A DNA stretch of 63,394 nucleotides from Phycisphaerae bacterium. GTDB taxonomy: Bacteria > Planctomycetota > Phycisphaerae > Tepidisphaerales > Tepidisphaeraceae. Made by a program: the position numbers and the translations under genes. The stretch covers positions 1-63,394 of the forward strand of contig JAICIO010000025.1 of the NCBI GenBank assembly GCA_025924315.1, in the 5' to 3' direction. This document shows positions 1-63,394 of the stretch, piece by piece. Under the pieces are notes generated by a model. The model was given only the letters and a program-made list of their open reading frames with translations, ran no database searches and was not told the DNA's origin. Numbering within the stretch: position 1 is the stretch's first letter; every line of letters starts with the position of its first letter.

Positions 1-38
1 AGCACTCGTCACACTTCATCCGCACGTTACATCCGCCT

Positions 39-91
39 CCGCCGCTTGCGGCTTCGCGTGTCTTGCTAACCCCGCTAAGCCGCAAGCGGCT
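39..91. repeat. Inverted repeat at the 3' edge of the minus-strand operon
   Basis: GCCGCTTGCGGCTT near 39-52 is matched by AAGCCGCAAGCGGC near 78-91, ending where the first minus-strand gene stops. It may act as a 3' stabilising hairpin. There is no T-run, so I do not call it an intrinsic terminator. Confidence 0.5.
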
Positions 92-927
92 CACCACTGC
101 CCGCGGCCTTCGCGCAGCACACCCACCAGGCTCGCCAGGTCGAAATCACGATCCCGACCCGACAAGCAGATGCCCGCCGACGCAACCGTGAGATCGCGCC
201 GGTTCACCGTGCTCAAATGACGCAGACCATCAAGATTGAACGAAACGCGAAAGTAATCACCGCTTTGCGCGAAATCGCGCAGCTCAGCGCCCGCGTGCGC
301 GAGCGCTTCGCGCAGCCGCGTCTCGTTGCGATACGCCGGCAACTCCTTGAGCCGCGCGGCATATGCGAGCGAGTACGCCCAGCGCTGACCGAGCGTCAGG
401 CCGGGCCGATCGATCGCCTTCGGCTCGGCGAGCTCAATCAGGCTGCGGCGCAGATGCGCCGCGAGTCGCGGATCGATCGCCTCATCGAGCTGATCGAACC
501 AGAACGTCTGGCCGTCAAAGCGCGCAATCACGCAGTCGAACGGCTCGGCCTCGCCGATCAGCTCGACCCGGATCGTGCCGTCGGTCGAAAGTCGCAGGTC
601 GCTCGAATTCGCCGGTACAACCAGCGCATGCTCGCGCAGCTTCCGCACAACGATCAGCCGCACGCGCGCGAACAGCTCCAGATACATTCGCCGGTGCGCA
701 AGCGTCGCCGGCCGATCGAGCATCGCCTGCCGCGGCGTGACCGGCAGAAAGATTCCCCAGCCGCGGAAGCTCGGGGGATCGATCTCCATCGCGCACACCA
801 CGCCGGCAATACGCACGCTCACCTTACGTCCGCGCACAACCGGAGCGATGAATTCCTGCTCGAAGAACTCTTTCTCGACGTGCGCGAGCTGCGAGATCGC
901 GCGGAGGATGTTCGGGCGGCGACGCAT
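91..927 (-). CDS. Uncharacterised protein, last gene of the TROVE-side operon
   Basis: This encodes 278 residues of a family I cannot name. There is no signal peptide or membrane segment. The N-terminal third is basic and beta-rich; the C-terminal half is leucine- and arginine-rich and probably helical. The ATG lies one base after the TGA of the preceding gene (TGACATG), so the two are almost certainly translationally coupled. It is the last of three small genes that follow the Ro60-like gene on the same strand. A role in RNA handling is inference from neighbourhood only. No catalytic motif is visible. Confidence 0.7.
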   Translation of the reverse strand: MRRRPNILRAISQLAHVEKEFFEQEFIAPVVRGRKVSVRIAGVVCAMEIDPPSFRGWGIFLPVTPRQAMLDRPATLAHRRMYLELFARVRLIVVRKLREHALVVPANSSDLRLSTDGTIRVELIGEAEPFDCVIARFDGQTFWFDQLDEAIDPRLAAHLRRSLIELAEPKAIDRPGLTLGQRWAYSLAYAARLKELPAYRNETRLREALAHAGAELRDFAQSGDYFRVSFNLDGLRHLSTVNRRDLTVASAGICLSGRDRDFDLASLVGVLREGRGQW

Positions 928-928
928 G

Positions 929-1633
929 TCACGATTCCTTCAATCCTTCCTGTCGAATGTCCTTCGAGTTCAGTTGCGTCTTCTTCGATGCATAAATACC
1001 GAGCTTGTGCTCCGGCGAGCATTCAGAGCGCCCGGCGATTAACGGTCGGCGCAGCAACACATCGAAAAAACTCTCTCCGGCGGCCGGGATCGAGGCGAAA
1101 TTGATGCGGTACCAGATGCCGTCGATCTTGCGATACGCAAAGCCGCGCTTCTTGTCGCAGAGGATTTCTTCGCGCTGGCGCCGGCGCTCCATATTCTGCC
1201 TCCACCACTTGAACCACGGCCGCCGCTGTCGCACTTCAACGAGCAGGCCGGTGCGGGCGTTGACAACGAATGGCGACCACACCGGTTCACCGCGCGTGTT
1301 GACCCAGATCTTCTCGACTTTCGATGCGTCGAGCGTCACGTAGTGGTCAAGGTGCTGCCGAATGTGCAGTTGGACCGCCGAGTTCACGTTGATGTGCTGG
1401 CTGATCTCGCTGAACACTTTATTCCACGGCCGACCGACGTTGCTTCGGAGATAACGCTTCAAGGGCGCCAGGTTTTCGTTGAGCAGCTTTGAATCGCCGC
1501 TCCACGGCCGCTTGATCGCCTCGCGCTTGGGCAGCAGATCGAAATCGCGCACGCGATCACGGGCCCGCGGAAAACTCGCGCCACCCCCAATCCTCGGGCG
1601 CTCGACGATCACCTTTGACATGTCGGCACGCAT
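929..1633 (-). CDS. Conserved hypothetical protein, basic, probably nucleic-acid associated
   Basis: This encodes 234 residues, starting at the second in-frame ATG, which has GGGGG five bases upstream; an ATG four codons earlier (1645) is possible. The protein is very basic. A segment near residues 55-110 (LNENLAPLKRYLRSNVGRPW, then NKVFSEISQHI) resembles a hypothetical family I recall from planctomycetes and myxobacteria, but I cannot attach a function. WFKWWRQNMERRRQREE in the middle suggests an RNA- or protein-binding helix. It is coupled to the gene ending at 91. The 63-base gap to the gene upstream fits one operon. Confidence 0.7.
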   Translation of the reverse strand: MRADMSKVIVERPRIGGGASFPRARDRVRDFDLLPKREAIKRPWSGDSKLLNENLAPLKRYLRSNVGRPWNKVFSEISQHINVNSAVQLHIRQHLDHYVTLDASKVEKIWVNTRGEPVWSPFVVNARTGLLVEVRQRRPWFKWWRQNMERRRQREEILCDKKRGFAYRKIDGIWYRINFASIPAAGESFFDVLLRRPLIAGRSECSPEHKLGIYASKKTQLNSKDIRQEGLKES

Positions 1634-1696
1634 GACAACCCCCATGGAATCGGGTGGCGCAGGCGCTTACGCACCTGCGCCACCCGCGTTACTCCG

Positions 1697-1960
1697 TCAG
1701 CGCTCCGGCCAGACGCCGTCCTCCGCGAACGCGCGATACTTCTTTTTCAATCGCTGCATCAGCATCAAGCACCAGCCGACGTCTTCGATTTCGCTGTAGT
1801 GCTCGAACGTTCTCATGTCGCCGATCAGGTCGCAGAGACGCTCCTGCAGGTCATTCAGTTGCCTGACCAGGAACTCTGCTGTCCGCCGATCGGACTTGTG
1901 TTCACAGCTTTCGACTTCTTTCTTCGTTTCTTCCGGCTTCTCATTTTCTTCTTCGCTCAC
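1697..1960 (-). CDS. Small acidic/basic bipartite protein
   Basis: This encodes 87 residues from a GTG start preceded by AGGTGCGTC. The first 20 residues are Glu/Lys-rich and probably disordered; the rest (FLVRQLNDLQERLCDLIGDM onward) looks helical with heptad-like leucines, followed by QRLKKKYRAF. There is no recognised domain. It is the first of three genes between the palindromic spacer at 2090-2252 and the window edge, all on the strand of the Ro60-like gene. Confidence 0.65.
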   Translation of the reverse strand: MSEEENEKPEETKKEVESCEHKSDRRTAEFLVRQLNDLQERLCDLIGDMRTFEHYSEIEDVGWCLMLMQRLKKKYRAFAEDGVWPER

Positions 1961-2089
1961 GACGCACCTGAACCTCGGCGATCGGTTTGATCGCTAAACA
2001 ATTCTTTTCTGTGAATCAGTCCACACGCGATTGAGCGCGAAGATTAACTCGCAGAACGGAGGTTGAAGTTTTCATGAACCACAATTCGC

Positions 2090-2252
2090 CGTTCCTCCCC
2101 TCTCCCTTGAGGGAGAGGGTTGGGGTGAGGGTGAAGCGCGAGAGTCGATTCGCACCATTTCGCAGAAAGCTGAAAGTCGTCTGCGAGTAACGTCACTTGA
2201 CTCTCACGCCCACCCTCACCCTAACCCTCTCCCTGATAGGGAGAGGGGATTA
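2090..2252. repeat. Palindromic CTCTCCCT repeat pair between the Ro60-like gene and downstream genes
   Basis: Two arms, about 2095-2137 and 2209-2251, are inverted copies built on CTCTCCCTnnAGGGAGAGG followed by GGGTGAGGGTG. The same element recurs at 34998-35220 and 38278-38412. It occupies most of the 300-base gap between genes. A short stretch at about 1990-2090 may hold a promoter for the 1960 gene, but I see no convincing -35/-10 pair. Confidence 0.75.
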
Positions 2253-2262
2253 AAGACACACT

Positions 2263-3948
2263 TCACGCACTCCGCCGCTTCGGCAGCGGGTACTCGACGA
2301 TCTCCATGAGCAGGTCGAGCTTGCTCGGCTTGCTCAGGAGCGGGACGAGGTTCGGCAGCGAGTAGTAGTCGCCGGCGAACTGGAACGTATCGACCGATAC
2401 ACCGGCCGCACGGCACTGCGTCTCCAGGCCGCTCGTCGCGCCCGGCGTCCGCACGATGCACACGTTCGGATCCGCCTTCAGTTCGCTGCGGTACTTCGCC
2501 AGCGCCTGCACAAACAGCGGACCCGTGTTTTCCTGTTCGTCCGTGACCAGGATGATCTGCTCGACGATCTGCGCCTTCTTGCGCATGACCTCGATGGCCG
2601 CACCACAGCTCGTACCACCGCCGGCCGTGATGCCCGTGAGAGCGCGCTCCCACGATGCCAGATCATCCCGCGCCTTGCCCTGAGCAAGGTCGAACGGGCG
2701 ATCGATCGGGTACGCCATCGTGTCGAAGGCGTACACGAACAGATCGCTCTCGCACACCGCGCTGATCAGCGCGCCGATGCGCTTGCCGAGCTCAATCGCC
2801 AGGCTCATCGAGCCCGACTTGTCGATCAGCAGCGCCGTCGGACGCTGGATGCGGCCCTTGGCCTTGACCTGCGTGTCGGCGATCTTTTCGAGCTTCGCCT
2901 TCACATCGGCCGAGACCGGCGCCGCCTTGATTGCCTCGCTCGTCTTGAGCGCGCTGACACGACGAGCCGTCTGCGCCTCTTCGAGCTTCAGCTCGATGAG
3001 GGCCTTGAGGTCGGCGTTGTCGAACGCGCCGCGCGACTTCAGCGAAGCGATGTTGTTGATCAGCTCCTGCGGGCTCATCTGTTCGATGAGCGCCATCAGG
3101 ACCGCCGGCGTCATCTGCGTTACCACCGTGCAGGCGACGCGGTACGGGATCCGGTTCTCCACGATCGCATGTGCCTGCTCCGCCGGGCTCTGCGCCTTGC
3201 TGAGCAAACGCAGAGCGAACAGCCGGCTGTCACGCGGCGGCTCTTCGTCGAAGAGAACGCGCTGCGCGCGGTCGCCCGGCTTGATGTGGTTCAGCGCGTA
3301 GAGCCGCTTGACCGCCTTACGTGCCGACAGAACCGTGCTGTCGAACCAGTCGGCATCCGCCTCACGCTCGCGGAGGTAACGCACGATTTCCGTGCGCAGC
3401 GACCGCGGCGGGTTGCGGAAGAGGCCGAACGATTCCGTCACGAGCTTCGGCTCGATGAGCGGAGCGTCGTTCGTTGCGACCGGTGCCTGGACCGGTGCGA
3501 CCGGCGCCGTCTGTGCACGCGCACCGAGGGCGCGAGCGAGACGACGTGCTGCACGCGAGAGACGACCCGGCTCGACACGAGCCGGCTCCGTCCGTGCGCG
3601 CGACGGGCGCTTCTCGCTCTTGGCGCGCACCTTCCGCGTCGTCTTCCGGCCGTGGATGAAGTCGAGCACGCGCACGACTTCGTACGGCGGAAGCTGGCGC
3701 ATCAGCGCCAGACCGACATCCCGGTGGCCTTCAAAATCGCTCAGCGCGAGCGTGACCACGAACATCTCCTTGTGGTCGCGCACGTCGCCATGATCGAAGT
3801 ACCAGGCAGCGAGGCGCACGTAGAAGCGCGGATCGCTCTTGACCATGTCCGCGTGGACCGGCCAGATTTCAGCGAGCTTCCGGTGCGGCGTCGTGAGCAG
3901 CGTGTTGAGCAGCCGCAGCCGCAGATCCTGTTCGCGCGTGATCGTCAT
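2263..3948 (-). CDS. TROVE/vWA Ro60-like RNA-binding protein (Rsr-type)
   Basis: This encodes 561 residues. The start is the ATG with AGGGAGGTG eight bases upstream; the open frame runs further upstream, but only through the structured RNAs. Residues 1-100 and about 180-345 are helical HEAT-like TROVE repeats. A basic, Ala/Arg-rich linker (about 103-165) separates them. The C-terminal von Willebrand A domain keeps a complete MIDAS: DKSGSMS at 376-382, Thr in GGGTS near 446 and Asp in VTDEQEN near 470. Ro60 proteins bind Y RNAs and misfolded RNAs in a ring of helical repeats; bacterial Rsr works with nucleases in RNA turnover. Four Y-RNA-like genes lie directly upstream. FDLAQGKARD near residue 419 looks like an in-frame repeat insertion. 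The N-terminus differs from classical Rsr, so this may be a divergent subfamily. Confidence 0.88.
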   Translation of the reverse strand: MTITREQDLRLRLLNTLLTTPHRKLAEIWPVHADMVKSDPRFYVRLAAWYFDHGDVRDHKEMFVVTLALSDFEGHRDVGLALMRQLPPYEVVRVLDFIHGRKTTRKVRAKSEKRPSRARTEPARVEPGRLSRAARRLARALGARAQTAPVAPVQAPVATNDAPLIEPKLVTESFGLFRNPPRSLRTEIVRYLREREADADWFDSTVLSARKAVKRLYALNHIKPGDRAQRVLFDEEPPRDSRLFALRLLSKAQSPAEQAHAIVENRIPYRVACTVVTQMTPAVLMALIEQMSPQELINNIASLKSRGAFDNADLKALIELKLEEAQTARRVSALKTSEAIKAAPVSADVKAKLEKIADTQVKAKGRIQRPTALLIDKSGSMSLAIELGKRIGALISAVCESDLFVYAFDTMAYPIDRPFDLAQGKARDDLASWERALTGITAGGGTSCGAAIEVMRKKAQIVEQIILVTDEQENTGPLFVQALAKYRSELKADPNVCIVRTPGATSGLETQCRAAGVSVDTFQFAGDYYSLPNLVPLLSKPSKLDLLMEIVEYPLPKRRSA

Positions 3949-3979
3949 GATGCACCTCCCTTTTCCTACCGATACAAAT

Positions 3980-4000
3980 GCCCAGGGCTGGGCCCTGGGC
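3980..4000 (-). promoter_or_regulatory. GC hairpin in the leader of the Ro60-like gene
   Basis: GCCCAGGGC and GCCCTGGGC form a near-perfect hairpin between the last Y-RNA-like gene and the ribosome-binding site of the Ro60-like gene. No T-run follows, so it may be a processing, stabilising or attenuating structure rather than a terminator. Confidence 0.5.
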
Positions 4001-4013
4001 GTGAAATATGTTT

Positions 4014-4192
4014 TCGAATGATGAAGACCAGACCCGCGCGAGTCACGCGAGCGTGCAGTTGTTACTGCCTGATTAAAGTCAGGTGCCTTTTCCAATTTGG
4101 CTACAATGGCAAATGCGCCACTGACGGGATTCGAACCCGCATAAGTTTGTAAGCTCGGGTCGTTGGGCGCGGATCGGGTTTTCATCATTCGA
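4014..4192 (-). ncRNA. Y-RNA-like ncRNA 4 (permuted tRNA module, GCCATTG acceptor)
   Basis: The ends pair: TCGAATGATGAA (4192-4181) with TTCATCATTCGA (4025-4014), then after two mismatches and a 3-bp step a further 9 bp, giving about 24 bp. Inside are the shared internal loop (CCCAACG against GACTC) and the GAGC/GCTC step. The tRNA-like core is permuted: T-arm GCGGG-TTCGAAT-CCCGT first, then acceptor strand CAGTGGC (4123-4117), a six-base loop, the matching strand GCCATTG (4110-4104), a D-arm, and the hairpin CCTGA-CTTTAA-TCAGG. The anticodon-like loop has only six bases, so decoding is unlikely. This is the copy nearest the Ro60-like gene. Confidence 0.8.
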
Positions 4193-4201
4193 TTGTCAAA
4201 G

Positions 4202-4378
4202 AATCGTGAACGAGCGGCCGTGCGAGTCGCGCGAGCCGTTAAACTTAAGAGCGTTCTGCCATTGAACTACGCGTCCGGTTTTTTCGATCATGGACGCGAC
4301 GGGATTCGAACCCGCAACCACTCCCTTTCAAAGGTGTTTGTATGCTCATGCCGTTGGGCACGGCCGCCGTTCACTATT
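4202..4378 (-). ncRNA. Y-RNA-like ncRNA 3 (permuted tRNA module, GGACGCG acceptor)
   Basis: The terminal helix pairs GTGAACG with CGTTCAC and GCGGCCGTG (4367-4359) with CACGGCCGC (4222-4214), with one bulge. The four pairs next to the conserved loop read CGTG/CACG here but GCGC/GCGC in the sister copies, a compensatory change that supports the fold. The loop CCCAACG/GACTC, the GAGC/GCTC step and an AAAC/GTTT step follow. The core is permuted: T-arm, acceptor CGCGTCC (4298-4292), a 15-base loop, acceptor GGACGCG (4276-4270; seven perfect pairs), then the complete D-arm GTTC-AATGGCA-GAAC. CCTTTGAAAGG forms an anticodon-like hairpin in the first half. Confidence 0.82.
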
Positions 4379-4396
4379 TCCCTGCAGTTCGTCATT

Positions 4397-4583
4397 CGAC
4401 TGAGCCGCTTCATCAGCTCGCGCAAGTCACAAGAGCGACTTGAAACCACTGAACTATGCGGGCGTTGAAAAACTGAGTGCCCGCAATCGGATTCGAACCG
4501 ATGGCCTCCGCGCTTTCGCGCGGCGTTCTACCTTGTTTGTAAGCTCATGCCGTTGGGCGCGAGCGGATGAAGCGAATCAGTCG
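4397..4583 (-). ncRNA. Y-RNA-like ncRNA 2 (permuted tRNA module, GCCCGCA acceptor)
   Basis: The terminal helix pairs CGACTGA with TCAGTCG, TCGCTTCATC with GATGAAGCGG, and GCTCGCG (4564-4558) with CGCGAGC (4422-4416), about 24 bp with two mismatches. The shared loop CCCAACG/GACTT and the GAGC/GCTC and AAAC/GTTT steps follow. The core is permuted: the half with TAGAAC, a CCGCGC-GAAA-GCGCGG hairpin and T-arm ATCGG-TTCGAAT-CCGAT comes first; then acceptor TGCGGGC (4485-4479), a loop, acceptor GCCCGCA (4463-4457) and the 5' part of the D-arm. The GAAA tetraloop replaces an anticodon loop and lacks U33, so this RNA cannot decode. Confidence 0.82.
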
Positions 4584-4601
4584 TTTCTATCAATTCCAGT
4601 C

Positions 4602-4753
4602 AAATGCCTGCGAGTTCGCGCAAGTCGAAGAAGCGTTCCGTTTGCCTGGCGTGAAGGGATCGAACCTCCTACAGCGCCGGAGCGCTGTTTGCACCGATCT
4701 GCCGCCTCGAAGCATGTATGCTCCAACCATTGGGCGCGAAAACGCAGACATTT
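4602..4753 (-). ncRNA. Y-RNA-like ncRNA 1 (divergent module with T-arm and extra hairpin)
   Basis: The ends pair as AAATGTCTGCG with CGCAGGCATTT (11 bp, one G-U), followed by TTCGCGC/GCGCGAA and the shared loop (GCGCCCAATG against GACTTGCGC). The core carries a T-arm GGAGG-TTCGATC-CCTTC and a strong hairpin CAGCG-CTCCGG-CGCTG in the position of a long variable arm. Unlike its three neighbours I cannot find two separate acceptor strands; only a GGCG/CGCC closing is visible. It is the first copy read on this strand and begins just downstream of the small gene 4761-4988. Confidence 0.68.
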
Positions 4754-4760
4754 TTTTCGT

Positions 4761-4988
4761 TCAACCGAACACGGCCTCCGGACGAAGCGTCAGGTTGCCG
4801 TTCTGGTGCCGATCCACGACGTAATCATTCAGCCGCGAATCCTGCACCTCGAGGTGCCGCGCGAGCGTGCGCTTCACCTCGCGCTCGCTCGTGTCGGCCG
4901 CGAGGCCCAGATGCTCCAATGGAATGTCGAAGCTCTGGCCGGCGAAACGTACGTGAATCACCGAATCAATCGTGTTGCTGCGAACCAT
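4761..4988 (-). CDS. Small conserved-looking protein at the end of the tRNA array
   Basis: This encodes 75 residues from an ATG with GGGAGGTCGT upstream. The sequence (VIHVRFAGQSFDIPLEHLGL, then EVKRTLARHLEV) reads as a beta-hairpin followed by a helix, a small soluble domain with a possible ubiquitin-like or regulatory fold; no family is recognised. It lies between tRNA-His and the first Y-RNA-like gene on the same strand, so it is probably on the same primary transcript. GC-rich third positions and a good ribosome-binding site support coding. Confidence 0.7.
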   Translation of the reverse strand: MVRSNTIDSVIHVRFAGQSFDIPLEHLGLAADTSEREVKRTLARHLEVQDSRLNDYVVDRHQNGNLTLRPEAVFG

Positions 4989-5014
4989 TACGACCTCCCT
5001 TTTAAAAGTGTCAG

Positions 5015-5088
5015 GGTGAACGACGGGACTCGAACCCGTACGGACCAGGATCACAGCCTGGTGCTCTGCCGCTTGAGCTACGCCCACC
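5015..5088 (-). tRNA. tRNA-His (GTG)
   Basis: Cloverleaf with anticodon arm CCAGG-CTGTGAT-CCTGG and an extra G at -1 opposite C73, the histidine identity pair. CCA is not encoded. Last tRNA of the array. Confidence 0.95.
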
Positions 5089-5094
5089 ATCAAA

Positions 5095-5167
5095 AGACTG
5101 CGAGAGGAATCGAACCTCTAAAAGCGGGTGTTGCAGACCCGAGCCTTAACCATTCGGCCACGCAGCC
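5095..5167 (-). tRNA. tRNA-Cys (GCA)
   Basis: Acceptor GGCTGCG/CGCAGTC with U73, a cysteine identity base. Anticodon loop TCTGCAAC with stem CGGGT/ACCCG. Confidence 0.93.
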
Positions 5168-5171
5168 ATAG

Positions 5172-5244
5172 CACGCCGTGTAGGAATCGAACCTACCCAC
5201 TCCGGATTTGGAGGCCGGCGTCCCGCCATTGGGACCGACGGCGT
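5172..5244 (-). tRNA. tRNA-Trp (CCA)
   Basis: Acceptor ACGCCGT/ACGGCGT, G73, anticodon loop CTCCAAA. The last pair of the anticodon stem is a C-U mismatch. Confidence 0.93.
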
Positions 5245-5257
5245 ATTGGCAGAGAGG

Positions 5258-5331
5258 ATTGAGGATGGAGAATCGAGGATAGCGCCGCCCCTACTTCGCC
5301 ATCCTCAATCCTCAATCCTCCATGCTCTCCG
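5258..5331. repeat. Palindromic repeat between tRNAs (GGATTGAGGATGGAG family)
   Basis: GAGGATTGAGGATGGAG on one side is mirrored by CTCAATCCTCAATCCTCC on the other, filling the spacer between tRNA-Trp and tRNA-Tyr. Related spacers built from GGATGA/TCATCC words lie at 5503-5597, 5785-5850 and 9232-9300. Confidence 0.7.
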
Positions 5332-5337
5332 AACAAA

Positions 5338-5423
5338 TGCGTAGGGAAGGATTCGAACCTCCGTGGGCCCATAGGGCCGGCAGGGTTACAGCCTGCTACC
5401 TTCAACCGCTCGGTCACCTACGC
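5338..5423 (-). tRNA. tRNA-Tyr (GTA)
   Basis: Class II tRNA with a long variable arm (CGGCCC/GGGCC-type hairpin). Acceptor GCGTAGG/CCTACGC, A73, anticodon loop CTGTAAC. Confidence 0.95.
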
Positions 5424-5428
5424 GTCAG

Positions 5429-5502
5429 TCAGCGTGGAAGGATTTGAACCTCCGACCCCGTGCGTCCGAGGCACGTGCGCTACCAAACTGCGCTACACGC
5501 TG
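5429..5502 (-). tRNA. tRNA-Pro (CGG)
   Basis: Acceptor CAGCGTG/CACGCTG, A73, anticodon stem CGTGC/GCACG with loop CTCGGAC. Confidence 0.95.
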
Positions 5503-5597
5503 AATGAGTAAGGATGAAAGATGAATTATGAAGGATGAAGTTGAGGCCCTCTTCCTCCCTCATCCTTCATCCTTCACCCTTCTGACTTCATCCTTAT
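5503..5597. repeat. Palindromic GGATGA/TCATCC spacer repeat
   Basis: Repeated AAGGATGAA words are mirrored by TTCATCCTT words between tRNA-Pro and tRNA-Glu. A shorter copy fills 5785-5850 and another 9232-9300. Confidence 0.65.
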
Positions 5598-5601
5598 TCC
5601 A

Positions 5602-5674
5602 AGCTCCCGGTGGGAATCGAACCCGACATTCTCCGGTTGAAAGCCGGTCGTCCTAACCGTTAGATGACGGGAGC
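5602..5674 (-). tRNA. tRNA-Glu (TTC)
   Basis: Acceptor GCTCCCG/CGGGAGC, anticodon loop CTTTCAA. The first pair of the anticodon stem is an A-A or A-C type mismatch. Confidence 0.93.
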
Positions 5675-5697
5675 AAATCTATCAAACACAATCAAAA

Positions 5698-5771
5698 CGC
5701 TCTCGAAGGGAGTCGAACCCATATTTCTCTGACTGAGAATCAGATCGCCTGGACCATTAGCAGACGAGAGC
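5698..5771 (-). tRNA. tRNA-Glu (CTC)
   Basis: Acceptor GCTCTCG/CGAGAGC, G73, anticodon stem TCTGA/TCAGA with loop TTCTCAG. Confidence 0.94.
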
Positions 5772-5784
5772 AGAAGACAATTCA

Positions 5785-5850
5785 GAATTCAGAATGATGA
5801 AGGATGAAAATGCCGTCACTTCATCCTTCATAATTCATCCTTCATCCTTC
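5785..5850. repeat. Palindromic GGATGA/TCATCC spacer repeat
   Basis: AGAATGATGAAGGATGAA is mirrored by TTCATCCTTCATAATTCATC between tRNA-Glu(CTC) and tRNA-Asn. Confidence 0.65.
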
Positions 5851-5857
5851 GCTTCAG

Positions 5858-5930
5858 CACCGGCGGATGGATTTGAACCACCAATGACGCGGTTAACAGC
5901 CGCGCGCTCTACCAATTGAGCTACACCGGT
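5858..5930 (-). tRNA. tRNA-Asn (GTT)
   Basis: Acceptor ACCGGTG/CGCCGGT, G73, anticodon stem CGCGG/CCGCG with loop CTGTTAA. Confidence 0.95.
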
Positions 5931-5963
5931 ATTTATTCAGTTGCCAAAGACAGTCATCCCAAG

Positions 5964-6034
5964 CTGAGTCGCGTGGATTTGAACCATGATCTCCGAGTTC
6001 AAAGCCCGGCATTCTGCCGTTGAACTACGACTCA
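5964..6034 (-). tRNA. tRNA-Gln (TTG)
   Basis: Acceptor TGAGTCG/CGACTCA with the U1-A72 pair and G73 expected for glutamine. Anticodon loop CTTTGAA; one mismatch in the anticodon stem. Confidence 0.94.
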
Positions 6035-6037
6035 CTC

Positions 6038-6271
6038 TCAAACCCGCACCGCCTTGTGCCAGTACGGCAGGCGAACCAACCGATCCCCCACGCGCACACG
6101 TCCGCGGGCGAAAATATCGTTGCCGGCGCGCCACACGCACTCGCATTCCAGCTCGCGGTCGCGCGCGCCCTGCGACGCATCGACGTTCAGCCACGGCCGG
6201 GGGAGGAAGATCCAATCGATGCCAGGGATTTCTTCCACTCGGCATTCGGCACAGTATTTCACGTTGCACAT
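6038..6271 (-). CDS. Small cysteine-containing protein inside the tRNA array
   Basis: This encodes 77 residues from an ATG with AAAGGAGGTCGCG upstream, a near-perfect Shine-Dalgarno. The N-terminus has a CxxxxxCxxC arrangement (MCNVKYCAEC) and CEC sits in the middle, which could bind metal. Trp-rich beta-like sequence follows (ending RLVRLPYWHKAVRV). I do not recognise the family. It lies between tRNA-Gln(CTG) and tRNA-Gln(TTG) on the same strand, with only three bases to the next tRNA, so it must be translated from the tRNA precursor before or after processing. Confidence 0.75.
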   Translation of the reverse strand: MCNVKYCAECRVEEIPGIDWIFLPRPWLNVDASQGARDRELECECVWRAGNDIFARGRVRVGDRLVRLPYWHKAVRV

Positions 6272-6301
6272 CGCGACCTCCTTTCTTGGTTGATGAAAAA
6301 G

Positions 6302-6372
6302 CTCAGGGAGAAGGATTCGAACCTCCATCACTCGGGTCAGAGCCGAGCATCCTGCCGTTAAACGATCCCTGA
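6302..6372 (-). tRNA. tRNA-Gln (CTG)
   Basis: Acceptor TCAGGGA/TCCCTGA (U1-A72), G73, anticodon stem CTCGG/CCGAG with loop CTCTGAC. Confidence 0.95.
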
Positions 6373-6373
6373 T

Positions 6374-6448
6374 TAGGAGACGGTTGGATTTGAACCAACG
6401 ACCTGAGGCTTATGAGGCCCCTGCTCTGAACCCCTGAGCTACGCTCCT
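6374..6448 (-). tRNA. tRNA with CAT anticodon (Met or Ile2)
   Basis: Anticodon arm GGGGC-CTCATAA-GCCTC. The D-arm and T-arm (GTTGG/CCAAC) are regular. The 5' acceptor strand AGGAGCG faces an eight-base 3' strand CGTCTCCT, so one U must bulge. It lacks the three G-C pairs of an initiator next to the loop, so an elongator Met or lysidine-modified Ile is more likely. It starts one base from tRNA-Gln(CTG). Confidence 0.85.
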
Positions 6449-6475
6449 ATGTGTGACGAATACGTGTCATGAAAG

Positions 6476-6548
6476 AGCCGCAGGCTGGAATCGAACCAGC
6501 GACGTCCGCATTACGAGGGCGGTGCTCTGCCGTCTGAGCTACTGCGAC
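6476..6548 (-). tRNA. tRNA-Thr (CGT)
   Basis: Acceptor GTCGCAG/CTGCGGC, anticodon loop CTCGTAA; one mismatch at the base of the anticodon loop. Confidence 0.93.
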
Positions 6549-6552
6549 ATGA

Positions 6553-6612
6553 TGTAGGGTGTGCTTCAGCACACCGATGAAAGCGATGGTGTGCTGAAGC
6601 ACACCCTACGAG
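6553..6612. repeat. Palindrome of the GTAGGGTGnGCT family
   Basis: GTAGGGTGTGCTTCAGCACACC is mirrored at the other end by GGTGTGCTGAAGCACACCCTAC (each arm about 22 bases). Related to copies at 10018-10091, 14125-14198, 19289-19369, 21063-21140 and 52427-52502. Confidence 0.85.
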
Positions 6613-6618
6613 GAACAA

Positions 6619-6690
6619 TGCAGTGAGCGGGAATCGAACCCACATCCCCGGTTTGGAAGACCGGCACTCTGCCGATTGAGTTATCACTGC
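6619..6690 (-). tRNA. tRNA-Gly (TCC)
   Basis: Acceptor GCAGTGA/TCACTGC, A73, anticodon stem CCGGT/ACCGG with loop CTTCCAA. Confidence 0.95.
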
Positions 6691-6692
6691 TC

Positions 6693-6761
6693 TGTAGGGG
6701 CGACGCTCGCGTCGCCCTTTGTCGATTGGAAGAGGGCGACGCAAGCGTCGCCCCTACGAGA
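6693..6761. repeat. Palindrome of the GTAGGGGCGACGC family
   Basis: GTAGGGGCGACGCTCGCG is mirrored by CGCAAGCGTCGCCCCTAC, filling the spacer between two tRNA-Gly genes. Confidence 0.8.
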
Positions 6762-6765
6762 TAAG

Positions 6766-6841
6766 TGCGCCGAGTGGGACTCGAACCCACGGCCTCCGCG
6801 TTGGCAACGCGGCGTTCTAAGCCAGGCTGAACTACCGACGC
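6766..6841 (-). tRNA. tRNA-Gly (GCC)
   Basis: Acceptor GCGTCGG/TCGGCGC, A73, anticodon stem CCGCG/CGCGG with loop TTGCCAA. Confidence 0.95.
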
Positions 6842-6910
6842 ATGTGCTGGTGATTGGTAATTGGTGATCGACTCACCGACTCATGCATCGTTCACCAATC
6901 ACCAGCCTCA

Positions 6911-6982
6911 TGTGGACCCTTGGAATCGAACCAAGATCTCGCGCTCTTCAGGCGCGCGCTCTACCGCATAAGCCAGGTCCAC
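6911..6982 (-). tRNA. tRNA-Phe (GAA)
   Basis: Acceptor GTGGACC/GGTCCAC, A73, anticodon stem CGCGC/GCGCG with loop CTGAAGA. Confidence 0.95.
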
Positions 6983-7005
6983 GTCTTCGCGCTTTCGCGC
7001 GACAG

Positions 7006-7079
7006 CGCCGCCAGCGGGTTTCGATCCCGCGACCTCCCGCGTGACAAGCGGGCGCTCTGTCCATCTGAGCTATGGCGAC
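7006..7079 (-). tRNA. tRNA-Asp (GTC)
   Basis: Acceptor GTCGCCA/TGGCGGC, G73 (aspartate identity), anticodon stem CCCGC/GCGGG with loop TTGTCAC. The T-loop reads ATCGAAA: A at position 54 instead of the almost invariant T. Confidence 0.93.
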
Positions 7080-7113
7080 GTGACGAACTGCTAATTGTCA
7101 AAGAGCTCTTCCG

Positions 7114-7184
7114 TAGCATGGGCAACTTGCCCATGCATTTGCGGCTTTCGCCGCTTGGGCACGGGCGAGTCGCCCGTGCTACAA
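7114..7184. repeat. Palindrome of the GTAGCAnGGGCAA family
   Basis: GTAGCATGGGCAACTTGCCC and GGGCGAGTCGCCCGTGCTAC form the two ends around an inner GCGGCTTTCGCCGC hairpin. The same family sits in frame in the GH38 gene at 36880-36935. Confidence 0.75.
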
Positions 7185-7189
7185 ACCAG

Positions 7190-7279
7190 CGGAGGGTGAA
7201 GGATTCGAACCTTCGTCTCACCTTTCAGCGAGATCCGCGTTAGCACCGCGGCGCGATCGGCCAACTCTGCCAACCCTCC
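7190..7279 (-). tRNA. tRNA-Ser (GCT)
   Basis: Class II with long variable arm TCTCGC-TGAAAG-GTGAGA. Acceptor GGAGGGT/ACCCTCC, G73, anticodon stem CCGCG/CGCGG with loop GTGCTAA. Confidence 0.95.
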
Positions 7280-7322
7280 TTTCGACTCGCTGCGCTCGCT
7301 CAAGGCAGGCCCGAGTTCTTAG

Positions 7323-7408
7323 AGGAGGGTGAGGGACTTGAACCCCCAAGACCATTATGGCCACGGCCGTTTTCGAGACGGCTGCCTTACCAGTTAGGCT
7401 AACCCTCC
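7323..7408 (-). tRNA. tRNA-Ser (CGA)
   Basis: Class II with a long variable arm. Same acceptor stem as the neighbouring tRNA-Ser(GCT). Anticodon stem GCCGT/ACGGC with loop CTCGAAA. Position 73 reads T where serine tRNAs normally have G. Confidence 0.93.
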
Positions 7409-7459
7409 GTTCGTTGATCCAGGTTCTGATGAACCACTACTCATCGCTCACCTCTTCTT

Positions 7460-7723
7460 TCAGCCGTCGCACTTCTTGCTCAAATCGTCGTATCCGTGCA
7501 CCCGAGCGATCAGGTACGACTCCGGCCGTTCCTCGCGCGAAACACTTGCGACCGTCCACCCGTCTCGGATGACTCCACTGTCGACGTCCCGTAGGTTCTT
7601 CAGGACCGCACCGACAATGGCGATCTCCGATCGGATCCACGTGTTCTGAATGCACATCGTGCCATCGTTCACCGCTTTGGTGAGATCGCACATTCGATAC
7701 ATCTGCTCACGCCGTCCGCTCAT
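7460..7723 (-). CDS. Small uncharacterised protein between tRNA-Ser and EF-Tu
   Basis: This encodes 87 residues from an ATG without a strong ribosome-binding site. Upstream, GGAGGAAGTC-ATG opens a six-codon reading frame (MALELV, then stop) that ends just before this ATG, so the gene may be read by reinitiation or the annotated 5' end may hide a frameshift. The central part (IAIVGAVLKNLRDVDSGVI) is hydrophobic and well folded in appearance. Near the 3' end another frame also gives a plausible coiled-coil tail. No family is recognised. It lies on the strand of the tRNA array. Confidence 0.5.
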   Translation of the reverse strand: MSGRREQMYRMCDLTKAVNDGTMCIQNTWIRSEIAIVGAVLKNLRDVDSGVIRDGWTVASVSREERPESYLIARVHGYDDLSKKCDG

Positions 7724-7792
7724 CTTCTTGCCGACTAAACCAACTCCAGGGCCATGACTTCCTCCGGTCAAAAAAGTTTTCGTCTTTCAGAT

Positions 7793-7874
7793 TGGGAGGG
7801 CGAAGCTCCTGCTGAGCCGTCTTCTTCGCTCGCTCGAAAAGCGCGGCTCGGCTGGAGCCTCGCCCTCCCGAATC
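7793..7874. repeat. Palindrome of the GGGAGGGCGAAGCTCC family
   Basis: GGGAGGGCGAAGCTCCTGCT is mirrored by GGCTGGAGCCTCGCCCTCCC just downstream of the EF-Tu stop codon. The same family occurs at 32408-32492 and, in frame, at 42341-42416. Confidence 0.75.
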
Positions 7875-7887
7875 CTTCACATCAACC

Positions 7888-9090
7888 TCACGCCACGACT
7901 TTCGTCACGACGCCCGAGCCGATCGTGCGTCCGCCTTCACGTACTGCGAAACGCAGGCGCTCTTCGACGGCGGCGGGATTGTCGAGATCGACCTCGACCG
8001 TCACCGTGTCGCCGGGCATCACCATCTCGACCTCGCTCGGCAGCTTCGTCGTTCCGGGGACACTCGCCGTCCGGAAGAAAAACTGCGGGCGATAGCCGTT
8101 GAAGAACGGCGTGTGACGTCCGCCTTCTTCCTTGGTGAGCACGTACAGCTCGGCCAGAAACTTCTGCCGTGCCGTCAGCGTGCTCGGCGCCGCGAGCACC
8201 GTTCCGCGGGCGATTTCGTCCGCCTCCACGCCGCGAAGCAGCAGGCCGACGTTGTCGCCGGCGATCGCTTCTTCCATCGAGCGCTTGTGCTGCTCGATGT
8301 CCGTCACGACCACCGTCCGCTTGTCCTTCGAGCCGACGATCTCGACCGATTCGCCCTTGCGAATTCGGCCGCGCTCGATCAGGCCCGTCGCAACCGTGCC
8401 ACGACCGGTGATGCTGTGAACGCCTTCGACGCTCATCACCAGCGGCTGATCGACGAGTCGCTGCGGATCCGGGATGTAGGCGTCGAGTGCCGCAACGAGA
8501 CGATCGATCGCCTCGTTGGCGACTACGTCGCTCGGGTCCCTCAGCCCCGCGATAGCAGAGCCTCGGATCACCGGCACCTTCTCGCCGTCAAACCCGTACT
8601 TCGTCAGCAGCTCGCGGGTCTCGATTTCGACCAGGTCGAGCAGCTCCGGATCTTCAACAAGATCCACCTTGTTCATGAACACGACGATCTTCGGCACGCC
8701 CACCTGGCGAGCGAGCAGGATGTGCTCGCGCGTCTGCGGCATCGCACCGTCGGCCGCCGACAGAACCAGCACCGCGCCGTCCATTTGCGCCGCGCCGCTG
8801 ATCATGTTCTTGATGTAGTCCGCGTGGCCGGGGCAATCGACGTGGCTGTAGTGCCGCGTCTTCGACTCGTACTCCACGTGGCCGACGTTGATCGTCACGA
8901 CCTTCGTCGCATCGCGAACCGTTCCGCCTTTGGCAATCTCGCCGTATCCCTTCGCTTTCACGCTGCCGGGAAACAGGAAAGCCGATCGCGCGCTCAAAGC
9001 TGCGGTCAACGTCGTCTTGCCGTGGTCGATGTGACCGATCGTGCCGACGTTGAGATGAACCTTGCTGCGCACAAACACCTGTTTCGCCAT
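7888..9090 (-). CDS. tuf: Elongation factor Tu
   Basis: This encodes 400 residues, full length for EF-Tu, which delivers aminoacyl-tRNA to the ribosome. G1 GHIDHGKT (19-26), G3 DCPGH (85-89) and G4 NKVD (140-143) are intact; domains II and III follow, ending near [10 protein letters not shown] and [10 protein letters not shown]. Switch I is unusual: where most bacteria have RGITI this protein has DATKVVTI (60-67). I recall similar switch I sequences in planctomycete EF-Tu, which would make it a lineage trait, but I cannot check. AAAAAGGGGCG precedes the ATG. It lies in the tRNA array between tRNA-Leu(CAA) and tRNA-Ser(CGA), so it is probably cotranscribed with its ligands, as tufB is with tRNAs in Escherichia coli. 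Confidence 0.96.
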
Positions 9091-9148
9091 GACGCGCCCC
9101 TTTTTAAATCCGCGATCGCACCATGCGATCGAACTGTTCCTTTCTTCA

Positions 9149-9222
9149 TGCCGCAGGAAGGATTCGAACCTCCATCTGCGCGGTTCTTGAGACCGCCGCC
9201 TCTTCCGTTGGGCTACTGCGGC
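9149..9222 (-). tRNA. tRNA-Leu (CAA), class I variable loop
   Basis: Acceptor GCCGCAG/CTGCGGC, A73. Anticodon stem GCGGT/ACCGC with loop CTCAAGA. The variable region is only about six bases, unlike the long arm normal for bacterial leucine tRNAs. The D-arm reads TAGCCCAACGG and ends AGAGGC, a pattern shared by the two other leucine tRNAs of this array. Confidence 0.9.
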
Positions 9223-9231
9223 AGAGCAAAC

Positions 9232-9300
9232 TCAGAATTCAGAATGATGAAGGATGAAACGCCGCCGCTTCATAATTCAGCATTCATAATTCATCCTTCG
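9232..9300. repeat. Palindromic GGATGA/TCATCC spacer repeat
   Basis: ATGATGAAGGATGAA is mirrored by TTCATAATTCATCCTTC between tRNA-Leu(CAA) and tRNA-Leu(GAG). Confidence 0.6.
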
Positions 9301-9307
9301 ACCTCAG

Positions 9308-9382
9308 TGCTCTGAGCAGGATTCGAACCTGCATCACCGGGAATCTCAGTCCCAGGCCTCTGCCAAATTGGGCTACCAGAGC
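9308..9382 (-). tRNA. tRNA-Leu (GAG), class I variable loop
   Basis: Acceptor GCTCTGG/TCAGAGC, A73. Anticodon loop CTGAGAT with stem TGGGA/TCCCG. Short variable region and TAGCCCAA...GAGGC D-arm as in the other leucine tRNAs here. Confidence 0.9.
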
Positions 9383-9433
9383 ATTCGTCTTTTCGATCGC
9401 TGGCCTGCCATGAGCAAGCGCAAGCGAGTCGAA

Positions 9434-9506
9434 TGGACACCGGAGGGATTTGAACCCTCATCTCCTGGGTGCAAACCAGGGGTCTTGCCAGTTGGACGAC
9501 GGGCCC
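9434..9506 (-). tRNA. tRNA-Ala (TGC), bulged acceptor
   Basis: Anticodon stem CCTGG/CCAGG with loop TTTGCAC. The seven-base 5' acceptor strand GGGCCCG faces an eight-base 3' strand CGGTGTCC; pairing works with one bulged U and keeps a G-U wobble at the third pair, the alanine identity element. Without the bulge two mismatches remain. Confidence 0.85.
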
Positions 9507-9520
9507 ATGTTTTTCACTCA

Positions 9521-9595
9521 CGTCGCGAGAAGGATTCGAACCTTCAGCCTCGGCCTTCGGAGGGCCGCGCTCTGATCCGATTGAGCTATCGCAAC
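9521..9595 (-). tRNA. tRNA-Arg (CCG)
   Basis: Acceptor GTTGCGA/TCGCGAC, G73, anticodon stem CGGCC/GGCCG with loop CTCCGAA. Confidence 0.94.
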
Positions 9596-9679
9596 ATTCG
9601 CGTGTTGCGTGTGGCTTGTTGCACGTTGGATTAGCAGTTCCAACACGCCGCGCGCCACATGCGACACGCAACCATCCAG

Positions 9680-9753
9680 TGGTCCAGGCAGGATTCGAAC
9701 CTGCACTGTGCCGCTTCTGAGGCGGCTGCCTCTGCCGATTGGGCTACTGAACC
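9680..9753 (-). tRNA. tRNA-Leu (CAG), class I variable loop
   Basis: Acceptor GGTTCAG/CTGGACC, A73. Anticodon stem GCCGC/GCGGC with loop CTCAGAA. The variable region is five bases (ACAGT). Third leucine tRNA of the array without a long variable arm. Confidence 0.92.
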
Positions 9754-9776
9754 GTTTGTCCTCCATCGGAAGCCAC

Positions 9777-9848
9777 TGCACCGAGCGAGACTTGAACTCG
9801 CATCTCGCCGATTAAAAGTCGGGGGCTCTGCCATTGAGCTATCGGTGC
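9777..9848 (-). tRNA. tRNA-Lys (TTT)
   Basis: Acceptor GCACCGA/TCGGTGC, A73, anticodon loop CTTTTAA; one mismatch in the anticodon stem. Confidence 0.94.
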
Positions 9849-9869
9849 TTCGGCGCGAATTCGCGCCCA

Positions 9870-9944
9870 TGCACCGGGAGGGATTCGAACCCCCAACCCG
9901 CTCTTTAGAAGAGAGCCGCTCTCGTCCGATTGAGCTACCGGTGC
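9870..9944 (-). tRNA. tRNA-Arg (TCT)
   Basis: Acceptor GCACCGG/CCGGTGC, A73, anticodon stem GCTCT/AGAGC with loop CTTCTAA. Confidence 0.95.
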
Positions 9945-10017
9945 GCGTCATGATTTGGCCTCGCACCGTTTTCTTCGCTCACACATCGCACACACTCGCT
10001 TTCACCGATTGGGTCTT

Positions 10018-10091
10018 CGTAGGGTGCGCTTCAGCGCACCAGTTATTCCGCCCCTGGATCAATAACCGGTGCGCTGAAGCGCACCCTACGA
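10018..10091. repeat. Palindrome of the GTAGGGTGCGCTTCAGCGC family
   Basis: GTAGGGTGCGCTTCAGCGCA is mirrored by TGCGCTGAAGCGCACCCTAC, with inner AGTTATT/AATAACC arms. Nearly identical to 14125-14198 and 52427-52502. Confidence 0.88.
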
Positions 10092-10098
10092 AACCTCA

Positions 10099-10278
10099 TT
10101 AATCCGCGTTTCCACTTGTTCGTTCCTTCTCGTTTCGCTCGCGCAAATACTCGAGCAGCTGCTTGAAGTACTCCGGCTCGTCATCAGGCTTCTGATCGAA
10201 CGCCGGTTGCGGAGGGTCATCCTCCGATCGGGCCGCGTACTCCTGCGGCTCCTTGAATAGGGATATCAGTCGATTCAT
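10099..10278 (-). CDS. Small charged protein inside the tRNA array
   Basis: This encodes 59 residues, beginning MNRLISLFKEPQEYAA, with GAGGAAGCG before the ATG. The protein is strongly charged, Pro- and Glu-rich in the middle, and ends in a likely amphipathic helix (EYFKQLLEYLRERNEKER). No family is recognised. It lies between tRNA-Lys(CTT) and the palindrome at 10018, on the strand of the tRNAs. Confidence 0.65.
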   Translation of the reverse strand: MNRLISLFKEPQEYAARSEDDPPQPAFDQKPDDEPEYFKQLLEYLRERNEKERTSGNAD

Positions 10279-10310
10279 CGCTTCCTCACTCTCACTTCCC
10301 AGAACCTAAG

Positions 10311-10382
10311 TGCACCCGGCAGGACTTGAACCTGCACGATGCCGCTTAAGAGGCGGCGGCTCTGCCATTGAGCTACGAGTGC
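10311..10382 (-). tRNA. tRNA-Lys (CTT)
   Basis: Acceptor GCACTCG/CGGGTGC, A73, anticodon stem GCCGC/GCGGC with loop CTCTTAA. Confidence 0.95.
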
Positions 10383-10424
10383 GTTCATTGCAACTCCATT
10401 AAATACAACCAGTTCACACGTCAG

Positions 10425-10496
10425 CGCACCAGGGAGGAATCGAACCTCCATCTCCGGTTTCGTAGACCGGAGCTCTATCCGTTGAGCTACCAGTGC
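10425..10496 (-). tRNA. tRNA-Arg (ACG)
   Basis: Acceptor GCACTGG/CTGGTGC, G73, anticodon stem CCGGT/ACCGG with loop CTACGAA. A34 is expected to be edited to inosine by TadA. Confidence 0.95.
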
Positions 10497-10551
10497 GTAG
10501 TTTGTCCGTGCTCGATCGCCCGCGCGTTTGCGAAAGCGAATCGAGCTGTCA

Positions 10552-10623
10552 TGCGCAGTGAAGGGTTCGAGCCTTCGACCTCTCCGTTATCAACGGAGTG
10601 CTCTGCCGCTGAGCTAACCGCGC
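10552..10623 (-). tRNA. tRNA-Ile (GAT)
   Basis: Acceptor GCGCGGT/ACTGCGC, A73, anticodon stem CTCCG/CGGAG with loop TTGATAA. The T-loop reads CTCGAAC, with C instead of T at position 54. Confidence 0.93.
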
Positions 10624-10639
10624 GTATTTTTCCGACCAG

Positions 10640-10715
10640 TTCGCCTGGCTGGAATTGAACCAGCAACCCCCGGTTTGTAAGACCGGTGCTCTGAGCCAAA
10701 TTGAGCTACAGGCGC
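10640..10715 (-). tRNA. tRNA-Val (TAC)
   Basis: Acceptor GCGCCTG/CAGGCGA, so the terminal 1-72 pair would be G-A. Anticodon stem CCGGT/ACCGG with loop CTTACAA. First tRNA of the array in the direction of transcription. Confidence 0.92.
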
Positions 10716-11090
10716 AACTTACGTTCGATCCGGCTAAGGCCGAAACGAAACGATCAAGCAAGCGAATCGAACGAAACTCGTCCAATTGCTTCCCGGTTGA
10801 ATGATTGAAAAAACTGAATCTTTTCGACCGGGAAGATCTCCCGGCCGCGAGGCAGGGAGGGTTATCTGAGCGAGCGCGGATCAATCACCGCGGCGACTGG
10901 ATATGTCATCCAGCCACTTTCGCATCGGTGATTCAATTGTTTCGTACCTAGCTGCATAAATTCCTCAAACACTACTTCGGCAAAACGCCGAAGGGACGTG
11001 AAGTATTCCCTTCGATTCGGAAAAAAGCAACAGAAAAATTTAGAACGAGTTCGTGAAAAATGAATACAAGTCGCGCAATTTGATGGGAAC
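10716..11090 (-). promoter_or_regulatory. Structured leader of the tRNA array
   Basis: About 375 bases without a gene upstream of the first tRNA. In transcription order it holds two overlapping hairpins that cannot form together (CGAAGGGA/TCCCTTCG, 11014-10989; CTTCGGC/GCCGAAG, 10993-10975), a closed two-stem element (AATCACCG/CGGTGATT, 10933-10883, enclosing CTGGAT/ATCCAG), and a CCGGGA/TCCCGG hairpin near 10835-10855 followed after about 16 bases by a T-run. This looks like an attenuation or antitermination leader. An exact promoter is not clear. Confidence 0.5.
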
Positions 11091-11098
11091 CCATCAGT

Positions 11099-11590
11099 TC
11101 AGTAGCGGAATCCACTTCCGCGAAGATGCATAAATGACGACCCTTCGCGGAGGACTTTGCCGCTCGTCACCTCGGCGATCACGAGATCGTGATCGGCGCC
11201 GAAATCGCAGATCTGAATCACGCGCAGCTCGAGAAAAGCCAGCGCCGCCGCGAGCGCGGGAACACCGATCGTCGTCTCGATCGTCTGCACTCCCTTGAAC
11301 GGATCTTCGCCTGGCTTCACGCCGCGGGCGTAACGCTTCATGAGCGACGTGTCGTGCTCTGGCACAACCGAAAGCACACAGTGCTTACTTTCGCGGATGA
11401 GCTGCGCGATCGGACGATCTTTCGCGATCGCGATGGAAACCGTCGGCGGATGGAAGCTCGCCTGCTGAACCCAGCTCGCGATCATGGCGCTCGATTGCTC
11501 CCCATATCGCGCCGTGAGGATGAACACCCCGCTCGGCACGCGTCCCAGCGCCTTGCCGATCGAATGCTTTCGCTCATCGGAGTGTTCCAT
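11099..11590 (-). CDS. Flavin-reductase-like FMN-binding split-barrel protein
   Basis: This encodes 163 residues. The start is the ATG opening MEHSDERK; the frame extends upstream only as antisense of the neighbouring gene. IGKALGRVPSGVFILTARYG followed by MIASWVQQASFHPPTVSIAI is the typical N-terminal half of the flavin reductase domain, which binds FMN and uses NAD(P)H to supply reduced flavin. CDFGADHDLVIAEV matches the conserved C-terminal strand pair. Length is normal. It is divergent from the gene at 11640 with about 50 bases between starts. Confidence 0.85.
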   Translation of the reverse strand: MEHSDERKHSIGKALGRVPSGVFILTARYGEQSSAMIASWVQQASFHPPTVSIAIAKDRPIAQLIRESKHCVLSVVPEHDTSLMKRYARGVKPGEDPFKGVQTIETTIGVPALAAALAFLELRVIQICDFGADHDLVIAEVTSGKVLREGSSFMHLRGSGFRY

Positions 11591-11639
11591 GAAGCAAAAG
11601 TTGTAGCCGATGCCGCCCCGCCCTGCTACCGTTTTCGGT

Positions 11640-12158
11640 ATGTCCGTTGAGCCGGAAGATTCCGAGCACGTCGCCTGCCCCGCCTGCGGCGAAGCGGTGC
11701 GGATTGATCCCATCGCGATCTCACTTCGCTGCGCCCATTGCGGCCATGACTTTTTCATCGAATCGGCGGATGAACAAGAGCACGCCGAATCGCACGCACA
11801 ACCGACGAATGAAGCCGAGCTCGACGCGATGCGCATTCGTCAGCGCATGACGATCGTTCGCTCGGCGTATCGCAGCCGCTCGTACGCGATCATCGCGATG
11901 ACGATTTGCGCGGTGCTCGTCATTCAATCGATTCTCTCCGCGATCGCGCGATTCCGCGCGCACTCGCTTCCGCTGGCATTCCTCTATCTCCTCTTCGCGC
12001 TCATCGGAATCACCGGAACGCTTTATTTCTTTCGCAAGGCGATAGCGCTTCATCGCGAGGCGCGACAATCGTTGCTCGATCAGCCAACCGCTCCGCCAGA
12101 CTTTTCGGATCTCGGCGACGGGAGCGGGCGCGTCCGCAATCTCGAAAACATTCGTTAA
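11640..12158 (+). CDS. Zinc-ribbon protein with two membrane helices
   Basis: This encodes 172 residues. Near the N-terminus CPACG and CAHCG form a four-cysteine zinc ribbon (about residues 13-37). A charged linker leads to two membrane helices (about 90-110, YAIIAMTICAVLVIQSIL, and 118-138, PLAFLYLLFALIGITGTLYF). The function is unknown; such architecture is common in planctomycete membrane proteins. The TAA overlaps an ATG of the next frame (TAATG), suggesting coupling with the following gene. Confidence 0.75.
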   Translation: MSVEPEDSEHVACPACGEAVRIDPIAISLRCAHCGHDFFIESADEQEHAESHAQPTNEAELDAMRIRQRMTIVRSAYRSRSYAIIAMTICAVLVIQSILSAIARFRAHSLPLAFLYLLFALIGITGTLYFFRKAIALHREARQSLLDQPTAPPDFSDLGDGSGRVRNLENIR

Positions 12159-12199
12159 TGGGCGCGTCGGTCGGTATCATTCCCACACGACTCACAGAA

Positions 12200-12703
12200 A
12201 TGGGGATTCGGGTGGAACTCAACGGCAAATCAATCGCGATCGTGATCTTCGTCCTCGTCGGCCTCGGCGGATTGCTCGGGGTCGCGTACTACATGCGCAA
12301 CGGCATGACCGACAGCGATTGCCAGGACAACATGATTCAGCTCATGAACCGCGTAAACATGTACCGCCACATGAACGATCAGTTTCCGCCGAGCTGGATG
12401 ATGATCGAGTACATCGGCAACCATAAACTGTCGGAATTCCCCTGCCCCGGCGCCGTCAAGAACGGGGGCGGGCCGCACAGCGCCTCGTCCGACTACATCT
12501 ACATTCCATGGACGAAAGGCGAAGCCGGCGAGGATTGGGACGGCAAGCTTCCGGTTTTCTACGACGCCAGCTATGCGAACCACGGCGGGCGCGGGATCAA
12601 CATCAAATTCTCGGATAATTCGGTGATGTTCGACGAAGGCGGAAAGTGGCTCAAAAACTTCGCGGCTTCGCATCCGAATGCGAAAATCCCGATGCCGCAG
12701 TGA
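12200..12703 (+). CDS. Prepilin-like single-pass membrane protein
   Basis: This encodes 167 residues from the ATG opening [10 protein letters not shown]. An in-frame ATG at 12158 that overlaps the previous stop is an alternative. One membrane helix ([20 protein letters not shown]) is followed by a periplasmic domain. It ends with a segment that resembles the C-terminal part of DUF1559 prepilins: [18 protein letters not shown] stands where those have the FADGHV strand. There is no classical GFTLVEL cleavage site, so processing by prepilin peptidase is doubtful. Confidence 0.65.
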
Positions 12704-12706
12704 CAT

Positions 12707-12797
12707 TGTCGGGATTCGGGACTCGGGACTCGGGATTCGGGTGATGAGCATCAACCCCAATCCCCAATCCCGAGTCCCTAATCCCGAATCCCTAATT
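12707..12797. repeat. GGGATTCGGGACTCGGG inverted repeat
   Basis: Short tandem ATTCGGGACTCGGG words are mirrored by CCCGAGTCCCTAATCCCGAAT between two genes. It lies just upstream of the nuoB leader. Confidence 0.7.
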
Positions 12798-12866
12798 CGA
12801 TCCGTCCCAATTGGCAATTCCCGGTTTTATTTGAGACCCGTTCTCCCCAAGGATACCATCTACAGT

Positions 12867-13409
12867 ATGAGCTGGATCGAAAACCGCTTCGAAGAAGGCC
12901 TCATCGTCACGAGCATCGACTTTGCCATCAACTGGGCGCGGAAGAACTCGCTTTGGCCGATGACATTTGGCCTCGCATGCTGCGCCATCGAGATGATGGC
13001 GGTCGGCGCGTCGCGGTTTGATCTGGATCGGTTCGGGGCGGGCGCGTTTCGCGCGACGCCTCGTCAATCCGATCTGATGATCGTCGCCGGCACGGTGAAC
13101 TACAAAATGGCTTCGCGCGTGAAGCGGCTTTATCACCAGATGGCCGACCCGAAGTACGTGATCGCAATGGGCGCGTGCACCGTTGGCGGCGGGCCGTACT
13201 TCAAGTACGGCTACAACGTCGTGAAGGGCGTGGACCTGGTCGTGCCGGTCGATGTGTACGTCCCCGGGTGTCCGCCACGGCCCGAGGCGCTGATGGAAGG
13301 GATCATGCGTTTGCAGGACAAGATCAGCGCCAAGACGATCGGCCTCCCGCGCGGCGCGAAAGCCGTCGCCGACGATCGGCCCCTCATCGCGCCGGCACCT
13401 GCGGTGTAA
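12867..13409 (+). CDS. nuoB: NADH-quinone oxidoreductase subunit B
   Basis: This encodes 180 residues. NuoB carries the terminal iron-sulfur cluster N2 of complex I, which passes electrons to quinone at the membrane interface. The four cluster ligands are visible: the CC pair in LACCAIEM (38-39), C104 in GACTVGG and C135 in VPGCPPRP. The ATG follows AAGGAT. Unusually, no other nuo gene lies nearby, so this is a stand-alone subunit or a remnant of a dispersed complex I set. Confidence 0.95.
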
Positions 13410-13425
13410 GGCCGCGCACTTCCAA

Positions 13426-14127
13426 ATGCTCAACCCACTCGTCACGAACTACGTGGACGCGGCGATCGAGCAGCTTCGTCGGCTCGAACTGATCATGACG
13501 CCGGGAAAACTTCCGCCAGAGATGCGCGATGATTCAGTCCCACCGTCGAACGATTGGCGCGGATGGAAGCCCGTGCCAAGCACGGTGACCAACGAGGATC
13601 TCGATGCGATGGAACGCGAGATTGGCCTCAAGTTTCCGCCGCTCTATCGCGAATTTCTTCAGTACAAGCATTTCGTCGATCTCACCGAGCGTGGCGTGCA
13701 ATTCGAGCGACATCTCAGCGACAGCTGGCGCGAGACGCTGCGCAACGCGCATCGCCAGCCGTGGCTCAACGGCACGCTGCTCGACCGCGGATTCATTGCA
13801 TTCGGGCGGGAAACCTTCATGGATGCCGGCCCGGTCTGCTTCGACACAAATCGCCGCGACGCGGGCGGCGATTGTGCGGTCGTCTTCCTCGATCACGAAT
13901 GGGTCGATACCGACAAGGAAGTGAATCTGATCTTCACGAGCAGCGCGAAGATGTTTGAATGCCTCACGCTCGTGGCACAGAACAAGGACTTCCTCTACCA
14001 CACGGCCGGCGAAGACGATCACCTGCTGTCATGGAAACGCGAACGACTGGCGGAGTTTTTTGCGATTGATCCCCAAGGCGCCGGCGGCCCCGCGCGCGAG
14101 TATTGGGGGAATTGGATCGAGTCGTAG
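13426..14127 (+). CDS. SMI1/KNR4 (SUKH) family protein
   Basis: This encodes 233 residues. The SUKH fold is visible from about residue 55: MEREIGLKFPPLYREFL followed by FGRETFMDAGPVCFDT and DCAVVFLDHEW. SUKH proteins are often immunity proteins against polymorphic toxins, but many are isolated cytoplasmic proteins of unknown role. No toxin gene is adjacent. It begins 16 bases after nuoB on the same strand, so the two may be cotranscribed. Confidence 0.85.
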   Translation: MLNPLVTNYVDAAIEQLRRLELIMTPGKLPPEMRDDSVPPSNDWRGWKPVPSTVTNEDLDAMEREIGLKFPPLYREFLQYKHFVDLTERGVQFERHLSDSWRETLRNAHRQPWLNGTLLDRGFIAFGRETFMDAGPVCFDTNRRDAGGDCAVVFLDHEWVDTDKEVNLIFTSSAKMFECLTLVAQNKDFLYHTAGEDDHLLSWKRERLAEFFAIDPQGAGGPAREYWGNWIES

Positions 14128-14198
14128 GGTGCGCTTCAGCGCACCGGTTATTTCCTGGTCCGCGGCGAATAACCGGTGCGCTGAAGCGCACCCTACAA
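14125..14198. repeat. Palindrome of the GTAGGGTGCGCTTCAGCGC family
   Basis: GTAGGGTGCGCTTCAGCGCA is mirrored by TGCGCTGAAGCGCACCCTAC; the first bases overlap the stop codon of the SUKH gene. Lies between convergent genes. Confidence 0.88.
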
Positions 14199-14849
14199 GT
14201 CATCATCATGCGAATGGACGGACTCGGGAGCCACGACTTCAAAACCTCGCGGACCTAGCGTCCGCTTATTCCGCCAGCGGTGGCCGCACTTCTCGCAGAG
14301 ATGATGCGAATCCAGCGTGAGCAGCAATGGCGGAAGAAGGACGACCAAGCCGATCAGCGGTTGGACAAAAAGCAGAACGATTCCCACGCCGATCGCGAGA
14401 AGAAATGACCACGAGCTCGTGAATCGTTCCCGGACGACGTCTTCCGATCCGCACTCCGGGCACTGCTCGATCTCTTCGACAGCATTCGCCTTCGCGGTTT
14501 CGAGAATCTCTCGCGCCAGCTCCGCGTCACCTTCCGGCACCTGCAGCTTGATCCCGCCGACGGCATTGGCGTAGAGCCAATCGGTGGCGACGAGGTTTTC
14601 GTCGATGATCATGCAATCGATGTCTTCGCTTTCAAGCTTGAGTCGCGCGATGTGCGCGTGCGTCGGCTGCCAGAACGTGGCCACGGTCACCCAACGGGTA
14701 GGATCGTTCTCGTCGCCGTCACCATCATCCCATCCGCCATCATCGTCGTATGGAATTTCGGGCGGGAGATCATCATCGTGAACACGATGTGCAGGGGGTG
14801 GGTCCAGAAGCAACGGCATCAAACGTATTTTAGCCGACGCGCTGCTCAT
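14193..14849 (-). CDS. DUF2007-like protein with zinc ribbon and membrane hairpin
   Basis: This encodes 218 residues. After an acidic N-terminus (DDDGGWDDGDGDEND), VTVATFWQPTHAHIARLKLE opens a DUF2007-type alpha/beta domain, a putative signal-transducing fold (about 55-115). CPECGSEDV and CEKCGHRW (about 129 and 187) are two CxxC knuckles flanking a hydrophobic hairpin (about 150-180). Such proteins are thought to sense or bind at the membrane; no partner is visible. Nine bases separate its stop from the upstream gene on the same strand. Confidence 0.75.
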   Translation of the reverse strand: MSSASAKIRLMPLLLDPPPAHRVHDDDLPPEIPYDDDGGWDDGDGDENDPTRWVTVATFWQPTHAHIARLKLESEDIDCMIIDENLVATDWLYANAVGGIKLQVPEGDAELAREILETAKANAVEEIEQCPECGSEDVVRERFTSSWSFLLAIGVGIVLLFVQPLIGLVVLLPPLLLTLDSHHLCEKCGHRWRNKRTLGPRGFEVVAPESVHSHDDDL

Positions 14850-14857
14850 CGTGCAGT

Positions 14858-15856
14858 CTATTTCTTCGGCTGCGCGATATTGCAGGTGATCACGAAGAAA
14901 ACATCGTCGCCGACGGGTTGCGTGGTCGGGCCGTTGACGATCTCACGCTCGCCGTGACAGAGGACGGATTCGCCATCGCCAACGCTGCAGAGTTGCTCGA
15001 ACTTGATCGTTTCGAGTACGGGAACCTGGATCTGGGTCATCTTGTCGGCTGGATCGGCCAGACCAACTTTCATCTCGAGCAAGTTGGCGACTTGCGTTTT
15101 GACTTCTACAGCGACGGTCTTGGTTTCCGGTTTAATGGTCACCTTGGCGCCGACCGCAGCTCCGCTATCGACCGCGGCGATCTCCGGCTCGTAGCTCGGC
15201 TGCGTCGTCGATGCCTTGGCGATTTTTTTCACACCCGACACGAATGCACGACTCGTGGCGACCAGGGCGTAACCGCTCTGTCCATCCGCGAGCATCAAGC
15301 GTGGTTCGGTGATCGAGGTCGTGCACGCTTTCGCGAGCGCGCTGCGCTCATCGGGTGTGATGGACTGCGGATCGTTCGATCCGGGCACCATCGCGGCGAG
15401 GAGTTTCTTCCGCAGCGATTCGTCGAGCTTTTGAATTGCATCCGTCGACATCGTGAAGAGGCGGCATTCGAATAAGACCTGTGCTCGGTTCGGGTTGTTG
15501 GCGTGCGCGACCGCGTCCTTCAGTTCCTGGAGCGTCTGCGGATCGCCGGTGAGATGAATCGTATAACCGGTATCAGGGATCTCCATCAAAACCGGCTTCG
15601 CCCCCGCGGCGACTTTAAGCCAGTGTGCGGCGGCCGCGATTTTTTCTTCACGCGACGGACCTTGATGGATCGCTCGCATTGGATGAATTCCCAGCGACGG
15701 CATCGGATCAGCCGGCCCGAGTTGTAGAATCGGCGAAACATCCAAATCCATCCGTGAATTCTGCGCGGGCGCCTGCTGCACATCCGCCTTCACTTGTGAC
15801 TTAGAGAACATCGGAAAGATGGCGACGATCGCGATCAGCGGAAGCAGCTTTTGCAT
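14858..15856 (-). CDS. Exported secretin-like protein
   Basis: This encodes 332 residues, starting at MQKLLPLIAIVAIFPM, a signal peptide. The middle (QVLFECRLFTMSTDAIQKL) resembles the N3-to-secretin junction of type II secretion secretins, and VAVEVKTQVANLLEMKVGL with IQVPVLETIKFEQL and DGESVLCHG resembles the secretin beta-domain lip. At 332 residues it is too short for a full secretin, so it may be a stand-alone periplasmic domain, a form common in planctomycetes. Function uncertain. Confidence 0.6.
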   Translation of the reverse strand: MQKLLPLIAIVAIFPMFSKSQVKADVQQAPAQNSRMDLDVSPILQLGPADPMPSLGIHPMRAIHQGPSREEKIAAAAHWLKVAAGAKPVLMEIPDTGYTIHLTGDPQTLQELKDAVAHANNPNRAQVLFECRLFTMSTDAIQKLDESLRKKLLAAMVPGSNDPQSITPDERSALAKACTTSITEPRLMLADGQSGYALVATSRAFVSGVKKIAKASTTQPSYEPEIAAVDSGAAVGAKVTIKPETKTVAVEVKTQVANLLEMKVGLADPADKMTQIQVPVLETIKFEQLCSVGDGESVLCHGEREIVNGPTTQPVGDDVFFVITCNIAQPKK

Positions 15857-16000
15857 GCAATGTTCCTGGTGATGATGGCGTCTGAACGATATCGGCAAGC
15901 CCGCCAGATCCAAAGCAATTTCCGCGCATTTGACCTCCCCTTCCACCCCCGTTAGCTTCCACGCCGACTCAATTCCCCAACCGATCCTCGGCGAAGGAGA

Positions 16001-18286
16001 ATGCTCTTGAATGCTGGCCTGAAGTTGGTGCTGCTCGTGCTCGTTTGTGATCTAATCTTTCGCTGCATGGTTGCACGAGGCGATACATGGAAACCGGCCG
16101 ACGGCCCGCTCATGACGCGATGGGCGAAAGATGTCTCGCCCCAGATGGTTCACACCGAATATCCCCGCCCACAAATGGTCCGCGATCAGTGGATCAATCT
16201 GAATGGGCTGTGGGATCTGACAATCGACGACGCGGCGACAAGTGAAAAGATCCTCGTCCCCTTTCCGCCGGAAAGCGCGCTCTCGGGCGTGATGAAAGGC
16301 GGAACGAAGTTCGTCTACAAACGCATCTTCGAAGTCCCACAGGATTGGAACGGCCAGCACGTGTTGTTGCACTTCGGCGCGGTCGATTGGGAAACGATGG
16401 TCGAAGTGAATGGCACGAAGTTCGGTCCGCACAAAGGTGGCTACGACGCGTTCACGTACGACATCACCGCCGCACTGAAGAAAAACGACGACGAACAGGA
16501 GATCCTCGTCACCGCGATCGATCCCACGGACAAAGGCGAACAGCCGCGCGGGAAACAGACGCTCAATCCGCGAGGCATCTGGTACACGCCGACGAGTGGC
16601 ATCTGGCAAACGGTGTGGATCGAGCCGGTGCAGTCGAATTACATCGACTCGCTGACGTTTGACACGAACATCGATACCGGCGAGCTGACGGTTCACTTCC
16701 AAACCGCCGGTGCTCAGGACAAATCCCCCACAGCTGAAGTCGTCGTACGCGATGGCGCGAAAGAAGTCGCGCGGGGGTCGTCGATGCGCGACGTGAAGCT
16801 TAAGGTTCCGAATCCGAAGCTTTGGTCGCCGGATTCGCCGAAGCTTTACGATTTGACCGTGACGCTTCGACATGGCGGCCAAACGCTCGATGTCGTGCAA
16901 AGTTACGTCGGTTTCCGCAAAATCGAAGTGAAGAGCGACGGCAAATTCAATCGCATCTTCCTCAACAACAAGCCACTGTTCCAGGTCGGAATGCTGGACC
17001 AGGGCTTCTGGCCGGACGGTCTCTACACCGCGCCGACCGACGAAGCGCTGAAGTACGACATCCAGCAGACCAAGAAGCTCGGATTCAATCTCATCCGTAA
17101 GCACGTCAAAGTCGAACCGCAGCGGTGGTATTACTGGGCGGACAAGCTCGGCGTGGTCGTGTGGCAGGACATGCCCAGCGCCAACAACGGCCTGTGGCCC
17201 GCCAGTCGAGAGACAACTGCGCCTGAGTTGGTGAGCGAAGCGAAGAAGCAGTACGAACACGAGCTGACGCAGCTGATCGAGCAGCACCGCAACTCACCTT
17301 CGATCATCATGTGGGTCGTATTCAATGAGGGATGGGGCCAATACGACACCGAGCGCGTGACCAAGCTCGCGAAGGATCTCGATCCCTCGCGGCTGGTGAA
17401 CAACGCGAGCGGGTGGACGGATTTCCACGTCGGCGACGTGAACGACATGCACAAGTATCCCGGCCCCGGCGTTCCGCCGCAGGATGGGAAGCGCGCATCC
17501 GTTCTCGGTGAGTTCGGCGGACTCGGCTTGTTCGTCAAAGATCACATGTGGACGAAGAATCACTTCAGCTACGCGGGGATGGAGGATTCGCGCGAGCTGA
17601 CCGACACCTACAAAAAGTTACTCGGCCGGGTGTGGCAACTGCACAACGACGAAGGTTTGTCCGCAGTGGTGTACACGCAGACGACCGACGTCGAGCAGGA
17701 AGCCAACGGCCTGATGACCTACGACCGCGAAGTGGTAAAGATGCCGGTCGAAGAAGTCGCCGCCGCCAATCGGGGCGAATTGCCGCTGGTCTACGCGAAA
17801 GAAGTCGTCGCCACCTCGCGCGCGGAGGGGCAGATCTGGCACTACACCTTCGAAAAACCCGCCGACGACTGGTTCGGCGAGAAGTTCAACGACGCCGCAT
17901 GGAAAACCGGTCCCGGCGGGTTTGGAACGAAAGATACGCCCGGCGCCGTTGTTCGCACGACGTGGAACTCGCCCGACATCTGGATCCGCCGTGAGTTCGA
18001 TCTGCCGGCCGACGCCCTTAAAAGCGTGAATGACCTCAACCTCATCTTTCATCACGACGAGGACTGCGAAGTCTACATCAATGGGCAGCTTGCTTCGAAA
18101 CGCCATCGCTTCACCACCGAATATGTCGAGCAGCCCATCAACGAAGACGCACGCAAGGCGCTTGGCAAAGAGAAAAATGTCATCGCCGTCCACTGCAAGC
18201 AAACCATCGGCGGACAATACATCGATGTTGGCATCGTTCAGCTCTACACGGTTCCGAATCAAACCGCTCGAAAGGGAAATGAATGA
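16001..18286 (+). CDS. Secreted glycoside hydrolase family 2 enzyme
   Basis: This encodes 761 residues. An N-terminal hydrophobic signal (LKLVLLVLVCDLIF) indicates export. Domains in order: sugar-binding jelly roll (about 45-200, with LNGLWDLTIDD), immunoglobulin-like sandwich (200-310), TIM barrel (310-600) and a C-terminal galactose-binding-like domain (610-755). The acid/base is E443 in FNEGWGQ and the nucleophile E504 in VLGEFGG. Family members are beta-galactosidases, beta-mannosidases or beta-glucuronidases; the substrate cannot be read from sequence. The stop overlaps the next ATG (ATGA), tying it to the sugar-binding lipoprotein. Confidence 0.9.
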   Translation: MLLNAGLKLVLLVLVCDLIFRCMVARGDTWKPADGPLMTRWAKDVSPQMVHTEYPRPQMVRDQWINLNGLWDLTIDDAATSEKILVPFPPESALSGVMKGGTKFVYKRIFEVPQDWNGQHVLLHFGAVDWETMVEVNGTKFGPHKGGYDAFTYDITAALKKNDDEQEILVTAIDPTDKGEQPRGKQTLNPRGIWYTPTSGIWQTVWIEPVQSNYIDSLTFDTNIDTGELTVHFQTAGAQDKSPTAEVVVRDGAKEVARGSSMRDVKLKVPNPKLWSPDSPKLYDLTVTLRHGGQTLDVVQSYVGFRKIEVKSDGKFNRIFLNNKPLFQVGMLDQGFWPDGLYTAPTDEALKYDIQQTKKLGFNLIRKHVKVEPQRWYYWADKLGVVVWQDMPSANNGLWPASRETTAPELVSEAKKQYEHELTQLIEQHRNSPSIIMWVVFNEGWGQYDTERVTKLAKDLDPSRLVNNASGWTDFHVGDVNDMHKYPGPGVPPQDGKRASVLGEFGGLGLFVKDHMWTKNHFSYAGMEDSRELTDTYKKLLGRVWQLHNDEGLSAVVYTQTTDVEQEANGLMTYDREVVKMPVEEVAAANRGELPLVYAKEVVATSRAEGQIWHYTFEKPADDWFGEKFNDAAWKTGPGGFGTKDTPGAVVRTTWNSPDIWIRREFDLPADALKSVNDLNLIFHHDEDCEVYINGQLASKRHRFTTEYVEQPINEDARKALGKEKNVIAVHCKQTIGGQYIDVGIVQLYTVPNQTARKGNE

Positions 18287-19275
18287 ACAAGTTCACGCTC
18301 AGCGCACTTCTTGTCCTGTCACTTGTCGTCGGGTGCTCGAAGCACGACGAAACCAAACCAGCCAGCGTCACGACCCAATCCAGCGCGTCGACCGAGTCGT
18401 CGGCCGGAAAGGTCGTCGGCTTCTCGCAGATCGGAGCCGAAAGCACTTGGCGCACGGCGGAGACCGATTCCATTAAATCCGAAGCGCAGAAGCGCGGCGT
18501 CGATCTCCGCTTCGTCGATGCGCAGGGCAAACAGGAGAACCAGATCAAAGCGCTTCGCGCGTTCGTGGCGCAGCACGTGCAGGCGATCATTCTCGCACCG
18601 GTGGTTGAAACCGGTTGGGAACCGGTGCTGAAAGAGGTGAAGGCCGCGAAAATCCCGGTGATCCTCGTCGATCGCGGAATTGATGTGAAAGACGAATCGC
18701 TCTACGCAACGCTCATCGCGTCCGACTTCGTCGCCGAAGGCAAAATGGCCGGCGATTGGCTCGCCAAGAAAACCGAAGGCAAGGCGAACATCGTCGAGCT
18801 GCAAGGCACGCCGGGCGCCGCCCCCGCGAACGATCGCAAGAAAGGCTTTGCCGAGGCGATCGCGTCGCATCCGGACATGAAGATCATCAAGAGCCAGACA
18901 GGCAACTTCAACCGCAACGACGGCAAGGCGACGATGGAAGCCTTCCTCAAATCCGAAGGCAAGAACATCACCGCCGTCTATGCCCACAACGATGACATGG
19001 CGCTGGGCGCGATCCAGGCGATCGAGGAAGCCGGCATGAAGCCCGGCAAGGACATCATCGTCGTCTCAATCGACGGCGTGCATGACGCATTCCAGGCAAT
19101 GGTGGATGGCAAGCTCAATTGCACCGTCGAGTGCAACCCCTTGCTCGGACCGGCCGCTTTCGATGCCGTCGATGCCGTGACAAGCGGGAAGGAACTTCCG
19201 AAGAAGACGATCGTGAAGGACGAACTCTTCGAGCAGGACAAAGCGAAAGAAGTCATCGGATCACGAAAGTACTAA
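18283..19275 (+). CDS. Sugar-binding lipoprotein of an ABC transporter (YtfQ-like)
   Basis: This encodes 330 residues. The N-terminus ends in the lipobox LVVGC, so the protein is membrane-anchored. VGFSQIGAESTWRTAETDS is the hallmark opening of galactofuranose-type binding proteins (YtfQ); AIILAPVVETGWEPVL and VDRGID follow in the expected places. It captures a monosaccharide for the ATPase and permeases encoded at 21141-24723. It starts inside the stop of the GH2 gene, implying that the enzyme releases the transported sugar. A sulfatase gene separates it from the transporter. Confidence 0.9.
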   Translation: MNKFTLSALLVLSLVVGCSKHDETKPASVTTQSSASTESSAGKVVGFSQIGAESTWRTAETDSIKSEAQKRGVDLRFVDAQGKQENQIKALRAFVAQHVQAIILAPVVETGWEPVLKEVKAAKIPVILVDRGIDVKDESLYATLIASDFVAEGKMAGDWLAKKTEGKANIVELQGTPGAAPANDRKKGFAEAIASHPDMKIIKSQTGNFNRNDGKATMEAFLKSEGKNITAVYAHNDDMALGAIQAIEEAGMKPGKDIIVVSIDGVHDAFQAMVDGKLNCTVECNPLLGPAAFDAVDAVTSGKELPKKTIVKDELFEQDKAKEVIGSRKY

Positions 19276-19288
19276 AGTCTGTAAGGCT

Positions 19289-19369
19289 TCGTAGGGTCCG
19301 CTTTAGCGGACCGGTTATTCGCTTTTCCGAACGGACGAGTAACCGGTCCGCTAAAGCGAACCCTACGCG
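19289..19369. repeat. Palindrome of the GTAGGGTCCGCTTTAGCGG family
   Basis: GTAGGGTCCGCTTTAGCGGA is mirrored by TCCGCTAAAGCGAACCCTAC with inner GGTTATT/AGTAACC arms. It lies immediately upstream of the sulfatase; its partner is at 21063-21140. Confidence 0.88.
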
Positions 19370-19387
19370 CACAACCTGGGAGGCGCG

Positions 19388-21046
19388 ATGCGCGAATTGA
19401 GTCGTCGAACTTTCCTCGGTGCGAGCGCCGCGGGGGCTGCGATGCTGGCTTCATCCGGGACTTCCGAACTGCTGGGCGCCTCATCCGACGCCAAGCCCGC
19501 CAAGCGCCCCAACCTCGTCTACGTCTTCGCCGACCAGCTTCGCACGTGCTCGTGCGGATACGCCGGCGATGAAATGGCCCATACGCCGAACATCGACAAG
19601 CTCGCGAAGCGTGGTGTGAACTTCGAGAACGCCATCTCCTCCACGCCGGTCTGCGCGCCCTACCGCGCGTGTCTCATGACCGGCAAGTACCAGTCCTCCA
19701 ACGGCATGGTGATCAACGAGCTTCGCCTCAGCCCCGATCACGAATGTTTCGGCCACGTGCTCACCAAGGGCGGCTACGACACCGCGTACATCGGCAAGTG
19801 GCACATGTGGGCCAATGAATGGGGCAATCACAACCTGCCGCGAAACGCGTTCATTCCGCCCGGTCCTTATCGCCTCGGTTTCGACGGCGAATGGCAAGCG
19901 TACAATTTCAGCCATTGGTACTACAATTCTCCTTATTACAACGACACACCGCACGTCGAGCATTACAAGCAGTATGAGCCCAACGCGCAGACCGATCTCG
20001 CGATCGATTACATCCGCAAGACCAGCAAAGGCGACAAGCCCTTCGCCGTGTTCATGTCGTGGGGTCCGCCGCATCCACCCTGGGGATGGGACAATGTTCC
20101 GCCGGAATTTGCCGAGATGTTCAAAGGCAAGCAGTTTCCACTGCGCGAGAATTACCAGAACGAGCCGACAACTTACGGCGACATGTGGCAAACGCCCCCG
20201 CCGGGCTACAACGAGCGCGTGCAGCAGTTCATGCAGGCCTACTACGCGCAAACCGCGGACATCGACTGGAACGTCGGCCGCTTGATGGACGAGCTCGACA
20301 AGCTCGGTCTCGCGGAAGACACGATCTTCGTCTTCACCTCCGATCACGGCGAAATGTTCGGCTCGCACGGCTATCGCGAAAAGCTGATCTTTTACGAAGA
20401 AGCCGCCCGCATTCCATTTCTCATGCAGTGGAAGGGCCACATCGCTGAAGGCAGCAAAACCGACGCGTGCCTCGACACCCCGGACATCATGGCGACGCTC
20501 CTCTCGCTCATGAATCTCCCGGTGCCAAAAGCGTGCGAAGGCGAAGACCTGAGCAACGTCGCGCTGGGCAAAGGCGGGGCCGAACCCGACGCGGCGTACT
20601 TACAAGGCATGGGCAACACCGCCGCGTGGGTCGATGGAACTGAATGGCGCGCTATGCGCGACAAGCAGCACACCTTCGCCATCTACCGCCGGGACGGAAA
20701 AGAGCTCCTCTTCGACAACCTCGCCGACCCATACCAGAAGAAAAACCTCGCCGAGGATAAAGCGAACGACGCAAAGGTCGCCCACTATCGCGAGCGCCTC
20801 AAGAAATGGATGAAGGACCAGAACGACACGTTCGAAGCCTGCACATGGTACGGCGAACACTGGATCAAGGATCGCAACATCATGCGCGGCGCCAAAGGCG
20901 GAACGCACGACCTCGAAAAGCTCCGCGAAGTCCTGGTCGCCAGCTTCGGCAAGGAGCGCGCCGACGACATCATGAAACCGCGAACCGAACCGCCGCCGCC
21001 CAAACCCGCAACCCAGGGCTCGCCGAAGCAGGATGTGAACTTCTAG
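19388..21046 (+). CDS. Tat-exported sulfatase
   Basis: This encodes 552 residues. SRRTFLGASAAG is a twin-arginine signal, so the enzyme is exported folded. The sulfatase signature CAPYR starts at C89; this Cys becomes formylglycine, the catalytic residue. VYVFADQLR (metal ligands) and FTSDHGEMFGSHG (DHG metal site) are also present. It removes sulfate esters, probably from a sulfated glycan. It sits inside the sugar-uptake cluster but is bracketed by two copies of one palindromic repeat, suggesting later insertion. GGGAGGCGCG precedes the ATG. Confidence 0.92.
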   Translation: MRELSRRTFLGASAAGAAMLASSGTSELLGASSDAKPAKRPNLVYVFADQLRTCSCGYAGDEMAHTPNIDKLAKRGVNFENAISSTPVCAPYRACLMTGKYQSSNGMVINELRLSPDHECFGHVLTKGGYDTAYIGKWHMWANEWGNHNLPRNAFIPPGPYRLGFDGEWQAYNFSHWYYNSPYYNDTPHVEHYKQYEPNAQTDLAIDYIRKTSKGDKPFAVFMSWGPPHPPWGWDNVPPEFAEMFKGKQFPLRENYQNEPTTYGDMWQTPPPGYNERVQQFMQAYYAQTADIDWNVGRLMDELDKLGLAEDTIFVFTSDHGEMFGSHGYREKLIFYEEAARIPFLMQWKGHIAEGSKTDACLDTPDIMATLLSLMNLPVPKACEGEDLSNVALGKGGAEPDAAYLQGMGNTAAWVDGTEWRAMRDKQHTFAIYRRDGKELLFDNLADPYQKKNLAEDKANDAKVAHYRERLKKWMKDQNDTFEACTWYGEHWIKDRNIMRGAKGGTHDLEKLREVLVASFGKERADDIMKPRTEPPPPKPATQGSPKQDVNF

Positions 21047-21062
21047 GGAACGACATTACAAT

Positions 21063-21140
21063 TTGTAGGGTCCGCTTCAGCGGACCGGTTATTCGCATTT
21101 CCGACAGGAGAAATAACCGGTCCGCTGAAGCGGACCCTAC
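21063..21140. repeat. Palindrome of the GTAGGGTCCGCTTCAGCGG family
   Basis: GTAGGGTCCGCTTCAGCGGA is mirrored by TCCGCTGAAGCGGACCCTAC. The last bases are directly followed by the ATG of the ABC ATPase. Confidence 0.88.
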
Positions 21141-22658
21141 ATGAACGCAACTAATCCGATCCTTCTACAAGCGATGAGCGTGACAAAGCTGTTCCCCGGT
21201 GTCGTCGCGCTGGACGCGGTGAATTTCTCCGCTCGCGCGGGCGAGGTCCACGCGCTCATGGGCGAAAATGGCGCGGGCAAATCCACGCTGATTAAAGTCC
21301 TCACCGGCTTCTACCCGCGCGACGGCGGACAAATCCTTTTGGACGGTAAAGAGATTCGCCCGAAAACGCCCGCCCACGCGCAGCAGCTCGGCATCAGCAC
21401 CGTCTACCAGGAAGTGAACCTCATCCCCACGCTCACGGTCGCGGAGAACATCTACCTCGGCCGCGAGCCGACGTTCTTCGGCAAGATCCGCTGGCGGCGT
21501 CTGAATCGATTGGCCGAGCAAGCCATGTCGCGGCTCAATCTGCATATCGATGTCAAACGCGACCTCGGCTCGTACTCCATCGCCATCCAGCAGATGGTCG
21601 CGATCGCGCGAGCGGTCGATGTGAAGGCGAAGCTCCTCATCCTCGACGAGCCCACCAGCAGCCTCGACTCCGGCGAAGTGCAACAACTCTTCGCGATCAT
21701 GCGCCAGCTCAAATCGCTCGGACTCGGCATCATTTTCGTGAGCCACTTCCTCGACCAGATCTACGAGATTTCCGATCGCATCACCGTGCTCCGCAATGGC
21801 AAACTTGTCGGAGAATACCTCACGAGAGAACTCCCGCGTGTCGAGCTCATCACGAAGATGATGGGACGCGAGCTCGCAACGTTCGAAACCGGGCTTGCCA
21901 CTTCAGTGGCAAGCGATTCCGACTTAAAACCTCCGATCCTCGAAGCAAAGCGCCTCGGCAAGCGCAACGCGATCGAGCCCTTCGACCTCGAAGTGCGCCA
22001 AGGCGAAGTCCTGGGCCTTGCGGGACTGCTCGGCTCCGGTCGGACCGAAACCGCGCGGCTTCTCTTCGGCATCGATCGTCCCGACAAGGGCGAAATCCAA
22101 ATCGACGGCGAACGGGCGCGGATGATCTCCCCCGCCGATGCGATCGCTCGCGGATTCGGCTTCTGCTCCGAAGATCGCAAAGCTCAGGGCATCATTCCCG
22201 ATCTCACCGTTCGGGAAAATGTGATCCTCGCGCTTCAAGCGAGCAAAGGCTGGCTGCGCTTCTTCTCACGACGCAAGCAGACGGAGCTCGCGAACCATTA
22301 CATTAAAGCCCTGAACATCGCGACGCGCGATGCCGACACGCCGATCAAAAACCTCAGCGGTGGAAATCAGCAGAAGGTTTTGCTCGCGCGCTGGCTCGCG
22401 CTCGATCCTCGTTTCCTCATCCTCGATGAGCCGACGCGAGGAATCGACGTGGGCGCGAAGGCCGACATTCAAAAGCTCATCCTCTCGCTCTGCCAGCAAG
22501 GCAAGGCGGTGATGTTTATCTCGTCGGAGCTGGAAGAAGTCGTCCGCTGCAGCAATCGCGTCGCAGTGCTGCGCGATCGGCGAAAGGTGCGCGAACTCAC
22601 GGGCGCCGAGATCAACGAACACAACATCATGGCGACGATCGCCCGGAGCGATGCATGA
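21141..22658 (+). CDS. Sugar ABC transporter ATPase, duplicated (YtfR-like)
   Basis: This encodes 505 residues with two nucleotide-binding domains, as in carbohydrate transporters of the RbsA/XylG/YtfR type. The first Walker A is GENGAGKST (near 39) with Walker B LLILDEPTSSLD; the second half has LGSGRTE in the P-loop position, signature LSGGNQQK and FLILDEPTRGIDVG. It powers import of the sugar bound by the lipoprotein at 18283. The first ATG touches the end of the upstream palindrome, leaving no room for a normal ribosome-binding site; MSVTKLFPGV, 11 codons later, is an alternative start. Confidence 0.92.
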   Translation: MNATNPILLQAMSVTKLFPGVVALDAVNFSARAGEVHALMGENGAGKSTLIKVLTGFYPRDGGQILLDGKEIRPKTPAHAQQLGISTVYQEVNLIPTLTVAENIYLGREPTFFGKIRWRRLNRLAEQAMSRLNLHIDVKRDLGSYSIAIQQMVAIARAVDVKAKLLILDEPTSSLDSGEVQQLFAIMRQLKSLGLGIIFVSHFLDQIYEISDRITVLRNGKLVGEYLTRELPRVELITKMMGRELATFETGLATSVASDSDLKPPILEAKRLGKRNAIEPFDLEVRQGEVLGLAGLLGSGRTETARLLFGIDRPDKGEIQIDGERARMISPADAIARGFGFCSEDRKAQGIIPDLTVRENVILALQASKGWLRFFSRRKQTELANHYIKALNIATRDADTPIKNLSGGNQQKVLLARWLALDPRFLILDEPTRGIDVGAKADIQKLILSLCQQGKAVMFISSELEEVVRCSNRVAVLRDRRKVRELTGAEINEHNIMATIARSDA

Positions 22659-23674
22659 CCGTCGCGAGCGCCGCGCCAGCAACACCCAAGCAGCCGCGCC
22701 GCGCGCCGCGCTCGCTCGTGCTGCTTTGGCCAGTCCTCGCGCTATTGTTCATTCTCGCCTTCAATCTTGCATTCACACCGGGCTTCTTCCATGTCGAAGT
22801 TAAACAAGGTCACCTCTTCGGCAGCCTGATCGACGTGTTGAAAAACGCGGCTCCAGTTGCCCTCACGGGCATCGGCATGACCCTCGTCATCGCGACGGGT
22901 GGAGTCGATCTTTCGGTCGGCACCGTGATGGCCATCGCGGGGCAGCTCACCGTGCTGCTGATGGAATCAGAGCACTATCACTGGTCGATGCCGACCGCTT
23001 GTTTTGCAGGCCTCGGCGTTGCTTTGGCGTGCGGGATTTGGAACGGGATTCTCGTTGGCTATGTTCAGATTCAGCCGATCGTCGCAACACTGATCCTCTT
23101 CGTCTCCGGCCGCGGAATTGCCGAACTCATCAGCAACGACAACCTCACGGCGCACAGCGTACCATTTCAGTATCTCGGCCGCGGTTTCCTGTTCGGGCTG
23201 CCATTTCAGATTGCGATCGTGATTTTCGTACTGCTGGTGGTCGGACTGCTGATGCGTCGCACCGCCGCTGGGTTGTTCATCGAATCCGTCGGCAACAATC
23301 CCGTGGCCGCGCGTTTCGCCGGGATCAACGAGCGGTTCATCAAACTGCTCGTCTACAGCTTCTCGGGGCTGTGCGCGGGGATCGCCGGCATCGTTGTCGC
23401 ATCGAACAACGCGAATGCGGATCCGCACAACACGGGACTGAATGTCGAGCTCGACGCGATCCTGGCCGTTGTAATCGGCGGGACGTCGCTCCTCGGCGGG
23501 CGCTACTCCCTCATTGGTTCAATCGTCGGCGCGCTGATCATTCAAGCGATGGACACGACCATCCTGACCCGCGGCGTGGCAGTCGAGTGGACTCTCGTTG
23601 TGAAGGCGGTCGTCGTCGTGGGCGTCTGCCTGCTCCAAGCGCCGAAGTTTCAGCGGCTGTTTCGGAGAAAATGA
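22655..23674 (+). CDS. Sugar ABC transporter permease (YtfT-like)
   Basis: This encodes 339 residues with about nine hydrophobic helices. GVDLSVGTVMAIAG and GNNPVAARFAGI are the conserved BPD_transp_2 motifs of ribose/galactofuranose-type permeases. ATGA overlap with both the ATPase upstream and the second permease downstream shows tight coupling. It forms the membrane channel with the next gene product. Confidence 0.92.
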   Translation: MTVASAAPATPKQPRRAPRSLVLLWPVLALLFILAFNLAFTPGFFHVEVKQGHLFGSLIDVLKNAAPVALTGIGMTLVIATGGVDLSVGTVMAIAGQLTVLLMESEHYHWSMPTACFAGLGVALACGIWNGILVGYVQIQPIVATLILFVSGRGIAELISNDNLTAHSVPFQYLGRGFLFGLPFQIAIVIFVLLVVGLLMRRTAAGLFIESVGNNPVAARFAGINERFIKLLVYSFSGLCAGIAGIVVASNNANADPHNTGLNVELDAILAVVIGGTSLLGGRYSLIGSIVGALIIQAMDTTILTRGVAVEWTLVVKAVVVVGVCLLQAPKFQRLFRRK

Positions 23675-24723
23675 CGGAACAAGCGAATCAACTCGTGTAC
23701 GCCCCGCCCAGGCATCCCTGGCGATTTCGCCTGCGCGCGCAGCACATTCCACTGCTCGCGACGTTTGTCGTCTGCCTGATGCTCTACACCGCCGCGTGCA
23801 TCTATCTGCGCGACCGCGGGTTCTTTTCGCTCAGCGTGTTCATCTCCTTCTTCTCCGACAACGCCTTCCTCGGCCTGACCGCCATCGGCATGACGTTCGT
23901 CATTCTCTCCGGCGGGATCGATCTCTCGGTCGGCTCGATGATTGGTTTCACCAGCATTCTCATCGCGCGGCTCATGAATCCCGAGCCGTTCACACTCTTT
24001 CACCACACGATCACGCTCCCGGTTTTTCATCCACTGGTCGCGATTGGTGTCGCCCTGATCGCCGGTTCGTTTCTCGGATTGATCCAAGGCGTGCTGATCC
24101 AGTTTTTTGAACTGGCGCCCTTTCTCGTGACGCTGGCCGGGATGTTTTTTATTCATGGGCTGGCACAAGTGATCAGCCTGAGCTCGATCGGGATCGAACA
24201 TCCGCTGCTCGACAAGCTCTCTGATTTCGCAATACCGATCGGAAGCGCTTCGGTGCGTTTCCCCGAGATCGTGTTCGCAGTCGTCGCGCTCTCCGCGATC
24301 TACATCAGCCGATACACGAAGTTCGGCCGCACTATTTATGCGATTGGTGGAAACGAGCAGTCGGCGATCTTGATGGGCCTGCCGGTCGCTCGCACGAAGG
24401 TGCTGATCTATGCGCTGAGCGGCTTCTGTTCCGCGCTCGGCGGGGTGATTTATGCGCTGGCAAAATGGAGCGGTCAGTCCGAAGGCGGGTTGGGCCTCGA
24501 GCTCGACACCATCGCCGCCGTGGTCATCGGCGGAACGCTCCTCACCGGCGGGCTCGGTTCAATCCTCGGAACGATCCTCGGCGTGCTGATCGTCAGCATT
24601 ATTCAGGCCGCGATCATCTTTCAAGGAACGCTCAGCAGCTCATGGGCACGCATCATGATCGGCGCGCTGCTGTTCGTCTTCATCGTGCTGCAGAAGATTC
24701 TCTCGTCGCGTGCCCGATCCTGA
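23671..24723 (+). CDS. Sugar ABC transporter permease (YjfF-like)
   Basis: This encodes 350 residues with about nine membrane helices. GGIDLSVGSMIGFTS and IYAIGGNEQSAILMG are the family motifs. The ATG overlaps the stop of the preceding permease. Two non-identical permeases, a duplicated ATPase and a YtfQ-like lipoprotein match the YtfQRT-YjfF type. It converges with the large hydrolase gene, whose stop lies two bases away. Confidence 0.92.
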   Translation: MTEQANQLVYAPPRHPWRFRLRAQHIPLLATFVVCLMLYTAACIYLRDRGFFSLSVFISFFSDNAFLGLTAIGMTFVILSGGIDLSVGSMIGFTSILIARLMNPEPFTLFHHTITLPVFHPLVAIGVALIAGSFLGLIQGVLIQFFELAPFLVTLAGMFFIHGLAQVISLSSIGIEHPLLDKLSDFAIPIGSASVRFPEIVFAVVALSAIYISRYTKFGRTIYAIGGNEQSAILMGLPVARTKVLIYALSGFCSALGGVIYALAKWSGQSEGGLGLELDTIAAVVIGGTLLTGGLGSILGTILGVLIVSIIQAAIIFQGTLSSSWARIMIGALLFVFIVLQKILSSRARS

Positions 24724-24724
24724 T

Positions 24725-27700
24725 TTAATTCAGCATCATCAGGAATGTGGTTCCTGTCGGCGCGTCCACATCCAATTTGATCGCCCCGCCATCGCGGTGG
24801 AACTGAACCGGCTTATCCGTCGCGACATCCGTCACGCGATTCACCTTGAACGCGAGGTCGCGCAGCTCGATGGTGGCTTTTCCATCCTTCGCTTCGTGAC
24901 TGATGACGAAGAGAAAACCTTCCTTGTCGTTCGCCCGCACCGCCGCCTCGACATCGGGATTGCTGCTGCGAACATGCGCCGCGACCTTCGCGTCCTTCGC
25001 GATCGCGTGGAGAAGTTGCTGCAATTGTGATCGAGCGGAGACATCGTCGCTCGCCCAGGTGAAGAAGTCCGCATCCTGCAGGCAGAATCCGAGCAGATAC
25101 GCACGACCCTTGCCGTAATCATTCTTTGTCAGCACCGGTTCACCGCCAACCGATTTGGCAAGCACTTTCGCGGTCGTTGCGTGCGAGGCGCGGGGGCTGG
25201 CGATTTCGCAATCGAGCGAGACCCCAAGCGCATTTCCCTGCACGCGCGTCAGGTCATAGATGCCCGAGAACATCGGCCGCAGCACGCGCTCGCGGAGATT
25301 CGGCAGTTGCGGCTTGAGAATCGGCCACATGATCCGCTGCGTCTGCGCATGGTTGACGCCAAAGATCTTCTCCATCGCGCTCGTCGGCTGGCGCATCTCG
25401 TCGAGATTCGGCACGCAATCGCCGATCACAACACCGCCGTTTTTCACGAACTGATCGATCTTCGCGATCACGCTCTTGGGCAACAGCTTCACGTCGAACA
25501 GCACGAGGATCTTGTAATCGCCGACGCCGCTCTTCTCGACCTGCTCTTCATGCAGGATGTCGAGCTCGCCGAACGCCCGCGAGAACGCTTCGTACGATTG
25601 GCCTACGCCGAAATACTCTTCCTGCAACTGGAGATACTGCGTCCGCGGAAAGAGCATCGCGGCTTTGGCTTTCACGCGCGGGCATTTCACGATCTGCTCA
25701 TCGACTTTGCCGAGCGTGCGCATCGACTCGCCGAGATCATCCCAGTGCTTTTGATCCTGGGGGATGTTGATGCCGGTAATCAGCATATTCGCGCCGTGTG
25801 CGACGGCGGTGTACGCGGTCTCGCGCTCCATCCAATACTGCTCGCGGCCCTTTTCATCGAGGTCGAACCACTCGCTGTTCCATGGGCCATACCAGTAGCC
25901 AAAGCGCACGTGCTGCTCATTCGTGAGATCGCGCATGTACGCCGCTGTGTAGTGCAGCTGCGCCACCGTCGGCAGCTTCATGATTCGATTCGGGCCGTAG
26001 CGAAAATCGCTCATCAGATACGGATAGATGTCCCACGAAATGCAGTCGGCGAAGTCGTGTCCGCCCCAGTGAAATGCATCGTCGGCGGCGATGGGCGATT
26101 CCTGTCCGGCGCCACCGCCGAAGGTGTTGTGACTGTCGTGATTCAGCACGACGTCGAAATTCGGATTAAGCTTTTTGAGAATCGGGTAGATCTGCTTCCA
26201 CGCGTCCGAAAACTGTTCGCTGCGGAAGGTCAGCAAATCCATCCACTTCTTCGCATCGCCCTGCGCCTCGAGCGCAGTCGGCAGGTCGTATCCGTATCGC
26301 TTCTTGAACTCCGCGCGCGTGAACTTGTCCATCGACCAGAGATTGGGGTGCTGCCAGAACGGCTCGTCCATGTACAGCACCGCGTGCGCGATGCGGGGAT
26401 AATGGCCGAGCCATTGCACAAATCCTTCGGCGCGCTTACGCACCACCTCCGGATATTGCGGCGAATACACGCTGACCGGCGGAAGCTTTTCGCGGTTGAA
26501 CATCTCAACCGGTTGCGAGCTGTCCGGCCAAGCCATGATCCACATGCCGCGCGACTGTGCGTATGACGCAACGTAATTTGCCAGCTCCCTCGGCAGCTCG
26601 ATCGGCGTGTAAAGGCAGTTGAACCCATGATCGATGATGTTGTCGAGCGCGCGGCGCAATCCCGCGCGTGAGCGGGGAAAGCCACCTTCGTCTGTGCCCG
26701 CGCCTTCGTGTGGAATCGCGGTGAACTGGATCGCGCGCGTAAACATGCGGTCGAACTTCGGGCGCTCGACGATGTCGAACCGCCACGACGTGTAACCGAG
26801 GATCTGCCCGTCGTTCGAAAGATATTGCGCGACGAAATCATAATGCCCCGGCGAAAGCGAAGAGAGCTCCGTCGTCCAGTGATTGCCGTTTGGAAGCGTA
26901 ATTCGCGTCTGACCGTCGCTCGAATCGATCCTCGCGCGAATTTGACTGGCGTTGACCTTGGGATCCGAAACATTCGCGGAGACGGAAAGTTTTTCATCCG
27001 CGCGATAGACCCAGCGATCGTCCTGCGCGCTCAACTCGATCTTCACAGGCGTGGTGAGCTGAATTGTGCCAGCAAAGATTTCAGTCGCTGCGCCCTTCGG
27101 TGTGACGCGGATCAACGCATGCACCGGTCCGCGAACGGTCCACGCCCGCGGCAGCGTCATCGCGACGCCGTCTTTCAGCGATTTGAGCGTCTGATGATTA
27201 TGTAGAACCACGCGCTCGTCATCGCGAAGGGTGGTTTCGATGTCGTACGAACTTGCCGCCGCGCCGGTCGTGAATTTGACGTTCAACTTTTGTCCGCCGG
27301 GCGCGGTGTCGGGCAATGTCGAGGGATCGAGCTGGATCTCGGCCGGCAGTTTTGCGAGCCAGCGCGCGGACTGCAGAAGCTGATTCGCGAACGCGTTGGA
27401 TGCAACCGCGGGCTGAAGCTCCGAATCATTTTCGGAAGCTTCGGGGTCGATGCTGTAAATGACGAGCCGTCCGCCGCCGCCTTCGCTTGCCACGCCCACG
27501 GGGATTTTTCCGGCGGTGGCGACGATCGTGCTGCCGGCGTCGGGATCGAGTCCGTCCGTCAGCACCGCGCGGCCGAGCGTCGTTTCCCCTTGAACGATCG
27601 GCGATTCGTACGCGGGAAACGGCGTGCGAAGCTTCATTTCCCACGAGCCTTCGCCATACACGGCCAGCTTCTTCACGTGCTTCCAGTCGCGATTGTCTTT

Positions 27701-28486
27701 GCCGGTCTTGTTCCAGTCGGCGCCTTTGCCCGGCGCAAACTCCCACGTGTCATCCGTCTTCACGTGCGCGATCAGCTTGCCGTCTTCATCGAACGCGACG
27801 AGCGATGCGAGCACCCCGCCGGGACCGTCTTCGTTCCACCCTTCGATCGCGATGGTGTTCTCGCCGGCCTTGAGCAGGCCCGCGACGTCGAAGCAAACTG
27901 GCGTTCGCCAGGAAAGGGTGTTGCCAACATCCTGACCGTTGATCCAGACGTGCGCGTCGTTGTCGGCGGTGATCTGCATCCACGCGAGCTTCGGCGCGTC
28001 GGCCAGATCGAACGTCTTGAGCATCGAAAGCCGCTCATCCGGCGTTTTCCTGGCGTTCGACCAGATCCAGTAGCAGCCGCTGAAATCGCCCGGCAGATGC
28101 ACGCCCGCTTTCGGCCCGCTGCGCGGCGCGAGTGATTTAAAGAGCGCTATTTTCCCTTCCGTGTCGTGCGGCAGCTCGATGACGAGCAGACCGGTCGATG
28201 CGTTTGCTACAATCGATTCGTAAGCGTCTTTCGACTCACTCTTGTAGAGCAAAGGCTCCGGCCCGACGACCGCGACGAGGTTCCACGAAGATTTCGCTGC
28301 TTCGGGAAGCCTGGCGATATCAACGCGCTGAACTTCGGCGCCGGGTTCGACGTTCTTGAGCGTCTCAGCGCACATCGCGCCGGTATCGGTATCCCCCGCG
28401 TCGATCACGAGCACGCGGGCGGGACCGGCCCAAGCCTGAAGGGAAATGACGAGCGCAGTGAAAGCAAGCAAGTGTCTGATTTTCAT
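24725..28486 (-). CDS. Large secreted glycosidase-like protein (GH42-like core)
   Basis: This encodes 1253 residues with an N-terminal signal (LLAFTALVISLQAWA). An exported front part with a galactose-binding-like module (about 160-260, DNDAHVWINGQDVG) precedes a TIM barrel (about 600-950) where LYMDEPFWQHPNLW and DIYPYLMSDFRYGP are prominent. The C-terminus (VVIGDCVPNLDEM, GRAYLLGF) resembles the trimerisation domain of beta-galactosidases of GH42/GH14 type. E in YMDEPFW is a likely acid/base. Convergent with the sugar transporter, so it probably acts on related glycans. Family assignment is tentative. Confidence 0.7.
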   Translation of the reverse strand: MKIRHLLAFTALVISLQAWAGPARVLVIDAGDTDTGAMCAETLKNVEPGAEVQRVDIARLPEAAKSSWNLVAVVGPEPLLYKSESKDAYESIVANASTGLLVIELPHDTEGKIALFKSLAPRSGPKAGVHLPGDFSGCYWIWSNARKTPDERLSMLKTFDLADAPKLAWMQITADNDAHVWINGQDVGNTLSWRTPVCFDVAGLLKAGENTIAIEGWNEDGPGGVLASLVAFDEDGKLIAHVKTDDTWEFAPGKGADWNKTGKDNRDWKHVKKLAVYGEGSWEMKLRTPFPAYESPIVQGETTLGRAVLTDGLDPDAGSTIVATAGKIPVGVASEGGGGRLVIYSIDPEASENDSELQPAVASNAFANQLLQSARWLAKLPAEIQLDPSTLPDTAPGGQKLNVKFTTGAAASSYDIETTLRDDERVVLHNHQTLKSLKDGVAMTLPRAWTVRGPVHALIRVTPKGAATEIFAGTIQLTTPVKIELSAQDDRWVYRADEKLSVSANVSDPKVNASQIRARIDSSDGQTRITLPNGNHWTTELSSLSPGHYDFVAQYLSNDGQILGYTSWRFDIVERPKFDRMFTRAIQFTAIPHEGAGTDEGGFPRSRAGLRRALDNIIDHGFNCLYTPIELPRELANYVASYAQSRGMWIMAWPDSSQPVEMFNREKLPPVSVYSPQYPEVVRKRAEGFVQWLGHYPRIAHAVLYMDEPFWQHPNLWSMDKFTRAEFKKRYGYDLPTALEAQGDAKKWMDLLTFRSEQFSDAWKQIYPILKKLNPNFDVVLNHDSHNTFGGGAGQESPIAADDAFHWGGHDFADCISWDIYPYLMSDFRYGPNRIMKLPTVAQLHYTAAYMRDLTNEQHVRFGYWYGPWNSEWFDLDEKGREQYWMERETAYTAVAHGANMLITGINIPQDQKHWDDLGESMRTLGKVDEQIVKCPRVKAKAAMLFPRTQYLQLQEEYFGVGQSYEAFSRAFGELDILHEEQVEKSGVGDYKILVLFDVKLLPKSVIAKIDQFVKNGGVVIGDCVPNLDEMRQPTSAMEKIFGVNHAQTQRIMWPILKPQLPNLRERVLRPMFSGIYDLTRVQGNALGVSLDCEIASPRASHATTAKVLAKSVGGEPVLTKNDYGKGRAYLLGFCLQDADFFTWASDDVSARSQLQQLLHAIAKDAKVAAHVRSSNPDVEAAVRANDKEGFLFVISHEAKDGKATIELRDLAFKVNRVTDVATDKPVQFHRDGGAIKLDVDAPTGTTFLMMLN

Positions 28487-28499
28487 CTCGGTCCGAGTA

Positions 28500-28690
28500 T
28501 ATCGATTACGAACGTTTGAGAAATGGGAGGAAGGAACCTTTGTCGCGAAGGCGCGAAGAAGCGCGAAGGTTGACGAAGCAAACCGATAGAAATGAGTCGG
28601 GTTGAAAAATCAAACCCTTGCTACTTTCGAGGCTGCCTGCTTTCGACTTTCTTCGCGAGTCTTCGCGCGCCTACGCATCTCCGCGATTAA
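28500..28690. repeat. Degenerate TTCGCGC-type repeat in the gap
   Basis: GTCGCGAAGGCGCGAAGAAG near 28540 is mirrored by CTTCG/CGCGAGTCTTCGCGCG near 28650-28680. The 220-base gap holds no gene that I can support. Confidence 0.45.
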
Positions 28691-28706
28691 TCTCTGCCGT
28701 TCGGAA

Positions 28707-29930
28707 TTACAACCGATGGCCGAGTTTCGCCTTCTTCGTCTCGAGATACTCGCGGTTGTGTTCGCCGGGTTCGATTCTGATCGGCACTTCTTCGACGACC
28801 TTCAGGCCGTAGCTTTCGATGCCGTAAATCTTCTTTGGGTTGTTCGTCATGATGCGGATGTTGCGCAGTCCGAGATCGCGAAGGATCTGGCTGCCGATGC
28901 CATAGTCGCGCTTGTCGACGGGCAGGCCGAGATGCTCGTTGGCTTCGACCGTGTCGAGACCTTTTTCCTGGAGCGCGTAGGCGTGGAGTTTGTTCGCGAG
29001 ACCAATTCCGCGGCCCTCTTGTCTCAGGTAGACGAGCGCGCCTTTGCCTGCTTGCTCGATCATCTGCATGGCGGTGGAAAGCTGTGGCCCGCAGTCGCAT
29101 CGGCCGGAGCCAAAGACGTCGCCGGTCAGGCATTCGCTGTGCACGCGCACGAGCACCGGCTCTTCATGAATGATGGGCTTACCATCGGCGTCGAGATCGC
29201 CCACGCCTCCTTTGCACAGTGCGAGATGCGGCTGTTGATCGACGGCGCTTTGATAGGCGATCAGCTTGAAGGTACCCCAATTCGTCGGCAGATGAACGGT
29301 CTCGATGCGCTTTACGAACTGCTCGCGCTTCAGGCGATAGCTGATGAGGTCGGCGATACTCGCGATCTTGAGGTTGTGTTCCTGGCAGAACAGCTCGAGC
29401 TGCGGACGGCGCATCATCTGGCCGTCTTCGCCGATGATTTCACATCCGACGCCGACGGGTTTGAAACCCGCGAGCGTGCAGAGATCGACAATTGCTTCGG
29501 TGTGTCCAGCGCGGACGAGCACCCCACCGTTTTCGGCGCGAATCGGAATCATGTGTCCGGGACGCGCTAGGTCGTCAGGCTTCGCGTTATTGTCGATGAA
29601 GACCTGAACCGTGGCGGCGCGATCGAAGGCGCTGATACCCGTCGTTGTACCGTGAAGCGCGTCGACCGTCTCCGCCATGGCGGTGCCGTGGCGGGCGGTG
29701 TTCTGCTTCGTCATGATCGGGATCTTCAGCTCTGAAAGGCGTGCACCCGTTGTGGGAATGAACGGCACGCCGCGGCCGAACTTGATCATGAAATTGATCG
29801 CCGCGGGCGTGCATTTCTCCGCGGGCAGGATGAGATCGCCTTCGTTCTCGCGATCTTCGTCATCAACCAGCACAATCATTCGGCCGGCTTTGAGCTCTTC
29901 GAGCACTTCCGGAATCGACGCAAACGGCAT
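28707..29930 (-). CDS. ribBA: Bifunctional DHBP synthase / GTP cyclohydrolase II
   Basis: This encodes 407 residues and supplies both precursors of riboflavin. The RibB half (1-200) makes 3,4-dihydroxy-2-butanone 4-phosphate; DDEDRENEGDLI is its acidic metal-binding motif and AGHTEAIVDL another conserved block. The RibA half (205-400) opens GTP; SECLTGDVFGSGRCDCG holds the zinc-binding cysteines and YLRQEGRGIGL the catalytic motif. Length and order are standard. No other rib gene is nearby. Confidence 0.97.
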   Translation of the reverse strand: MPFASIPEVLEELKAGRMIVLVDDEDRENEGDLILPAEKCTPAAINFMIKFGRGVPFIPTTGARLSELKIPIMTKQNTARHGTAMAETVDALHGTTTGISAFDRAATVQVFIDNNAKPDDLARPGHMIPIRAENGGVLVRAGHTEAIVDLCTLAGFKPVGVGCEIIGEDGQMMRRPQLELFCQEHNLKIASIADLISYRLKREQFVKRIETVHLPTNWGTFKLIAYQSAVDQQPHLALCKGGVGDLDADGKPIIHEEPVLVRVHSECLTGDVFGSGRCDCGPQLSTAMQMIEQAGKGALVYLRQEGRGIGLANKLHAYALQEKGLDTVEANEHLGLPVDKRDYGIGSQILRDLGLRNIRIMTNNPKKIYGIESYGLKVVEEVPIRIEPGEHNREYLETKKAKLGHRL

Positions 29931-29964
29931 TCGGGCTCCTAATCTGGAATCTCATTGTAGCACT

Positions 29965-30045
29965 GCGCGAGGGTTTCGTGCTCCCGCTTGCGGTTTCGCA
30001 GATCGATATGCGCTTGATCTGCGAAACCGCGAAGCGACTTCGCGG
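29965..30045. repeat. Short CTTGCGGTTTCGCAGATC inverted repeat
   Basis: GGTTTCGCAGATC near 29990 is mirrored by GATCTGCGAAACCGC near 30020, between ribBA and the end of rsmH. Confidence 0.55.
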
Positions 30046-30046
30046 C

Positions 30047-30955
30047 TCAACCGCCCAACTTTGCCCATCTCAACTTTGCCGAGCGCGATCGCGGATTGGT
30101 CTTCTGCTCCTGCTCGGTCGCGACGATCGGGTCAGGACTGATTTTCGAGTAGATGCCACCGCGAAACGCGTCGCGGAAGGCTTCTTTGACTCTTCGATCT
30201 TCGCCGCTGTGGAAGCTGATGATCGCGGCGACGCCTCCGGGTTTGAGGACATCCGGCATCACGCGCAAGAGACGATCAAGATTCGCGAGCTCACGGTTCA
30301 CGAGGATGCGCAGGGCTTGAAACGTTCTCGCGGCGGGATGAAGTTTCGCGCCGGCGGCACGCTGGATCGTGAAGTCGCGCGCTTCGCAGATGATCGCCAT
30401 CAGATCTTCCGTCGTCTCAATCGGCTTGGACTTCCGACGCTCGACGATGAGCTGCGCGATCTGCGGCGCATCGTCTTCGTCTCCGAGTTCGAGCAGCGCC
30501 TCCGCGAGCTCGCGCTCGCTCATGCGATTGACGAGCGCCGACGCCGGCTGGCCGCGTGTGGGATCCATCCGCATGTCGAGTGGGCCCGGCTGGCGGTAGG
30601 AGAATCCGCGGTTCGGGTCATCGATTTGCGTACTGGCGACGCCGACGTCGGCCAAAACCGCGTCGACTCGTTCAACACCAGCTTGCGCCAGCACCGTCAG
30701 AAGCGCAGCGAAGTTGTTGTGGAACAGATCGAACCGGCCGCCGACTTGTTCCAGCTTCTGGCGCGCGAGGGCGAGATTGGCGGGGTCGAAATCGATCGCG
30801 ATGAGGCGACCGTCCGGCTTGAGGCGCTCGAGCAGCGCCGCGGAGTGCCCGCCGAGGCCAAGCGTGCAATCGACAATCGTCTGCTCCGGCCGCGGATGGA
30901 TCACGTCGAGCACTTCGTTCAGCAACACCGGAACATGCCGCACTTCGCGTTTCAT
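30047..30955 (-). CDS. rsmH: 16S rRNA (cytosine1402-N4)-methyltransferase
   Basis: This encodes 302 residues. RsmH (MraW) methylates N4 of C1402 in the ribosomal P site using S-adenosylmethionine. HVPVLLNEVLDVI opens the family; DCTLGLGGHSAALLE is the SAM loop; DVGVASTQIDDPNRGFSYR and the C-terminal ISFHSGEDRRVKEAF are diagnostic. It is usually at the head of the dcw cluster, but here it follows pgsA with a four-base overlap. Confidence 0.96.
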   Translation of the reverse strand: MKREVRHVPVLLNEVLDVIHPRPEQTIVDCTLGLGGHSAALLERLKPDGRLIAIDFDPANLALARQKLEQVGGRFDLFHNNFAALLTVLAQAGVERVDAVLADVGVASTQIDDPNRGFSYRQPGPLDMRMDPTRGQPASALVNRMSERELAEALLELGDEDDAPQIAQLIVERRKSKPIETTEDLMAIICEARDFTIQRAAGAKLHPAARTFQALRILVNRELANLDRLLRVMPDVLKPGGVAAIISFHSGEDRRVKEAFRDAFRGGIYSKISPDPIVATEQEQKTNPRSRSAKLRWAKLGG

Positions 30956-31614
30956 GAGTGCCCCGGCTCAATCGCCATCTCATGTCGTGTGCGAAGCAAC
31001 CTTACGCCGACGAAAACGTAATCGAGACACGAGACGATCGATACAACGGCCACGAGAACCCACAGCGTGCGCGTCAGTCCATGAGCGAATCTTGGATAGA
31101 GGCGATCGAGATCCGGCGCGACCAGCGTCACGATGATGAGGGCGAGTTGTACGACCGTGCTGATCTTTCCCGGCCACCGCGCGCTGATATTGATTCGGCC
31201 GAGGATCGAAAGCAGCACCAGCGTGCCAAGCACGACGATCACGTCTTTTCCATAGACGGCGAAGACGACATAGCGCGGGATTTCGAAGCCGGCCGGCGCG
31301 ACCCAACTGAATGAGAGCAGGATGATCGAGCAGGCGATGAGGAGTTTGTCGGCGACGGGATCGAGGATCGCGCCGATCTTGCTCGCCTGGTTGAGCCGCC
31401 GAGCGAGATAGCCATCGAGCTTATCGGTGGCGGCCATGACGGCGAAGATCGCGACCGCGAACCATCGGCTGCTGTGATCGGCCTGGTTCGCATCGGAGAG
31501 CATGACCCAGAGGAAAACGGGCAGCAGGAGCAAGCGCAGCATCGTCAGGCCCATTGGCCAGTTCGGTGGCCAGAGGCCGGGGCTTGTCGTGATTTGCAGC
31601 TGACGTTGGGGCAT
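30952..31614 (-). CDS. pgsA: CDP-diacylglycerol-glycerol-3-phosphate phosphatidyltransferase
   Basis: This encodes 220 residues. The enzyme makes phosphatidylglycerophosphate in the membrane. The CDP-alcohol phosphotransferase signature DG-x2-AR-x8-G-x3-D-x3-D is complete in DGYLARR...GAILDPVADK. About five membrane helices are present. An internal start at MGLTMLRLLLLP is possible. Its end overlaps the start of rsmH. Confidence 0.93.
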   Translation of the reverse strand: MPQRQLQITTSPGLWPPNWPMGLTMLRLLLLPVFLWVMLSDANQADHSSRWFAVAIFAVMAATDKLDGYLARRLNQASKIGAILDPVADKLLIACSIILLSFSWVAPAGFEIPRYVVFAVYGKDVIVVLGTLVLLSILGRINISARWPGKISTVVQLALIIVTLVAPDLDRLYPRFAHGLTRTLWVLVAVVSIVSCLDYVFVGVRLLRTRHEMAIEPGHS

Positions 31615-31619
31615 TTTTC

Positions 31620-31738
31620 AAACCCGAATGACGAAACCCGAATGACGAATCAATGCTCAAATGAACGAATGCCCGAATGAGCGATTTGGTCATTTGAGCA
31701 TTCGGTCATTGATTCGTCATTCGGGTTTCGGATTTCGG
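31620..31738. repeat. ACCCGAATGACGAA inverted repeat
   Basis: AACCCGAATGACGAATCAATGCTC-like words are mirrored by GAGCATTCGGTCATTGATTC and TCATTCGGGTTTCGG. It fills the gap between pgsA and the GNAT gene. Confidence 0.7.
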
Positions 31739-31741
31739 ACT

Positions 31742-32347
31742 TTAAAGATCAATTCGGTATCTGCACTTCTCGCGTTCCCCTCTCGCGTAGAGCGGGTGAT
31801 TGGTTGGCACTTGAATCGTGTCCACAAACGTCGCGCCGAGGCGCTCGCACGTGCGGCGCGAGGCGACGTTGTCCGGGTTGCAGGTGATCCACAGCGTGTG
31901 CATGCCGTGACGCCGCGCGAGCGGAAGAAGCAGCCGCGTGGCGCGCTCGGCGTAATGATGCCCGCGCGCGACGGGGAAGACGTTGTAGCCGATGTGGCCG
32001 TAGTGGCGGTTCGTGTCTTCATTGTTGCCGACGCGCAATCCAATCGCACCGCAGATGGGCAGCGGCGGAGCGAAGTCTTCGCGAATGTGCATCCAGAAGT
32101 GATAGGTCGGCAGGCGATCGTAAATCGTGTTCGGCGGTTGCCGTCCGTACGGCGCGATCTTGAGGAAATGCTGAAGCTGTCCACGGTTAACGATGGAGCC
32201 GGGATCTTCCTGCCGCGTCAGCGGATCCTGCATCGCGCGCAGCATGGGGTCGATCCATTTTCCCTCGGGGGGAACGAGCTCCAGCTCGCCATCGACGAGC
32301 GGGCCGGGCTCGATGAACGCGAACTCCGCGGCGCGACGCAACAACAT
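31742..32347 (-). CDS. GNAT-family N-acetyltransferase
   Basis: This encodes 201 residues. The acetyl-CoA fold is seen in GYNVFPVARGHHYAERATRL (the R/QxxGxG/A region is degenerate) and NPDNVASRRTCERLGATFV, the classic C-terminal GNAT strand-helix pair also found in ribosomal-protein acetyltransferases (RimJ/RimL-like). The substrate is unknown. It is on the strand of pgsA but separated by a palindromic spacer. Confidence 0.85.
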   Translation of the reverse strand: MLLRRAAEFAFIEPGPLVDGELELVPPEGKWIDPMLRAMQDPLTRQEDPGSIVNRGQLQHFLKIAPYGRQPPNTIYDRLPTYHFWMHIREDFAPPLPICGAIGLRVGNNEDTNRHYGHIGYNVFPVARGHHYAERATRLLLPLARRHGMHTLWITCNPDNVASRRTCERLGATFVDTIQVPTNHPLYARGEREKCRYRIDL

Positions 32348-32407
32348 GTGCTACAGCATATCGCGGGGAGTTGAGAAGATGGAAGAACGAACGTCGGAAC
32401 GCGACAC

Positions 32408-32492
32408 CGCGGTGGAAGGGCGAGGCTCCTGCCGGGCCGATCTGTACCTCTGCGAAACCGCAAGCGGCTCGGCGGGAGCCTCGCCCTCCCGG
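32408..32492. repeat. Palindrome of the GGGCGAGGCTCC family
   Basis: GGAAGGGCGAGGCTCCTGCC is mirrored by GGCGGGAGCCTCGCCCTCCC. Same family as 7793-7874 and the in-frame copy at 42341-42416. Confidence 0.78.
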
Positions 32493-32566
32493 TATCACCG
32501 CGAAACGAAAACGGTGACGACTTTGGATCGTCACCGTTTCTGGTTGTGTCTAAGTTGCGGGCCGGA

Positions 32567-32725
32567 CTATTTCCAGATCGGCATGTCGAACACCGAGCTG
32601 TAGCGGACGCAGACGGCGATCAGGCCGAGGAGCGTCGCGAGCGTCGAGGCGACGAGGAGCACGGTGTAAATGTTCGGGCCCGGTTTAACGGTGACGACAT
32701 CGCCTGTTGCTGCTACGCGTGACAT
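32567..32725 (-). CDS. Small single-pass membrane protein
   Basis: This encodes 52 residues from an ATG with AGGAG seven bases upstream. One membrane helix (IYTVLLVASTLATLLGLIAV) lies in the middle; the N-terminal 18 residues are polar. No family is recognised. It is on the strand of the coiled-coil membrane gene upstream and separated from it by about 55 bases, so the two may be one operon. Confidence 0.72.
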   Translation of the reverse strand: MSRVAATGDVVTVKPGPNIYTVLLVASTLATLLGLIAVCVRYSSVFDMPIWK

Positions 32726-32779
32726 ATCAACTCCTGCGTGATCGGTTCATCGGTGCGAAACACTGGCGATCGAGTGGGA

Positions 32780-33640
32780 TCACTGCGTGCGAACTTCGGT
32801 GCCCGGCTTGATGGCATCCACATGCGGGCCGGACAGATGGCCGGTCGATTCATTCGGCTCGACGGAGTCAACCGTCAGGGTGCCGAGGAACTTGCCGGCG
32901 TCGCGATCGATGACCTTGAATTCCATGCCCTTGGCGACATTGTCTGAACTGCCGACGGAAATCGTGGCGTACGGGAGGTTCGCGATTTGTCGCGTGCTGC
33001 GGATGACACCGGTGACGTTCGGCGCGCCGGCCTTGGTGCCCGCGGCGACGGCGTTGATGTCGATGCCCGCGTCCTTCAGCGCCGCGGCGGCCTTCTCGCC
33101 CTGCTGCTTGAGCTCAGCATTTTGTTCGGCGAGGAAGCGGCGATCGCGCTCGGTGACGTCGAGCTTGTTGGTCAGATCGTTGATCTGCGTGTTGAGTTGT
33201 GCGTTCTGCGTTTGAATCGTATCGGAAGTTTGACGAAGCGAAGCGAGTTGTTCCTGCTGCTTGGAACGGCTGTCTTCCGAAGCCTTCAGAGCGTCGGTGA
33301 GGGTTGCGATGTTCGCGGACATCATCGCCTTATCCGCGGCCGCAGCGGCAAGCTTCACATCGCGGTCAGCGATCTCCTGCTGCGTGCGGTTCTGGTTGTT
33401 CTTCATCGTTTCGATCTGAGCGAGCAGCGCGTTCTGCGCCACCTGCGAAGCGGCTTTTTCCGAGCTGAGATCGGCAGTCGCCCGCGCGGCGATTCCCTGT
33501 TGCGCTTCGGCAGCCTGCTTGGCTGCGGCAAGGCTTGCATTCGTCGCGGTCTGAGTGTTGACAAACACGACGGTGCCCGCGGTCAGAAGCAACGAAAAGA
33601 TGACCAGCAGGATGACAAAGATTTTCGTCAGGGGACTCAA
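32780..33640 (-). CDS. Membrane-anchored coiled-coil protein
   Basis: This encodes 286 residues. I chose the TTG at 33640 because AAGGAG lies seven bases upstream; MSPLTKIFVILLVIFSLLL is then an N-terminal membrane anchor. Residues about 30-185 form a long coiled coil rich in Ala, Gln and Lys. The C-terminal 85 residues (YATISVGSSDNVAKGMEFKV) form a small beta domain like those that end cell-envelope spacer proteins. A periplasmic structural role is inferred. Confidence 0.78.
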   Translation of the reverse strand: MSPLTKIFVILLVIFSLLLTAGTVVFVNTQTATNASLAAAKQAAEAQQGIAARATADLSSEKAASQVAQNALLAQIETMKNNQNRTQQEIADRDVKLAAAAADKAMMSANIATLTDALKASEDSRSKQQEQLASLRQTSDTIQTQNAQLNTQINDLTNKLDVTERDRRFLAEQNAELKQQGEKAAAALKDAGIDINAVAAGTKAGAPNVTGVIRSTRQIANLPYATISVGSSDNVAKGMEFKVIDRDAGKFLGTLTVDSVEPNESTGHLSGPHVDAIKPGTEVRTQ

Positions 33641-33967
33641 GGTGCGACTCCTTGGACTTACGTTGTCCGGCAACGGTGTCCAGCACGGGTGACCGACATA
33701 GGTGCAATACAGACGCCGCGGGTTTCAGGACCAAAACTGGCCCTACGAGTGATACGATTCTGAGCTCTGTAAGTTTGGCGAGACAAAGCCACAATCACCG
33801 TCCCAATCGCGTCTTCCATCGTAATATGGGCGTAAGGGGTGTCAAGGTTTAACGGCTTTTCCGACAGGGGCTAATAACTTAGAGAAGCCAGAAGCCAGGA
33901 GCCAGAAGCCAGTAGGAAAACCGGCCTCTTCTGGCTTCTGGCTTCTGGCTTCTGGCTCCTCTGCTCC
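33641..33967. other. Gene-free gap with AGAAGCCAG palindrome
   Basis: The 326-base gap holds the probable promoter region of the coiled-coil gene and, at about 33880-33963, tandem AGAAGCCAGAAGCCAGGAGC words mirrored by CTTCTGGCTTCTGGCTTC. I see no gene. Confidence 0.6.
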
Positions 33968-34966
33968 TCATCCCGGCTTCAGTTGCAGGATCGCGGTCGC
34001 GGCGGCGAGTCGGACGGGCTCTTCCGGGGCTTCGAGCAGCTTCCGCAGGGCCGGTTGCGCGTCGCTTCGGCCAATCGCGCCAAGCGCCAAGGCCGCCAAG
34101 GCCCGGATCCGCGGGTCGGGGGATTCTGCGCCGTTCAGCGCGACGGTCTGTCCATCGTCAAAGCCCAATTGGCCCAATGCCCGGGCGGCGGAGATGCAGA
34201 CCTCGTCGAACTCTCCCACCAGCTTCGCCCGAATGTGCGGCGCCACGCGCCGGTCTTTCGGGCCCGCCAGACCCATCACACCGATGATCTGATCGTCCTT
34301 ATAAACACTGATCGTCGCCCCCACGAGCGTCGTGAGACCATCGTCATCCCCGAGCCGCCACTCTGCCTCGGCCACCTGCAAGCGAACGCCAGCTTTCGGG
34401 TCCGCGCGCATCGCGTGCAGAATTTTCAGCGCGCTCCTCTCCCCGAGCAGCCCCAGCACCATCACGGTATTTCCGCGAACATGCGGATCGACCTGCCGCG
34501 CAAAGACTTCCAGGTCGTGGCTGTAGCGCGTGTCGCCGATGCGATGCAGGGCGTATCGCGAGCCGATCTGCACGTCCATGTCCGGATCATGGACCAGATC
34601 GAGCAGCTTTTGATGCGCTTCATTGAGCTGCAGCCCACCGCACGCCATACAAGCCGCGAAGCGAACCACCGGCTCGGAATCCGTCAGCTTGCTGACGATG
34701 TCGATGCGATCCTCGTCGCCGAGCGATTCCTGCGACGCTTCGACCGCGTTGGCGCGGATGATCGGATCGGACGACGCCATCGACTTCTCGATCTGTTCGC
34801 GCGCTTTCTGCCGAAGCGACTGATCGAGCGGGATCGGCCGCCGCGGCGGAGGTGGCGGCGCATGCTTCGGCGGCGGCATCTGCTTCATCGGCTTGGGGCC
34901 ATTGGTGCCGCAGCCGACGAGGGCGAAGGTGAGGGTCAAGGTCAGCAGCAGACTAGTTCGCATCAT
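33968..34966 (-). CDS. HEAT-repeat lipoprotein
   Basis: This encodes 332 residues, starting at MMRTSLLLTL with GGAGAAGCG upstream. The signal ends in a lipobox (FALVGCG). A proline-rich spacer (KHAPPPPPRRP) precedes about eight HEAT/PBS-lyase-like repeats, for example PVVRFAACMACGGL, PHVRGNTVMVLGLLG and PRIRALAALALGAIG. Such repeats bind proteins. A role in the periplasm or outer membrane is inferred; partners are unknown. Confidence 0.82.
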   Translation of the reverse strand: MMRTSLLLTLTLTFALVGCGTNGPKPMKQMPPPKHAPPPPPRRPIPLDQSLRQKAREQIEKSMASSDPIIRANAVEASQESLGDEDRIDIVSKLTDSEPVVRFAACMACGGLQLNEAHQKLLDLVHDPDMDVQIGSRYALHRIGDTRYSHDLEVFARQVDPHVRGNTVMVLGLLGERSALKILHAMRADPKAGVRLQVAEAEWRLGDDDGLTTLVGATISVYKDDQIIGVMGLAGPKDRRVAPHIRAKLVGEFDEVCISAARALGQLGFDDGQTVALNGAESPDPRIRALAALALGAIGRSDAQPALRKLLEAPEEPVRLAAATAILQLKPG

Positions 34967-34997
34967 CGCTTCTCCAAAGTTCAAACACGCACCGGTC

Positions 34998-35220
34998 TTC
35001 CAATCGCGTCCTCCCTCTCCCCATCGGGGAGAGGGCGGGCAGAGGGGCGACGGGCGCGAGACTTCGATAGCCGGTCAATCGCGCAAAACGCTCTCGAGCT
35101 TCCCGCTAAGCCGCAAGCGGCCTCCATCGCCCCGATTGCGCGAATAACCATTCGTCGATCCACCGCGCCGCTAACCCCTCTCCCCTGCCCTCTCCCCGAT
35201 GGGGAGAGGGAGTGAGGGCG
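34998..35220. repeat. CTCTCCCC palindrome pair
   Basis: CCTCTCCCCATCGGGGAGAGGGC near 35012 is mirrored by the CCCTCTCCCCGATGGGGAGA copy near 35190. Inner arms include CGCTAAGCCGCAAGCGGC. Same family as 2090-2252 and 38278-38412. Confidence 0.75.
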
Positions 35221-35224
35221 TTAT

Positions 35225-37864
35225 CTATTCTTCGGCAATATTCGTCTCGCGCGCTTTGATTGATCCGGGTTTTCCGGTCAGTCGCCACGTCGCGATGCGA
35301 TTGGCGTCGACACGCGTGAGCTTCACCGTTTTCCCCGCGATCTTGAGCTGCGGTTGCGTCGCCCTGCCGCTGGTTTCCTGCACGCGAAGGATCAGGCCCT
35401 TTCCGTCCTCCGCGGGTTTGAGGGCGAGGAGTTTAATGTTGTCGGGACCAATCGACGCGAGCGATCCCGTGCGTTTCCACTTGCCTTTGTGAGGTGGTAC
35501 GAGGATCGACACGGGCGGCTGCTCCAGCTGCTCCGCAAGCTGCGGCAATTTCTCGTCGCCCGGCGAAATGAGGAAATTGAACCTCAGCTCGCCATTATCG
35601 ACGGCCGGCTGCCAGTGCCGCTCATCCGACGTCGTGTGCACGTCATCCGCGTATCGAGACGCCCGACATACCGTCGCGCGGAACACGCCGTCCTTCGCAT
35701 CGAAGTTGTAGAGCGCATCCGAAGCGAACCCGAAAGTCGCACCATTCGCGCCACGGATGCGCACCCATCGACCCCCTGGCACTTCGCCCAGCGGCTTCAG
35801 TTCACCTTCACGGCCGCTCAAAGCAGAGCGCCGGGCGGCATCGGCATCTTCAGCTGTGATATCCGGATTCATCCCCCCGCGCAGTTCGCTTTGCACCTTG
35901 CGAACCATCGGCTCGCGCGAAACACGCGCCGCCGGCACGTCGTACTCCGCCTGATCCCCCACCGGCATGACGAGCTTCAATCGCGCCGATCGCTCATCCC
36001 ACAACACGCGCGCCTGCACATCGACGGCGTCCCGCCCGCGCGTCACGGAGATCGTCAATTCCAATCGCGAGCGCCCGCCTTCGAGCTTCACCCACATCTT
36101 CGAACGAATCGGCCCGCTCTCGAGGTTCTGCACTTCGCTGATGCGCCAATGATGCCGCACCGTCGAAAGATCCAGCGACTCCGGTTCCTCCGCCATTCCG
36201 CCCCACGAGCCCCACGGATCTTCGACGGTAACTGCAGTCAAACCGTCGCCGTTGCTGTTGAAGATCGAGCGGCCGTTGCGGTTAATCTGAATCCCCTTGT
36301 CGCCGACGCGCGCCTGCACACGATAGATCCCATTGTCGATCACGCCGGGCATCGGCGCGGTCGTTGGCTGATCGACGCTCGGCGCCGTCGCGCCCTCCAC
36401 CCACGCCAACTCGACCACGCTCCATCCCAGCGCCGGCAGTTCGACTGGCATTACGACGCGCTTCCGCCACGCAAGTTCGACCATCGAATTGTGCTCGGTC
36501 GCGATGATCTGATGAACCGCCGGCTTTCCGTCCGCCCCCGTCACTTTCAGCGGAAGCTGATCGACCTTCTTGTGGTATTTCCAGATCGGGCGGTAATCGA
36601 GCGACGCCTCGAGCTCGATCGGCCCCACATACGGCCGCGGATGCGGATTCCAGACGAGCAGCGCCACGCCACTCGGCATATCACCCTTCGGCGTGCTCAC
36701 GCGCGTGTCGACCTGATGCGAGAGCGCCGTCAGCGCCTCGAACTGAATCGCCCGCGCATCGTGCTGCGCCCCGCCGAGCCAGGCGATCTGCTCGTCGAAT
36801 GCCCGTTCGATGCTCGATCCCGGAAGAATGTCGTGAAAGGAATTGAACAGAATCGACTGCCAGATCTCGTATCTCTTCGTAGCACGGGCAACTTGCCCGT
36901 GCCCGCGCTGCACGGGCAAGTTGCCCGTGCTACCGGAAACAATCGCGTCAGTTTTCTCCGCACTGCTCGCGAGTGCTTCAGTCTTGCGATACTGGAATTT
37001 GAACTTCGCGAGCGACGCGTAGCATCCGCGTAAGACAAAATTCAGCTCGCCGCGATGAACCGGGAAGAACGACTCGCCGCCCTTCTTCGTCATCTCTTTT
37101 CGCAGCGAATCGAAGAGCCGATGCAGACCCGAGAAAACGACATTCACTTCGGGATGCTTCTTCTTCCACGCTTTGATCTCTTCCAGCATTCGTCGCGTCG
37201 GCCCGCCGCCGTGGTTGCCGAGGCCGTAGAACACGCCGACGTTGTGCAGGTCGAGGTTTTTCGAATCGGCGAGCAGTCCATCGAGCCGCTTGGTCATTTC
37301 CTCGCGCTCGCAGCCGTACCAGCCGATGTTTGGCCGATAGCAGAGCACGCGCGACCCGCCCGGACCTTCCCACCAGAATGCGGGCTTGGCGATCGGCACG
37401 ATGTTCGGCGCCGGTCGACTGAACGCGTAATTCTCAATCCCCGCCGCGGCCAGAATCTCCGGCAATCCCGCGGCGTGACCAAACGAATCCGCCGACCATC
37501 CCACGCGCACGCGCTTCCCGAACCGCGATTCGAAGTAATTCAATCCGTGCGTGAAATGCCGCGCGAACGTTTCCGTCATCGGCAGGTTCGTATCCGGCTG
37601 AATGAGCGTTCCGCCGACGACATCCCAGCGCCCAGCCTTCACATACTTCTTGATCCGCGAAAACGTCTCCGGATCGTTCTGCTCGATGTGCTGATAAATC
37701 GCCGCCTCACCCCGGATGAACGTGAGGTCCTTGTTCTCGTCCATCAGATCGAGAATCGTGCGGCAGGTGACGATGCCTTCGCTCAAGCCCTCGCGCCAAT
37801 CCCACAGCCAGACCGGATCGAGGTGCGCGTTGCCAATGAGATGAAAAGTGTAAGCAGGTTTCAT
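35225..37864 (-). CDS. Alpha-mannosidase, glycoside hydrolase family 38
   Basis: This encodes 879 residues without a signal peptide, so the enzyme is probably cytoplasmic. HLIGNAHLDPVWLWDWREG is the GH38 N-terminal zinc-binding motif; the nucleophile Asp is in VGWSADSFGHAAG. The catalytic barrel (1-290), three-helix bundle and C-terminal beta domains follow the family order. Near residues 310-330, STGNLPVQRGHGQVARAT is encoded by an in-frame palindromic repeat (36880-36935) and is not part of the family fold. It trims alpha-mannosides. The next gene upstream overlaps by four bases. Confidence 0.93.
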   Translation of the reverse strand: MKPAYTFHLIGNAHLDPVWLWDWREGLSEGIVTCRTILDLMDENKDLTFIRGEAAIYQHIEQNDPETFSRIKKYVKAGRWDVVGGTLIQPDTNLPMTETFARHFTHGLNYFESRFGKRVRVGWSADSFGHAAGLPEILAAAGIENYAFSRPAPNIVPIAKPAFWWEGPGGSRVLCYRPNIGWYGCEREEMTKRLDGLLADSKNLDLHNVGVFYGLGNHGGGPTRRMLEEIKAWKKKHPEVNVVFSGLHRLFDSLRKEMTKKGGESFFPVHRGELNFVLRGCYASLAKFKFQYRKTEALASSAEKTDAIVSGSTGNLPVQRGHGQVARATKRYEIWQSILFNSFHDILPGSSIERAFDEQIAWLGGAQHDARAIQFEALTALSHQVDTRVSTPKGDMPSGVALLVWNPHPRPYVGPIELEASLDYRPIWKYHKKVDQLPLKVTGADGKPAVHQIIATEHNSMVELAWRKRVVMPVELPALGWSVVELAWVEGATAPSVDQPTTAPMPGVIDNGIYRVQARVGDKGIQINRNGRSIFNSNGDGLTAVTVEDPWGSWGGMAEEPESLDLSTVRHHWRISEVQNLESGPIRSKMWVKLEGGRSRLELTISVTRGRDAVDVQARVLWDERSARLKLVMPVGDQAEYDVPAARVSREPMVRKVQSELRGGMNPDITAEDADAARRSALSGREGELKPLGEVPGGRWVRIRGANGATFGFASDALYNFDAKDGVFRATVCRASRYADDVHTTSDERHWQPAVDNGELRFNFLISPGDEKLPQLAEQLEQPPVSILVPPHKGKWKRTGSLASIGPDNIKLLALKPAEDGKGLILRVQETSGRATQPQLKIAGKTVKLTRVDANRIATWRLTGKPGSIKARETNIAEE
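36880..36935. repeat. In-frame palindrome inside the GH38 gene
   Basis: GTAGCACGGGCAACTTGCCCG is matched by CGGGCAAGTTGCCCGTGCTA around a short GCGCTG centre. It stays in frame with the mannosidase and adds about 18 residues. Confidence 0.85.
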
Positions 37865-39258
37865 TTGTTTGTTGCAGGTTGCTTTTTGCTTGTTGCGGGT
37901 TGGGACTTAAGGAGCCGATACATCAACCACGCCAGCCCCGCGTGCGCCGGCATCGCCAGCGCGATGATCTCCGCGTTGGGTTGATTCCATTTCGGCAGAA
38001 CTTGAAGCACGAATCCAAGAATCGAGAGCGCGAGCCCGATCACGCTCAGATAAAACCCAAGCCTCTTGCCGCGACGCTTGCTGAAGATCGCGATCGGCAC
38101 GAGAAAGATCAGCGGAAGCGTGATCGGATTCAGCTGCAGCAGATTCTCGTTGTACTTCGCCGCGTAATGGTCTGTGAACCACCACCCAAAGGTTGAAATC
38201 GCCCCACCCAGCCCCGCCAACGTCACCCAGGCAAATGCGATCAGGCACGCAAGCCACCTCAGCAGGCGCGCTCCTAGTCCCCTCTCCCTTCCCGGGAGAG
38301 GGTTAGGGTGAGGGTCGGCTGCGGCAGTCGAGCGCCGCTGTTTCGAAAATCGACGCGGCTTTGACTCCCGCGCCAAACCCTCACCCCCGCCCTCTCCCTG
38401 GAAGGGAGAGGGGGTAAGTGCCTTCGCACTCGCAGCGAGAATTCCACCGACGAGCACACCGACCGTAATAAAAATCCAAAACCGGCTCGGCGGCTTGTCA
38501 TACTCGACGTGCGTTTTGCTCTTGTAGATCTGCTGTTCCCACTTCACCAGCGGCGAACCGTTCACCGTCACAGTCCGAATCGTCTGGCTCATTTTCACCG
38601 GAAGAAACATTTCCTCCCATTTGCTGATTGGCCGATCCACCGAATGGCCCATCACGTAATCGAGCCCCGCGTACAGCGCGATGTCGTCGGCCGTCAGTCG
38701 CCGCGTGTGCCAGCGAAAGGTCGTGCCCGAGTCGATCGGCGACGTTTGCAGTTCGATCTGATGATCGATCACGCCGTCGATCGCGTCGCGGACCTTCGTC
38801 GAGCAATTATTCGTGTAATAGTTGTAGCGGTAGACCTGATTCGCCGGCTGCGCGTTCCACTCGAGAAACTTCCGCAAGCTCGCCCGCTGCTGATCATTGA
38901 GGTTGAGCTGCTGAAGCGTGAGCGAACGATCCTGATTCGCATAATAGTTCAGCCAGCCATACGCGTCATCGTCGCGCGCGATGCGATAGTTCATCAAGCC
39001 CTGGATGAAGTGCCATACGAAATAGCTTTCGTAGAGATCGAACACGCCATAGTTGTAGAGCACATCGCTCGGCTGCGTGGTCGGGTCATGAATCCAGATC
39101 ATGTTGTGCCCGAACTTTTCATACGACGCGTCGCCCGGGCCGATGGTGACGAGGATTACCGAAGGCTGATCCGGATCGGGCAGCAATTCGCCGGCGGTCA
39201 GCGCTCGCGCGCGAAGGCTCAGAAAAATCAGGATCGAAACGATCGCCCAGCGAATCAT
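37861..39258 (-). CDS. DUF4105-family membrane protein
   Basis: This encodes 465 residues from the ATG opening MIRWAIVSILIFLSL (signal). The DUF4105 domain covers about 15-240: VTIGPGDASYEKFGHNMI, then WHFIQGLMNYRI and YYTNNCSTKVRDAI, a papain/NlpC-like arrangement with possible His and Cys active-site residues. Four C-terminal membrane helices follow. Between the first helix and the rest, about 45 residues (ALTPSPFQGEGGGEGLA to PHPNPLPGRERGLGA) come from the in-frame repeat at 38278-38412. It overlaps the mannosidase gene by four bases. Confidence 0.85.
   Translation of the reverse strand: MIRWAIVSILIFLSLRARALTAGELLPDPDQPSVILVTIGPGDASYEKFGHNMIWIHDPTTQPSDVLYNYGVFDLYESYFVWHFIQGLMNYRIARDDDAYGWLNYYANQDRSLTLQQLNLNDQQRASLRKFLEWNAQPANQVYRYNYYTNNCSTKVRDAIDGVIDHQIELQTSPIDSGTTFRWHTRRLTADDIALYAGLDYVMGHSVDRPISKWEEMFLPVKMSQTIRTVTVNGSPLVKWEQQIYKSKTHVEYDKPPSRFWIFITVGVLVGGILAASAKALTPSPFQGEGGGEGLARESKPRRFSKQRRSTAAADPHPNPLPGRERGLGARLLRWLACLIAFAWVTLAGLGGAISTFGWWFTDHYAAKYNENLLQLNPITLPLIFLVPIAIFSKRRGKRLGFYLSVIGLALSILGFVLQVLPKWNQPNAEIIALAMPAHAGLAWLMYRLLKSQPATSKKQPATNK
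38278..38412. repeat. In-frame CTCTCCCT palindrome inside the DUF4105 gene
   Basis: CCCCTCTCCCTTCCCGGGAG near 38278 is mirrored by CTCTCCCTGGAAGGGAGAGG near 38392, with arms carrying AGGGTGAGGG and CCCTCACCC. The whole element is translated. Confidence 0.85.
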
Positions 39259-39354
39259 GGGCGGGCTATCCTCAAGAGGGACGCTATTGCCGTCAAGCGA
39301 CGGCAGTGCGAAGATCGATCGGCTCGTGGGGCGGGGTGGAACGGGGTCACGCAC

Positions 39355-40683
39355 ATGAACTATCGCGGTGCGGTCGTAGCGTTGTTGTGCCTGCTCGGCT
39401 CAATCGCGCGGGCGGATCAGAGCGTCACGCTCGTCAAGCCGATTTACGCCGAGGTTTATCTTCGCGCCGCCCAGACGCAGAAGATCTCGGGGATGCTTCT
39501 GCGCTACGACGACGATTCGTTCGTCCTCAAAACCTCCACCGGCGAGCGCTCGATCAACTGGATCGATCTGACCGGCTCAAGCCTCTTCACCCTTCGCGCT
39601 CGCCTCATCGACAAAAAGAAACCGGACGACTGGCTGAACCTCGGCGAAGAGGTCTGGTCGCTGGGCGCAACCGAGCAGGCCCAGCGGGCGTTTGATTTCG
39701 CGCTGAAGCTCGACCCATCCGTCAAATCGCGGATCGAGAAGATCAAATCCACGCCCGCGGGTAGCGCCATCAAGCCAGCTGCGGCGGCGACAACCAAGAC
39801 CACTTTAACCACGAACGCATCAACGACATCCGATGGCGTCGTGCGATACCTCAAATCCACGCCTGAGCAAGATGCCGCCGCGATCGCAACTGCGAAAACC
39901 TTCGCCAACGACGTCTCTGAAGAGATGAAGCTCAAGTTCACCGAGCTTCAAACGCCGCACTTCATCGTCTTCACCAACTGGGATCCGCAGGAATACAACT
40001 TCCTGACCACGAACGTCGAAGACGCCTACGCCGCCGTCTCGAAACAATTCGGCATCCCGGTGAAGGAGAACATTTTCGTCGGCAAGCTGCCCGTGTTCAT
40101 GTTCGCCGGGCAGAAGGATTTCGAATCGTTCGCACAGAAATACGACGACATGCCCGCGAACGACGCGCTCAACGGCTATTACGCCGGCCGATCCGACGGC
40201 ACCGGCCACATGGTGATGTGGAAGCCGGACCTGATCCACAGCAACGGCAACCTCAAGCAGGCGGAGGAGAAATGGGCGTATGTGCTCACGCACGAGTTCA
40301 CGCACGCGTTCGTGAATCGTTACCGTAGCAACGCGCGGATTGCGCGATGGCTCAACGAAGGACTGGCAGAAGTAATCGCGCAGTCGGTCTTTCCCAGGCC
40401 CGAAGCTAAACAGCGCGCCCGCGCGATGGCCGGTGCCAACAACGAATTGATCGACCCAATCTTCGACGACGAAAACATCCCGGGCGGACAGTATTACCCG
40501 GTCATGCAGACGATGGTCGAAATGCTGATCAAGAAAGACACCCCGCGATTCATCAAGATGTTCAACGCGATTAAGGACGGGGACAAAACCGAAGACGCAC
40601 TGAAAAAGTATTACAACGTCGATTACACCGGCCTGGAAAACGCCTGGCGCGATTACATGATGCATCCGCCGAAGGGATCATGA
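39355..40683 (+). CDS. Exported HExxH peptidase-like protein (DUF1570-like)
   Basis: This encodes 442 residues with a signal peptide (GAVVALLCLLGSIARA). The first 120 residues include a short SH3-like segment and a TPR-like helix pair (WSLGATEQAQRAFDFALKLD). The C-terminal half is a peptidase MA-like domain: LTHEFTHAFV (zinc-binding HExxH) and WLNEGLAEVIA with the third ligand Glu. Such proteins are frequent in planctomycetes; substrates are unknown. Divergent from the DUF4105 gene with about 96 bases between starts. Confidence 0.82.
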   Translation: MNYRGAVVALLCLLGSIARADQSVTLVKPIYAEVYLRAAQTQKISGMLLRYDDDSFVLKTSTGERSINWIDLTGSSLFTLRARLIDKKKPDDWLNLGEEVWSLGATEQAQRAFDFALKLDPSVKSRIEKIKSTPAGSAIKPAAAATTKTTLTTNASTTSDGVVRYLKSTPEQDAAAIATAKTFANDVSEEMKLKFTELQTPHFIVFTNWDPQEYNFLTTNVEDAYAAVSKQFGIPVKENIFVGKLPVFMFAGQKDFESFAQKYDDMPANDALNGYYAGRSDGTGHMVMWKPDLIHSNGNLKQAEEKWAYVLTHEFTHAFVNRYRSNARIARWLNEGLAEVIAQSVFPRPEAKQRARAMAGANNELIDPIFDDENIPGGQYYPVMQTMVEMLIKKDTPRFIKMFNAIKDGDKTEDALKKYYNVDYTGLENAWRDYMMHPPKGS

Positions 40684-40717
40684 GTCCGCTTCAAGTTATT
40701 AGCGTCCACTTTATGAT

Positions 40718-41602
40718 GTGATCCGGCGTGAAACAGTCCGGCGGTGGGTGAAGCGAATCGTTCGGATTGCTTTGTCAGTCTATATCCTCCTCGCCATCGT
40801 GCTCGCCACCCTTCAAACATCGTTGATCTTTCCCGGCGCCGCTTCGCAAGGACAGAAGCAGGCGATCGTGCGGCCGTCGAGGGATGAAGAGCTGCTCTCG
40901 CTTCGCACACCGAAGGGCGAACACGTCGCCGCCATTTTTGGAAAAGCGCTCAAAGCCGGATACGGGCGAGAGTTTCGCGAAGAAGCAAGCGAGCGACCGA
41001 CGGTGATCTTCTTTTATGGAAACGGCATGTGCATGGCCGACTGCATGGGGGATTTTCTACGCCTGCGGCACGACGGCTTCAACGTGATCGTCGTGGAATT
41101 CCTCGGCTACGGCATGAGCAGCGGAAAGCCGAGCGAAGAAGGCTGCTACGCCTCCGCCAACGCGGCTTACGACTACCTCCTCTCGCGCAACGATATCAAT
41201 CGCAACAAAATTGTCCCCGTCGGCTGGTCGCTCGGCGCCGCCGCCGCGATTGACCTCGCATCGCGCAAACCCGTCGCAGGCATCGTTACCGTCAGCGCGT
41301 TCACCAGCATGCGCGACATGGCCCGCAAGCTGCTCCCGTTCGTGCCAACGTCGCTCGTGCTTCGGCATCATTTTGAAAACGAACGCAAGCTCCGCTCGAT
41401 TGACCGCCCAATCTTCATCGCCCACGGAAAGCTTGACGACATCATCTCGTACGAAATGAGCGATCGCCTCGCCAAAGCAGCCAAAGGCCCCGTCACGCGC
41501 ATGACGGTTGACGGCGCGCACCACAATGACGTCTTCGAAATTGGCGGTGAACAGCTCGAACGCGCGATCACGCGGTTCATCGAGAACGTGACCTCTTCGT
41601 AG
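40718..41602 (+). CDS. Membrane-anchored alpha/beta hydrolase
   Basis: This encodes 294 residues from a GTG start. One N-terminal membrane helix (IALSVYILLAIVLATLQTSL) anchors a hydrolase domain: FFYGNGMCMADCMGDF is the oxyanion region, GWSLGAAAAIDLA the nucleophile elbow (Ser), HGKLDDIIS the acid and VDGAHHND the catalytic His. This matches the BEM46/ABHD13-like group. The substrate is unknown. A GTG ten codons later is an alternative start. Confidence 0.85.
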   Translation: MIRRETVRRWVKRIVRIALSVYILLAIVLATLQTSLIFPGAASQGQKQAIVRPSRDEELLSLRTPKGEHVAAIFGKALKAGYGREFREEASERPTVIFFYGNGMCMADCMGDFLRLRHDGFNVIVVEFLGYGMSSGKPSEEGCYASANAAYDYLLSRNDINRNKIVPVGWSLGAAAAIDLASRKPVAGIVTVSAFTSMRDMARKLLPFVPTSLVLRHHFENERKLRSIDRPIFIAHGKLDDIISYEMSDRLAKAAKGPVTRMTVDGAHHNDVFEIGGEQLERAITRFIENVTSS

Positions 41603-41627
41603 GAAGCGTAGACGTGTCTTGCTTTCT

Positions 41628-41722
41628 TGTGGTGGCACCGACATTCTTGTCGGTGATCGAGCGCGGTACTCCGCGATCGACGAGTCCGTCGACACGTCAC
41701 AGGCAAGAATGCCTGTGCCACC
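41628..41722. repeat. GTGGCACCGACATTCTTG inverted repeat
   Basis: GTGGCACCGACATTCTTGTC near 41631 is mirrored by GGCAAGAATGCCTGTGCCAC near 41702, with an inner GATCGAGCG/CGCGATCGAC pair. It lies just before the membrane glycosyltransferase-like gene. Confidence 0.65.
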
Positions 41723-41725
41723 GAA

Positions 41726-43306
41726 ATGTCGGGATTGATGAAGCCCATCAGACTCTCGCGTATCCTCCCCCTCCTCATCGCCCTCATCGCGATCGTGCAT
41801 TTGTTTCGTTCGCCGTACGACGCATCCAATTGCGACGTCATTCCCGACTCCGGTGAGTATGCGATCGGCGCGCAGCGGCTCGCCACACTCGGGCGATATG
41901 ACATCGAGATCGAACGCAAGAGCTATCCGCCGCGATATCCGCCGTACTTGTCGGTGATGATGGCCCCGCTGTATTGGATCGCGCCGAACGAACTGGGCGT
42001 CGGCATTTTCCTGATTCTCGCCTTCGCAATCGGTGGCGTGCTCTGCGCATTTTGGATCGGGAAGCGGCTGAGCAACGAAATCGGCGGGGTATGCGGCGCG
42101 CTTTTGCTGATCAATCAGTCCGCCTTTTCCTGGGAGGCGCGCCACATCGTCTCCGACATCCCGGCTCTAACGCTTTCGCTGATCTGCTGCGCAGTGTGCA
42201 TTCGCGCATTCCTCGAACGGAATCTTTCGTGGCGATGGTTTCTGCTCGCCGGACTTTGCGGCGGCCTCGCGGGCGCGATGCGGACGCTGAATTACGCGAC
42301 CCTCGTGCCACTTCTCGCGGTCGTGCTGTTCAAAGGCAAGTGGGAGGGCGAGGCTCCCGCCGAGCCGGCTTCGCGCGAACCGCGCAAACGGCTCTGCCGG
42401 AGCCTCGCCCACCCGGCGCTACTGCTTCCGCCGATCTGCTTCGTGGTAACCACCGCGATTTACAACCGCGTGCGCTTCGGCTCGATCTTTAAGGACGGCT
42501 ATCAATTCTGGGCGCCGCTTCCGCACCAGTTCTTCCATCTGCTTTTCCAGCTGCAGTATTTCGCCGCCAACGCGCGCACCGTCGCGGCGTGGTGGTGGCT
42601 GTGGCTTAGTGGGATTGTGGCGCTGGTCTTGATCTGGCGATGGCGGAAAAGCGCGGCGATGCCCATCACGGGCTTCGTCCTGCTCGCCGCGCTTCCGATC
42701 ACGTGCGTGCATCTTTTCTATTTCTGGTACGACCCGCGGTTTCATTTGCTCCTGGTCTCGGTCATGTGCATCGTGCTGGGAGCGGGAATCGGATTGCTGA
42801 TCGAGCACTCGATGCGCCGCCGCGAGTGGGTTGTGCCGCTGCTTTTGCTCATCGGCTTTCTTATTCCAACCCATCCGAGTACGCCTGAGCCGCTGCGCCG
42901 TGAGATCGCGGATCAGCTCCGCGCCGAAACGCCGGACGACGCGATTATCGTGACGGGGATCGATCCGGTTTATCTCGAGCCGTTTCTCCTCCGCGGGACG
43001 CATCGACGGATCATTCCGCTGAGCCGTGACGTCGAATACGCGGCGCAGCTCATCGCGCCGAACAAACTCGGTCCGATCGATCCGTTGCCGGCGGACCCGG
43101 TCAAGCCGCGCATCCCGCAGATGTTCGCCGCGGGCGCGAAAGAGGTCGTTCCCTTCACCGCCGACGAAGACCCGGATCGCATCGTGCACTGGGCCGAGCA
43201 AGGCCTGCCCGTCTATCTCGAATTACGCTGGTACCCCGACACCCCCGCCACGCGAGAAACGATCCGCATCCTCGCACCGGTCCTCAAGCAACTCCCGCGG
43301 CGATAG
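41726..43306 (+). CDS. Multi-pass membrane glycosyltransferase-like protein (GT39/ArnT type)
   Basis: This encodes 526 residues with about ten membrane helices. The first periplasmic loop has CDVIPDSGEYAIGAQRL and SYPPRYPPYLSVMMAP, similar to the DxE-type loop of ArnT/PMT-like enzymes that use polyprenyl-phosphate sugars. In the middle, KWEGEAPAEPASREPRKRLC is encoded by the palindromic repeat at 42341-42416, placed in a cytoplasmic or periplasmic loop. The soluble C-terminal 130 residues are of unknown function. Family assignment is by topology and loop motif only. Confidence 0.72.
   Translation: MSGLMKPIRLSRILPLLIALIAIVHLFRSPYDASNCDVIPDSGEYAIGAQRLATLGRYDIEIERKSYPPRYPPYLSVMMAPLYWIAPNELGVGIFLILAFAIGGVLCAFWIGKRLSNEIGGVCGALLLINQSAFSWEARHIVSDIPALTLSLICCAVCIRAFLERNLSWRWFLLAGLCGGLAGAMRTLNYATLVPLLAVVLFKGKWEGEAPAEPASREPRKRLCRSLAHPALLLPPICFVVTTAIYNRVRFGSIFKDGYQFWAPLPHQFFHLLFQLQYFAANARTVAAWWWLWLSGIVALVLIWRWRKSAAMPITGFVLLAALPITCVHLFYFWYDPRFHLLLVSVMCIVLGAGIGLLIEHSMRRREWVVPLLLLIGFLIPTHPSTPEPLRREIADQLRAETPDDAIIVTGIDPVYLEPFLLRGTHRRIIPLSRDVEYAAQLIAPNKLGPIDPLPADPVKPRIPQMFAAGAKEVVPFTADEDPDRIVHWAEQGLPVYLELRWYPDTPATRETIRILAPVLKQLPRR
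42341..42416. repeat. In-frame palindrome inside the GT39-like gene
   Basis: GTGGGAGGGCGAGGCTCCCG is mirrored by CCGGAGCCTCGCCCACCC. It keeps the frame open and yields the peptide EGEAPAEP. Same family as 7793-7874 and 32408-32492, which are intergenic. Confidence 0.88.
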
Positions 43307-43408
43307 CGATGACCGGTACAAGGATTTGAAATTTTCTTGCTGCCGCGGCGACTGTCTTGCTAAAAGCGTCAGCGCGTCCAGGGGCAACGCCGACAAGGGG
43401 CACATCGC

Positions 43409-45043
43409 ATGCAGATTCCATTTGCGCTCGAGCCGCTCGAAAGTCGTGCGTACCTCAGCGGCGGACAGACCGACCCGAGCTTCGGCGCCAGCGGTATCGT
43501 CACACTCGACCGCGGCGCGAGAATCAACCAGATCTTCACGCTCAGCAATACCGACACCATCGCGATCGGCACGCTGAATTCCGCGGCCTACGTGAAACGA
43601 ATCTCGCAATTCGGAAGCGTCCGCGGCGCGTACAACGCGAACGTTGCGGCGGCGATGAGCGCCGAGTTTTCGACCGCGCCATCGCCGATCGTCGATTTCC
43701 TGCACGGCCCCACCGTCTTCGCCGTCGACACAAGCGACCGGCTCCTCGCGGCCGCGGACATCGCCCTACACAAGCAGCCCGCCGTTCGCGTGATCCGCTT
43801 AACCACGAAGGGCATGCTCGACACTTCTTTCGGCGTCGGCGGAAAGGTCGATCTCGGCCTCACGAATGTCTCAGCCCTTACGGCGCTCTCCAACGGAAAG
43901 ATCTTCGTCGGCGGCGTATCCACCATCGACGACGACCGGCCGGACGATTTCACCGATTATCATCTCGGCCTCGTCCAGCTGACCGACGCTGGCGACGTGA
44001 ACACGCACTTCGGCACGCATGACATTGCCTCCGTCGGCGATTTCACGCGTAGTCTCGGCGACCTGACCTTCGTCGAATTTCCGAACAACCAGTTTTTCCT
44101 CGAGCCCGATGGCCAGGTCGTTTACCTGCGCGATATCACAACTGGGTTCCTTCCTGACGAAGGCTCGCCGACGATCGGAATGACTCAGAGCGGGTTCGTC
44201 GTGAATCCAAACGGCACGACGAGCGAACTGTCCAACAGCGTGTTCAGCAATGACGCGCCCATCCTTCCGGGTGCGACTGAGAATGCGGACGGGTCGATTC
44301 AGATTCGGTACTTTGTCTTCGATTCACATCAGCCCTCCAGGACACCATTCGATCTCGACTCGGCCACCCTCTCGCTGGACGGCACGATCAGCAACGTCGT
44401 TCGTCTCCAGAGCGCATTGCCCACACCTCCTCTGTTTACGAACCTCGGTTTGACGCAGTCGGACGGAAAGTTTCTCACGAACCTCTCGAATCAAACGCTC
44501 GGTCGCTTCATGCCCGCGGGTGGCAATGATCCGCTGTGGACCGTCACGGGCAACGGATTGACCGGCGTGCAGCTTTCCGCAATCGGGCTCGCGAGCGACG
44601 GCGAAATCCTCGCCGCGTACGCGCGTAAACCGGACAGCGCGGCGCGTCCGATTCTCGTCGAGCTCCAGCGAACCGAAGCCCCCATCGCGCGATTCGCCGG
44701 CGCAACCCTGACGACATCGAAAAAGGCATATGATCTCACGATCGACTGGTACGACCCCGACGATGCGATCAACCCCCTCGGCAATGGAAATCTCGAAGTG
44801 CTTTCGCCGGATGGGACGTCGCGATTGGTTACCCTTGATTCATCGCAGGATATTCCGCTTGCGGTCAGCGGCGATCACGTCGTTGCGCACTACCGCCTTA
44901 AGGCGCCGAATAAGCTGTGGAGCCTCGCCGACAACGGGCGATACACCGTGCGCGTGCGCGCCGATCAGGTTTCCGACGCGTCGAACCACTTCGCCGATGC
45001 CCGCACCATCGGCTCGTTCGTCGTGCATTTCACCAAGGCTTGA
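43409..45043 (+). CDS. Delta-60 repeat surface protein
   Basis: This encodes 544 residues. FALEPLESRAYLSGGQTDPS at the start is the planctomycete N-terminal motif thought to mark exported surface proteins. TDPSFGASGIV, DTSFGVGGKV and further LxxDGxI-type repeats are delta-60 (beta-propeller-like) units. The last 100 residues (DLTIDWYDPDDAINP to GRYTVRVRADQV) form an Ig-like domain. A close relative is encoded at 53056-54630 with the same C-terminal domain. Confidence 0.8.
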   Translation: MQIPFALEPLESRAYLSGGQTDPSFGASGIVTLDRGARINQIFTLSNTDTIAIGTLNSAAYVKRISQFGSVRGAYNANVAAAMSAEFSTAPSPIVDFLHGPTVFAVDTSDRLLAAADIALHKQPAVRVIRLTTKGMLDTSFGVGGKVDLGLTNVSALTALSNGKIFVGGVSTIDDDRPDDFTDYHLGLVQLTDAGDVNTHFGTHDIASVGDFTRSLGDLTFVEFPNNQFFLEPDGQVVYLRDITTGFLPDEGSPTIGMTQSGFVVNPNGTTSELSNSVFSNDAPILPGATENADGSIQIRYFVFDSHQPSRTPFDLDSATLSLDGTISNVVRLQSALPTPPLFTNLGLTQSDGKFLTNLSNQTLGRFMPAGGNDPLWTVTGNGLTGVQLSAIGLASDGEILAAYARKPDSAARPILVELQRTEAPIARFAGATLTTSKKAYDLTIDWYDPDDAINPLGNGNLEVLSPDGTSRLVTLDSSQDIPLAVSGDHVVAHYRLKAPNKLWSLADNGRYTVRVRADQVSDASNHFADARTIGSFVVHFTKA

Positions 45044-45120
45044 TCGGCCTCTAAAACCGCTTTCCAACCTTCAGGCGATGACCTATCATCAGGTCTCAAT
45101 TTCGACGAAGGATTTTTAAC

Positions 45121-46194
45121 ATGGATCGCCGCAGGTTTGGGAATTCAAAGCTCGAAGTCTCCGCTATCTCGCTCGGTTGCTGGATCTTTGGCGTGGATTG
45201 GTGGGGACATTACACCGACGACGACGCCAATCGCATCTGCAGCTTCAGCTACGACAACGGCGTGACGTTTTTCGACAACGGCGACGCCTACGGCAACGGC
45301 CGTGCGGAAACGCTCTTCGGCAATTGGCTCAAGCAATCCGGCATCGCCCGCGACAAAGTCGAAATCGGCAGCAAGTTCGGCTACGACTGGTACAACGATC
45401 CCGGCGAAGCGGGCTCGCATCGCGAACGCAAGCAGGATTTCTCGCCGAAGGCCATGCGCTATTCCTTCGAGCAATCGCTCAAGCGATTGCAAACCGATTA
45501 CATCGATCTGTACATGGCCCACAACATCAAGCTCCCCCAGTTCCGCGACGACACGTTCGCGGAGCTCAACAAGCTGCAGGATGAGGGAAAGATTAAAACC
45601 TGGGGCGTGAGTCTCGGCCCCGCCATCGGCTGGCGCGAAGAAGGTTTTAAAGCGATGATCGATCACGGCGCGAAAGCCGTGCAAACGGTTTTCAACCTCT
45701 TCGAACAGAATCCCGGCCGCGAATTCTGCGAGCTGGCGGTTTCGCAAAAGGCCGGCGTGCTGGCGCGCGTGCACGACAACAGCTCGATCCTCAAAGATGT
45801 CGTGAAGATCGATACCGTGCTTAGCCAGGACGATCACCGAAAGTTCCGCGATCAGTCGTGGAAAATCTACGGCGTGAAGAAGCTCGAACTGGTGCGGCAT
45901 TACGCGACGGATCACGGCATGACCGTGCATGAACTGGCGTGCAAGTGGCTGCTGCAGCAACCCGGGCTCACCAGCATCACCGGCACGTTCCTGAATGAAA
46001 CCGAAATCAAGGAAGCGTGCAGCGCGACGGAAAAGCCGAACCTAAGCACCGCGGAGCTGAATCAGCTGACCGCGGATTATGCGAAAGACTGGGACCTCGG
46101 GCCCGAGGCGCATCCCTGCGACCTCAAGAGCAGTACAGACGCCAGCGGAAAAGTCCGCAGCAGCTACGTCCCGCCGCCGGTGTTGATTGCATGA
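45121..46194 (+). CDS. Aldo/keto reductase
   Basis: This encodes 357 residues of an NADPH-dependent TIM-barrel oxidoreductase. MDRRRFGNSKLEVSAISLGC is the usual start; FDNGDAYGNGRAE holds the catalytic Asp and Tyr, IGSKFGYD the Lys, and DLYMAHNIK the position of the catalytic His (here HN). The C-terminal LTSITGTFLNETEIKEACSA binds cofactor. Substrate unknown; similarity to L-glyceraldehyde-3-phosphate/sugar reductases is likely. Confidence 0.93.
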   Translation: MDRRRFGNSKLEVSAISLGCWIFGVDWWGHYTDDDANRICSFSYDNGVTFFDNGDAYGNGRAETLFGNWLKQSGIARDKVEIGSKFGYDWYNDPGEAGSHRERKQDFSPKAMRYSFEQSLKRLQTDYIDLYMAHNIKLPQFRDDTFAELNKLQDEGKIKTWGVSLGPAIGWREEGFKAMIDHGAKAVQTVFNLFEQNPGREFCELAVSQKAGVLARVHDNSSILKDVVKIDTVLSQDDHRKFRDQSWKIYGVKKLELVRHYATDHGMTVHELACKWLLQQPGLTSITGTFLNETEIKEACSATEKPNLSTAELNQLTADYAKDWDLGPEAHPCDLKSSTDASGKVRSSYVPPPVLIA

Positions 46195-46212
46195 AGGCTT
46201 GGCAGATCCTGT

Positions 46213-46283
46213 GAAGTAGCACGGGTTTTCAACCCGTGCATTCCGTTCGAAAGAAATGCACGGGCTGAAAACCCGTGCTACTT
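46213..46283. repeat. GTAGCACGGGTTTTCAACCCG palindrome
   Basis: GTAGCACGGGTTTTCAACCC is mirrored by GGGCTGAAAACCCGTGCTAC. A half copy lies at 50617-50641. The next gene starts three bases after the palindrome. Confidence 0.88.
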
Positions 46284-46637
46284 ATGACCGCCCTTCGCTA
46301 CGTCATTCTCCACCACGAAGGCATCGCCGAGCCGCATTACGATTTGATGTTTGAAACCGCGCCTGGATCCGACCTCGCGACGTGGCGCGCGAACGAATGG
46401 CCGATTCACCACGGCAGCGCGCTCACACGACTCGCGGATCACCGTCGCGCCTATCTCGACTACGAAGGCCCCGTGTCCGGCGATCGCGGAACGGTCAAGC
46501 GCATCAGTGCCGGGACGTATGACCTAGGGCAGAATCGTGATGGACTCTTTCAGGGCATCTGGCGCGAAGCCGAGGAATTCGCCTTGGTGAGGGATGGCCC
46601 TGAGCACTGGAACTGCTTCGTCGCGCGAAACGGCTAA
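46284..46637 (+). CDS. LigD 3'-phosphoesterase-domain-like protein
   Basis: This encodes 117 residues. RYVILHHEGIAEPHYDLMFE matches the HxxHYDLR-like core of the DNA ligase D phosphoesterase (PE) domain, with His and Asp as metal ligands; YLDYEGPVSGDRGTVKRI and the terminal GPEHWNCFVAR also fit. In LigD this domain repairs 3' ends; the stand-alone form in planctomycetes has unproven function. The ATG directly follows the upstream palindrome. Confidence 0.82.
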   Translation: MTALRYVILHHEGIAEPHYDLMFETAPGSDLATWRANEWPIHHGSALTRLADHRRAYLDYEGPVSGDRGTVKRISAGTYDLGQNRDGLFQGIWREAEEFALVRDGPEHWNCFVARNG

Positions 46638-47173
46638 GGGGCAGAGGTGCCCGGTTCCGTCGTTGGCTGACTGGCCGCGCGTTCGAGTTCCGACTTGACG
46701 GCTTGGCGGAGAAGAAAGCCGAATCCCTCCAACAATGCGTTTTTAATCGCTTCCTTAGGACCGACTCCTTCGTCCAATTTGATCTCGATCGGCTTGCCAG
46801 GAGTGATGGGCAGTGCTTGGCGAACGACAACTGTCTTCGTGGGAATGATCGAGTCACCCGCCTCATCGTCTGGGGACGGCTCCAGGCGCTTCTGCCTTCG
46901 CAATTCCACAGACTGCCGATGCAACACCACACGAATCGGCAGATATCCATCGCACTCAAGGTCCAATTCATCGCCGACCGTTGCCACGACATCGAGCCGA
47001 CCATCTTGGTCGGTCTCTCCAAAGTCAGAGATCATGTCGTGGGCATCGCGTCGCACAGACGCCCCTTCAATGGGTTGCCCCGCCGCATTAACTGTTCTCA
47101 ACTTGAATTGCCGGTCCGATGCGCAACCGAGGGAAAGCAAAACGGGAATGGCCCAAAGGAATGCGTTCCGCAT
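46634..47173 (-). CDS. Lipoprotein with carboxypeptidase-regulatory-like fold
   Basis: This encodes 179 residues, starting at MRNAFLWAIPVLLSLGCASD, a lipoprotein signal with the lipobox at LSLGC. KLRTVNAAGQPIEGASVRRD followed by TDQDGRLDVVATVGDELDLE is a typical carboxypeptidase-D regulatory (prealbumin-like) beta sandwich. The C-terminal 80 residues are helical and charged. It converges with the PE-like gene, sharing four bases. Confidence 0.75.
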   Translation of the reverse strand: MRNAFLWAIPVLLSLGCASDRQFKLRTVNAAGQPIEGASVRRDAHDMISDFGETDQDGRLDVVATVGDELDLECDGYLPIRVVLHRQSVELRRQKRLEPSPDDEAGDSIIPTKTVVVRQALPITPGKPIEIKLDEGVGPKEAIKNALLEGFGFLLRQAVKSELERAASQPTTEPGTSAP

Positions 47174-47231
47174 TGCCGGCTTATCGCGGTCCCTGCCGGG
47201 ATAGGCAAGGCCCGGCGCAGAAACAGGTGCA

Positions 47232-47738
47232 TCATTGCAACCGATCGTGCGGTTGCCGCAAGTGGTTCCAGAGCGTCCACATCGCGATCGGAAGCAGCAG
47301 GATCGGCGTCGACCCGATGAGCGAGAGATTGTGGTCGAAGATGAAATGCGAAGCTTCAATAACAAACGACATGGCTCCCATCAGACTAAGCCCGGCCGCA
47401 ACGCTCGCGAGCCATCGCGGTCGCGTCAGCTTCGGATACAGAACCAATCCACTCGCATACGCAAGCACGTATGCCGCGATCTGCCACGGGGAATACGCGC
47501 TCTGATAAACGTAGCCCCAACCGTTGCTGTAGCTGAAGTCGAAATAGCTCCAGTTGAAGGCGTGCGGACGACGCAGGACGGTGAAGATTGTGAAGTCCGT
47601 CGACCCCGCCAGCAGCGGCAGAAGATGCAGAACCACAAATGCGGCCAGCCAAAGGCGAGCCGTCCGCTCATGCGCGGTCATGATCGTCCAACGTGGATGC
47701 ACGGGCGGCGCGTCGATCTCTTGCCGAGACGGAGTCAT
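47232..47738 (-). CDS. Small multi-pass membrane protein
   Basis: This encodes 168 residues with about four membrane helices (around 30-50, 75-100, 105-128 and 132-152). TDFTIFTVLRRPHAFNWSYF lies in the first loop. No family is recognised. The first ATG at 47738 was kept; MTAHERTARL 19 codons later is an equally good start. It precedes the lipoprotein gene on the same strand, about 58 bases apart. Confidence 0.7.
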   Translation of the reverse strand: MTPSRQEIDAPPVHPRWTIMTAHERTARLWLAAFVVLHLLPLLAGSTDFTIFTVLRRPHAFNWSYFDFSYSNGWGYVYQSAYSPWQIAAYVLAYASGLVLYPKLTRPRWLASVAAGLSLMGAMSFVIEASHFIFDHNLSLIGSTPILLLPIAMWTLWNHLRQPHDRLQ

Positions 47739-47797
47739 CTGCCGTCATATTCGTCGGCCGATCGGTTTATTTCGAGTTGAGAATGCGGCGGGCGCAT

Positions 47798-47836
47798 AAA
47801 AAAGGTGCCGTGGACCTCTCGGCATTCCACGGCACC
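47798..47836 (-). terminator. Strong intrinsic terminator without an upstream gene
   Basis: GGTGCCGTGGA and TCCACGGCACC form a perfect 11-bp hairpin, followed on the minus strand by six T. No minus-strand gene ends here, so the transcript it stops is probably a short untranslated RNA. Confidence 0.8.
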
Positions 47837-48000
47837 CAGGGAAGGAGGATCGTTAACAATATTCATTACGTTCAGCGTCGCGGAAGGTTCATCCCACTAC
47901 ACAAAATCTTGGGGATTGTGAGGCCACTACCTTCTATAACTTGGGGTCGAAGCCGACGCGGATATAAGCCCCTGTCGATGCCCAAGTTGAACGAGTGAGC
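47837..48000 (-). ncRNA. Candidate small RNA upstream of fdhA
   Basis: On the minus strand TTCAAC and TTATAT, 18 bases apart (about 47957-47987), resemble a promoter. About 140 bases further the transcript would reach the perfect terminator at 47798-47836. Only a six-codon frame (MNLPRR) lies inside. The rest of the gap to fdhA shows no gene. Confidence 0.35.
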
Positions 48001-48097
48001 GGCAAGTGGGCTCATTTCCTTTTGACGCCTGTGGCTCTGAAGACTAGGTTGAACCGCCTGTCGTTCCCTTCCTGTTCCAATCTCATGGAGGCAAATC

Positions 48098-49294
48098 ATG
48101 GCCAGCAATCGTGGCGTTGCGTACATCGAGCCGGGCAAAGTCAAAGTCGAATCGATCGATTTCCCCAAGCTGTTCGATCCCGCGCGCAAGAAGAAGATCG
48201 AGCACGGCGTCATCCTGAAGATCATCTCGACCAACATCTGCGGATCGGATCAGCACATGGTCCGCGGGCGCACGACCGCGCCGGCGGGGCTCATCCTTGG
48301 TCATGAGATCACCGGCGAGGTGATCGAGACCGGCCGCGATGTCGAGTTCATCAAGAAAGGCGACATCGTCTCGGTGCCGTTCAACATCGCGTGCGGCCGC
48401 TGTCGCAACTGCAAGGAAGGCAAGACGGGCATCTGCGTGAACGTGAATCCGTCGCGTCCCGGCGCTGCCTACGGGTACGTCGATATGGGCGGATGGGTCG
48501 GCGGACAGGCCGAATATGTGATGGTTCCCTACGCCGACTTCAACCTGCTGAAGTTTCCGGACAAAGATGAAGCGATGGCGAAGATCAAGGACCTCACGCT
48601 GCTGAGCGATATCTTCCCGACCGGTTTTCATGGCGCGGTGACCGCCGGCGTCGGGCCGGGATCGGTCGTGTATGTCGCCGGCGCGGGTCCGGTGGGACTG
48701 GCATGCGCCCATTCCTGCCAGGTGCTCGGCGCCGCCGTCGTCATTGTCGGCGACTTGATTCCGGAGCGATTGAAACAAGCCAAGAGCTTCGGCTGCGAGA
48801 CGATCGACCTGAAGAAAGATGCAAAGATTTCCGAGCAGATCGAGCAGATCGTCGGCGAGCCGGAAGTGGACTGCGCCGTCGATTGCGTCGGCTTCGAAGC
48901 GCACGGCCAGGGCAAAGACGCCAAGACCGAAAAACCCGCCACGGTGCTCAACAGCATCATGGAAGTGACGCGCGCCGGCGGCGGACTCGGCATCCCGGGG
49001 CTTTATGTGACTGGCGATCCGGGCGGAGTCGATGAAAACGCAAAGATCGGCATGCTCGGCATCCGCATTGGACTCGGCTGGGCGAAGAGCCACCACTTCC
49101 ACACCGGCCAATGCCCGGTCATGAAATACAACCGCCAGCTGATGATGTGCATCCTGCACGACAAGTGCAAAATCGCAAAAGCCGTCAATGTCACCACGAT
49201 CAGCCTTGACGAGGCGCCGAAGGGCTACAAAGACTTCGACAAAGGCGCCGCCAAAAAATTCGTCATCGACCCCAACGACATGATCGCAGCGTGA
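48098..49294 (+). CDS. fdhA: Glutathione-independent formaldehyde dehydrogenase
   Basis: This encodes 398 residues, a zinc-dependent NAD dehydrogenase that oxidises formaldehyde. ICGSDQHMVRGRT holds a catalytic zinc Cys, GHEITGEVIE the His-Glu pair, and CGRCRNCKEGKTGIC the structural zinc ligands. VYVAGAGPVGLACAHSC is the NAD-binding glycine motif. Length and motif order match Pseudomonas FdhA. GGAGG lies seven bases before the ATG. Detoxification or C1 metabolism is likely. Confidence 0.95.
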   Translation: MASNRGVAYIEPGKVKVESIDFPKLFDPARKKKIEHGVILKIISTNICGSDQHMVRGRTTAPAGLILGHEITGEVIETGRDVEFIKKGDIVSVPFNIACGRCRNCKEGKTGICVNVNPSRPGAAYGYVDMGGWVGGQAEYVMVPYADFNLLKFPDKDEAMAKIKDLTLLSDIFPTGFHGAVTAGVGPGSVVYVAGAGPVGLACAHSCQVLGAAVVIVGDLIPERLKQAKSFGCETIDLKKDAKISEQIEQIVGEPEVDCAVDCVGFEAHGQGKDAKTEKPATVLNSIMEVTRAGGGLGIPGLYVTGDPGGVDENAKIGMLGIRIGLGWAKSHHFHTGQCPVMKYNRQLMMCILHDKCKIAKAVNVTTISLDEAPKGYKDFDKGAAKKFVIDPNDMIAA

Positions 49295-49309
49295 GATTGA
49301 TAGAACCGC

Positions 49310-49442
49310 AGATAAACGCGGATAAACGCGGATAAAGAAATTGTTGCCCACGAATCTCACGAATTGACACGAATCACGAATTCATTCGTGAAGATTCGTG
49401 AGATTCGTGGGCGATTCTCTTCCCCTATCTGCGTTCATCTGC
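49310..49442. repeat. Inverted repeat ACCGCAGATAAACGCGGATAAA / CACGAATC
   Basis: CGCAGATAAACGCGGATAAA is mirrored by CTATCTGCGTTCATCTGCGG, and CCCACGAATCTCACGAATT by ATTCGTGAGATTCGTGGG. It fills the gap between fdhA and the WbsX-like gene and may help terminate both. Confidence 0.75.
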
Positions 49443-49445
49443 GGC

Positions 49446-50606
49446 TCATTTCTTCGGCGGGAAGACTTCTTTCACTGCGTCGAGATATTGCATGCCGAAC
49501 TTTTCGTCAGGTTCGAGATAGCTTCCCTCCGGCCATTCGTTCCAGGCATTCAGCGTGATCACCTTCGGCTGCTTTGGGTGCGCATCGATCCACTGCTTCG
49601 CGTTCACGAGCGCCGCCTTGAACTTCTCCGGCGTCGAATCGTTGATGTGCGCCGCGATTTCATTCAACACCCTCGCGTTGTTGTCCCAGCCGATGGAAAC
49701 GTTCGGAAAATACGGAACCGTGAACTGCTTCGCGAAATCATCCCACTGCGCTTCGGCCTTTTTCGCCCAATCTTCGTAATGCCCCGCCGGCCAAACTGAG
49801 TGCGCCCACGTGTATGACGTGACGCTGTCGAAACCGAGCTGATCGAGTGTTTCCTGCTTCGTCTTCTTCGTCTCGCCCGGAACCGCCGACGGCAGTTCCG
49901 GCAATTGAAAGAGCACCGCGTTCAGATGCAATTCACCGAGCCCGGCCTCGCGAACCTTGCGACGGAAATCGTCGAGCGCTTCGCGCGTCGGCTTCACCCC
50001 GCCGAGGCCTTTGATCAGCGTGCCGACTTCATAGATCGAAAAGTACAACTTGCCATCAATCCGCCAGTAATTTGGTTGTTTTAAATAGCCTTGCGCTAGA
50101 ATGTGATCGATGGCGGAGTCGAACGTCTTGCGATCGCATTCGCCGGGCCAGATCGTGCCTTTGTTGCCCGGGCGGCCTTTGGGAAAGATGTCGATGAAGG
50201 TGTGATTCGCCCACATCAGCGCAAACTTGATGCGCTCGCGGTTCGGGGTTTTCATCAATCCGTCGTTCAAAGCGGCTTCGAGAAACGGCTGGTTGTCGTA
50301 CCAGTACCAATCCATGATGAAGCAGTTCACGCCGTGATCCGCAGCCGCATCGATCTTCTTCGCCATCACCTGCGGATCCGATTCATCGAGTGGCCCCCAC
50401 GCCGGCACGCGTGGTTGGTAATGCCCCGGATACTTCGGCTTGCTCGCCGCGATCATCTGATACTCGGTCCACCCTTTGCCAAGAAACGCCTCCATCCGCG
50501 GCTCACGGTGATAGTCCGGCCAGTAATACGCCGCGAGGGTGTAATCCTCCGCGAAGGAAGACGCCGCAACGATCGAGAAAGCGAGCAGCAAAATCAAAAC
50601 GCGCAT
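49446..50606 (-). CDS. Exported WbsX-like (GH99-like) protein
   Basis: This encodes 386 residues, starting at MRVLILLLAFSIVAAS (signal peptide). LAAYYWPDYHREPRMEAFLG and FIMDWYWYDNQPFLE, then ALMWANHTF and VITLNAWNEWPEGSYLEPD, are the conserved blocks of WbsX proteins found in polysaccharide clusters and related to GH99 endo-mannosidases. The acidic residues in these blocks are probably catalytic. The export signal suggests action on external mannan-like glycan. Confidence 0.88.
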   Translation of the reverse strand: MRVLILLLAFSIVAASSFAEDYTLAAYYWPDYHREPRMEAFLGKGWTEYQMIAASKPKYPGHYQPRVPAWGPLDESDPQVMAKKIDAAADHGVNCFIMDWYWYDNQPFLEAALNDGLMKTPNRERIKFALMWANHTFIDIFPKGRPGNKGTIWPGECDRKTFDSAIDHILAQGYLKQPNYWRIDGKLYFSIYEVGTLIKGLGGVKPTREALDDFRRKVREAGLGELHLNAVLFQLPELPSAVPGETKKTKQETLDQLGFDSVTSYTWAHSVWPAGHYEDWAKKAEAQWDDFAKQFTVPYFPNVSIGWDNNARVLNEIAAHINDSTPEKFKAALVNAKQWIDAHPKQPKVITLNAWNEWPEGSYLEPDEKFGMQYLDAVKEVFPPKK

Positions 50607-50616
50607 GCGCGCATCG

Positions 50617-50641
50617 TAGCACGGGTTTTCAACCCGTGCAT
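50617..50641. repeat. Half copy of the GTAGCACGGGTTTTCAACCCG repeat
   Basis: One arm with its own small palindrome is left; the mirrored arm found at 46213-46283 is missing. Located just upstream of the WbsX-like gene. Confidence 0.7.
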
Positions 50642-50721
50642 TTTGTTTGTCCACTAAGGTCACGAAGGGACACGAACAATAGCAACCTTTCTTCTTCGTG
50701 TCCCTTCGTGTCCTTAGTGGA

Positions 50722-51459
50722 TCAACTCTTTCGCGCGATCGTCCGAACGAAGCCGAATGTTCGACCGTTGTCGATCTCGAGCATCTTCGCTTCGCTCAAG
50801 CGGCCGTCTCGACGCTCGCCGTCGCAAGCTTCGGCGCAGATGAGATTCCAGTCGCGCCAGAACGTCCAGCCCTCTTCAAGCCAATCACTCCGCTCGACCG
50901 TGACAAGCCCCGTCTTCTCCCAATGCCTCCGCCACCACCCCGCAGAGTGAAAGCTGCAGAATTCCCAGTCCCAGAATGGCCGGGCATGCTCGGGCACTTC
51001 GCCGTTCAGTTCATGCGCAACGCCCGGAACGACGATCCCCAGCACACCGCCGGGCTTGAGAAATTTCGTCACGTACCCGACATACAAATCATCCGTACCG
51101 AAGTAGTGATATGCATCAAAGCTGACGATCGCGTCGAACGAATTCTCCGCGAAAGGCATCGCGTGCGCTTCGACGTGCATCGGCGTGATGAGATGCGACA
51201 GCCCCGCCGCTTCAATGCGCTTCTGGTTGTCCGCCGGCCGAATCCACAAATCGGCCGCAAGGACCTGCACGCCAAATTCCTTCGCGAGAAAGATCGAGCT
51301 GGCGGCCATGCCGCAGCCCAGGTCCAGCACGCGCATCTCTGGCTTCAGCTCGACCGCTTCGCTGAGCCACTCCGCCAGCCAGAGCACGTTCGGCCCCATG
51401 GCGGTGTCGATCATCCATTGAATGTCGTAACGAGAAGATCGCGGAAAGCGTGATTGCAT
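50722..51459 (-). CDS. SAM-dependent methyltransferase
   Basis: This encodes 245 residues, class I Rossmann fold. VLDLGCGMAASSIFLA is motif I (SAM binding), ADLWIRPADNQKRI the acidic loop region, and FDAIVSFDAYHYFGTDDLYV motif II, followed by FLKPGGVLGIVVPG (motif III). It looks like a small-molecule or sugar methyltransferase. Substrate unknown. Confidence 0.88.
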   Translation of the reverse strand: MQSRFPRSSRYDIQWMIDTAMGPNVLWLAEWLSEAVELKPEMRVLDLGCGMAASSIFLAKEFGVQVLAADLWIRPADNQKRIEAAGLSHLITPMHVEAHAMPFAENSFDAIVSFDAYHYFGTDDLYVGYVTKFLKPGGVLGIVVPGVAHELNGEVPEHARPFWDWEFCSFHSAGWWRRHWEKTGLVTVERSDWLEEGWTFWRDWNLICAEACDGERRDGRLSEAKMLEIDNGRTFGFVRTIARKS

Positions 51460-51663
51460 GATGATTGCCTGTTTTCAGAAAGGAGTTGAGCTCGGCGCAT
51501 GGCGCAGCTCGTTGAAAGATCCGCCGCGATGGAGGGCTCAGGCAATCACAAACGCTGAATTAACCTTACGGCGAAGAAAAGAGCAAAAGAATTTTTCCCC
51601 ATCGGTGTTTATCAGTGCCCCATCGGTGGCTAATCTTTCCGTTCCATTTTCAAAAGGAACACG

Positions 51664-52422
51664 ATGCCCAAGCTCCCGATATCGATTCAGCTTTACACAG
51701 TTCGCAGCCTGATGCAGAAGGACTTCGCCGGCACGATCGAAGACGTCGCGAAGATTGGTTACAAGGCCGTTGAGCTGGCGGGGTTTGGCCCGCACAGCGC
51801 CCCCGAGGTGAAGAAAATCTGCGCGGACGCGGGCGTGGCGATTTCGGGCGCCCATGTCGGCATCGATGCGCTCGAGAAGGACGCGAATAAGGCGCTCGAC
51901 GAGCAGGCGGCGCTCGGCAACAAGAACGTCATCATCCCCTACCTCGCCAACGAATATCGCACGGTCGACGGCTACAAGAAGGCGGCCGCGTCGATGAATA
52001 AGATCGCGGCCGAGTGCCAGAAGCGCGGGATGGAGCTGGCGTATCACAACCATAGCTTCGAGTTCGACAAACTGGACGGCGGGCAGAACGGCTTCGACAT
52101 CCTTTACGCCAATTCCGATCCCACGCTCGTGAAGGCGGAGCTCGACGTTTACTGGCTGAAGCACGGCGGGCAGGATCCCGTCGCGATCATCAACAAGTTC
52201 GGCAAGCGAACGCTCGTTCTTCACCTCAAAGACATGGCCGCCGGTCCCGATCGCAAGTTCGCGCCGGTTGGCGAAGGCATCCTCGATTTCAAAGCGATCC
52301 TCGACGCGGCCGCGAAGCACGGCGTGAAATACGGCGCCGTGGAACAGGATGACACGTACGGCGTGAATCCATTAGAAGCGATCAAGACGAGCTTCAATAA
52401 CCTGCAGAAGCTGAATGCATAA
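51664..52422 (+). CDS. Sugar phosphate isomerase/epimerase (TIM barrel)
   Basis: This encodes 252 residues of the xylose-isomerase-like AP2Ec family. ISIQLYTVRSLMQKDFAGTI is the typical start; MELAYHNHSFEF holds a metal-binding His and Glu; LVLHLKDMA and GAVEQDDTYG give the other ligands. Such enzymes epimerise or isomerise sugars and inositol derivatives. AAAAGGAACACG precedes the ATG. Confidence 0.9.
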   Translation: MPKLPISIQLYTVRSLMQKDFAGTIEDVAKIGYKAVELAGFGPHSAPEVKKICADAGVAISGAHVGIDALEKDANKALDEQAALGNKNVIIPYLANEYRTVDGYKKAAASMNKIAAECQKRGMELAYHNHSFEFDKLDGGQNGFDILYANSDPTLVKAELDVYWLKHGGQDPVAIINKFGKRTLVLHLKDMAAGPDRKFAPVGEGILDFKAILDAAAKHGVKYGAVEQDDTYGVNPLEAIKTSFNNLQKLNA

Positions 52423-52426
52423 AATT

Positions 52427-52502
52427 GTAGGGTGCGCTTCAGCGCACCGGTTATTCTTCGCGGTGAAACAAAATAACCGGTGCGCTGAAGCGCACCCTAC
52501 AA
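52427..52502. repeat. Palindrome of the GTAGGGTGCGCTTCAGCGC family
   Basis: GTAGGGTGCGCTTCAGCGCA is mirrored by TGCGCTGAAGCGCACCCTAC just after the sugar isomerase. Nearly identical to 10018-10091 and 14125-14198. Confidence 0.88.
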
Positions 52503-52526
52503 AGGCAATCTGCCCGCCCCACCCGC

Positions 52527-52549
52527 CGGGGTCACGAATCGTGACCCCG
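52527..52549. terminator. Possible bidirectional terminator hairpin
   Basis: CGGGGTCACGA and TCGTGACCCCG form a perfect hairpin between convergent genes. It lacks a T-run on either side, so its strength is doubtful. The same stem family forms the terminator at 55666. Confidence 0.4.
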
Positions 52550-52586
52550 TCAGGCTTGAAAGGAGGAATCGGCTTACGTCACTTTT

Positions 52587-52982
52587 CTAGTAGTGATCGT
52601 GATGGTCCACATGTTCCTCGACCGTCACGTGACGATCACCTTTGTCGTCCGGATGGAAATAAATTTGATACGTGTGGCCGACGTTCAGCGATTCCTGCGT
52701 CACCGTATTGTTGTCGAGCACGATGTTGTGATCATGCCGCGACGGATCGACCGTGAGCGATTGGCCCTTGTCGATGTTCCCGCTGTAGAGCAGTTTGTTC
52801 GTGTTCTTGTCGACCACGTAAACCATTCCATGGTGCGGCGCGGTGAAAGCAACCTGCTCGTCGCCCGAGCTGACCATCTGCGCGTTGGGCGGAACATTTG
52901 GATTATTCGAAGCGCAACCCGCGAGTCCGACCGCGAGCGCAAATCCTGCGAACGGTGTGACGAAATGGCGTAAAGCAGACAT
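52587..52982 (-). CDS. Small exported lipoprotein, histidine-rich C-terminus
   Basis: This encodes 131 residues. GGAGGTGTT lies directly before the ATG. The signal ends in the lipobox VGLAGC. The mature part has a beta-rich core (VAFTAPHHGMVYVVDKNTNK) and ends EEHVDHHDHY, which could bind metal. No family is recognised; similar small lipoproteins with a 'stickiness' tail occur in planctomycetes. Confidence 0.75.
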   Translation of the reverse strand: MSALRHFVTPFAGFALAVGLAGCASNNPNVPPNAQMVSSGDEQVAFTAPHHGMVYVVDKNTNKLLYSGNIDKGQSLTVDPSRHDHNIVLDNNTVTQESLNVGHTYQIYFHPDDKGDRHVTVEEHVDHHDHY

Positions 52983-53055
52983 AACACCTCCTGGCTGCGA
53001 GTTTAGAAATTGAGCACGAGGCTCAACGAGGAGATGTGCAATGCGAGTGCCGCGC

Positions 53056-54630
53056 TTACGAGATGTACACGACAAATGCGCCGATCGCGCGGCCTTCCAT
53101 GTAATTCCCGTCCGTGTCGGCCACTTGCTCCCCTTTGACGCGGACGATGTATTCGCCGTTGTCCGTCGCATCCCACGATCCGCCGGGCGCGGAGAATGCA
53201 TAGGTCGCGGTCACGATGCCGTCCGATGACGACATCGCGAACAAGCTCACCGGCCGCGACGTGCCGTCCGGTAGATAAACGCGAATGTCATTGCGATCGA
53301 TGGTTGAAGAATCCAATCCCGAATCATCGCGATATGTAACGGCAATCTTTTGCGTTGTGGGCGCGCTGGACGAACGATGCCCAGGTTGCGCGTCGGCGAT
53401 GGGGCCTTCTGCGGTCCATACCCGAAGCAGCGCAAACTCTCCCTTGTGGGAACCCGCGAGCCACAGTGAGCCATCCATCGATTCAATCCCGTCGAACAGG
53501 TTAAACGTGCTGAAAGGAATCGCGAGATTTCCGTTGACCCCAAACGTCGGATCCAGCGTTCCGTTCGCGTTGAAACGATAGGCGTTATTGCCAAGTCCGG
53601 TTAGCGCGCCGGCCAGCAACTTACCCTTTTCCGTGGGGATGAAATAATTCGATCCATCCAACAGGTCACCCACTTCGTCATACGAATGAAAGTAATTCGG
53701 ATCGAGGTTTCCGGACGCATCAAAATGCTTTACGCCGTAATACTCGGTCGAGAAGGTTGCTGATCCGTCGGCGAGGATCGCACCCGCTTCAAAGAAATCA
53801 GCCCCGACGAAACCCGGAGAAGAAGGTGTATCGACGATCGCCGAGGCCTTATCGCGGTTGAGTCGATGGATCCCGTAAGAGTAATTCTCGATGTCTTCCG
53901 GCGCTTCTCCATCTTCCGGATCGCCGGGATCAAATGTCGTCCAGTAATGCTGCTCGATCGCGGTGATCGCTCCGTCCGATCCTTGGCGCAATACGCGTAT
54001 CGTTCCTGAAAAGTTGCTCGCCAGCGAACCGCTGAAACGATAAAGACCCTTCGTGCCGAACGTCGCATCGTGGAACCCCGTCGGCAAAAAGCGTTCGACC
54101 GCAGCGACCGGACCGGCCGATGTGGACGGATCCAACGGATTCACATAGCCACCCAGTAGAACCCCGCCATCATTCGCGAGGGTCATTGAGCTGACTGCAA
54201 TACTCGAGCCTGAGGTTCCGGCACGGCCGAAGTTCGAATCGAGCGATCCGCTCGATTTAAAACGCGAAACGAACGATTCGAAGACGCCGTTCTCGCCCTC
54301 CCACGCGATAACGATTTTGCCATCGTGTGCGACTGCGACCGACAAGATTGATGTCACCTGCCCGGTCATCAGCATCGAGACCGTTCCACCGGAGCCAAAT
54401 GATCGGTCCAGCGTGCCGTCGAGTTCATACCGCGCTAAAGCAAGACCCACACCGGCGTCGGATTTGTAAAAGCCCACGGCAACCACGCGGCCATCAGAGG
54501 TCGATGCCACGTGACTGATCTCCGCCGATCCTCCGGAGAAGGAGGTCAGCACGCGCCCGCCGTCGCCGAAACTCGTATCAATCTGCCCCGCCGAGAGCAT
54601 TCGGCGCGGTTCAAGTGTTTCAATCATCAT
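53056..54630 (-). CDS. Delta-60 repeat surface protein
   Basis: This encodes 524 residues. MMIETLEPRRMLSAGQIDTS is the planctomycete export motif followed at once by the first delta-60 unit; GTLDRSFGSGGTV, GSLDSNFGRAGTS and GTLDPTFGVNGNL are further units. The last 100 residues form the same Ig-like domain (RVKGEQVADTDGNYM) as in the protein encoded at 43409. Probably a cell-surface protein of unknown ligand. Confidence 0.82.
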   Translation of the reverse strand: MMIETLEPRRMLSAGQIDTSFGDGGRVLTSFSGGSAEISHVASTSDGRVVAVGFYKSDAGVGLALARYELDGTLDRSFGSGGTVSMLMTGQVTSILSVAVAHDGKIVIAWEGENGVFESFVSRFKSSGSLDSNFGRAGTSGSSIAVSSMTLANDGGVLLGGYVNPLDPSTSAGPVAAVERFLPTGFHDATFGTKGLYRFSGSLASNFSGTIRVLRQGSDGAITAIEQHYWTTFDPGDPEDGEAPEDIENYSYGIHRLNRDKASAIVDTPSSPGFVGADFFEAGAILADGSATFSTEYYGVKHFDASGNLDPNYFHSYDEVGDLLDGSNYFIPTEKGKLLAGALTGLGNNAYRFNANGTLDPTFGVNGNLAIPFSTFNLFDGIESMDGSLWLAGSHKGEFALLRVWTAEGPIADAQPGHRSSSAPTTQKIAVTYRDDSGLDSSTIDRNDIRVYLPDGTSRPVSLFAMSSSDGIVTATYAFSAPGGSWDATDNGEYIVRVKGEQVADTDGNYMEGRAIGAFVVYIS

Positions 54631-54788
54631 GAATGTCGTACCCCTTTGCACCGTCAACCTACTCGTCTCTATCAGACGCCACAAATTCGCGCAATTTTCG
54701 CGTGCGCGCGCGAAAGGGGTCCCGATGTTCGGTCGATACGTCAGATGAGCCGCGCCATCGGCTCACGACCGATAAACGGGAGGCGTTT

Positions 54789-55637
54789 ATGCGAACGACG
54801 ATCACGATTCTCGCGGCCATGCTCATTGCCGGTGCGACCGGTTGCGCCCAGAGCGGCAAGCAGGCGTACACGCCGGACGAGTATTACCAGCAGGGTCTCG
54901 CGAACGAGAAGGCGGGGGAGACCGGTCGAGCGATGATGCATTATGGACAGGCGGTCGACGCCAATCCGATGCACGCGCCGTCGCTTTATCACCTCGGCGT
55001 GCTGCAGACCAATACGGGCGAGTATCTTCGCGCGGTGGCGACCTGGCGGCAGTACGTTCACGCGACGCACAACTCGGGCGAGGCGTGGAGCAATCTCGGC
55101 TGGACGTACGAAAAGATGGGCTGGTCGCGCAATGCCGAAGGCGCCTATCGCAGTGGCCTCATCGCCGATGCGAAATCGAAGGCATGCCAGACGAACCTCG
55201 GGCTGTTCCTCGCGCGTCATAACCAGCCGGCGGAGGCGCTCACGCACCTCCAGTGCGCAATGACTCCCTCCGAAGCTCACACCAATCTCGCGATCATCTA
55301 CCGCGAGCAGGGTTTGAATTCGAAAGCCGATCTCGAGCTCGCGAAGGCGAAGGGCGTCGATCCCTCCAACGTCGCGGTGCTTCTGGAAGAAGACCAGGAC
55401 GAAACGCCGGTGACAAACGAAGACGAGTCGGCATTCTTCAACGAGCCGCAGACGGACGAGTCCGCGTTCTTCAACAAGGATCAGACCGCGGCGCAGGACG
55501 ATTCGTCGGATGACGAACAGGCCCAGCAGCCCGCTCACGAAGAGCAGCAGCAGGCGACCGAAGCCGCGCCATCAAACGACGACGCGCAGACGCAGATCGA
55601 CGAAAGTGATCTGCTGATCAACCCCGATCCGCACTAA
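54789..55637 (+). CDS. TPR-repeat lipoprotein with acidic tail
   Basis: This encodes 282 residues from the ATG with GGGAGGCGTTT upstream. The signal ends at the lipobox GATGC. About four tetratricopeptide repeats follow (YYQQGLANEKAGETGRAMMH, SLYHLGVLQTNTGEYLRAVA and others), which hold protein partners. The C-terminal 80 residues are acidic and Gln-rich and contain a twice-repeated DESAFFN motif. Periplasmic scaffold role inferred. Confidence 0.82.
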   Translation: MRTTITILAAMLIAGATGCAQSGKQAYTPDEYYQQGLANEKAGETGRAMMHYGQAVDANPMHAPSLYHLGVLQTNTGEYLRAVATWRQYVHATHNSGEAWSNLGWTYEKMGWSRNAEGAYRSGLIADAKSKACQTNLGLFLARHNQPAEALTHLQCAMTPSEAHTNLAIIYREQGLNSKADLELAKAKGVDPSNVAVLLEEDQDETPVTNEDESAFFNEPQTDESAFFNKDQTAAQDDSSDDEQAQQPAHEEQQQATEAAPSNDDAQTQIDESDLLINPDPH

Positions 55638-55665
55638 CAGGATCGATCAACGAATCTTCACCCGG

Positions 55666-55695
55666 CGGGGTCACTTTAGTGACCCCGTCTTTTTT
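55666..55695 (+). terminator. Intrinsic terminator after the TPR lipoprotein
   Basis: CGGGGTCA and TGACCCCG form a perfect hairpin followed by TCTTTTTTT. It overlaps the 3' end of the convergent minus-strand gene. Confidence 0.9.
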
Positions 55696-56699
55696 TGCTC
55701 GGGCGGATGCGTGAACAGATAAGGCAGATCGAACAACGTCTTCCCTGTGTCCCACTCCGGCAACGCGAATGAATGCTCGATCCGCTCGTTTTTCCGCTCC
55801 AGAACATGGTCTCGCGCTGAATCGCGGAATACCACATACCATCGCGCGCCCATCTCCGGCTTCCAGTGGCTGGTGAACTTTACGACCTCCAGTTTTCGGC
55901 CCTTCTTTGCCTTGTCCAGATCGTACTGAAAGACGAGTGGCTCGTGCTTTTCGTCGCCGACGGATTCACGCCAGACGTAACCACTTTCGCAGTGGAAGAC
56001 GTGACCGGTTTTGTCTCCCTCAGCCGGGCGAAGCGATTCCACGCGCTCGAGCCATCGCCAGGCAATCAATCCCTTGCCCTTTGCATAATCGTACAGCTCG
56101 AACATTAATCCCTCGCGTTGCCACTCGCTCGTCAAACGAACGGCCGGATTGAGTGCGAAGCCGGTCTTATTGTGACTGCCCCAGTCGTTCGTCGCCCAGT
56201 CGATCGTCGCGTACGTCTGCTGCTCCTTAACGCTGCCGTTCTTGTCGATCTCGTACTTCCGCGTCTTGGGATTGAACACAAACCGGTCCTGCCGAAACGT
56301 GCTCAAGAACCCTTCGCCGGGCTTCATGAAGCGTTTCATCCAAATGCACCCCGGCGCCGCGCCTTCACCGTTCACTTCTTCGAATCGGCGGATCCACTTC
56401 TCCTCGTTCTGCTTCCCGCAGCGCATCACTTCGTAGCGAAGCTGGATCTCGTGCTCCGTCGCCTTGTACACCTCGTAGCAATTCGCATCGGAAAACTTGT
56501 TGAGCACAAACGTTTGCACGCCCGTGCCATCCGGATCTTTGTCCGCATACACATCCGTTCCGCCGATCGTCCACTCGTTGTGAGCGTCGTCCTTCTGCAG
56601 GATGTAATCGAGCAGATCGATCGGCGCGTCAGCCGGCGCTGCGTGCGATGTCATGGGGATCAAAATAAGAACTGCCAGGAGAAGCCGCGTTACGAACAT
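55671..56699 (-). CDS. Exported beta-rich protein of unknown function
   Basis: This encodes 342 residues with a signal peptide (LLLAVLILIPMTSHA). The mature protein is rich in Trp, Tyr and charged residues; NKFSDANCYEVYKATEHEIQ and YVWRESVGDEKHEPLVFQYD suggest a concanavalin- or lipocalin-like beta sandwich. No catalytic motif is clear. Its start overlaps the end of the PrsW-like gene by ten bases, so it is coupled to it. Confidence 0.65.
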   Translation of the reverse strand: MFVTRLLLAVLILIPMTSHAAPADAPIDLLDYILQKDDAHNEWTIGGTDVYADKDPDGTGVQTFVLNKFSDANCYEVYKATEHEIQLRYEVMRCGKQNEEKWIRRFEEVNGEGAAPGCIWMKRFMKPGEGFLSTFRQDRFVFNPKTRKYEIDKNGSVKEQQTYATIDWATNDWGSHNKTGFALNPAVRLTSEWQREGLMFELYDYAKGKGLIAWRWLERVESLRPAEGDKTGHVFHCESGYVWRESVGDEKHEPLVFQYDLDKAKKGRKLEVVKFTSHWKPEMGARWYVVFRDSARDHVLERKNERIEHSFALPEWDTGKTLFDLPYLFTHPPEQKKTGSLK

Positions 56700-57598
56700 T
56701 CCACCATTGTGCCCGATGGCTCGGCTTCCGCACAGCCATCCGCCCGCCAGGCCCAACGCACCGCAATGAAGAGCAAGAGCATTGCGGCGAAGAGGGACGG
56801 GATTTGCGCGACGGGACCGAAGCTCGCCTGGCTTGCGTTGTGAAATCCGTGCAATGCTGCGGCGATCGCGAGGCCAGACAGAATTGAAACCATTCGACCA
56901 AATCTCGCGCACAGCAGCGCGCTCGCGACGGCGGCGCCGATGGCGCTCCAGAACGCGTGCGCGGGCGCGGCAGCGCCGAAGCGCATCACATATTCCCACG
57001 CCGGTGCGCCGCGGCGGCCGTAGACGAGATCCGCGTAGATAAACGACTCCGCCAGTCCAAAGATCAATCCGCCCATCGCGGCGCTCAGCATGAAGCTGCG
57101 CACCCGGCGCGATCGCCCGATCGCGAAGAAGATCATCGCGGGCATCAGCTTGATCGACTCTTCGAAAATCGCGACGCCGAGCAGTTGCGCGGTGAACGCG
57201 TAACCAAACGGTTTCGCCTCAACCGCCTGCCGCTGAAGTCCGTCGATCCATGTCCACGGAAACACCAGCACCGACGTGTCCGCGTGTGAAGCATCATTCC
57301 GATCGCCCCACTGAATCATCCACACCGCGCAGACCGAGAGCATCAATGTGAACAGACAGCTTGCGATGATGCGTCGGCGCTCGATCCCGCCACCCAACAT
57401 CGCAACGAACGTCGCGCCCATCGCCAGATTCACCGCGAGCGTCATGAGGATGAGGCCGTACGACGTGATCGGCTTGTCCCCCGGCGCCGCCGCGGTGAAG
57501 AGCGCAAACATCACGATCGCATAAATCCCGAGCATCCCCGCCCACACCCGCCGCGGGAGTTTATCTGGTTCCGATAACTGAACATCGATTGCGGTCAT
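56690..57598 (-). CDS. PrsW-family intramembrane protease-like protein
   Basis: This encodes 302 residues with about eight membrane helices. FEESIKLMPAMIFF contains the EExxK motif, GLAESFIYADL the second Glu and HAFWSAIGAAV plus ALHGFHNASQ the His motifs typical of the PrsW/CPBP glutamic protease superfamily. PrsW cleaves anti-sigma factors in Bacillus; the target here is unknown. It overlaps the following exported-protein gene, which may be a partner or substrate. Confidence 0.85.
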   Translation of the reverse strand: MTAIDVQLSEPDKLPRRVWAGMLGIYAIVMFALFTAAAPGDKPITSYGLILMTLAVNLAMGATFVAMLGGGIERRRIIASCLFTLMLSVCAVWMIQWGDRNDASHADTSVLVFPWTWIDGLQRQAVEAKPFGYAFTAQLLGVAIFEESIKLMPAMIFFAIGRSRRVRSFMLSAAMGGLIFGLAESFIYADLVYGRRGAPAWEYVMRFGAAAPAHAFWSAIGAAVASALLCARFGRMVSILSGLAIAAALHGFHNASQASFGPVAQIPSLFAAMLLLFIAVRWAWRADGCAEAEPSGTMVECS

Positions 57599-57642
57599 GC
57601 GGAGTCGGCAACCGAGTGCTGACTCGAACAAGATCGGCGCTT

Positions 57643-58404
57643 TTACGCAGGAAGAGTGAATTGGCCGCAACAGAGGTCCTCTTCGGCATGCCATTCGTGT
57701 TGGATTCCCCGCATCAGCAATGCGCAGTCGAACGCAACCGTGCCGGCCGGAAAGCGCACGTCGTCAAAGAAACTCGACTGCACCGATTCCACGCGCAGCA
57801 GCTCGACCTTCCATTGGTCGCAGTGAAGAGAGAGGCCGTGGAAATGATTTGCGTCTTCCGTGGCGGAATAACCCATCGACCCGGTTTCAAAAAATCGCGA
57901 GGCTTCGTCGAGCGATTCAAAGATTGAATTGGCGGGCAGCTCATTCGCGACGTGCGCGTCGATGCACATGCGCGTGGCACCGTCGTCGCTGCGGAGATCG
58001 ATCGCGAAATGGTCCTTCGATTCGGTCACGGTGAACGTCGCGTGATGGTGGATGCCGGGAATGATGCGTCCACCGGCGAGTGCATTCAGGCGCGAGTCGC
58101 TGTCGCGTCGCGGAATGTAGACGCCTTCGAGCGTCGCGCCAGTTTCATCGTTCCACTCAACCGCGATGCGGTGGGCGGCGTTCTCGGAAGAGAGGCCGAC
58201 GCTGGCGCGAATCCAGTTCGGTCGCAGTTGTCGAAGTCGGATGAGGCAAATCCCGCCGATCGCGTGGCCGTGGATCAGCTTCGGCCGGAACGGCGGCGGC
58301 AGAATCCGCGACATCACTTCGGGATCGACGCGATAGTTCACCAGAATACGCCGATCAATCACTCCGCGGATGACGGGAAGGCGAAGCATCATGCTGGACT
58401 GCAT
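57643..58404 (-). CDS. DUF2071 (YqjF-like) protein
   Basis: This encodes 253 residues. RRILVNYRVDPEVMSRILPP and GGICLIRLRQLRPNWIRASV are the conserved opening of DUF2071, an acetoacetate-decarboxylase-like beta barrel. VEWNDETGATLEGVYIPRRD and the closing HEWHAEEDL fit the family. No enzyme activity is established. It lies 45 bases before the PrsW-like gene on the same strand. Confidence 0.82.
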   Translation of the reverse strand: MQSSMMLRLPVIRGVIDRRILVNYRVDPEVMSRILPPPFRPKLIHGHAIGGICLIRLRQLRPNWIRASVGLSSENAAHRIAVEWNDETGATLEGVYIPRRDSDSRLNALAGGRIIPGIHHHATFTVTESKDHFAIDLRSDDGATRMCIDAHVANELPANSIFESLDEASRFFETGSMGYSATEDANHFHGLSLHCDQWKVELLRVESVQSSFFDDVRFPAGTVAFDCALLMRGIQHEWHAEEDLCCGQFTLPA

Positions 58405-58848
58405 CGTATCATGCCGTCCAAAAAAACCGCGGATTTCCGCGGATTTTCAGCAGTTTTGAAGGTATCGTGGATGGGAGGCTCGCGCTGAGCGGCGGGCCGA
58501 AGGCCCGGGCAAGGCATTTCCTCTTGCGAGGTGATGCAGAATCCCCGCCCCTGCGGGGCGGCGCTAAACGGAAGTGATTCAGCGTCCGTCGTTCCGGAAT
58601 GTTCCACGACGGTCGGCGCGAAAAATGCGAAACGAACCCACCGTTTTCTTAACCGTAGGCGGAGTCTGTGGTTCGCAGACGATTTGGGGCGCATGGCGGT
58701 GGAACATGCGTTCCAAAACGTCCCGGATCGTTTCGTGTTGCTCGGAGGAGCGAATCCAACCGCTCGATCCCCTGCCGCTAAAGCGGCCGGGCCTCCTGTG
58801 TGAGTGCTGTGTTGCTTGGGACGGTGGCGGCATTTAACCTTCGAGACC
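58405..58848. other. Gene-free region between divergent genes
   Basis: About 440 bases. It contains a CCCCGCCCCTGCGGGGCGGC hairpin near 58543 and GTTCC/GGAAC words around 58600-58720 that may form longer foldbacks. Several open frames exist but lack ribosome-binding sites and have poor composition, so I support no gene. Confidence 0.55.
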
Positions 58849-59805
58849 ATGGCGAAAGTACGAAAAGCGGTGATTACGGCGGCGGGTCGCGGGACGCGGC
58901 AGTATCCGGCGTCGGTCGCGGTGCAGAAGGAAATGTTTCCGCTGGTCGATCGCGACGGCGTGGCGAAGCCGGTGATTCAGATCATCGGCGAAGAGGCGAT
59001 CGCTTCGGGCATTGAGGAGATCTGCATCATCACCCAGCCCGGCGAAGCGAAGCAGTATCACGATTACTTTCGTCGGATGACGAACGACGAAGCGCGCTAT
59101 TTCCGCGGAAAGGATTGGGCGATTCTCGAATCCGAAAAACTCGGCGCGTTCGGCGATCGAATCTCTTTCGCGGAACAGAAGACGCCGGAAGGTTTTGGCC
59201 ATGCGGTGTATCAGGCGAAAGAGTTCGTGGGAAACGAACCCTTTCTGCTGATGCTCGGGGATCATGTTTACGTCAGCACGATCAAAGACCGGTGTGCGCT
59301 GCAGCTGATCAAGGTGTTCGAAAACTACATGTGCGACGCGATCACGGGGGTCGAGCCGACCGTCGAGCGGTTGCTGCATCTGTTCGGCACAATCAAGGGC
59401 GATCCGATCGACGCGAAAAAGGGAATCTACAAGGCGGAGCTGATCGTTGAAAAACCATCGATCGATTACGCGCGGGAGAACCTCGTCACGCCGATGCTGC
59501 CGGCGGGGAATTATCTGGCGCACTTCGGCATTCACGTCTTCTCACCCGCGATCTTCGATTCGCTCGAGTACCTCATCAAGAACAACGTGCGTGAGAAAGG
59601 CGAGATCCAGCTGACAGCCGCCCAGGAGCACATGCGGCAGCACGTGTCGAAGTATTGGGTGGTGGTGACGCAGGGGCAGCGCTATGACACGGGGATTCCG
59701 TATGGGCTCATGGAAACCCAACTCGCGCTCGCTCTGAATGGCATCCATCGGACGGAGATCTGCGAGGCGATCGCACGGATCCTGGCGATGCAGGTAAGGA
59801 GCTAG
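58849..59805 (+). CDS. GalU-like sugar-1-phosphate nucleotidyltransferase
   Basis: This encodes 318 residues. KVRKAVITAAGRGTRQYPAS is the nucleotide-binding signature of UTP-glucose-1-phosphate uridylyltransferases, EMFPLVDRDGVAKPVIQII the metal and base site, and LLMLGDHVYVS the catalytic Asp. VEKPSIDYA and YDTGIPYGLMETQ complete the family pattern. It makes UDP-glucose or a related nucleotide sugar for polysaccharide synthesis. The Thr/Gln substitution near GTRQYP is slightly unusual. Confidence 0.88.
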   Translation: MAKVRKAVITAAGRGTRQYPASVAVQKEMFPLVDRDGVAKPVIQIIGEEAIASGIEEICIITQPGEAKQYHDYFRRMTNDEARYFRGKDWAILESEKLGAFGDRISFAEQKTPEGFGHAVYQAKEFVGNEPFLLMLGDHVYVSTIKDRCALQLIKVFENYMCDAITGVEPTVERLLHLFGTIKGDPIDAKKGIYKAELIVEKPSIDYARENLVTPMLPAGNYLAHFGIHVFSPAIFDSLEYLIKNNVREKGEIQLTAAQEHMRQHVSKYWVVVTQGQRYDTGIPYGLMETQLALALNGIHRTEICEAIARILAMQVRS

Positions 59806-60124
59806 GCAACCCGCGGAGCTTCGCTCCGCCGCTAACTGTTGGAATCCAATCCAATTTAGCGGCGGAGCGCAGCTCCGCGGGTTTGACGACGAGATTGCAT
59901 AAATCTCGCAGAATTCCGCGAATTTTTGCGAATTTTGGGCTGCTGTAAACCGCGCTGATTCAGTGCTTTATATCACTCCTGAAGCAACGCTCGATTCCTT
60001 AGCGTAATGCTTCGAACACATTTCCAATACCCGGCGTATCTCAGGAACACCTCGCCTGAGGAGACGAGGATTCGAGAGTCGTATCAACCACAGACCTTAG
60101 TTGGGTATTTACGGAGAATTGTCC
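59806..60124. promoter_or_regulatory. Palindrome and long leader before the Crp/Fnr gene
   Basis: At 59818-59884 AACCCGCGGAGCTTCGCTCC is mirrored by GGAGCGCAGCTCCGCGGGTT with inner GCGGCG words. From about 59890 the sequence becomes AT-richer and probably holds the promoter and a long untranslated leader; GGAGAA lies nine bases before the ATG at 60125. Confidence 0.6.
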
Positions 60125-60838
60125 ATGCAGACCACGACGTACGGTTCGGATCAGACGATTTCGCAGGTGTTCACTGACGCTTCGCTCGGTGCACGCCCCG
60201 CCTCGGTGGAGGCCGGCACGGTTTTGTACGAACCGAATGACGCCGCGGAAAATGTTCACTTCATCCATCGCGGGCAGGTACGCCTATACCAGGTCGGGCC
60301 GGACGGCTCGCAGCGCCTGGTCGAGATCCTCGGCGCCGAAGAGTGGTTCGGCATCGCGGCGCTTGCCAAGGCCGGCCAGTACGGTGTGCGCGCGGTGGTC
60401 GTGACCAACTCGGTCATCACCGAAGTGAACGCGAACAAGCTCATGGAATCGCTCATGCATCGTCCGCAGCACCTCGTCGAGCTGACGAAGCAGCTGGCGA
60501 GCAAGGTGCAGGCGGCCCACAACGATGCGGCTTGCCTCATCTTCGAAGACTGCAACGAGCGCCTGATCAAGACGCTGATCCGCTTCAGCGACAGCGCTGC
60601 GGCGACGCGCCAGGAAGACGGCGTCGTCCTCCGCATCACGCACAACCAACTCGCCCAGGCGGTGGGCGTGGCGCGTGAAACGGTGAGCCTTGCCCTGACG
60701 CAGCTTCGCCATCAGAACGTGCTTCGCACGGGCCGCAACCAGCTGTTCTTCAGCCCGGAAGTGTTGCGGAAGTTCGTGAACCGCGGGACGAATGGCAACG
60801 GCAACGCGGTTGCACACCGCGAGCCTCAGGTTGCCTAA
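60125..60838 (+). CDS. Crp/Fnr-family transcription regulator
   Basis: This encodes 237 residues. The N-terminal cyclic-nucleotide-like domain (about 30-145) shows HFIHRGQVRLYQV and LGAEEWFGIAALA. A long dimer helix follows, then the winged helix (about 165-225) with ITHNQLAQAVGVARETVSLAL as the recognition helix. The Arg-Ser pair that binds cAMP is absent and no N-terminal cysteines for an iron-sulfur cluster are seen, so the signal is unknown. Confidence 0.92.
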   Translation: MQTTTYGSDQTISQVFTDASLGARPASVEAGTVLYEPNDAAENVHFIHRGQVRLYQVGPDGSQRLVEILGAEEWFGIAALAKAGQYGVRAVVVTNSVITEVNANKLMESLMHRPQHLVELTKQLASKVQAAHNDAACLIFEDCNERLIKTLIRFSDSAAATRQEDGVVLRITHNQLAQAVGVARETVSLALTQLRHQNVLRTGRNQLFFSPEVLRKFVNRGTNGNGNAVAHREPQVA

Positions 60839-60882
60839 CCGACGGCAAGCACGAGCCAATTCTTTGGCAAGTAGCAGATGAA

Positions 60883-60927
60883 AAAGACGGCGGGGTCACC
60901 CCCAAAAGGTGACCCCGCCGCCGTTTT
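60883..60927. terminator. Bidirectional intrinsic terminator
   Basis: CGGCGGGGTCACC and GGTGACCCCGCCG form a perfect 13-bp hairpin, with TTTT downstream on the plus strand and TCTTTTT on the minus strand. It serves the Crp/Fnr gene and the convergent prepilin gene. Confidence 0.88.
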
Positions 60928-60947
60928 GTACGTTTGTGTTTTTGTTT

Positions 60948-61028
60948 AGCCGGCGAGCGTGCTCGCCGTTCGTTTTCGAACGAGAAATCACGGCGAGCAA
61001 GCTCGCGACGCTCGTCGAAGTCCGGCTA
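60948..61028. repeat. AGCCGGCGAGCGTGCTCGCCG inverted repeat
   Basis: TAGCCGGCGAGCGTGCTCGC is mirrored by CGGCGAGCAAGCTCGCGACG and GTCCGGCTA between the terminator and the prepilin stop codon. Confidence 0.6.
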
Positions 61029-61034
61029 CACGCG

Positions 61035-61946
61035 TTACGGGTACTTCGGACTGTAGTGCGCGCGATCGTGGGCGTACGTTCTGGCAACGTAATCGCCATG
61101 ACCATCGACGAACGCAACGTTTCCTTTGCGCTCGTAATTGCGGTGGCCGATTGACTGATCGTACTGTTCGATGGTCTTGCCGCTGCCCGCCGGGGGTGGA
61201 TCGTCCGGCTGCTCGCGCTTTGTGTCATGCCGGATCGAGAGCATCCCGATCACGTTGTTCGCGTTTGAACCGACCGCCGGCTGCTGCATCTGGCCGCGCC
61301 CGTCGCGCAGGACGTGATCGTCTTCTTCGTACACGAGGATCTTCTCAGACGAATTCTTCACCTGCGTAATCTTCCAGGCGTAATCCGTCTTGAAACGGAG
61401 ATTGTTGATGCCGCTCGACGGCGGATACGCATTCATCGGCGGAGCAACATTCGGGTTGTAAACCGTCCCGTAGGACATATACGAGTTCATCGCATAGCTG
61501 TAGGGGTAGTATCCGCCAAGCCCGGAGTTATTGATCGATCGCCACGTCGGGTCATCCGACGGACACTGCATGATCTCCGGTTTTGGATTATTTCCGAGGT
61601 ACTTGATGATCGACCCCTGGAGGCGATCGCCGGGTTGCTTGTTGCGCCAGACGATCCAGTCTTCCGGCCAGCCCACGTAATCGGAATCAAAGCCCGCCGG
61701 GGCCGTCAGGCTCGGGTAACCCAGTCCCGCGCCGAACACGGCGACGCAGGGGAACCATCCTTTGTTGTCGTTGGTGTACATCATGAACGCGCTGGCGATC
61801 TGCCGCAGGTTGCTTGAGCACTTGATGCGATTGGCGTTTTCGCGGGCTCGAGAAAGCACCGGCAGCAGAATGGCGATAAGCACGGCGATGATGCCAATGA
61901 CCACCAGCAGTTCGACAAGTGTGAAACCGGATTTACGTCTACGCAT
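61035..61946 (-). CDS. DUF1559-type prepilin
   Basis: This encodes 303 residues from the ATG opening [20 protein letters not shown], a perfect type IV prepilin signal; cleavage before Phe is expected. The helix continues through [20 protein letters not shown]. The C-terminus has [11 protein letters not shown], the H-x-DG pattern that planctomycete DUF1559 pilins share. Hundreds of such genes occur in some planctomycetes; they are thought to form surface fibres or secretion pseudopili. Confidence 0.93.
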
Positions 61947-62092
61947 GTGCGATTCCTCCGCAATGACCGCTGGCGAGAGACTCATCATTCGCCCGCCCTC
62001 CTTTTTCCCTGACACATGATCGGTGCAGGACCAAGCGCCTCGCTCCGCGCACCGAGGGTCGACACAAAACTATCTGTATGAACCAAGTTCCC

Positions 62093-62134
62093 CTCGGTAA
62101 TTTTGCGCGTAATCGGTTACAATATTTTACCGAG
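62093..62134. promoter_or_regulatory. Candidate operator of the XylR-like regulator
   Basis: CTCGGTAA (62093-62100) and TTACCGAG (62127-62134) are perfect inverted half-sites 26 bases apart, with a related AATCGGTTAC between them. They lie just upstream of the regulator and may mediate autoregulation or control of the divergent prepilin gene. Confidence 0.5.
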
Positions 62135-62144
62135 CGTTAATCTT

Positions 62145-63368
62145 ATGAAATCTCTTGCCGAACATCGCAAACCGGAGAAACGAAGGCAGGCGAATCGAAC
62201 GCGGCAGAAATCGCGTCGCGAGGTGGCGCTGCTGATCGAAACCTCGAACGGCTACGCCCGCGGACTGCTCAACGGCATCATCTCGTACATGCGCGAGCAC
62301 GAGCGCTGGTCGGTTTACCTCGGCGAACAAGGCCGTGGCGACGACCCGCCTGCCTGGCTCAGCCGGTGGCGCGGCGACGGGATCATTGCGCGCATCGAGA
62401 CGGACCGCATCGCGTCGGCGGTCGTCGAATCGGGATTGCCCGCAGTGGATGTCAGCGCTGCGCGAAAGGTCAAGACGATCCCGTGGGTCGAGACCGATGA
62501 CCAGGCGATCGCAAAAATGGCGGCGCAGCATCTGCTCGATCGCAGCTTTCGCCACTTCGCTTTCTGCGGAGACGAGCATTTCAACTGGTCGCGCTGGCGC
62601 TGCGAGCATTTCCAAGGTGCCGCCACGGAGGCGGGCGCATCCTGCTCCGTCTATCGGCCATCCGCGCGCGCAAACGTCGATTGGGACACGATGGAAGACG
62701 AGCTCGGTCACTGGCTGCTCTCGCTGCCGCGACCGGTTGGCGTGATGGCGAGCTATGACATTCGCGCGCGCCACGTGCTCGACGCATGCCGTCGGGTTGG
62801 ATTGGCAGTGCCCGACCAGGTAGCCGTGATCGGCGTCGACAACGACGAGTTCCTCTGCGACCTCTCCGACCCGCCGCTCACGAGCGTCGCGTCCGATTCG
62901 CACCGCACGGGTTACGAAGCGGCCGCGCTGCTCGACCGATTGATGTCGGGCCGCGAACGCGCCCGCGGGCAGGCGATCTTTGTGCAACCGCTGGCCGTGG
63001 TGACGCGAAGGTCAACGGATGTGTACGCCCTCGGCGACGCGGACGTCTCCGCCGCCGTGCGCTTCATTCGCGAACACGCGCTGCATGGCATTACGGTAAA
63101 AGACGTGCTCGCGGAAGTGCCGGTCTCGCGGCGCGTGCTCGAAGGACGCTTTCGAAAACTCCTCGGCCGCACGCCGCACGAGGAGATCGCGAGAATCCGC
63201 TTCGAGCGTGTCCGCCAACTCCTGCGCGAAACGCGCTTGCGCCTCGACGAGATCGCACGACGCTCGGGATTCCGAAATGGGGAGTACCTGGCAACGGCGT
63301 TTCGGAGAGAGTTTGGGACGTCGCCGAACGAATACCGCACCAGCGCGGGGGTAACGTTCACGGGGTAA
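62145..63368 (+). CDS. XylR-type AraC-family regulator with sugar-binding domain
   Basis: This encodes 407 residues from the ATG opening MKSLAEHRK; the frame extends further upstream only into the regulatory region. Residues 25-290 form a LacI-type periplasmic-binding-like sensor (VALLIETSNGYARGLLNGII, then VAVIGVDNDEFLCDLSDPPL). Residues 300-405 form an AraC DNA-binding domain: ITVKDVLAEVPVSRRVLEGR and LDEIARRSGFRNGEYLATAF. This order is that of XylR of enteric bacteria. It probably senses a sugar; no sugar genes are adjacent in the window on this side. Confidence 0.92.
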   Translation: MKSLAEHRKPEKRRQANRTRQKSRREVALLIETSNGYARGLLNGIISYMREHERWSVYLGEQGRGDDPPAWLSRWRGDGIIARIETDRIASAVVESGLPAVDVSAARKVKTIPWVETDDQAIAKMAAQHLLDRSFRHFAFCGDEHFNWSRWRCEHFQGAATEAGASCSVYRPSARANVDWDTMEDELGHWLLSLPRPVGVMASYDIRARHVLDACRRVGLAVPDQVAVIGVDNDEFLCDLSDPPLTSVASDSHRTGYEAAALLDRLMSGRERARGQAIFVQPLAVVTRRSTDVYALGDADVSAAVRFIREHALHGITVKDVLAEVPVSRRVLEGRFRKLLGRTPHEEIARIRFERVRQLLRETRLRLDEIARRSGFRNGEYLATAFRREFGTSPNEYRTSAGVTFTG

Positions 63369-63394
63369 TAAGTTGCTCCCGCCCACGGCCGCCC

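What the first reader, a model, noticed from the sequence alone, without database searches (positions are those of the whole stretch)
4014..4753. Tandem set of Y-RNA-like RNAs with permuted tRNA modules next to a Ro60-like gene
On the minus strand three tRNA-like modules are in reversed order: T-arm half, acceptor strand, short loop, matching acceptor strand, D-arm half. The acceptor pairs are CAGTGGC/GCCATTG, CGCGTCC/GGACGCG and TGCGGGC/GCCCGCA. A fourth, upstream unit is related. In all four the outer flanks pair for about 20-24 bp, and the pairs beside the shared internal loop (CCCAACG or CCCAATG against GACTY) covary (GCGC/GCGC versus CGTG/CACG). Bacterial Y RNAs (YrlA) are known to have a Ro-binding terminal stem and a tRNA-mimicking module whose acceptor is closed by a loop. 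The gene that follows encodes a TROVE/vWA protein. Four diversified Y RNAs in a row, attached to a tRNA array, is to my knowledge not a described arrangement.
Basis: partly seen in the sequence, partly recalled or inferred. Interest (0 to 1): 0.95.

Follow-up and report, generated by a model that had tools for sequence, protein, structure and literature searches.

The report
Ro60-linked RNAs displaying translation-machinery mimics
Next to a gene for a Ro60-like RNA-binding protein lies a row of small RNAs built on one conserved frame, each carrying a different imitation of a tRNA or, in relatives, of the ribosome's elongation-factor site; this looks like a modular set of RNA baits or adaptors tied to damage of protein synthesis, found in bacteria, plasmids and a huge phage.

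Summary
Four structured RNA units lie on the minus strand at 4014-4753, and the following gene encodes a full-length Ro60 fold (VIA Z 22 to Ro60 structures) although Pfam's TROVE model misses it. Relatives in 61 other records (Planctomycetota, Cyanobacteria, Acidobacteriota, others) show a conserved RNA frame: terminal stem, CCYAAC/GACTY internal loop, second stem, CNTACANAC strand. A motif scan gives 211 sense-strand units against 3 antisense; both stems covary strongly. What varies is the insert. Others are tRNAs in normal order whose acceptor stem is replaced by the frame, bare anticodon-type hairpins, or pieces of 23S rRNA: H69-H71, and the sarcin-ricin loop joined to the GTPase-associated centre. 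These are the three large-subunit contacts of the translocase. The operon also encodes a ubiquitin-like protein and an E1-like enzyme; a spare tRNA array and EF-Tu lie beside it. The system also occurs in a 595-kb phage. So it is more than YrlA copies: a Ro-linked RNA display array. Function as baits for attacks on translation is favoured but unproven; recruitment of enzymes is the main rival.

The parts
4014..4192 (-). Display RNA unit 1: frame with permuted tRNA module (T-arm, acceptor CAGTGGC, loop GCATTT, acceptor GCCATTG, D-arm, then a hairpin like an anticodon arm)
   Evidence: fold z -7.5; acceptor 7/7 and T stem; tRNA after rotation; YrlA 21.4 bits
4202..4378 (-). Display RNA unit 2: frame with permuted tRNA module (acceptor CGCGTCC/GGACGCG)
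   Evidence: fold; YrlA 38.9 bits, E 8.6e-7, below gathering; tRNA after rotation
4397..4583 (-). Display RNA unit 3: frame with permuted tRNA module (acceptor TGCGGGC/GCCCGCA) and a GAAA-capped extra arm
   Evidence: fold z -7.7; acceptor 7/7
4602..4753 (-). Display RNA unit 4: frame with a reduced tRNA-like insert, apparently in normal order
   Evidence: fold z -3.9; frame aligns with the family; tRNA-Sec model only 17.9 bits, E 1.6
2263..3948 (-). Ro60-fold protein (HEAT-type ring plus vWA with MIDAS), 561 aa
   Evidence: AF2 pLDDT 83.9; VIA Z 22.3 to 9nep over 436 residues, 20.6 to D. radiodurans Rsr 2nvo; profile hits Ro60 of Thermus phage phiLo 9l5y/9kop at E 3e-4
4761..4988 (-). Ubiquitin-like beta-grasp protein, 75 aa, ending in invariant Gly (RPEAVFG)
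   Evidence: relatives in 43 of 61 loci; invariant C-terminal Gly; AF2 bb-a-bb, best matches ubiquitin-fold chains at Z 4-6
929..1645 (-). 238-aa protein of unknown function, distant relatives in 10 cyanobacterial loci
   Evidence: tblastn 22-28% identity
91..927 (-). 278-aa protein with conserved C-terminal AGICLSGxDRDFDLQSLVGV and an invariant Cys; unknown function
   Evidence: relatives in 32 of 61 loci
5014..10715 (-). tRNA array, 29 tRNAs, upstream of the operon in the same direction; second set beside dispersed tRNAs elsewhere in the genome
7888..9090 (-). Extra EF-Tu inside the tRNA array (68% identical to the copy elsewhere in the genome)

Best explanation
The region encodes a Ro60-based ribonucleoprotein system with several alternative RNAs. 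Every RNA has the same frame, probably the part held by the Ro60-like protein, and presents a different structural copy of a translation RNA: tRNA bodies with anticodon arms, bare anticodon-type hairpins, 23S H69-H71, or the sarcin-ricin loop fused to the GTPase-associated centre. The most likely use is as baits. The copies attract or are cut by agents that attack tRNAs and the ribosomal factor site (RNase toxins, ribosome-inactivating toxins, possibly drugs). Bait damage is read by the Ro60 protein and passed on through the Ubl/E1 pair and the linked RNA-repair genes, while the spare tRNA array and EF-Tu refill what was lost. Shown here: frame, covariation, insert identities, Ro60 fold, Ubl fold, E1 linkage, co-location. 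Inferred: Ro60 binding, bait role, signalling.
For: Frame: 211 sense against 3 antisense units; motif-only scan 186 against 2, P1 pairs 9.1 of 10 against 7.0 when strands are swapped between genomes; formal covariation. Inserts: 42 are tRNAs as they stand and 24 only after rotation, 0 of shuffled; 38 permuted modules with acceptor 6.95/7 paired against 4.06 swapped. rRNA: of 22 conserved rRNA motifs only SRL, H69 and GAC recur inside frames; alignments to E. coli 23S; database hits are annotated 23S. H69, H95 and H43 are the three LSU contacts of eEF2 (PMC9830224). Anticodon-type arms (7-nt loop, U33, R37) in 52/117 and 10/41 inserts against 3.1 and 0.5 in shuffles, while anticodons include ones unusual in bacteria (AUC, AAG, ACA, UUA). 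Linked E1, KptA, tRNA arrays, EF-Tu. Hughes et al. 2020 already suggested YrlA's tRNA-like domain may inhibit an anticodon nuclease (PMC7790460). A cyanobacterial tRNA array is induced by translation-targeting antibiotics (PMC10272220).
Against: No expression, binding or cleavage data. Not every tRNA-type insert has a clear anticodon arm (window unit 3 has none). In Salmonella the YrlA tRNA-like domain was not cut by the SOS-induced anticodon nuclease (PMC7790460). GAC is not a classical nuclease target. One common insert class (three hairpins) matches nothing known. KptA and RtcB of this genome lie on other contigs.
Confidence: 0.45

Rival explanations
1. Adaptor/tether model: each insert recruits a specific enzyme or factor (tRNA or rRNA modification enzymes, PNPase or other nucleases, L11, EF-G/EF-Tu) to the Ro60 particle for repair or decay, as Y RNA tethers PNPase to Rsr in Deinococcus.
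For: Known precedent for Ro/Y RNA tethering (cited in PMC7790460). tRNA elbow, H69, SRL and GAC are all protein-binding sites; SRL, GAC and H69 are exactly the elongation-factor contacts (PMC9830224). Inserts keep whole folds, not only cleavable loops.
Against: Bare anticodon-type hairpins are poor handles for most tRNA enzymes; variety within a genome is greater than a tether would seem to need.
Confidence: 0.35
2. Permuted tRNA genes: transcripts are processed and circularised into working tRNAs.
For: Order T-arm, acceptor, loop, acceptor, D-arm as in permuted tRNA genes; tRNA detected after rotation.
Against: Same frame carries rRNA pieces, bare hairpins and tRNAs without acceptor stem; frame stems conserved by covariation; unusual or stop anticodons; true tRNAs for these jobs are present next door.
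Confidence: 0.03
3. Ordinary YrlA: several copies of the known bacterial Y RNA beside an rsr gene.
For: Unit 2 scores 38.9 bits with YrlA; Ro60 fold of the neighbour.
Against: Below Rfam's cut-off; no YrlA hit over the cut-off in L009-L014, L069, L020, L022, L023, L029, L033 or L050; frame and rRNA inserts are not part of YrlA.
Confidence: 0.1
4. Autoregulatory or RNA-chaperone function: frames are mainly Ro60 binding sites that control its own operon and the inserts are neutral captured sequences.
For: In many loci the last unit before the Ro60 ORF has a minimal insert.
Against: Inserts keep compensated stems and specific rRNA/tRNA folds across phyla, not expected of neutral cargo.
Confidence: 0.07

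Closest known systems
YrlA bacterial Y RNA (Rfam RF02553) with Rsr
   Same: Ro60-family neighbour; terminal stem; permuted tRNA module T-arm/acceptor/D-arm closed by a loop; sub-threshold model match
   Different: Different frame (internal loop CCYAAC/GACTY, CNTACANAC), arrays of up to about ten different units, normal-order tRNA, hairpin and 23S inserts, Ubl/E1 genes
Ro60 / Rsr proteins (D. radiodurans Rsr 2nvo, Thermus phage phiLo Ro60 9l5y)
   Same: Full-length fold, vWA with DxSxS
   Different: Too divergent for Pfam TROVE; 14-16% identity; recurrent partnership with Ubl and the 278-aa protein
Cyanobacterial trn operon (Anabaena) and other tRNA arrays
   Same: Redundant tRNA set in one block; sense-strand tRNA arrays upstream in several loci; induced by translation stress in Anabaena (PMC10272220)
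   Different: The described array is not reported with Ro60 or display RNAs in the text read
Prokaryotic ubiquitin-like conjugation operons
   Same: Beta-grasp protein ending in Gly, E1-like ThiF; JAMM-like motif protein in the phage locus
   Different: No E2 recognised; coupled to an RNP rather than to a known conjugation cassette

Membership tests
YrlA (RF02553) | Covariance-model score at or above gathering (69 bits) | tested here: not met
   best 38.9 bits; none over cut-off in own genome
YrlA (RF02553) | tRNA module in order T-arm, acceptor, loop, acceptor, D-arm | tested here: met
   units 1-3 and 38 modules in the family
YrlA (RF02553) | Encoded next to a Ro60 orthologue | tested here: met
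   Ro60 fold of 2263-3948
YrlA (RF02553) | Bound by Ro60 in cells | not testable with these tools
   needs pull-down
Ro60 / TROVE protein | HEAT-like ring plus vWA domain | tested here: met
   VIA Z 22.3, 436 residues aligned
Ro60 / TROVE protein | Match to Pfam TROVE PF05731 | tested here: not met
   no match in own genome at E<=10; vWA_Ro60 model hits 7 of 23 relatives at E<=0.1
Ro60 / TROVE protein | MIDAS DxSxS | tested here: met
   D376-K-S378-G-S380, with D376, K377, S378 and S380 invariant in A3
Permuted tRNA genes | All units yield a complete tRNA after joining | tested here: not met
   rRNA, hairpin and acceptorless inserts in the same frame
Ubiquitin-like conjugation system | Beta-grasp Ubl with C-terminal Gly and an E1-like enzyme in the operon | tested here: met
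   E1 on C176, whose end overlaps the window start
Ubiquitin-like conjugation system | E2 enzyme | tested here: inconclusive
   none recognised; 278-aa protein has an invariant Cys but no family match

The most novel reading that the evidence does not exclude
A new kind of non-coding RNA system: a modular RNA display in which one Ro60-bound frame presents an array of copies of the parts of the translation machinery that toxins and factors touch, working as an RNA-based immune or damage-sensing panel coupled to ubiquitin-like signalling, and carried by bacteria, plasmids and a huge phage.
Probability: 0.4. Interest if true: 0.97.

Novelty: new variant of a known kind. Interest (0 to 1): 0.92.

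Why it matters
What bacterial Y RNAs are for, and why one of them imitates tRNA, is an open question. Here nature supplies a panel: the same frame with tRNA, bare anticodon hairpin, H69 and SRL-GAC copies. That makes bait and tether models directly testable by swapping or deleting inserts. It also joins four things not usually seen together (Ro60 RNP, Ubl/E1, tRNA array with EF-Tu, RNA repair) and shows them in a 595-kb phage. If baits are right, bacteria and phages keep RNA sensors for attacks on translation; if tethers are right, the inserts are ready-made tools to recruit defined translation proteins.

Tried and rejected
Rfam at gathering level on 13 relatives' loci found tRNA only, apart from one Acido-Lenti-1 hit in L012 away from the units. 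The three-hairpin insert class was compared with Rfam and with E. coli 23S, 16S and 5S without a match. A first unit scan was too loose and was replaced. The strict pattern over 392 phylum genomes hit 9: 3 beside the Ro60 gene, 6 single hits consistent with chance, as the reversed control pattern also hits. P3 pairing (AAAC/GTTT) is only partly supported. Profile searches of the Ubl and the 278-aa protein against PDB gave nothing convincing. Four key reviews and papers on bacterial Ro/Y RNAs and RNA repair are not in the library, so prior description of the gene neighbourhood there is not excluded. Permuted tRNA genes and plain YrlA were considered and rejected for the reasons given under rivals.

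Full report
Observation. The sequence at 4014-4753 was read on both strands. On the minus strand there are four units. Each folds into a single RNA with a long terminal stem, far better than dinucleotide shuffles. Rfam's YrlA model finds unit 2 at 38.9 bits (E 8.6e-7), below its gathering score of 69, and unit 1 at 21.4 bits. The next gene on the same strand (2263-3948) has only a weak vWA match in Pfam, and Pfam TROVE finds nothing in the whole genome.

The protein. Its predicted structure (pLDDT 83.9) matches human and frog Ro60, Deinococcus Rsr and the Ro60 of Thermus phage phiLo over the full length: VIA Z 19-22, 418-441 residues aligned, 14-16% identity. A family profile finds the phage phiLo protein in the PDB set at E 3e-4, and 7 of 23 relatives hit Pfam's vWA_Ro60 at E<=0.1. 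The MIDAS motif DxSxS is conserved. It is therefore a divergent Ro60.

Relatives. One scan with this protein gave 60 loci in bacterial genomes: Planctomycetota, Cyanobacteria, an acidobacterium, Obscuribacterales, Beggiatoa-type and others, plus one IMG/VR contig. Reading the DNA upstream of these genes by eye showed a repeated frame. Its parts are: terminal stem P1; loop CCAAC or CCYAAC on the 5' side and GACTY on the 3' side; stem P2; and the strand CNTACANAC. A scan for it gives 211 sense-strand units and 3 on the opposite strand. A second scan that used no pairing criterion gives 186 and 2. In that set P1 pairs at 9.1 of 10 positions, against 7.0 when strands are swapped between genomes, and P2 pairs also exceed shuffles. 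On a 38-unit alignment with inserts cut out, 15 of 18 pairs have changes on both sides, the covariation score is 0.625 against 0.233 in shuffles, and sliding the register destroys it. Those 38 units had been chosen for at least 8 of 10 P1 pairs, so the unbiased evidence for P1 is; P2 was not used for selection.

What the inserts are. ARAGORN recognises 42 inserts as tRNAs as they stand, in normal order with the frame in place of the acceptor stem. It recognises 24 more only after rotation to tRNA order, among them window units 1 and 2. It recognises none in shuffled inserts. A separate pattern for T-arm plus split acceptor finds 38 permuted modules, a lower bound (the pattern misses window unit 2): the acceptor strands pair at 6.95 of 7 positions within a module and 4.06 when swapped, and 0 of 1055 shuffled inserts match. 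Seven-base loops of anticodon type (Y32, U33, R37) occur in 52 of 117 inserts with an early T-arm and 10 of 41 short inserts, against 3.1 and 0.5 expected. Several inserts are nothing but such a hairpin. Several anticodons are unusual in bacteria or match stop codons (AUC, AAG, ACA, UUA, CUA), which argues against decoding.

rRNA inserts. In L011, L018, L020, L028, L029, L033, L043, L044, L047, L057 and others the insert carries the 23S H69-H71 sequence, opened at the H69 loop, and E. coli 23S genes in nearly all genomes are hit by the L033 insert. In L044, L050, L051 and L053 the insert begins with the sarcin-ricin loop (13 of 13 bases in L051) and continues with the GTPase-associated centre, E. 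coli 1046-1110. The L051 alignment scores 71 against a shuffled maximum of 44; the SRL 13-mer alone would not be significant. L026 carries both motifs inside its tRNA array. Of 22 conserved rRNA motifs tested, including the decoding site, 530 loop and A-loop, only H69, SRL and GAC were found recurrently inside frames (one P-loop-like motif gave two scattered hits, one of them in a tRNA-type unit). H69, H95 and H43 are the three large-subunit contacts of eEF2 (PMC9830224).

Neighbourhood. Forty-three loci have the small beta-grasp protein with an invariant last glycine, and 32 have the 278-aa protein. The model of the small protein resembles ubiquitin-fold chains at modest Z. An E1-like ThiF protein follows in the relatives examined. 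In the window's own genome the E1 lies on contig C176, whose end overlaps the first bases of the window, so the operon is Ubl, RNAs, Ro60, 238-aa, 278-aa, E1. KptA, an AAA ATPase, DUF6847 and a NYN protein occur in cyanobacterial loci. Eleven of 62 loci have five or more true tRNAs, in several cases a full sense-strand array. The window's array of 29 tRNAs and its EF-Tu are extra copies.

Mobility. The same system lies in an uncultured 595-kb phage record, LR756511.1: units, Ubl, Ro60, 278-aa protein, E1, a protein with a JAMM-like HTHP...D motif, and a block of tRNAs 8-15 kb downstream. It is also on a Dolichospermum plasmid and on a Kovacikia megaplasmid. The paper on huge phages does not mention Ro60 or TROVE in its main text (that this record comes from that study is my assumption).

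How it may work. Ro60 proteins hold structured RNA and Y RNAs can tether or gate them (own knowledge, and PMC7790460). The constant frame is the natural candidate for the Ro60-bound part. The variable part copies what is attacked or touched in translation. I favour baits that report or absorb attack (0.45) over tethers that recruit enzymes (0.35). For baits: bare anticodon-type hairpins, odd anticodons in intact loops, SRL, the linked RNA-repair genes, and the spare tRNAs and EF-Tu. For tethers: whole folds kept, exact elongation-factor contacts, and the Salmonella result that YrlA was not cut. Both predict Ro60 binding, which is untested.

Limits. No transcripts or binding data were available. 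Insert classes were assigned by pattern. Loci are limited to about 10 kb on each side. The literature library lacks key reviews, so some gene-neighbourhood facts may already be described there; no text that could be searched describes rRNA-copy inserts.

Noticed in passing
L022:9405-9515, L026:9186-9298, L030, L032, L055, L024, L020:7037, L023:3550, L062:6531, L094:9785: A common insert class of three hairpins with consensus GGTGCGTA..TTGGAG..TACGCTGCAAGCCTGAGCC..GCAGGC that matches no Rfam family and no E. coli rRNA
   Followed up: partly
L029:9724, L033:9854, L038:3437, L042:9811, L043:9811, L044:9810, L050:8950: The last unit before the Ro60 ORF often has a minimal hairpin insert AACC-CUNNNNN-GGUU; it may be an autoregulatory Ro60 site in the mRNA leader
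   Followed up: no
L092 (LR756511.1, 595-kb phage) 9900-29509: System in a huge phage, with Ubl, E1, a JAMM-like motif protein and a tRNA array with HNH-type genes
   Followed up: partly
L092:10719-10990: H69-like insert in the phage (GACGGTCATAAGGTAGCGA) that seems to hold an additional long structured insertion, perhaps intron-like
   Followed up: no
window:91-927 and relatives: Conserved 278-aa protein family without any Pfam or NCBIfam match, invariant Cys near the C-terminus, recurrent in this operon; possible Ubl-pathway enzyme
   Followed up: partly
window:100-170 and G000:C176 end: The end of contig C176 overlaps the start of the window with small differences, so the operon is split by the assembly
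   Followed up: yes
L044:1809, L050:4001, L051:1824, L053:2893, L026:3407: SRL plus GAC copies sit inside the tRNA arrays, away from the other display units
   Followed up: partly
L093:820-2314 (plasmid pAfl69): HEPN-domain gene and a hypothetical gene right after the Ro60 gene, on the opposite strand; HEPN proteins are often RNases
   Followed up: no

What the first reader, a model, noticed from the sequence alone, without database searches (positions are those of the whole stretch)
9149..9753. All three leucine tRNAs lack the long variable arm
The tRNAs with anticodons CAA, GAG and CAG have five- or six-base variable regions and share the D-arm pattern TAGCCCAA...GAGGC. Bacterial tRNA-Leu is normally class II with a long arm. 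Serine and tyrosine tRNAs of the same array keep long arms, so this is specific to leucine. LeuRS and discrimination against SerRS would have to be adapted.
Basis: partly seen in the sequence, partly recalled or inferred. Interest (0 to 1): 0.72.

Follow-up and report, generated by a model that had tools for sequence, protein, structure and literature searches.

The report
Attenuator-controlled spare tRNAs with armless tRNA-Leu
This planctomycete carries a second, spare set of 29 tRNAs, including three leucine tRNAs that lack their usual long arm, behind a tiny 'test' peptide that uses 19 of the 20 amino acids; this looks like an emergency kit switched on when the cell's own tRNAs are destroyed or run out.

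Summary
Observation confirmed: the three array tRNA-Leu (CAA, GAG, CAG) are class I (74-75 nt) with A73. They are not the genome's only tRNA-Leu: five class II tRNA-Leu lie elsewhere, beside a single LeuRS. The array (29 tRNAs, 20 amino acids) is a supernumerary set with a second EF-Tu inside, followed by a Y-RNA-like RNA and a Ro60-like protein; two other genera keep it in the same order. Upstream of the first tRNA lies a 31-codon ORF using 19 of 20 amino acids, then mutually exclusive hairpins; both relatives have the same layout with unrelated peptides (20 and 19 amino acids). Across the phylum, small class I-Leu operons carry leader peptides rich in exactly the amino acids of their own tRNAs (Leu+Tyr, Leu+Cys, Leu+Ser, Gly/Ala/Gln/Asn; shuffle test p=8e-9, cross-matching p=5e-5), often followed by intrinsic terminators. 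Best explanation: trp/leu-type attenuation that releases spare, structurally altered tRNAs when aminoacyl-tRNAs vanish, probably after tRNA cleavage. Separately, in five checked Phycisphaerae the only tRNA-Leu(UAA) found is class I, so LeuRS must charge armless tRNA-Leu there. Sensing and induction are inferred; no expression data.

The parts
10862..10957 (-). Leader peptide ORF, 31 codons, MQLGTKQLNHRCESGWMTYPVAAVIDPRSLR; 19 of 20 amino acids (F lacking; an in-frame GTG at 10972 would add F and E residues and give all 20)
   Evidence: Shine-Dalgarno-like GAGGA 6 nt before ATG; array-leader test p=5e-4 for this locus (that test also allowed the GTG start), 1.9e-6 for three loci
10789..10861 (-). 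Attenuator-like segment: strands 1:2, 2:3 and 3:4 form mutually exclusive hairpins (-13.4, -13.5, -17.5 kcal/mol); starts at the leader stop codon; no U-run after 3:4
   Evidence: the block is conserved in two other genera
10639..10715 (-). tRNA-Val(TAC), first tRNA of the array
9680..9753 (-). class I tRNA-Leu(CAG)
9308..9382 (-). class I tRNA-Leu(GAG)
9149..9222 (-). class I tRNA-Leu(CAA)
5014..10715 (-). whole array: 29 tRNA genes, all 20 amino acids, one strand
   Evidence: same gene order in L206 and L207
7888..9090 (-). second EF-Tu (400 aa) inside the array; 68% identical to the housekeeping EF-Tu at C10
4237..4333 (-). Y-RNA-like RNA (YrlA, 38.9 bits, below the family gathering score) between the array and the Ro60-like gene
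   Evidence: same position in L206 and L207
2263..3948 (-). Ro60/Rsr-like protein (TROVE-like helical repeats + vWA)
929..1645 (-). unknown protein of the same downstream gene set; similar ORF in the same place in L206 (by eye)
91..927 (-). unknown protein of the same downstream gene set; similar ORFs in L206 and L207 (by eye); a ThiF/E1-like gene follows in L206

Best explanation
The window holds an operon of spare tRNAs. SHOWN by sequence: a short leader ORF that uses nearly every amino acid, mutually exclusive hairpins right after its stop codon, 29 supernumerary tRNAs including class I tRNA-Leu, a second EF-Tu, a Y-RNA-like RNA and a Ro60-like gene. INFERRED: a ribosome translates the leader as a test of the aminoacyl-tRNA pool. 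When all tRNAs are available it reaches the stop codon and the RNA folds into the shut-off form. When one or more are missing it stalls, the hairpins re-pair, and transcription (or processing) runs on into the array, giving spare tRNAs and EF-Tu to restart translation, while Ro60/Y RNA deals with damaged RNA. Smaller operons in relatives use the same logic for a few amino acids only, with leaders rich in exactly those codons. The spare tRNAs differ from the housekeeping ones (Leu without variable arm; a rearranged tRNA-Tyr in several Leu operons), which would let them escape nucleases that cut specific tRNAs, for example at the variable arm. The trigger is more likely tRNA loss than amino-acid starvation, because more uncharged tRNA would not cure starvation.
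For: Spare set: five class II tRNA-Leu and a near-complete dispersed tRNA set elsewhere; array tRNAs are 84% and 79% identical to orthologous array tRNAs of two other genera but 70% to the genome's own dispersed copies. All-amino-acid leader: 19 of 20 in 31 codons here, 20 in 32 in G021, 19 in 29 in G003, with unrelated sequences; Fisher p=1.9e-6 against dinucleotide shuffles. Leader matches cargo: automated search of 450 nt upstream of 18 multi-tRNA operons, Fisher p=8e-9; 15 solitary tRNA-Leu(UAA) genes as control, p=0.40; own set against other operons' sets, p=5e-5. Examples: MKNYLLLNYLYLYLYILRKGRRGDGLS before Leu x5 + Tyr x2; MIVFASNITLCLTQPGTGLCGLLCCPR before Cys, Leu x3; MFYAFAQFDPNAAQGGNQQNELTG before Gly, Ala, Gln, Gln, tuf, Asn. 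A hairpin + U-run between leader and first tRNA in 6 operons by an automated rule (L276, L305, L313, L314, L186, L209; a seventh hit, L274, lies before its leader) and several more by eye; 0 of 15 controls. Competing hairpins after the window leader. Damage-response company: Ro60-like, YrlA, RNA ligase in two small operons, second EF-Tu in three. Precedents: the Anabaena trn operon, a silent spare tRNA array induced by translation stress (PMC10272220); Septu and retron-Eco7 cut the tRNA-Tyr variable loop, and phage T5 tRNA-Tyr resists retron-Eco7 because its variable loop differs (PMC13096335).
Against: No expression, ribosome profiling or charging data. In the window itself no hairpin is followed by a U-run, so whether the switch acts on termination (Rho-dependent), processing or stability is open, and the ON/OFF assignment of the hairpins is inferred. 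Leaders were first seen by eye; in the automated test 10 of 18 operons are not individually significant (L285, L283, L271, L276, L278, L274, L303, L288, L181, L209), partly because ARAGORN missed their tRNA-Tyr. Operons such as L285 and L283 are related, so the tests are not fully independent. The array-leader test also allowed the GTG start for the window. The tRNA-damage trigger and the nuclease-escape role are indirect. No tRNA-cleaving enzyme was looked for in the genome.
Confidence: 0.72

Rival explanations
1. An ordinary horizontally spread long tRNA array (L-array), as on plasmids and phages, that supplies extra tRNAs; the leader ORFs are coincidences.
For: L-arrays are known on phages, plasmids and chromosomes; class I tRNA-Leu with the same D-arm occur in arrays of Nonomuraea, Mycobacterium, Bifidobacterium and Kovacikia plasmids.
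Against: Leader composition follows operon content while solitary genes show nothing; three arrays share the layout leader, alternative hairpins, tRNAs, Y RNA, Ro60 in three genera. The array may well be an L-array by origin; that does not explain the leader.
Confidence: 0.13
2. Leader attenuation is real but senses amino-acid starvation or antibiotic stalling in general, not tRNA destruction; the array adjusts translation under slow growth.
For: Classic attenuators sense uncharged tRNA; the Anabaena trn operon responds to translation-targeting antibiotics (PMC10272220).
Against: The operons encode tRNAs, not biosynthesis enzymes; extra uncharged tRNA would not relieve starvation; Ro60/Y RNA, RNA ligase and altered tRNA bodies fit RNA damage.
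Confidence: 0.3
3. The class I tRNA-Leu are not charged with leucine: they are decoys for nucleases or substrates of the Ro60/Y RNA system.
For: YrlA itself is a tRNA mimic and has been proposed to compete for an anticodon nuclease (PMC7790460); some array tRNAs score low (Trp 29.3, Glu 42.1 bits).
Against: A73, A14 and a Leu-type D arm are conserved across phyla with strong covariation; a class I tRNA-Leu(UAA) is the only tRNA-Leu(UAA) found in five related genomes and so must read UUA; E. coli tRNA-Leu variants without the variable arm remain active with LeuRS (PMC9976931).
Confidence: 0.1
4. Binning or assembly artefact: the array contig belongs to another organism.
For: The genome is a 262-contig assembly, 4.6% contamination; no housekeeping tRNA-His was found outside the array.
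Against: The contig carries ordinary bacterial chromosomal genes around the array; orthologous arrays sit in two independent genomes of the same family.
Confidence: 0.03

Closest known systems
Long tRNA arrays (L-arrays), e.g. the trn operon of Anabaena sp. PCC 7120
   Same: One operon of about 26 extra tRNAs beside a complete housekeeping set; silent and induced under translational stress there (PMC10272220).
   Different: The Anabaena operon is controlled by the protein repressor TrcR; here the region upstream encodes a peptide using 19 of 20 amino acids followed by alternative hairpins. EF-Tu, Y RNA and Ro60-like genes are linked here.
Leader-peptide attenuators (trp, his, leu operons)
   Same: Short ORF rich in the relevant codons, alternative hairpins, intrinsic terminator before the first gene in several small operons.
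   Different: The controlled genes are the tRNAs themselves; in the large arrays the leader covers nearly all amino acids at once; no U-run in the window copy.
rsr-yrlBA-rtcBA RNA repair operon (Salmonella) and Rsr/Y RNA (Deinococcus)
   Same: Ro60-like protein next to a YrlA-type RNA, linked to tRNA damage (PMC7790460).
   Different: Linked to a tRNA array and a leader peptide; no RtcB/RtcA seen next to it; two small operons use an RNA_ligase-family (PF09414) protein.
Class II tRNA-Leu
   Same: A73, A14, 3-bp D stem with a 13-22 mismatch, Leu anticodons.
   Different: No long variable arm; D stem GCC/GGC instead of GCG/CGC. [quoted passage not shown]
Phage tRNAs that evade tRNA-cutting defences (T5 tRNA-Tyr against retron-Eco7)
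   Same: Supplementary tRNA with an altered variable region resists cleavage (PMC13096335).
   Different: Here the spare set is chromosomal and appears to be regulated by its own leader; resistance is untested.

Membership tests
Long tRNA array (L-array) | many tRNA genes in one tight cluster, supernumerary to a dispersed set | tested here: met
   29 tRNAs in 5.7 kb; 47 or more elsewhere
Long tRNA array (L-array) | spread by horizontal transfer | tested here: inconclusive
   Similar tRNAs occur in plasmid and phage arrays, but the orthologous arrays found are all within one bacterial family
Long tRNA array (L-array) | silent normally, induced under translation stress | not testable with these tools
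   needs RNA measurements
Leader-peptide attenuator | short ORF upstream enriched in the codons relevant to the controlled genes | tested here: met
   (p=8e-9; p=5e-5; arrays p=1.9e-6)
Leader-peptide attenuator | mutually exclusive hairpins after the leader | tested here: met
   window, G021, G003; not tested in the small operons
Leader-peptide attenuator | intrinsic terminator with U-run between leader and first gene | tested here: inconclusive
   found in 6 small operons by an automated rule and more by eye, 0 of 15 controls; not found in the window copy
Leader-peptide attenuator | expression rises when the cognate aminoacyl-tRNA is scarce | not testable with these tools
   needs expression measurements
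Ro60/Rsr | TROVE helical repeats plus vWA fold | tested here: met
   low-confidence model (pLDDT 53), yet Foldseek's five best hits are all Ro60/Rsr/TROVE proteins, E 1.8e-7 to 1.6e-5
Ro60/Rsr | partner Y RNA next to the gene | tested here: met
   YrlA-like hits next to the Ro60-like gene in four genomes, E 1e-4 to 1e-7, all below the family gathering score
Leucine tRNA (class I form) | Leu anticodon, A73, A14, G18-G19, standard helices | tested here: met
Leucine tRNA (class I form) | charged by LeuRS | not testable with these tools
   indirect: the only Leu(UAA) found in five genomes is class I
Class II tRNA | long variable arm | tested here: not met
   variable region 5-6 nt

The most novel reading that the evidence does not exclude
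A phylum-wide bacterial response in which tRNA operons are switched on by leader peptides that test the very aminoacyl-tRNAs the operon encodes, the largest version testing nearly all 20 at once; the released tRNAs are structurally altered (tRNA-Leu without variable arm, tRNA-Tyr with a pseudoknotted D/variable region) so that tRNA-cutting toxins or defence nucleases cannot destroy them. In part of the class the armless tRNA-Leu(UAA) has become the housekeeping tRNA.
Probability: 0.5. Interest if true: 0.95.

Novelty: new variant of a known kind. Interest (0 to 1): 0.87.

Why it matters
If true, it answers for planctomycetes the open question of how spare tRNA arrays are regulated: by translation itself, codon by codon, through a peptide that works as a checklist of aminoacyl-tRNAs. 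It also overturns the rule that bacterial tRNA-Leu always has a long variable arm and gives natural armless tRNA-Leu for identity and translation studies. The leader code predicts which tRNAs an operon holds, so it can be tested directly, and the altered tRNAs offer a ready test of tRNA-based defence and counter-defence.

Tried and rejected
A phylum-wide search with the Ro60-like protein failed once and was replaced by a class search, which found close relatives in four genera of one family only. EF-Tu as a marker of such operons: most hits are housekeeping tuf; EF-Tu copies in tRNA operons are long-branched and unresolved in a tree, so no claim of common origin is made. Anabaena plasmid record not held. 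Burroughs and Aravind 2016 (RNA repair survey) and Santamaria-Gomez 2021 (L-arrays) are not held, so whether they mention these loci could not be checked. Paper searches for leader peptides or attenuation of tRNA operons found nothing relevant. I considered that the array might hold the genome's only tRNA-His: none was found elsewhere in G000, but G021 has one outside its array, so an assembly gap is likely. ARAGORN's tRNA-Glu at 46213-46308 is not supported by cmscan. Solitary class I tRNA-Leu(UAA) genes were tested for leaders and show none.

Full report
OBSERVATION. The three leucine tRNAs are real and class I. ARAGORN and cmscan agree on positions and lengths of 74-75 nt. They have A73, a 3-bp D stem (GCC/GGC) with a 13-22 mismatch, A14 and A15, and a 5-6 nt variable region. 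Serine and tyrosine tRNAs of the array keep long arms. The statement that all leucine tRNAs lack the arm is true only of the array: the genome (6.57 Mb, 262 contigs) has five class II tRNA-Leu on other contigs and one LeuRS.

A SPARE SET. The array holds 29 tRNAs for all 20 amino acids on one strand in 5.7 kb. A near-complete second set is dispersed over the genome. Only tRNA-His was not found outside the array; a related genome has one outside its array, so a gap in the assembly is likely. Array tRNAs are on average 84% and 79% identical to the matching array tRNAs of G021 and G003, but 70% to the genome's own dispersed copies. G021 (L206) and G003 (L207) have the same gene order, from Val-Ile-Arg-Lys at the start to Trp-Cys-His at the end, with three class I tRNA-Leu each. 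So the class I state is old and conserved, not a recent defect.

WHAT SURROUNDS IT. A second EF-Tu (68% identical to the housekeeping copy) lies inside the window's array but not in L206 or L207. Downstream is a YrlA-like RNA (window 4237-4333; L206 and L207 likewise) and a protein whose predicted model, though of low confidence, has Ro60/Rsr/TROVE structures as its five best matches. Two unknown proteins and, in L206, a ThiF-like protein follow. Ro60 and Y RNA belong to tRNA-damage operons in Salmonella (PMC7790460).

THE LEADER. Just upstream of the first tRNA is a 31-codon ORF with a Shine-Dalgarno-like sequence: MQLGTKQLNHRCESGWMTYPVAAVIDPRSLR, 19 of 20 amino acids (window 10957-10862). 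The two orthologous arrays have MTQRFKQYSSERHAAWLSMPVGIDNTGLCLRS (20 of 20) and MQLRWYHNPLSSPVTIKNVAGAFDMRLHC (19 of 20). The peptides are not similar in sequence; what they share is completeness. Among 283 ORFs of 27-34 codons in these loci only two reach 19, and both are leaders; against dinucleotide shuffles the three loci give p=1.9e-6 (the test allowed ATG or GTG starts, and the window's GTG start at 10972 gives 20). Immediately after the stop codon all three have a conserved block with strands 1, 2, 3, 4 that pair 1:2, 2:3 or 3:4 with similar energies. A ribosome at the stop codon would cover strand 1, the geometry of an attenuator. No U-run follows 3:4, so the output step is unknown.

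SMALL OPERONS WITH THE SAME LOGIC. A covariance model of class I tRNA-Leu separates them from ordinary tRNAs (above 73 bits against about 70 or less) and finds them in 25 of 150 Phycisphaerae and 44 of 199 Planctomycetota genomes; all 49 loci fetched contain a class I tRNA-Leu. Many are small operons with a leader: MNRNALYYYLPLLPGGGFA (Leu x4 + Tyr), MNRNALHFDLQNYYLLNLPGGGTA (Leu x3 + Tyr), MKKFAVYYFLLTLLRGGTV (Leu x2 + Tyr), MIVFASNITLCLTQPGTGLCGLLCCPR (Cys, Leu x3), MKNYLLLNYLYLYLYILRKGRRGDGLS (Leu x5, Tyr x2), MMKISSYSLLSGLCEGGCGDMG (Leu, Ser), MKHLLSQLSSLCYLRTYSSGVNIG (Leu, Cys, Leu, Ser first), MKTLACQLHSRSCMRTAYRSRCTRCCRHLSVRSDRALYSG (Thr, Arg, Arg, Ser, His, Asp, Tyr, Cys, Ser, Leu x4). 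An operon found through EF-Tu fits too: MFYAFAQFDPNAAQGGNQQNELTG before Gly, Ala, Gln, Gln, tuf, Asn.

STATISTICS. An automated search took, for each operon, the ORF of 12-60 codons within 450 nt upstream most enriched for the operon's ARAGORN-called amino acids, and compared it with shuffled sequence. Eighteen multi-tRNA operons give Fisher p=8e-9; fifteen solitary tRNA-Leu(UAA) genes give p=0.40. Exchanging tRNA sets among 14 operons gives p=5e-5, the floor of 20,000 permutations. A strict rule finds a G+C hairpin plus U-run after the leader in six small operons (L276, L305, L313, L314, L186, L209) and in none of the controls; a seventh hit (L274) lies upstream of its leader and is not counted. 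L284, L285, L283 and L271 have such hairpins with longer loops, seen by eye. Limits: ten of eighteen operons are not significant alone, some operons are related, and leaders were first noticed by eye.

ARE THE ARMLESS tRNA-Leu FUNCTIONAL? In five Phycisphaerae genomes (G112, G092, G137, G152, G088; 97-99% complete) a class II tRNA-Leu model finds CAA, CAG, GAG and TAG, while the only Leu(UAA) is a solitary class I gene without a leader; the remaining long-armed hits that were checked in G112, G092, G137 and G152 are other tRNAs. Since UUA needs a UAA anticodon, that tRNA must be charged with leucine unless the code differs there. E. coli LeuRS depends on A73 and core contacts, and tRNA-Leu variants that lack the variable arm remain active (PMC9976931). 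[quoted passage not shown] Class I tRNA-Leu with the same D-arm also occur in arrays on actinobacterial and cyanobacterial plasmids.

MECHANISM. Leader attenuation of spare tRNA operons is the best-supported reading. Shown: leader composition, alternative hairpins, spare set, gene company. Inferred: sensing of missing aminoacyl-tRNA, direction of the switch, tRNA loss as trigger, and escape from tRNA-cutting enzymes. Support for the last point: Septu and retron-Eco7 cut the tRNA-Tyr variable loop, and a phage tRNA-Tyr with a different variable loop resists retron-Eco7 (PMC13096335); the small operons pair armless tRNA-Leu with a tRNA-Tyr of rearranged variable region.

KNOWN AND NEW. Spare, stress-induced tRNA arrays are known (Anabaena trn operon, repressor TrcR; PMC10272220). 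Leader attenuation is known for amino-acid operons. I found no report of leader peptides controlling tRNA operons, nor of class I tRNA-Leu in bacteria, but two key papers were not held and only open-licence papers were searched, so novelty is provisional.

Noticed in passing
L285, L283 (just downstream of the last tRNA-Leu), L271, L276, L278; possibly L303: tRNA-Tyr-like RNAs (GUA anticodon loop, 7-bp acceptor, A73, T arm) in which the 5' D strand pairs with the variable region (CCTCAC:GTGAGG, CCCCAC:GTGGGG, CCCCGC:GCGGGG), forming a pseudoknot with a variable-arm helix. Missed by ARAGORN and by cmscan at gathering score; covariation count.
   Followed up: partly
L261, L263, L264, L266-L270, L272, L273, L275, L277, L280-L282, L287, L289: Solitary class I tRNA-Leu(UAA) in many Phycisphaerae; in five checked genomes it is the only tRNA-Leu(UAA) found.
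   Followed up: partly
L181 9265-10353 and L209/L202: RNA_ligase-family (PF09414) protein encoded inside small tRNA operons of two species of one genus, next to Ala/Gly/Gln/Asn or Arg/Gly/Ala tRNAs.
   Followed up: partly
L179 (G019), 8477-9769: A second EF-Tu with no tRNA genes nearby.
   Followed up: no
L046 (G000:C46:712-784): A dispersed tRNA with an 8-nt anticodon loop (CTGT), reported by ARAGORN as Gln or Thr; a possible frameshift-type tRNA.
   Followed up: no
window 46213-46308: ARAGORN tRNA-Glu without cmscan support; the sequence looks like an inverted-repeat element.
   Followed up: partly
L206 11808-12482 and window 91-1645: Two unknown protein families and a ThiF/E1-like protein follow the Ro60-like gene; function unknown.
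   Followed up: partly
L225 6253-6327 and L311 5271: ARAGORN calls a tRNA with anticodon CTA (named Pyl) inside spare tRNA arrays; possible amber suppressors.
   Followed up: no
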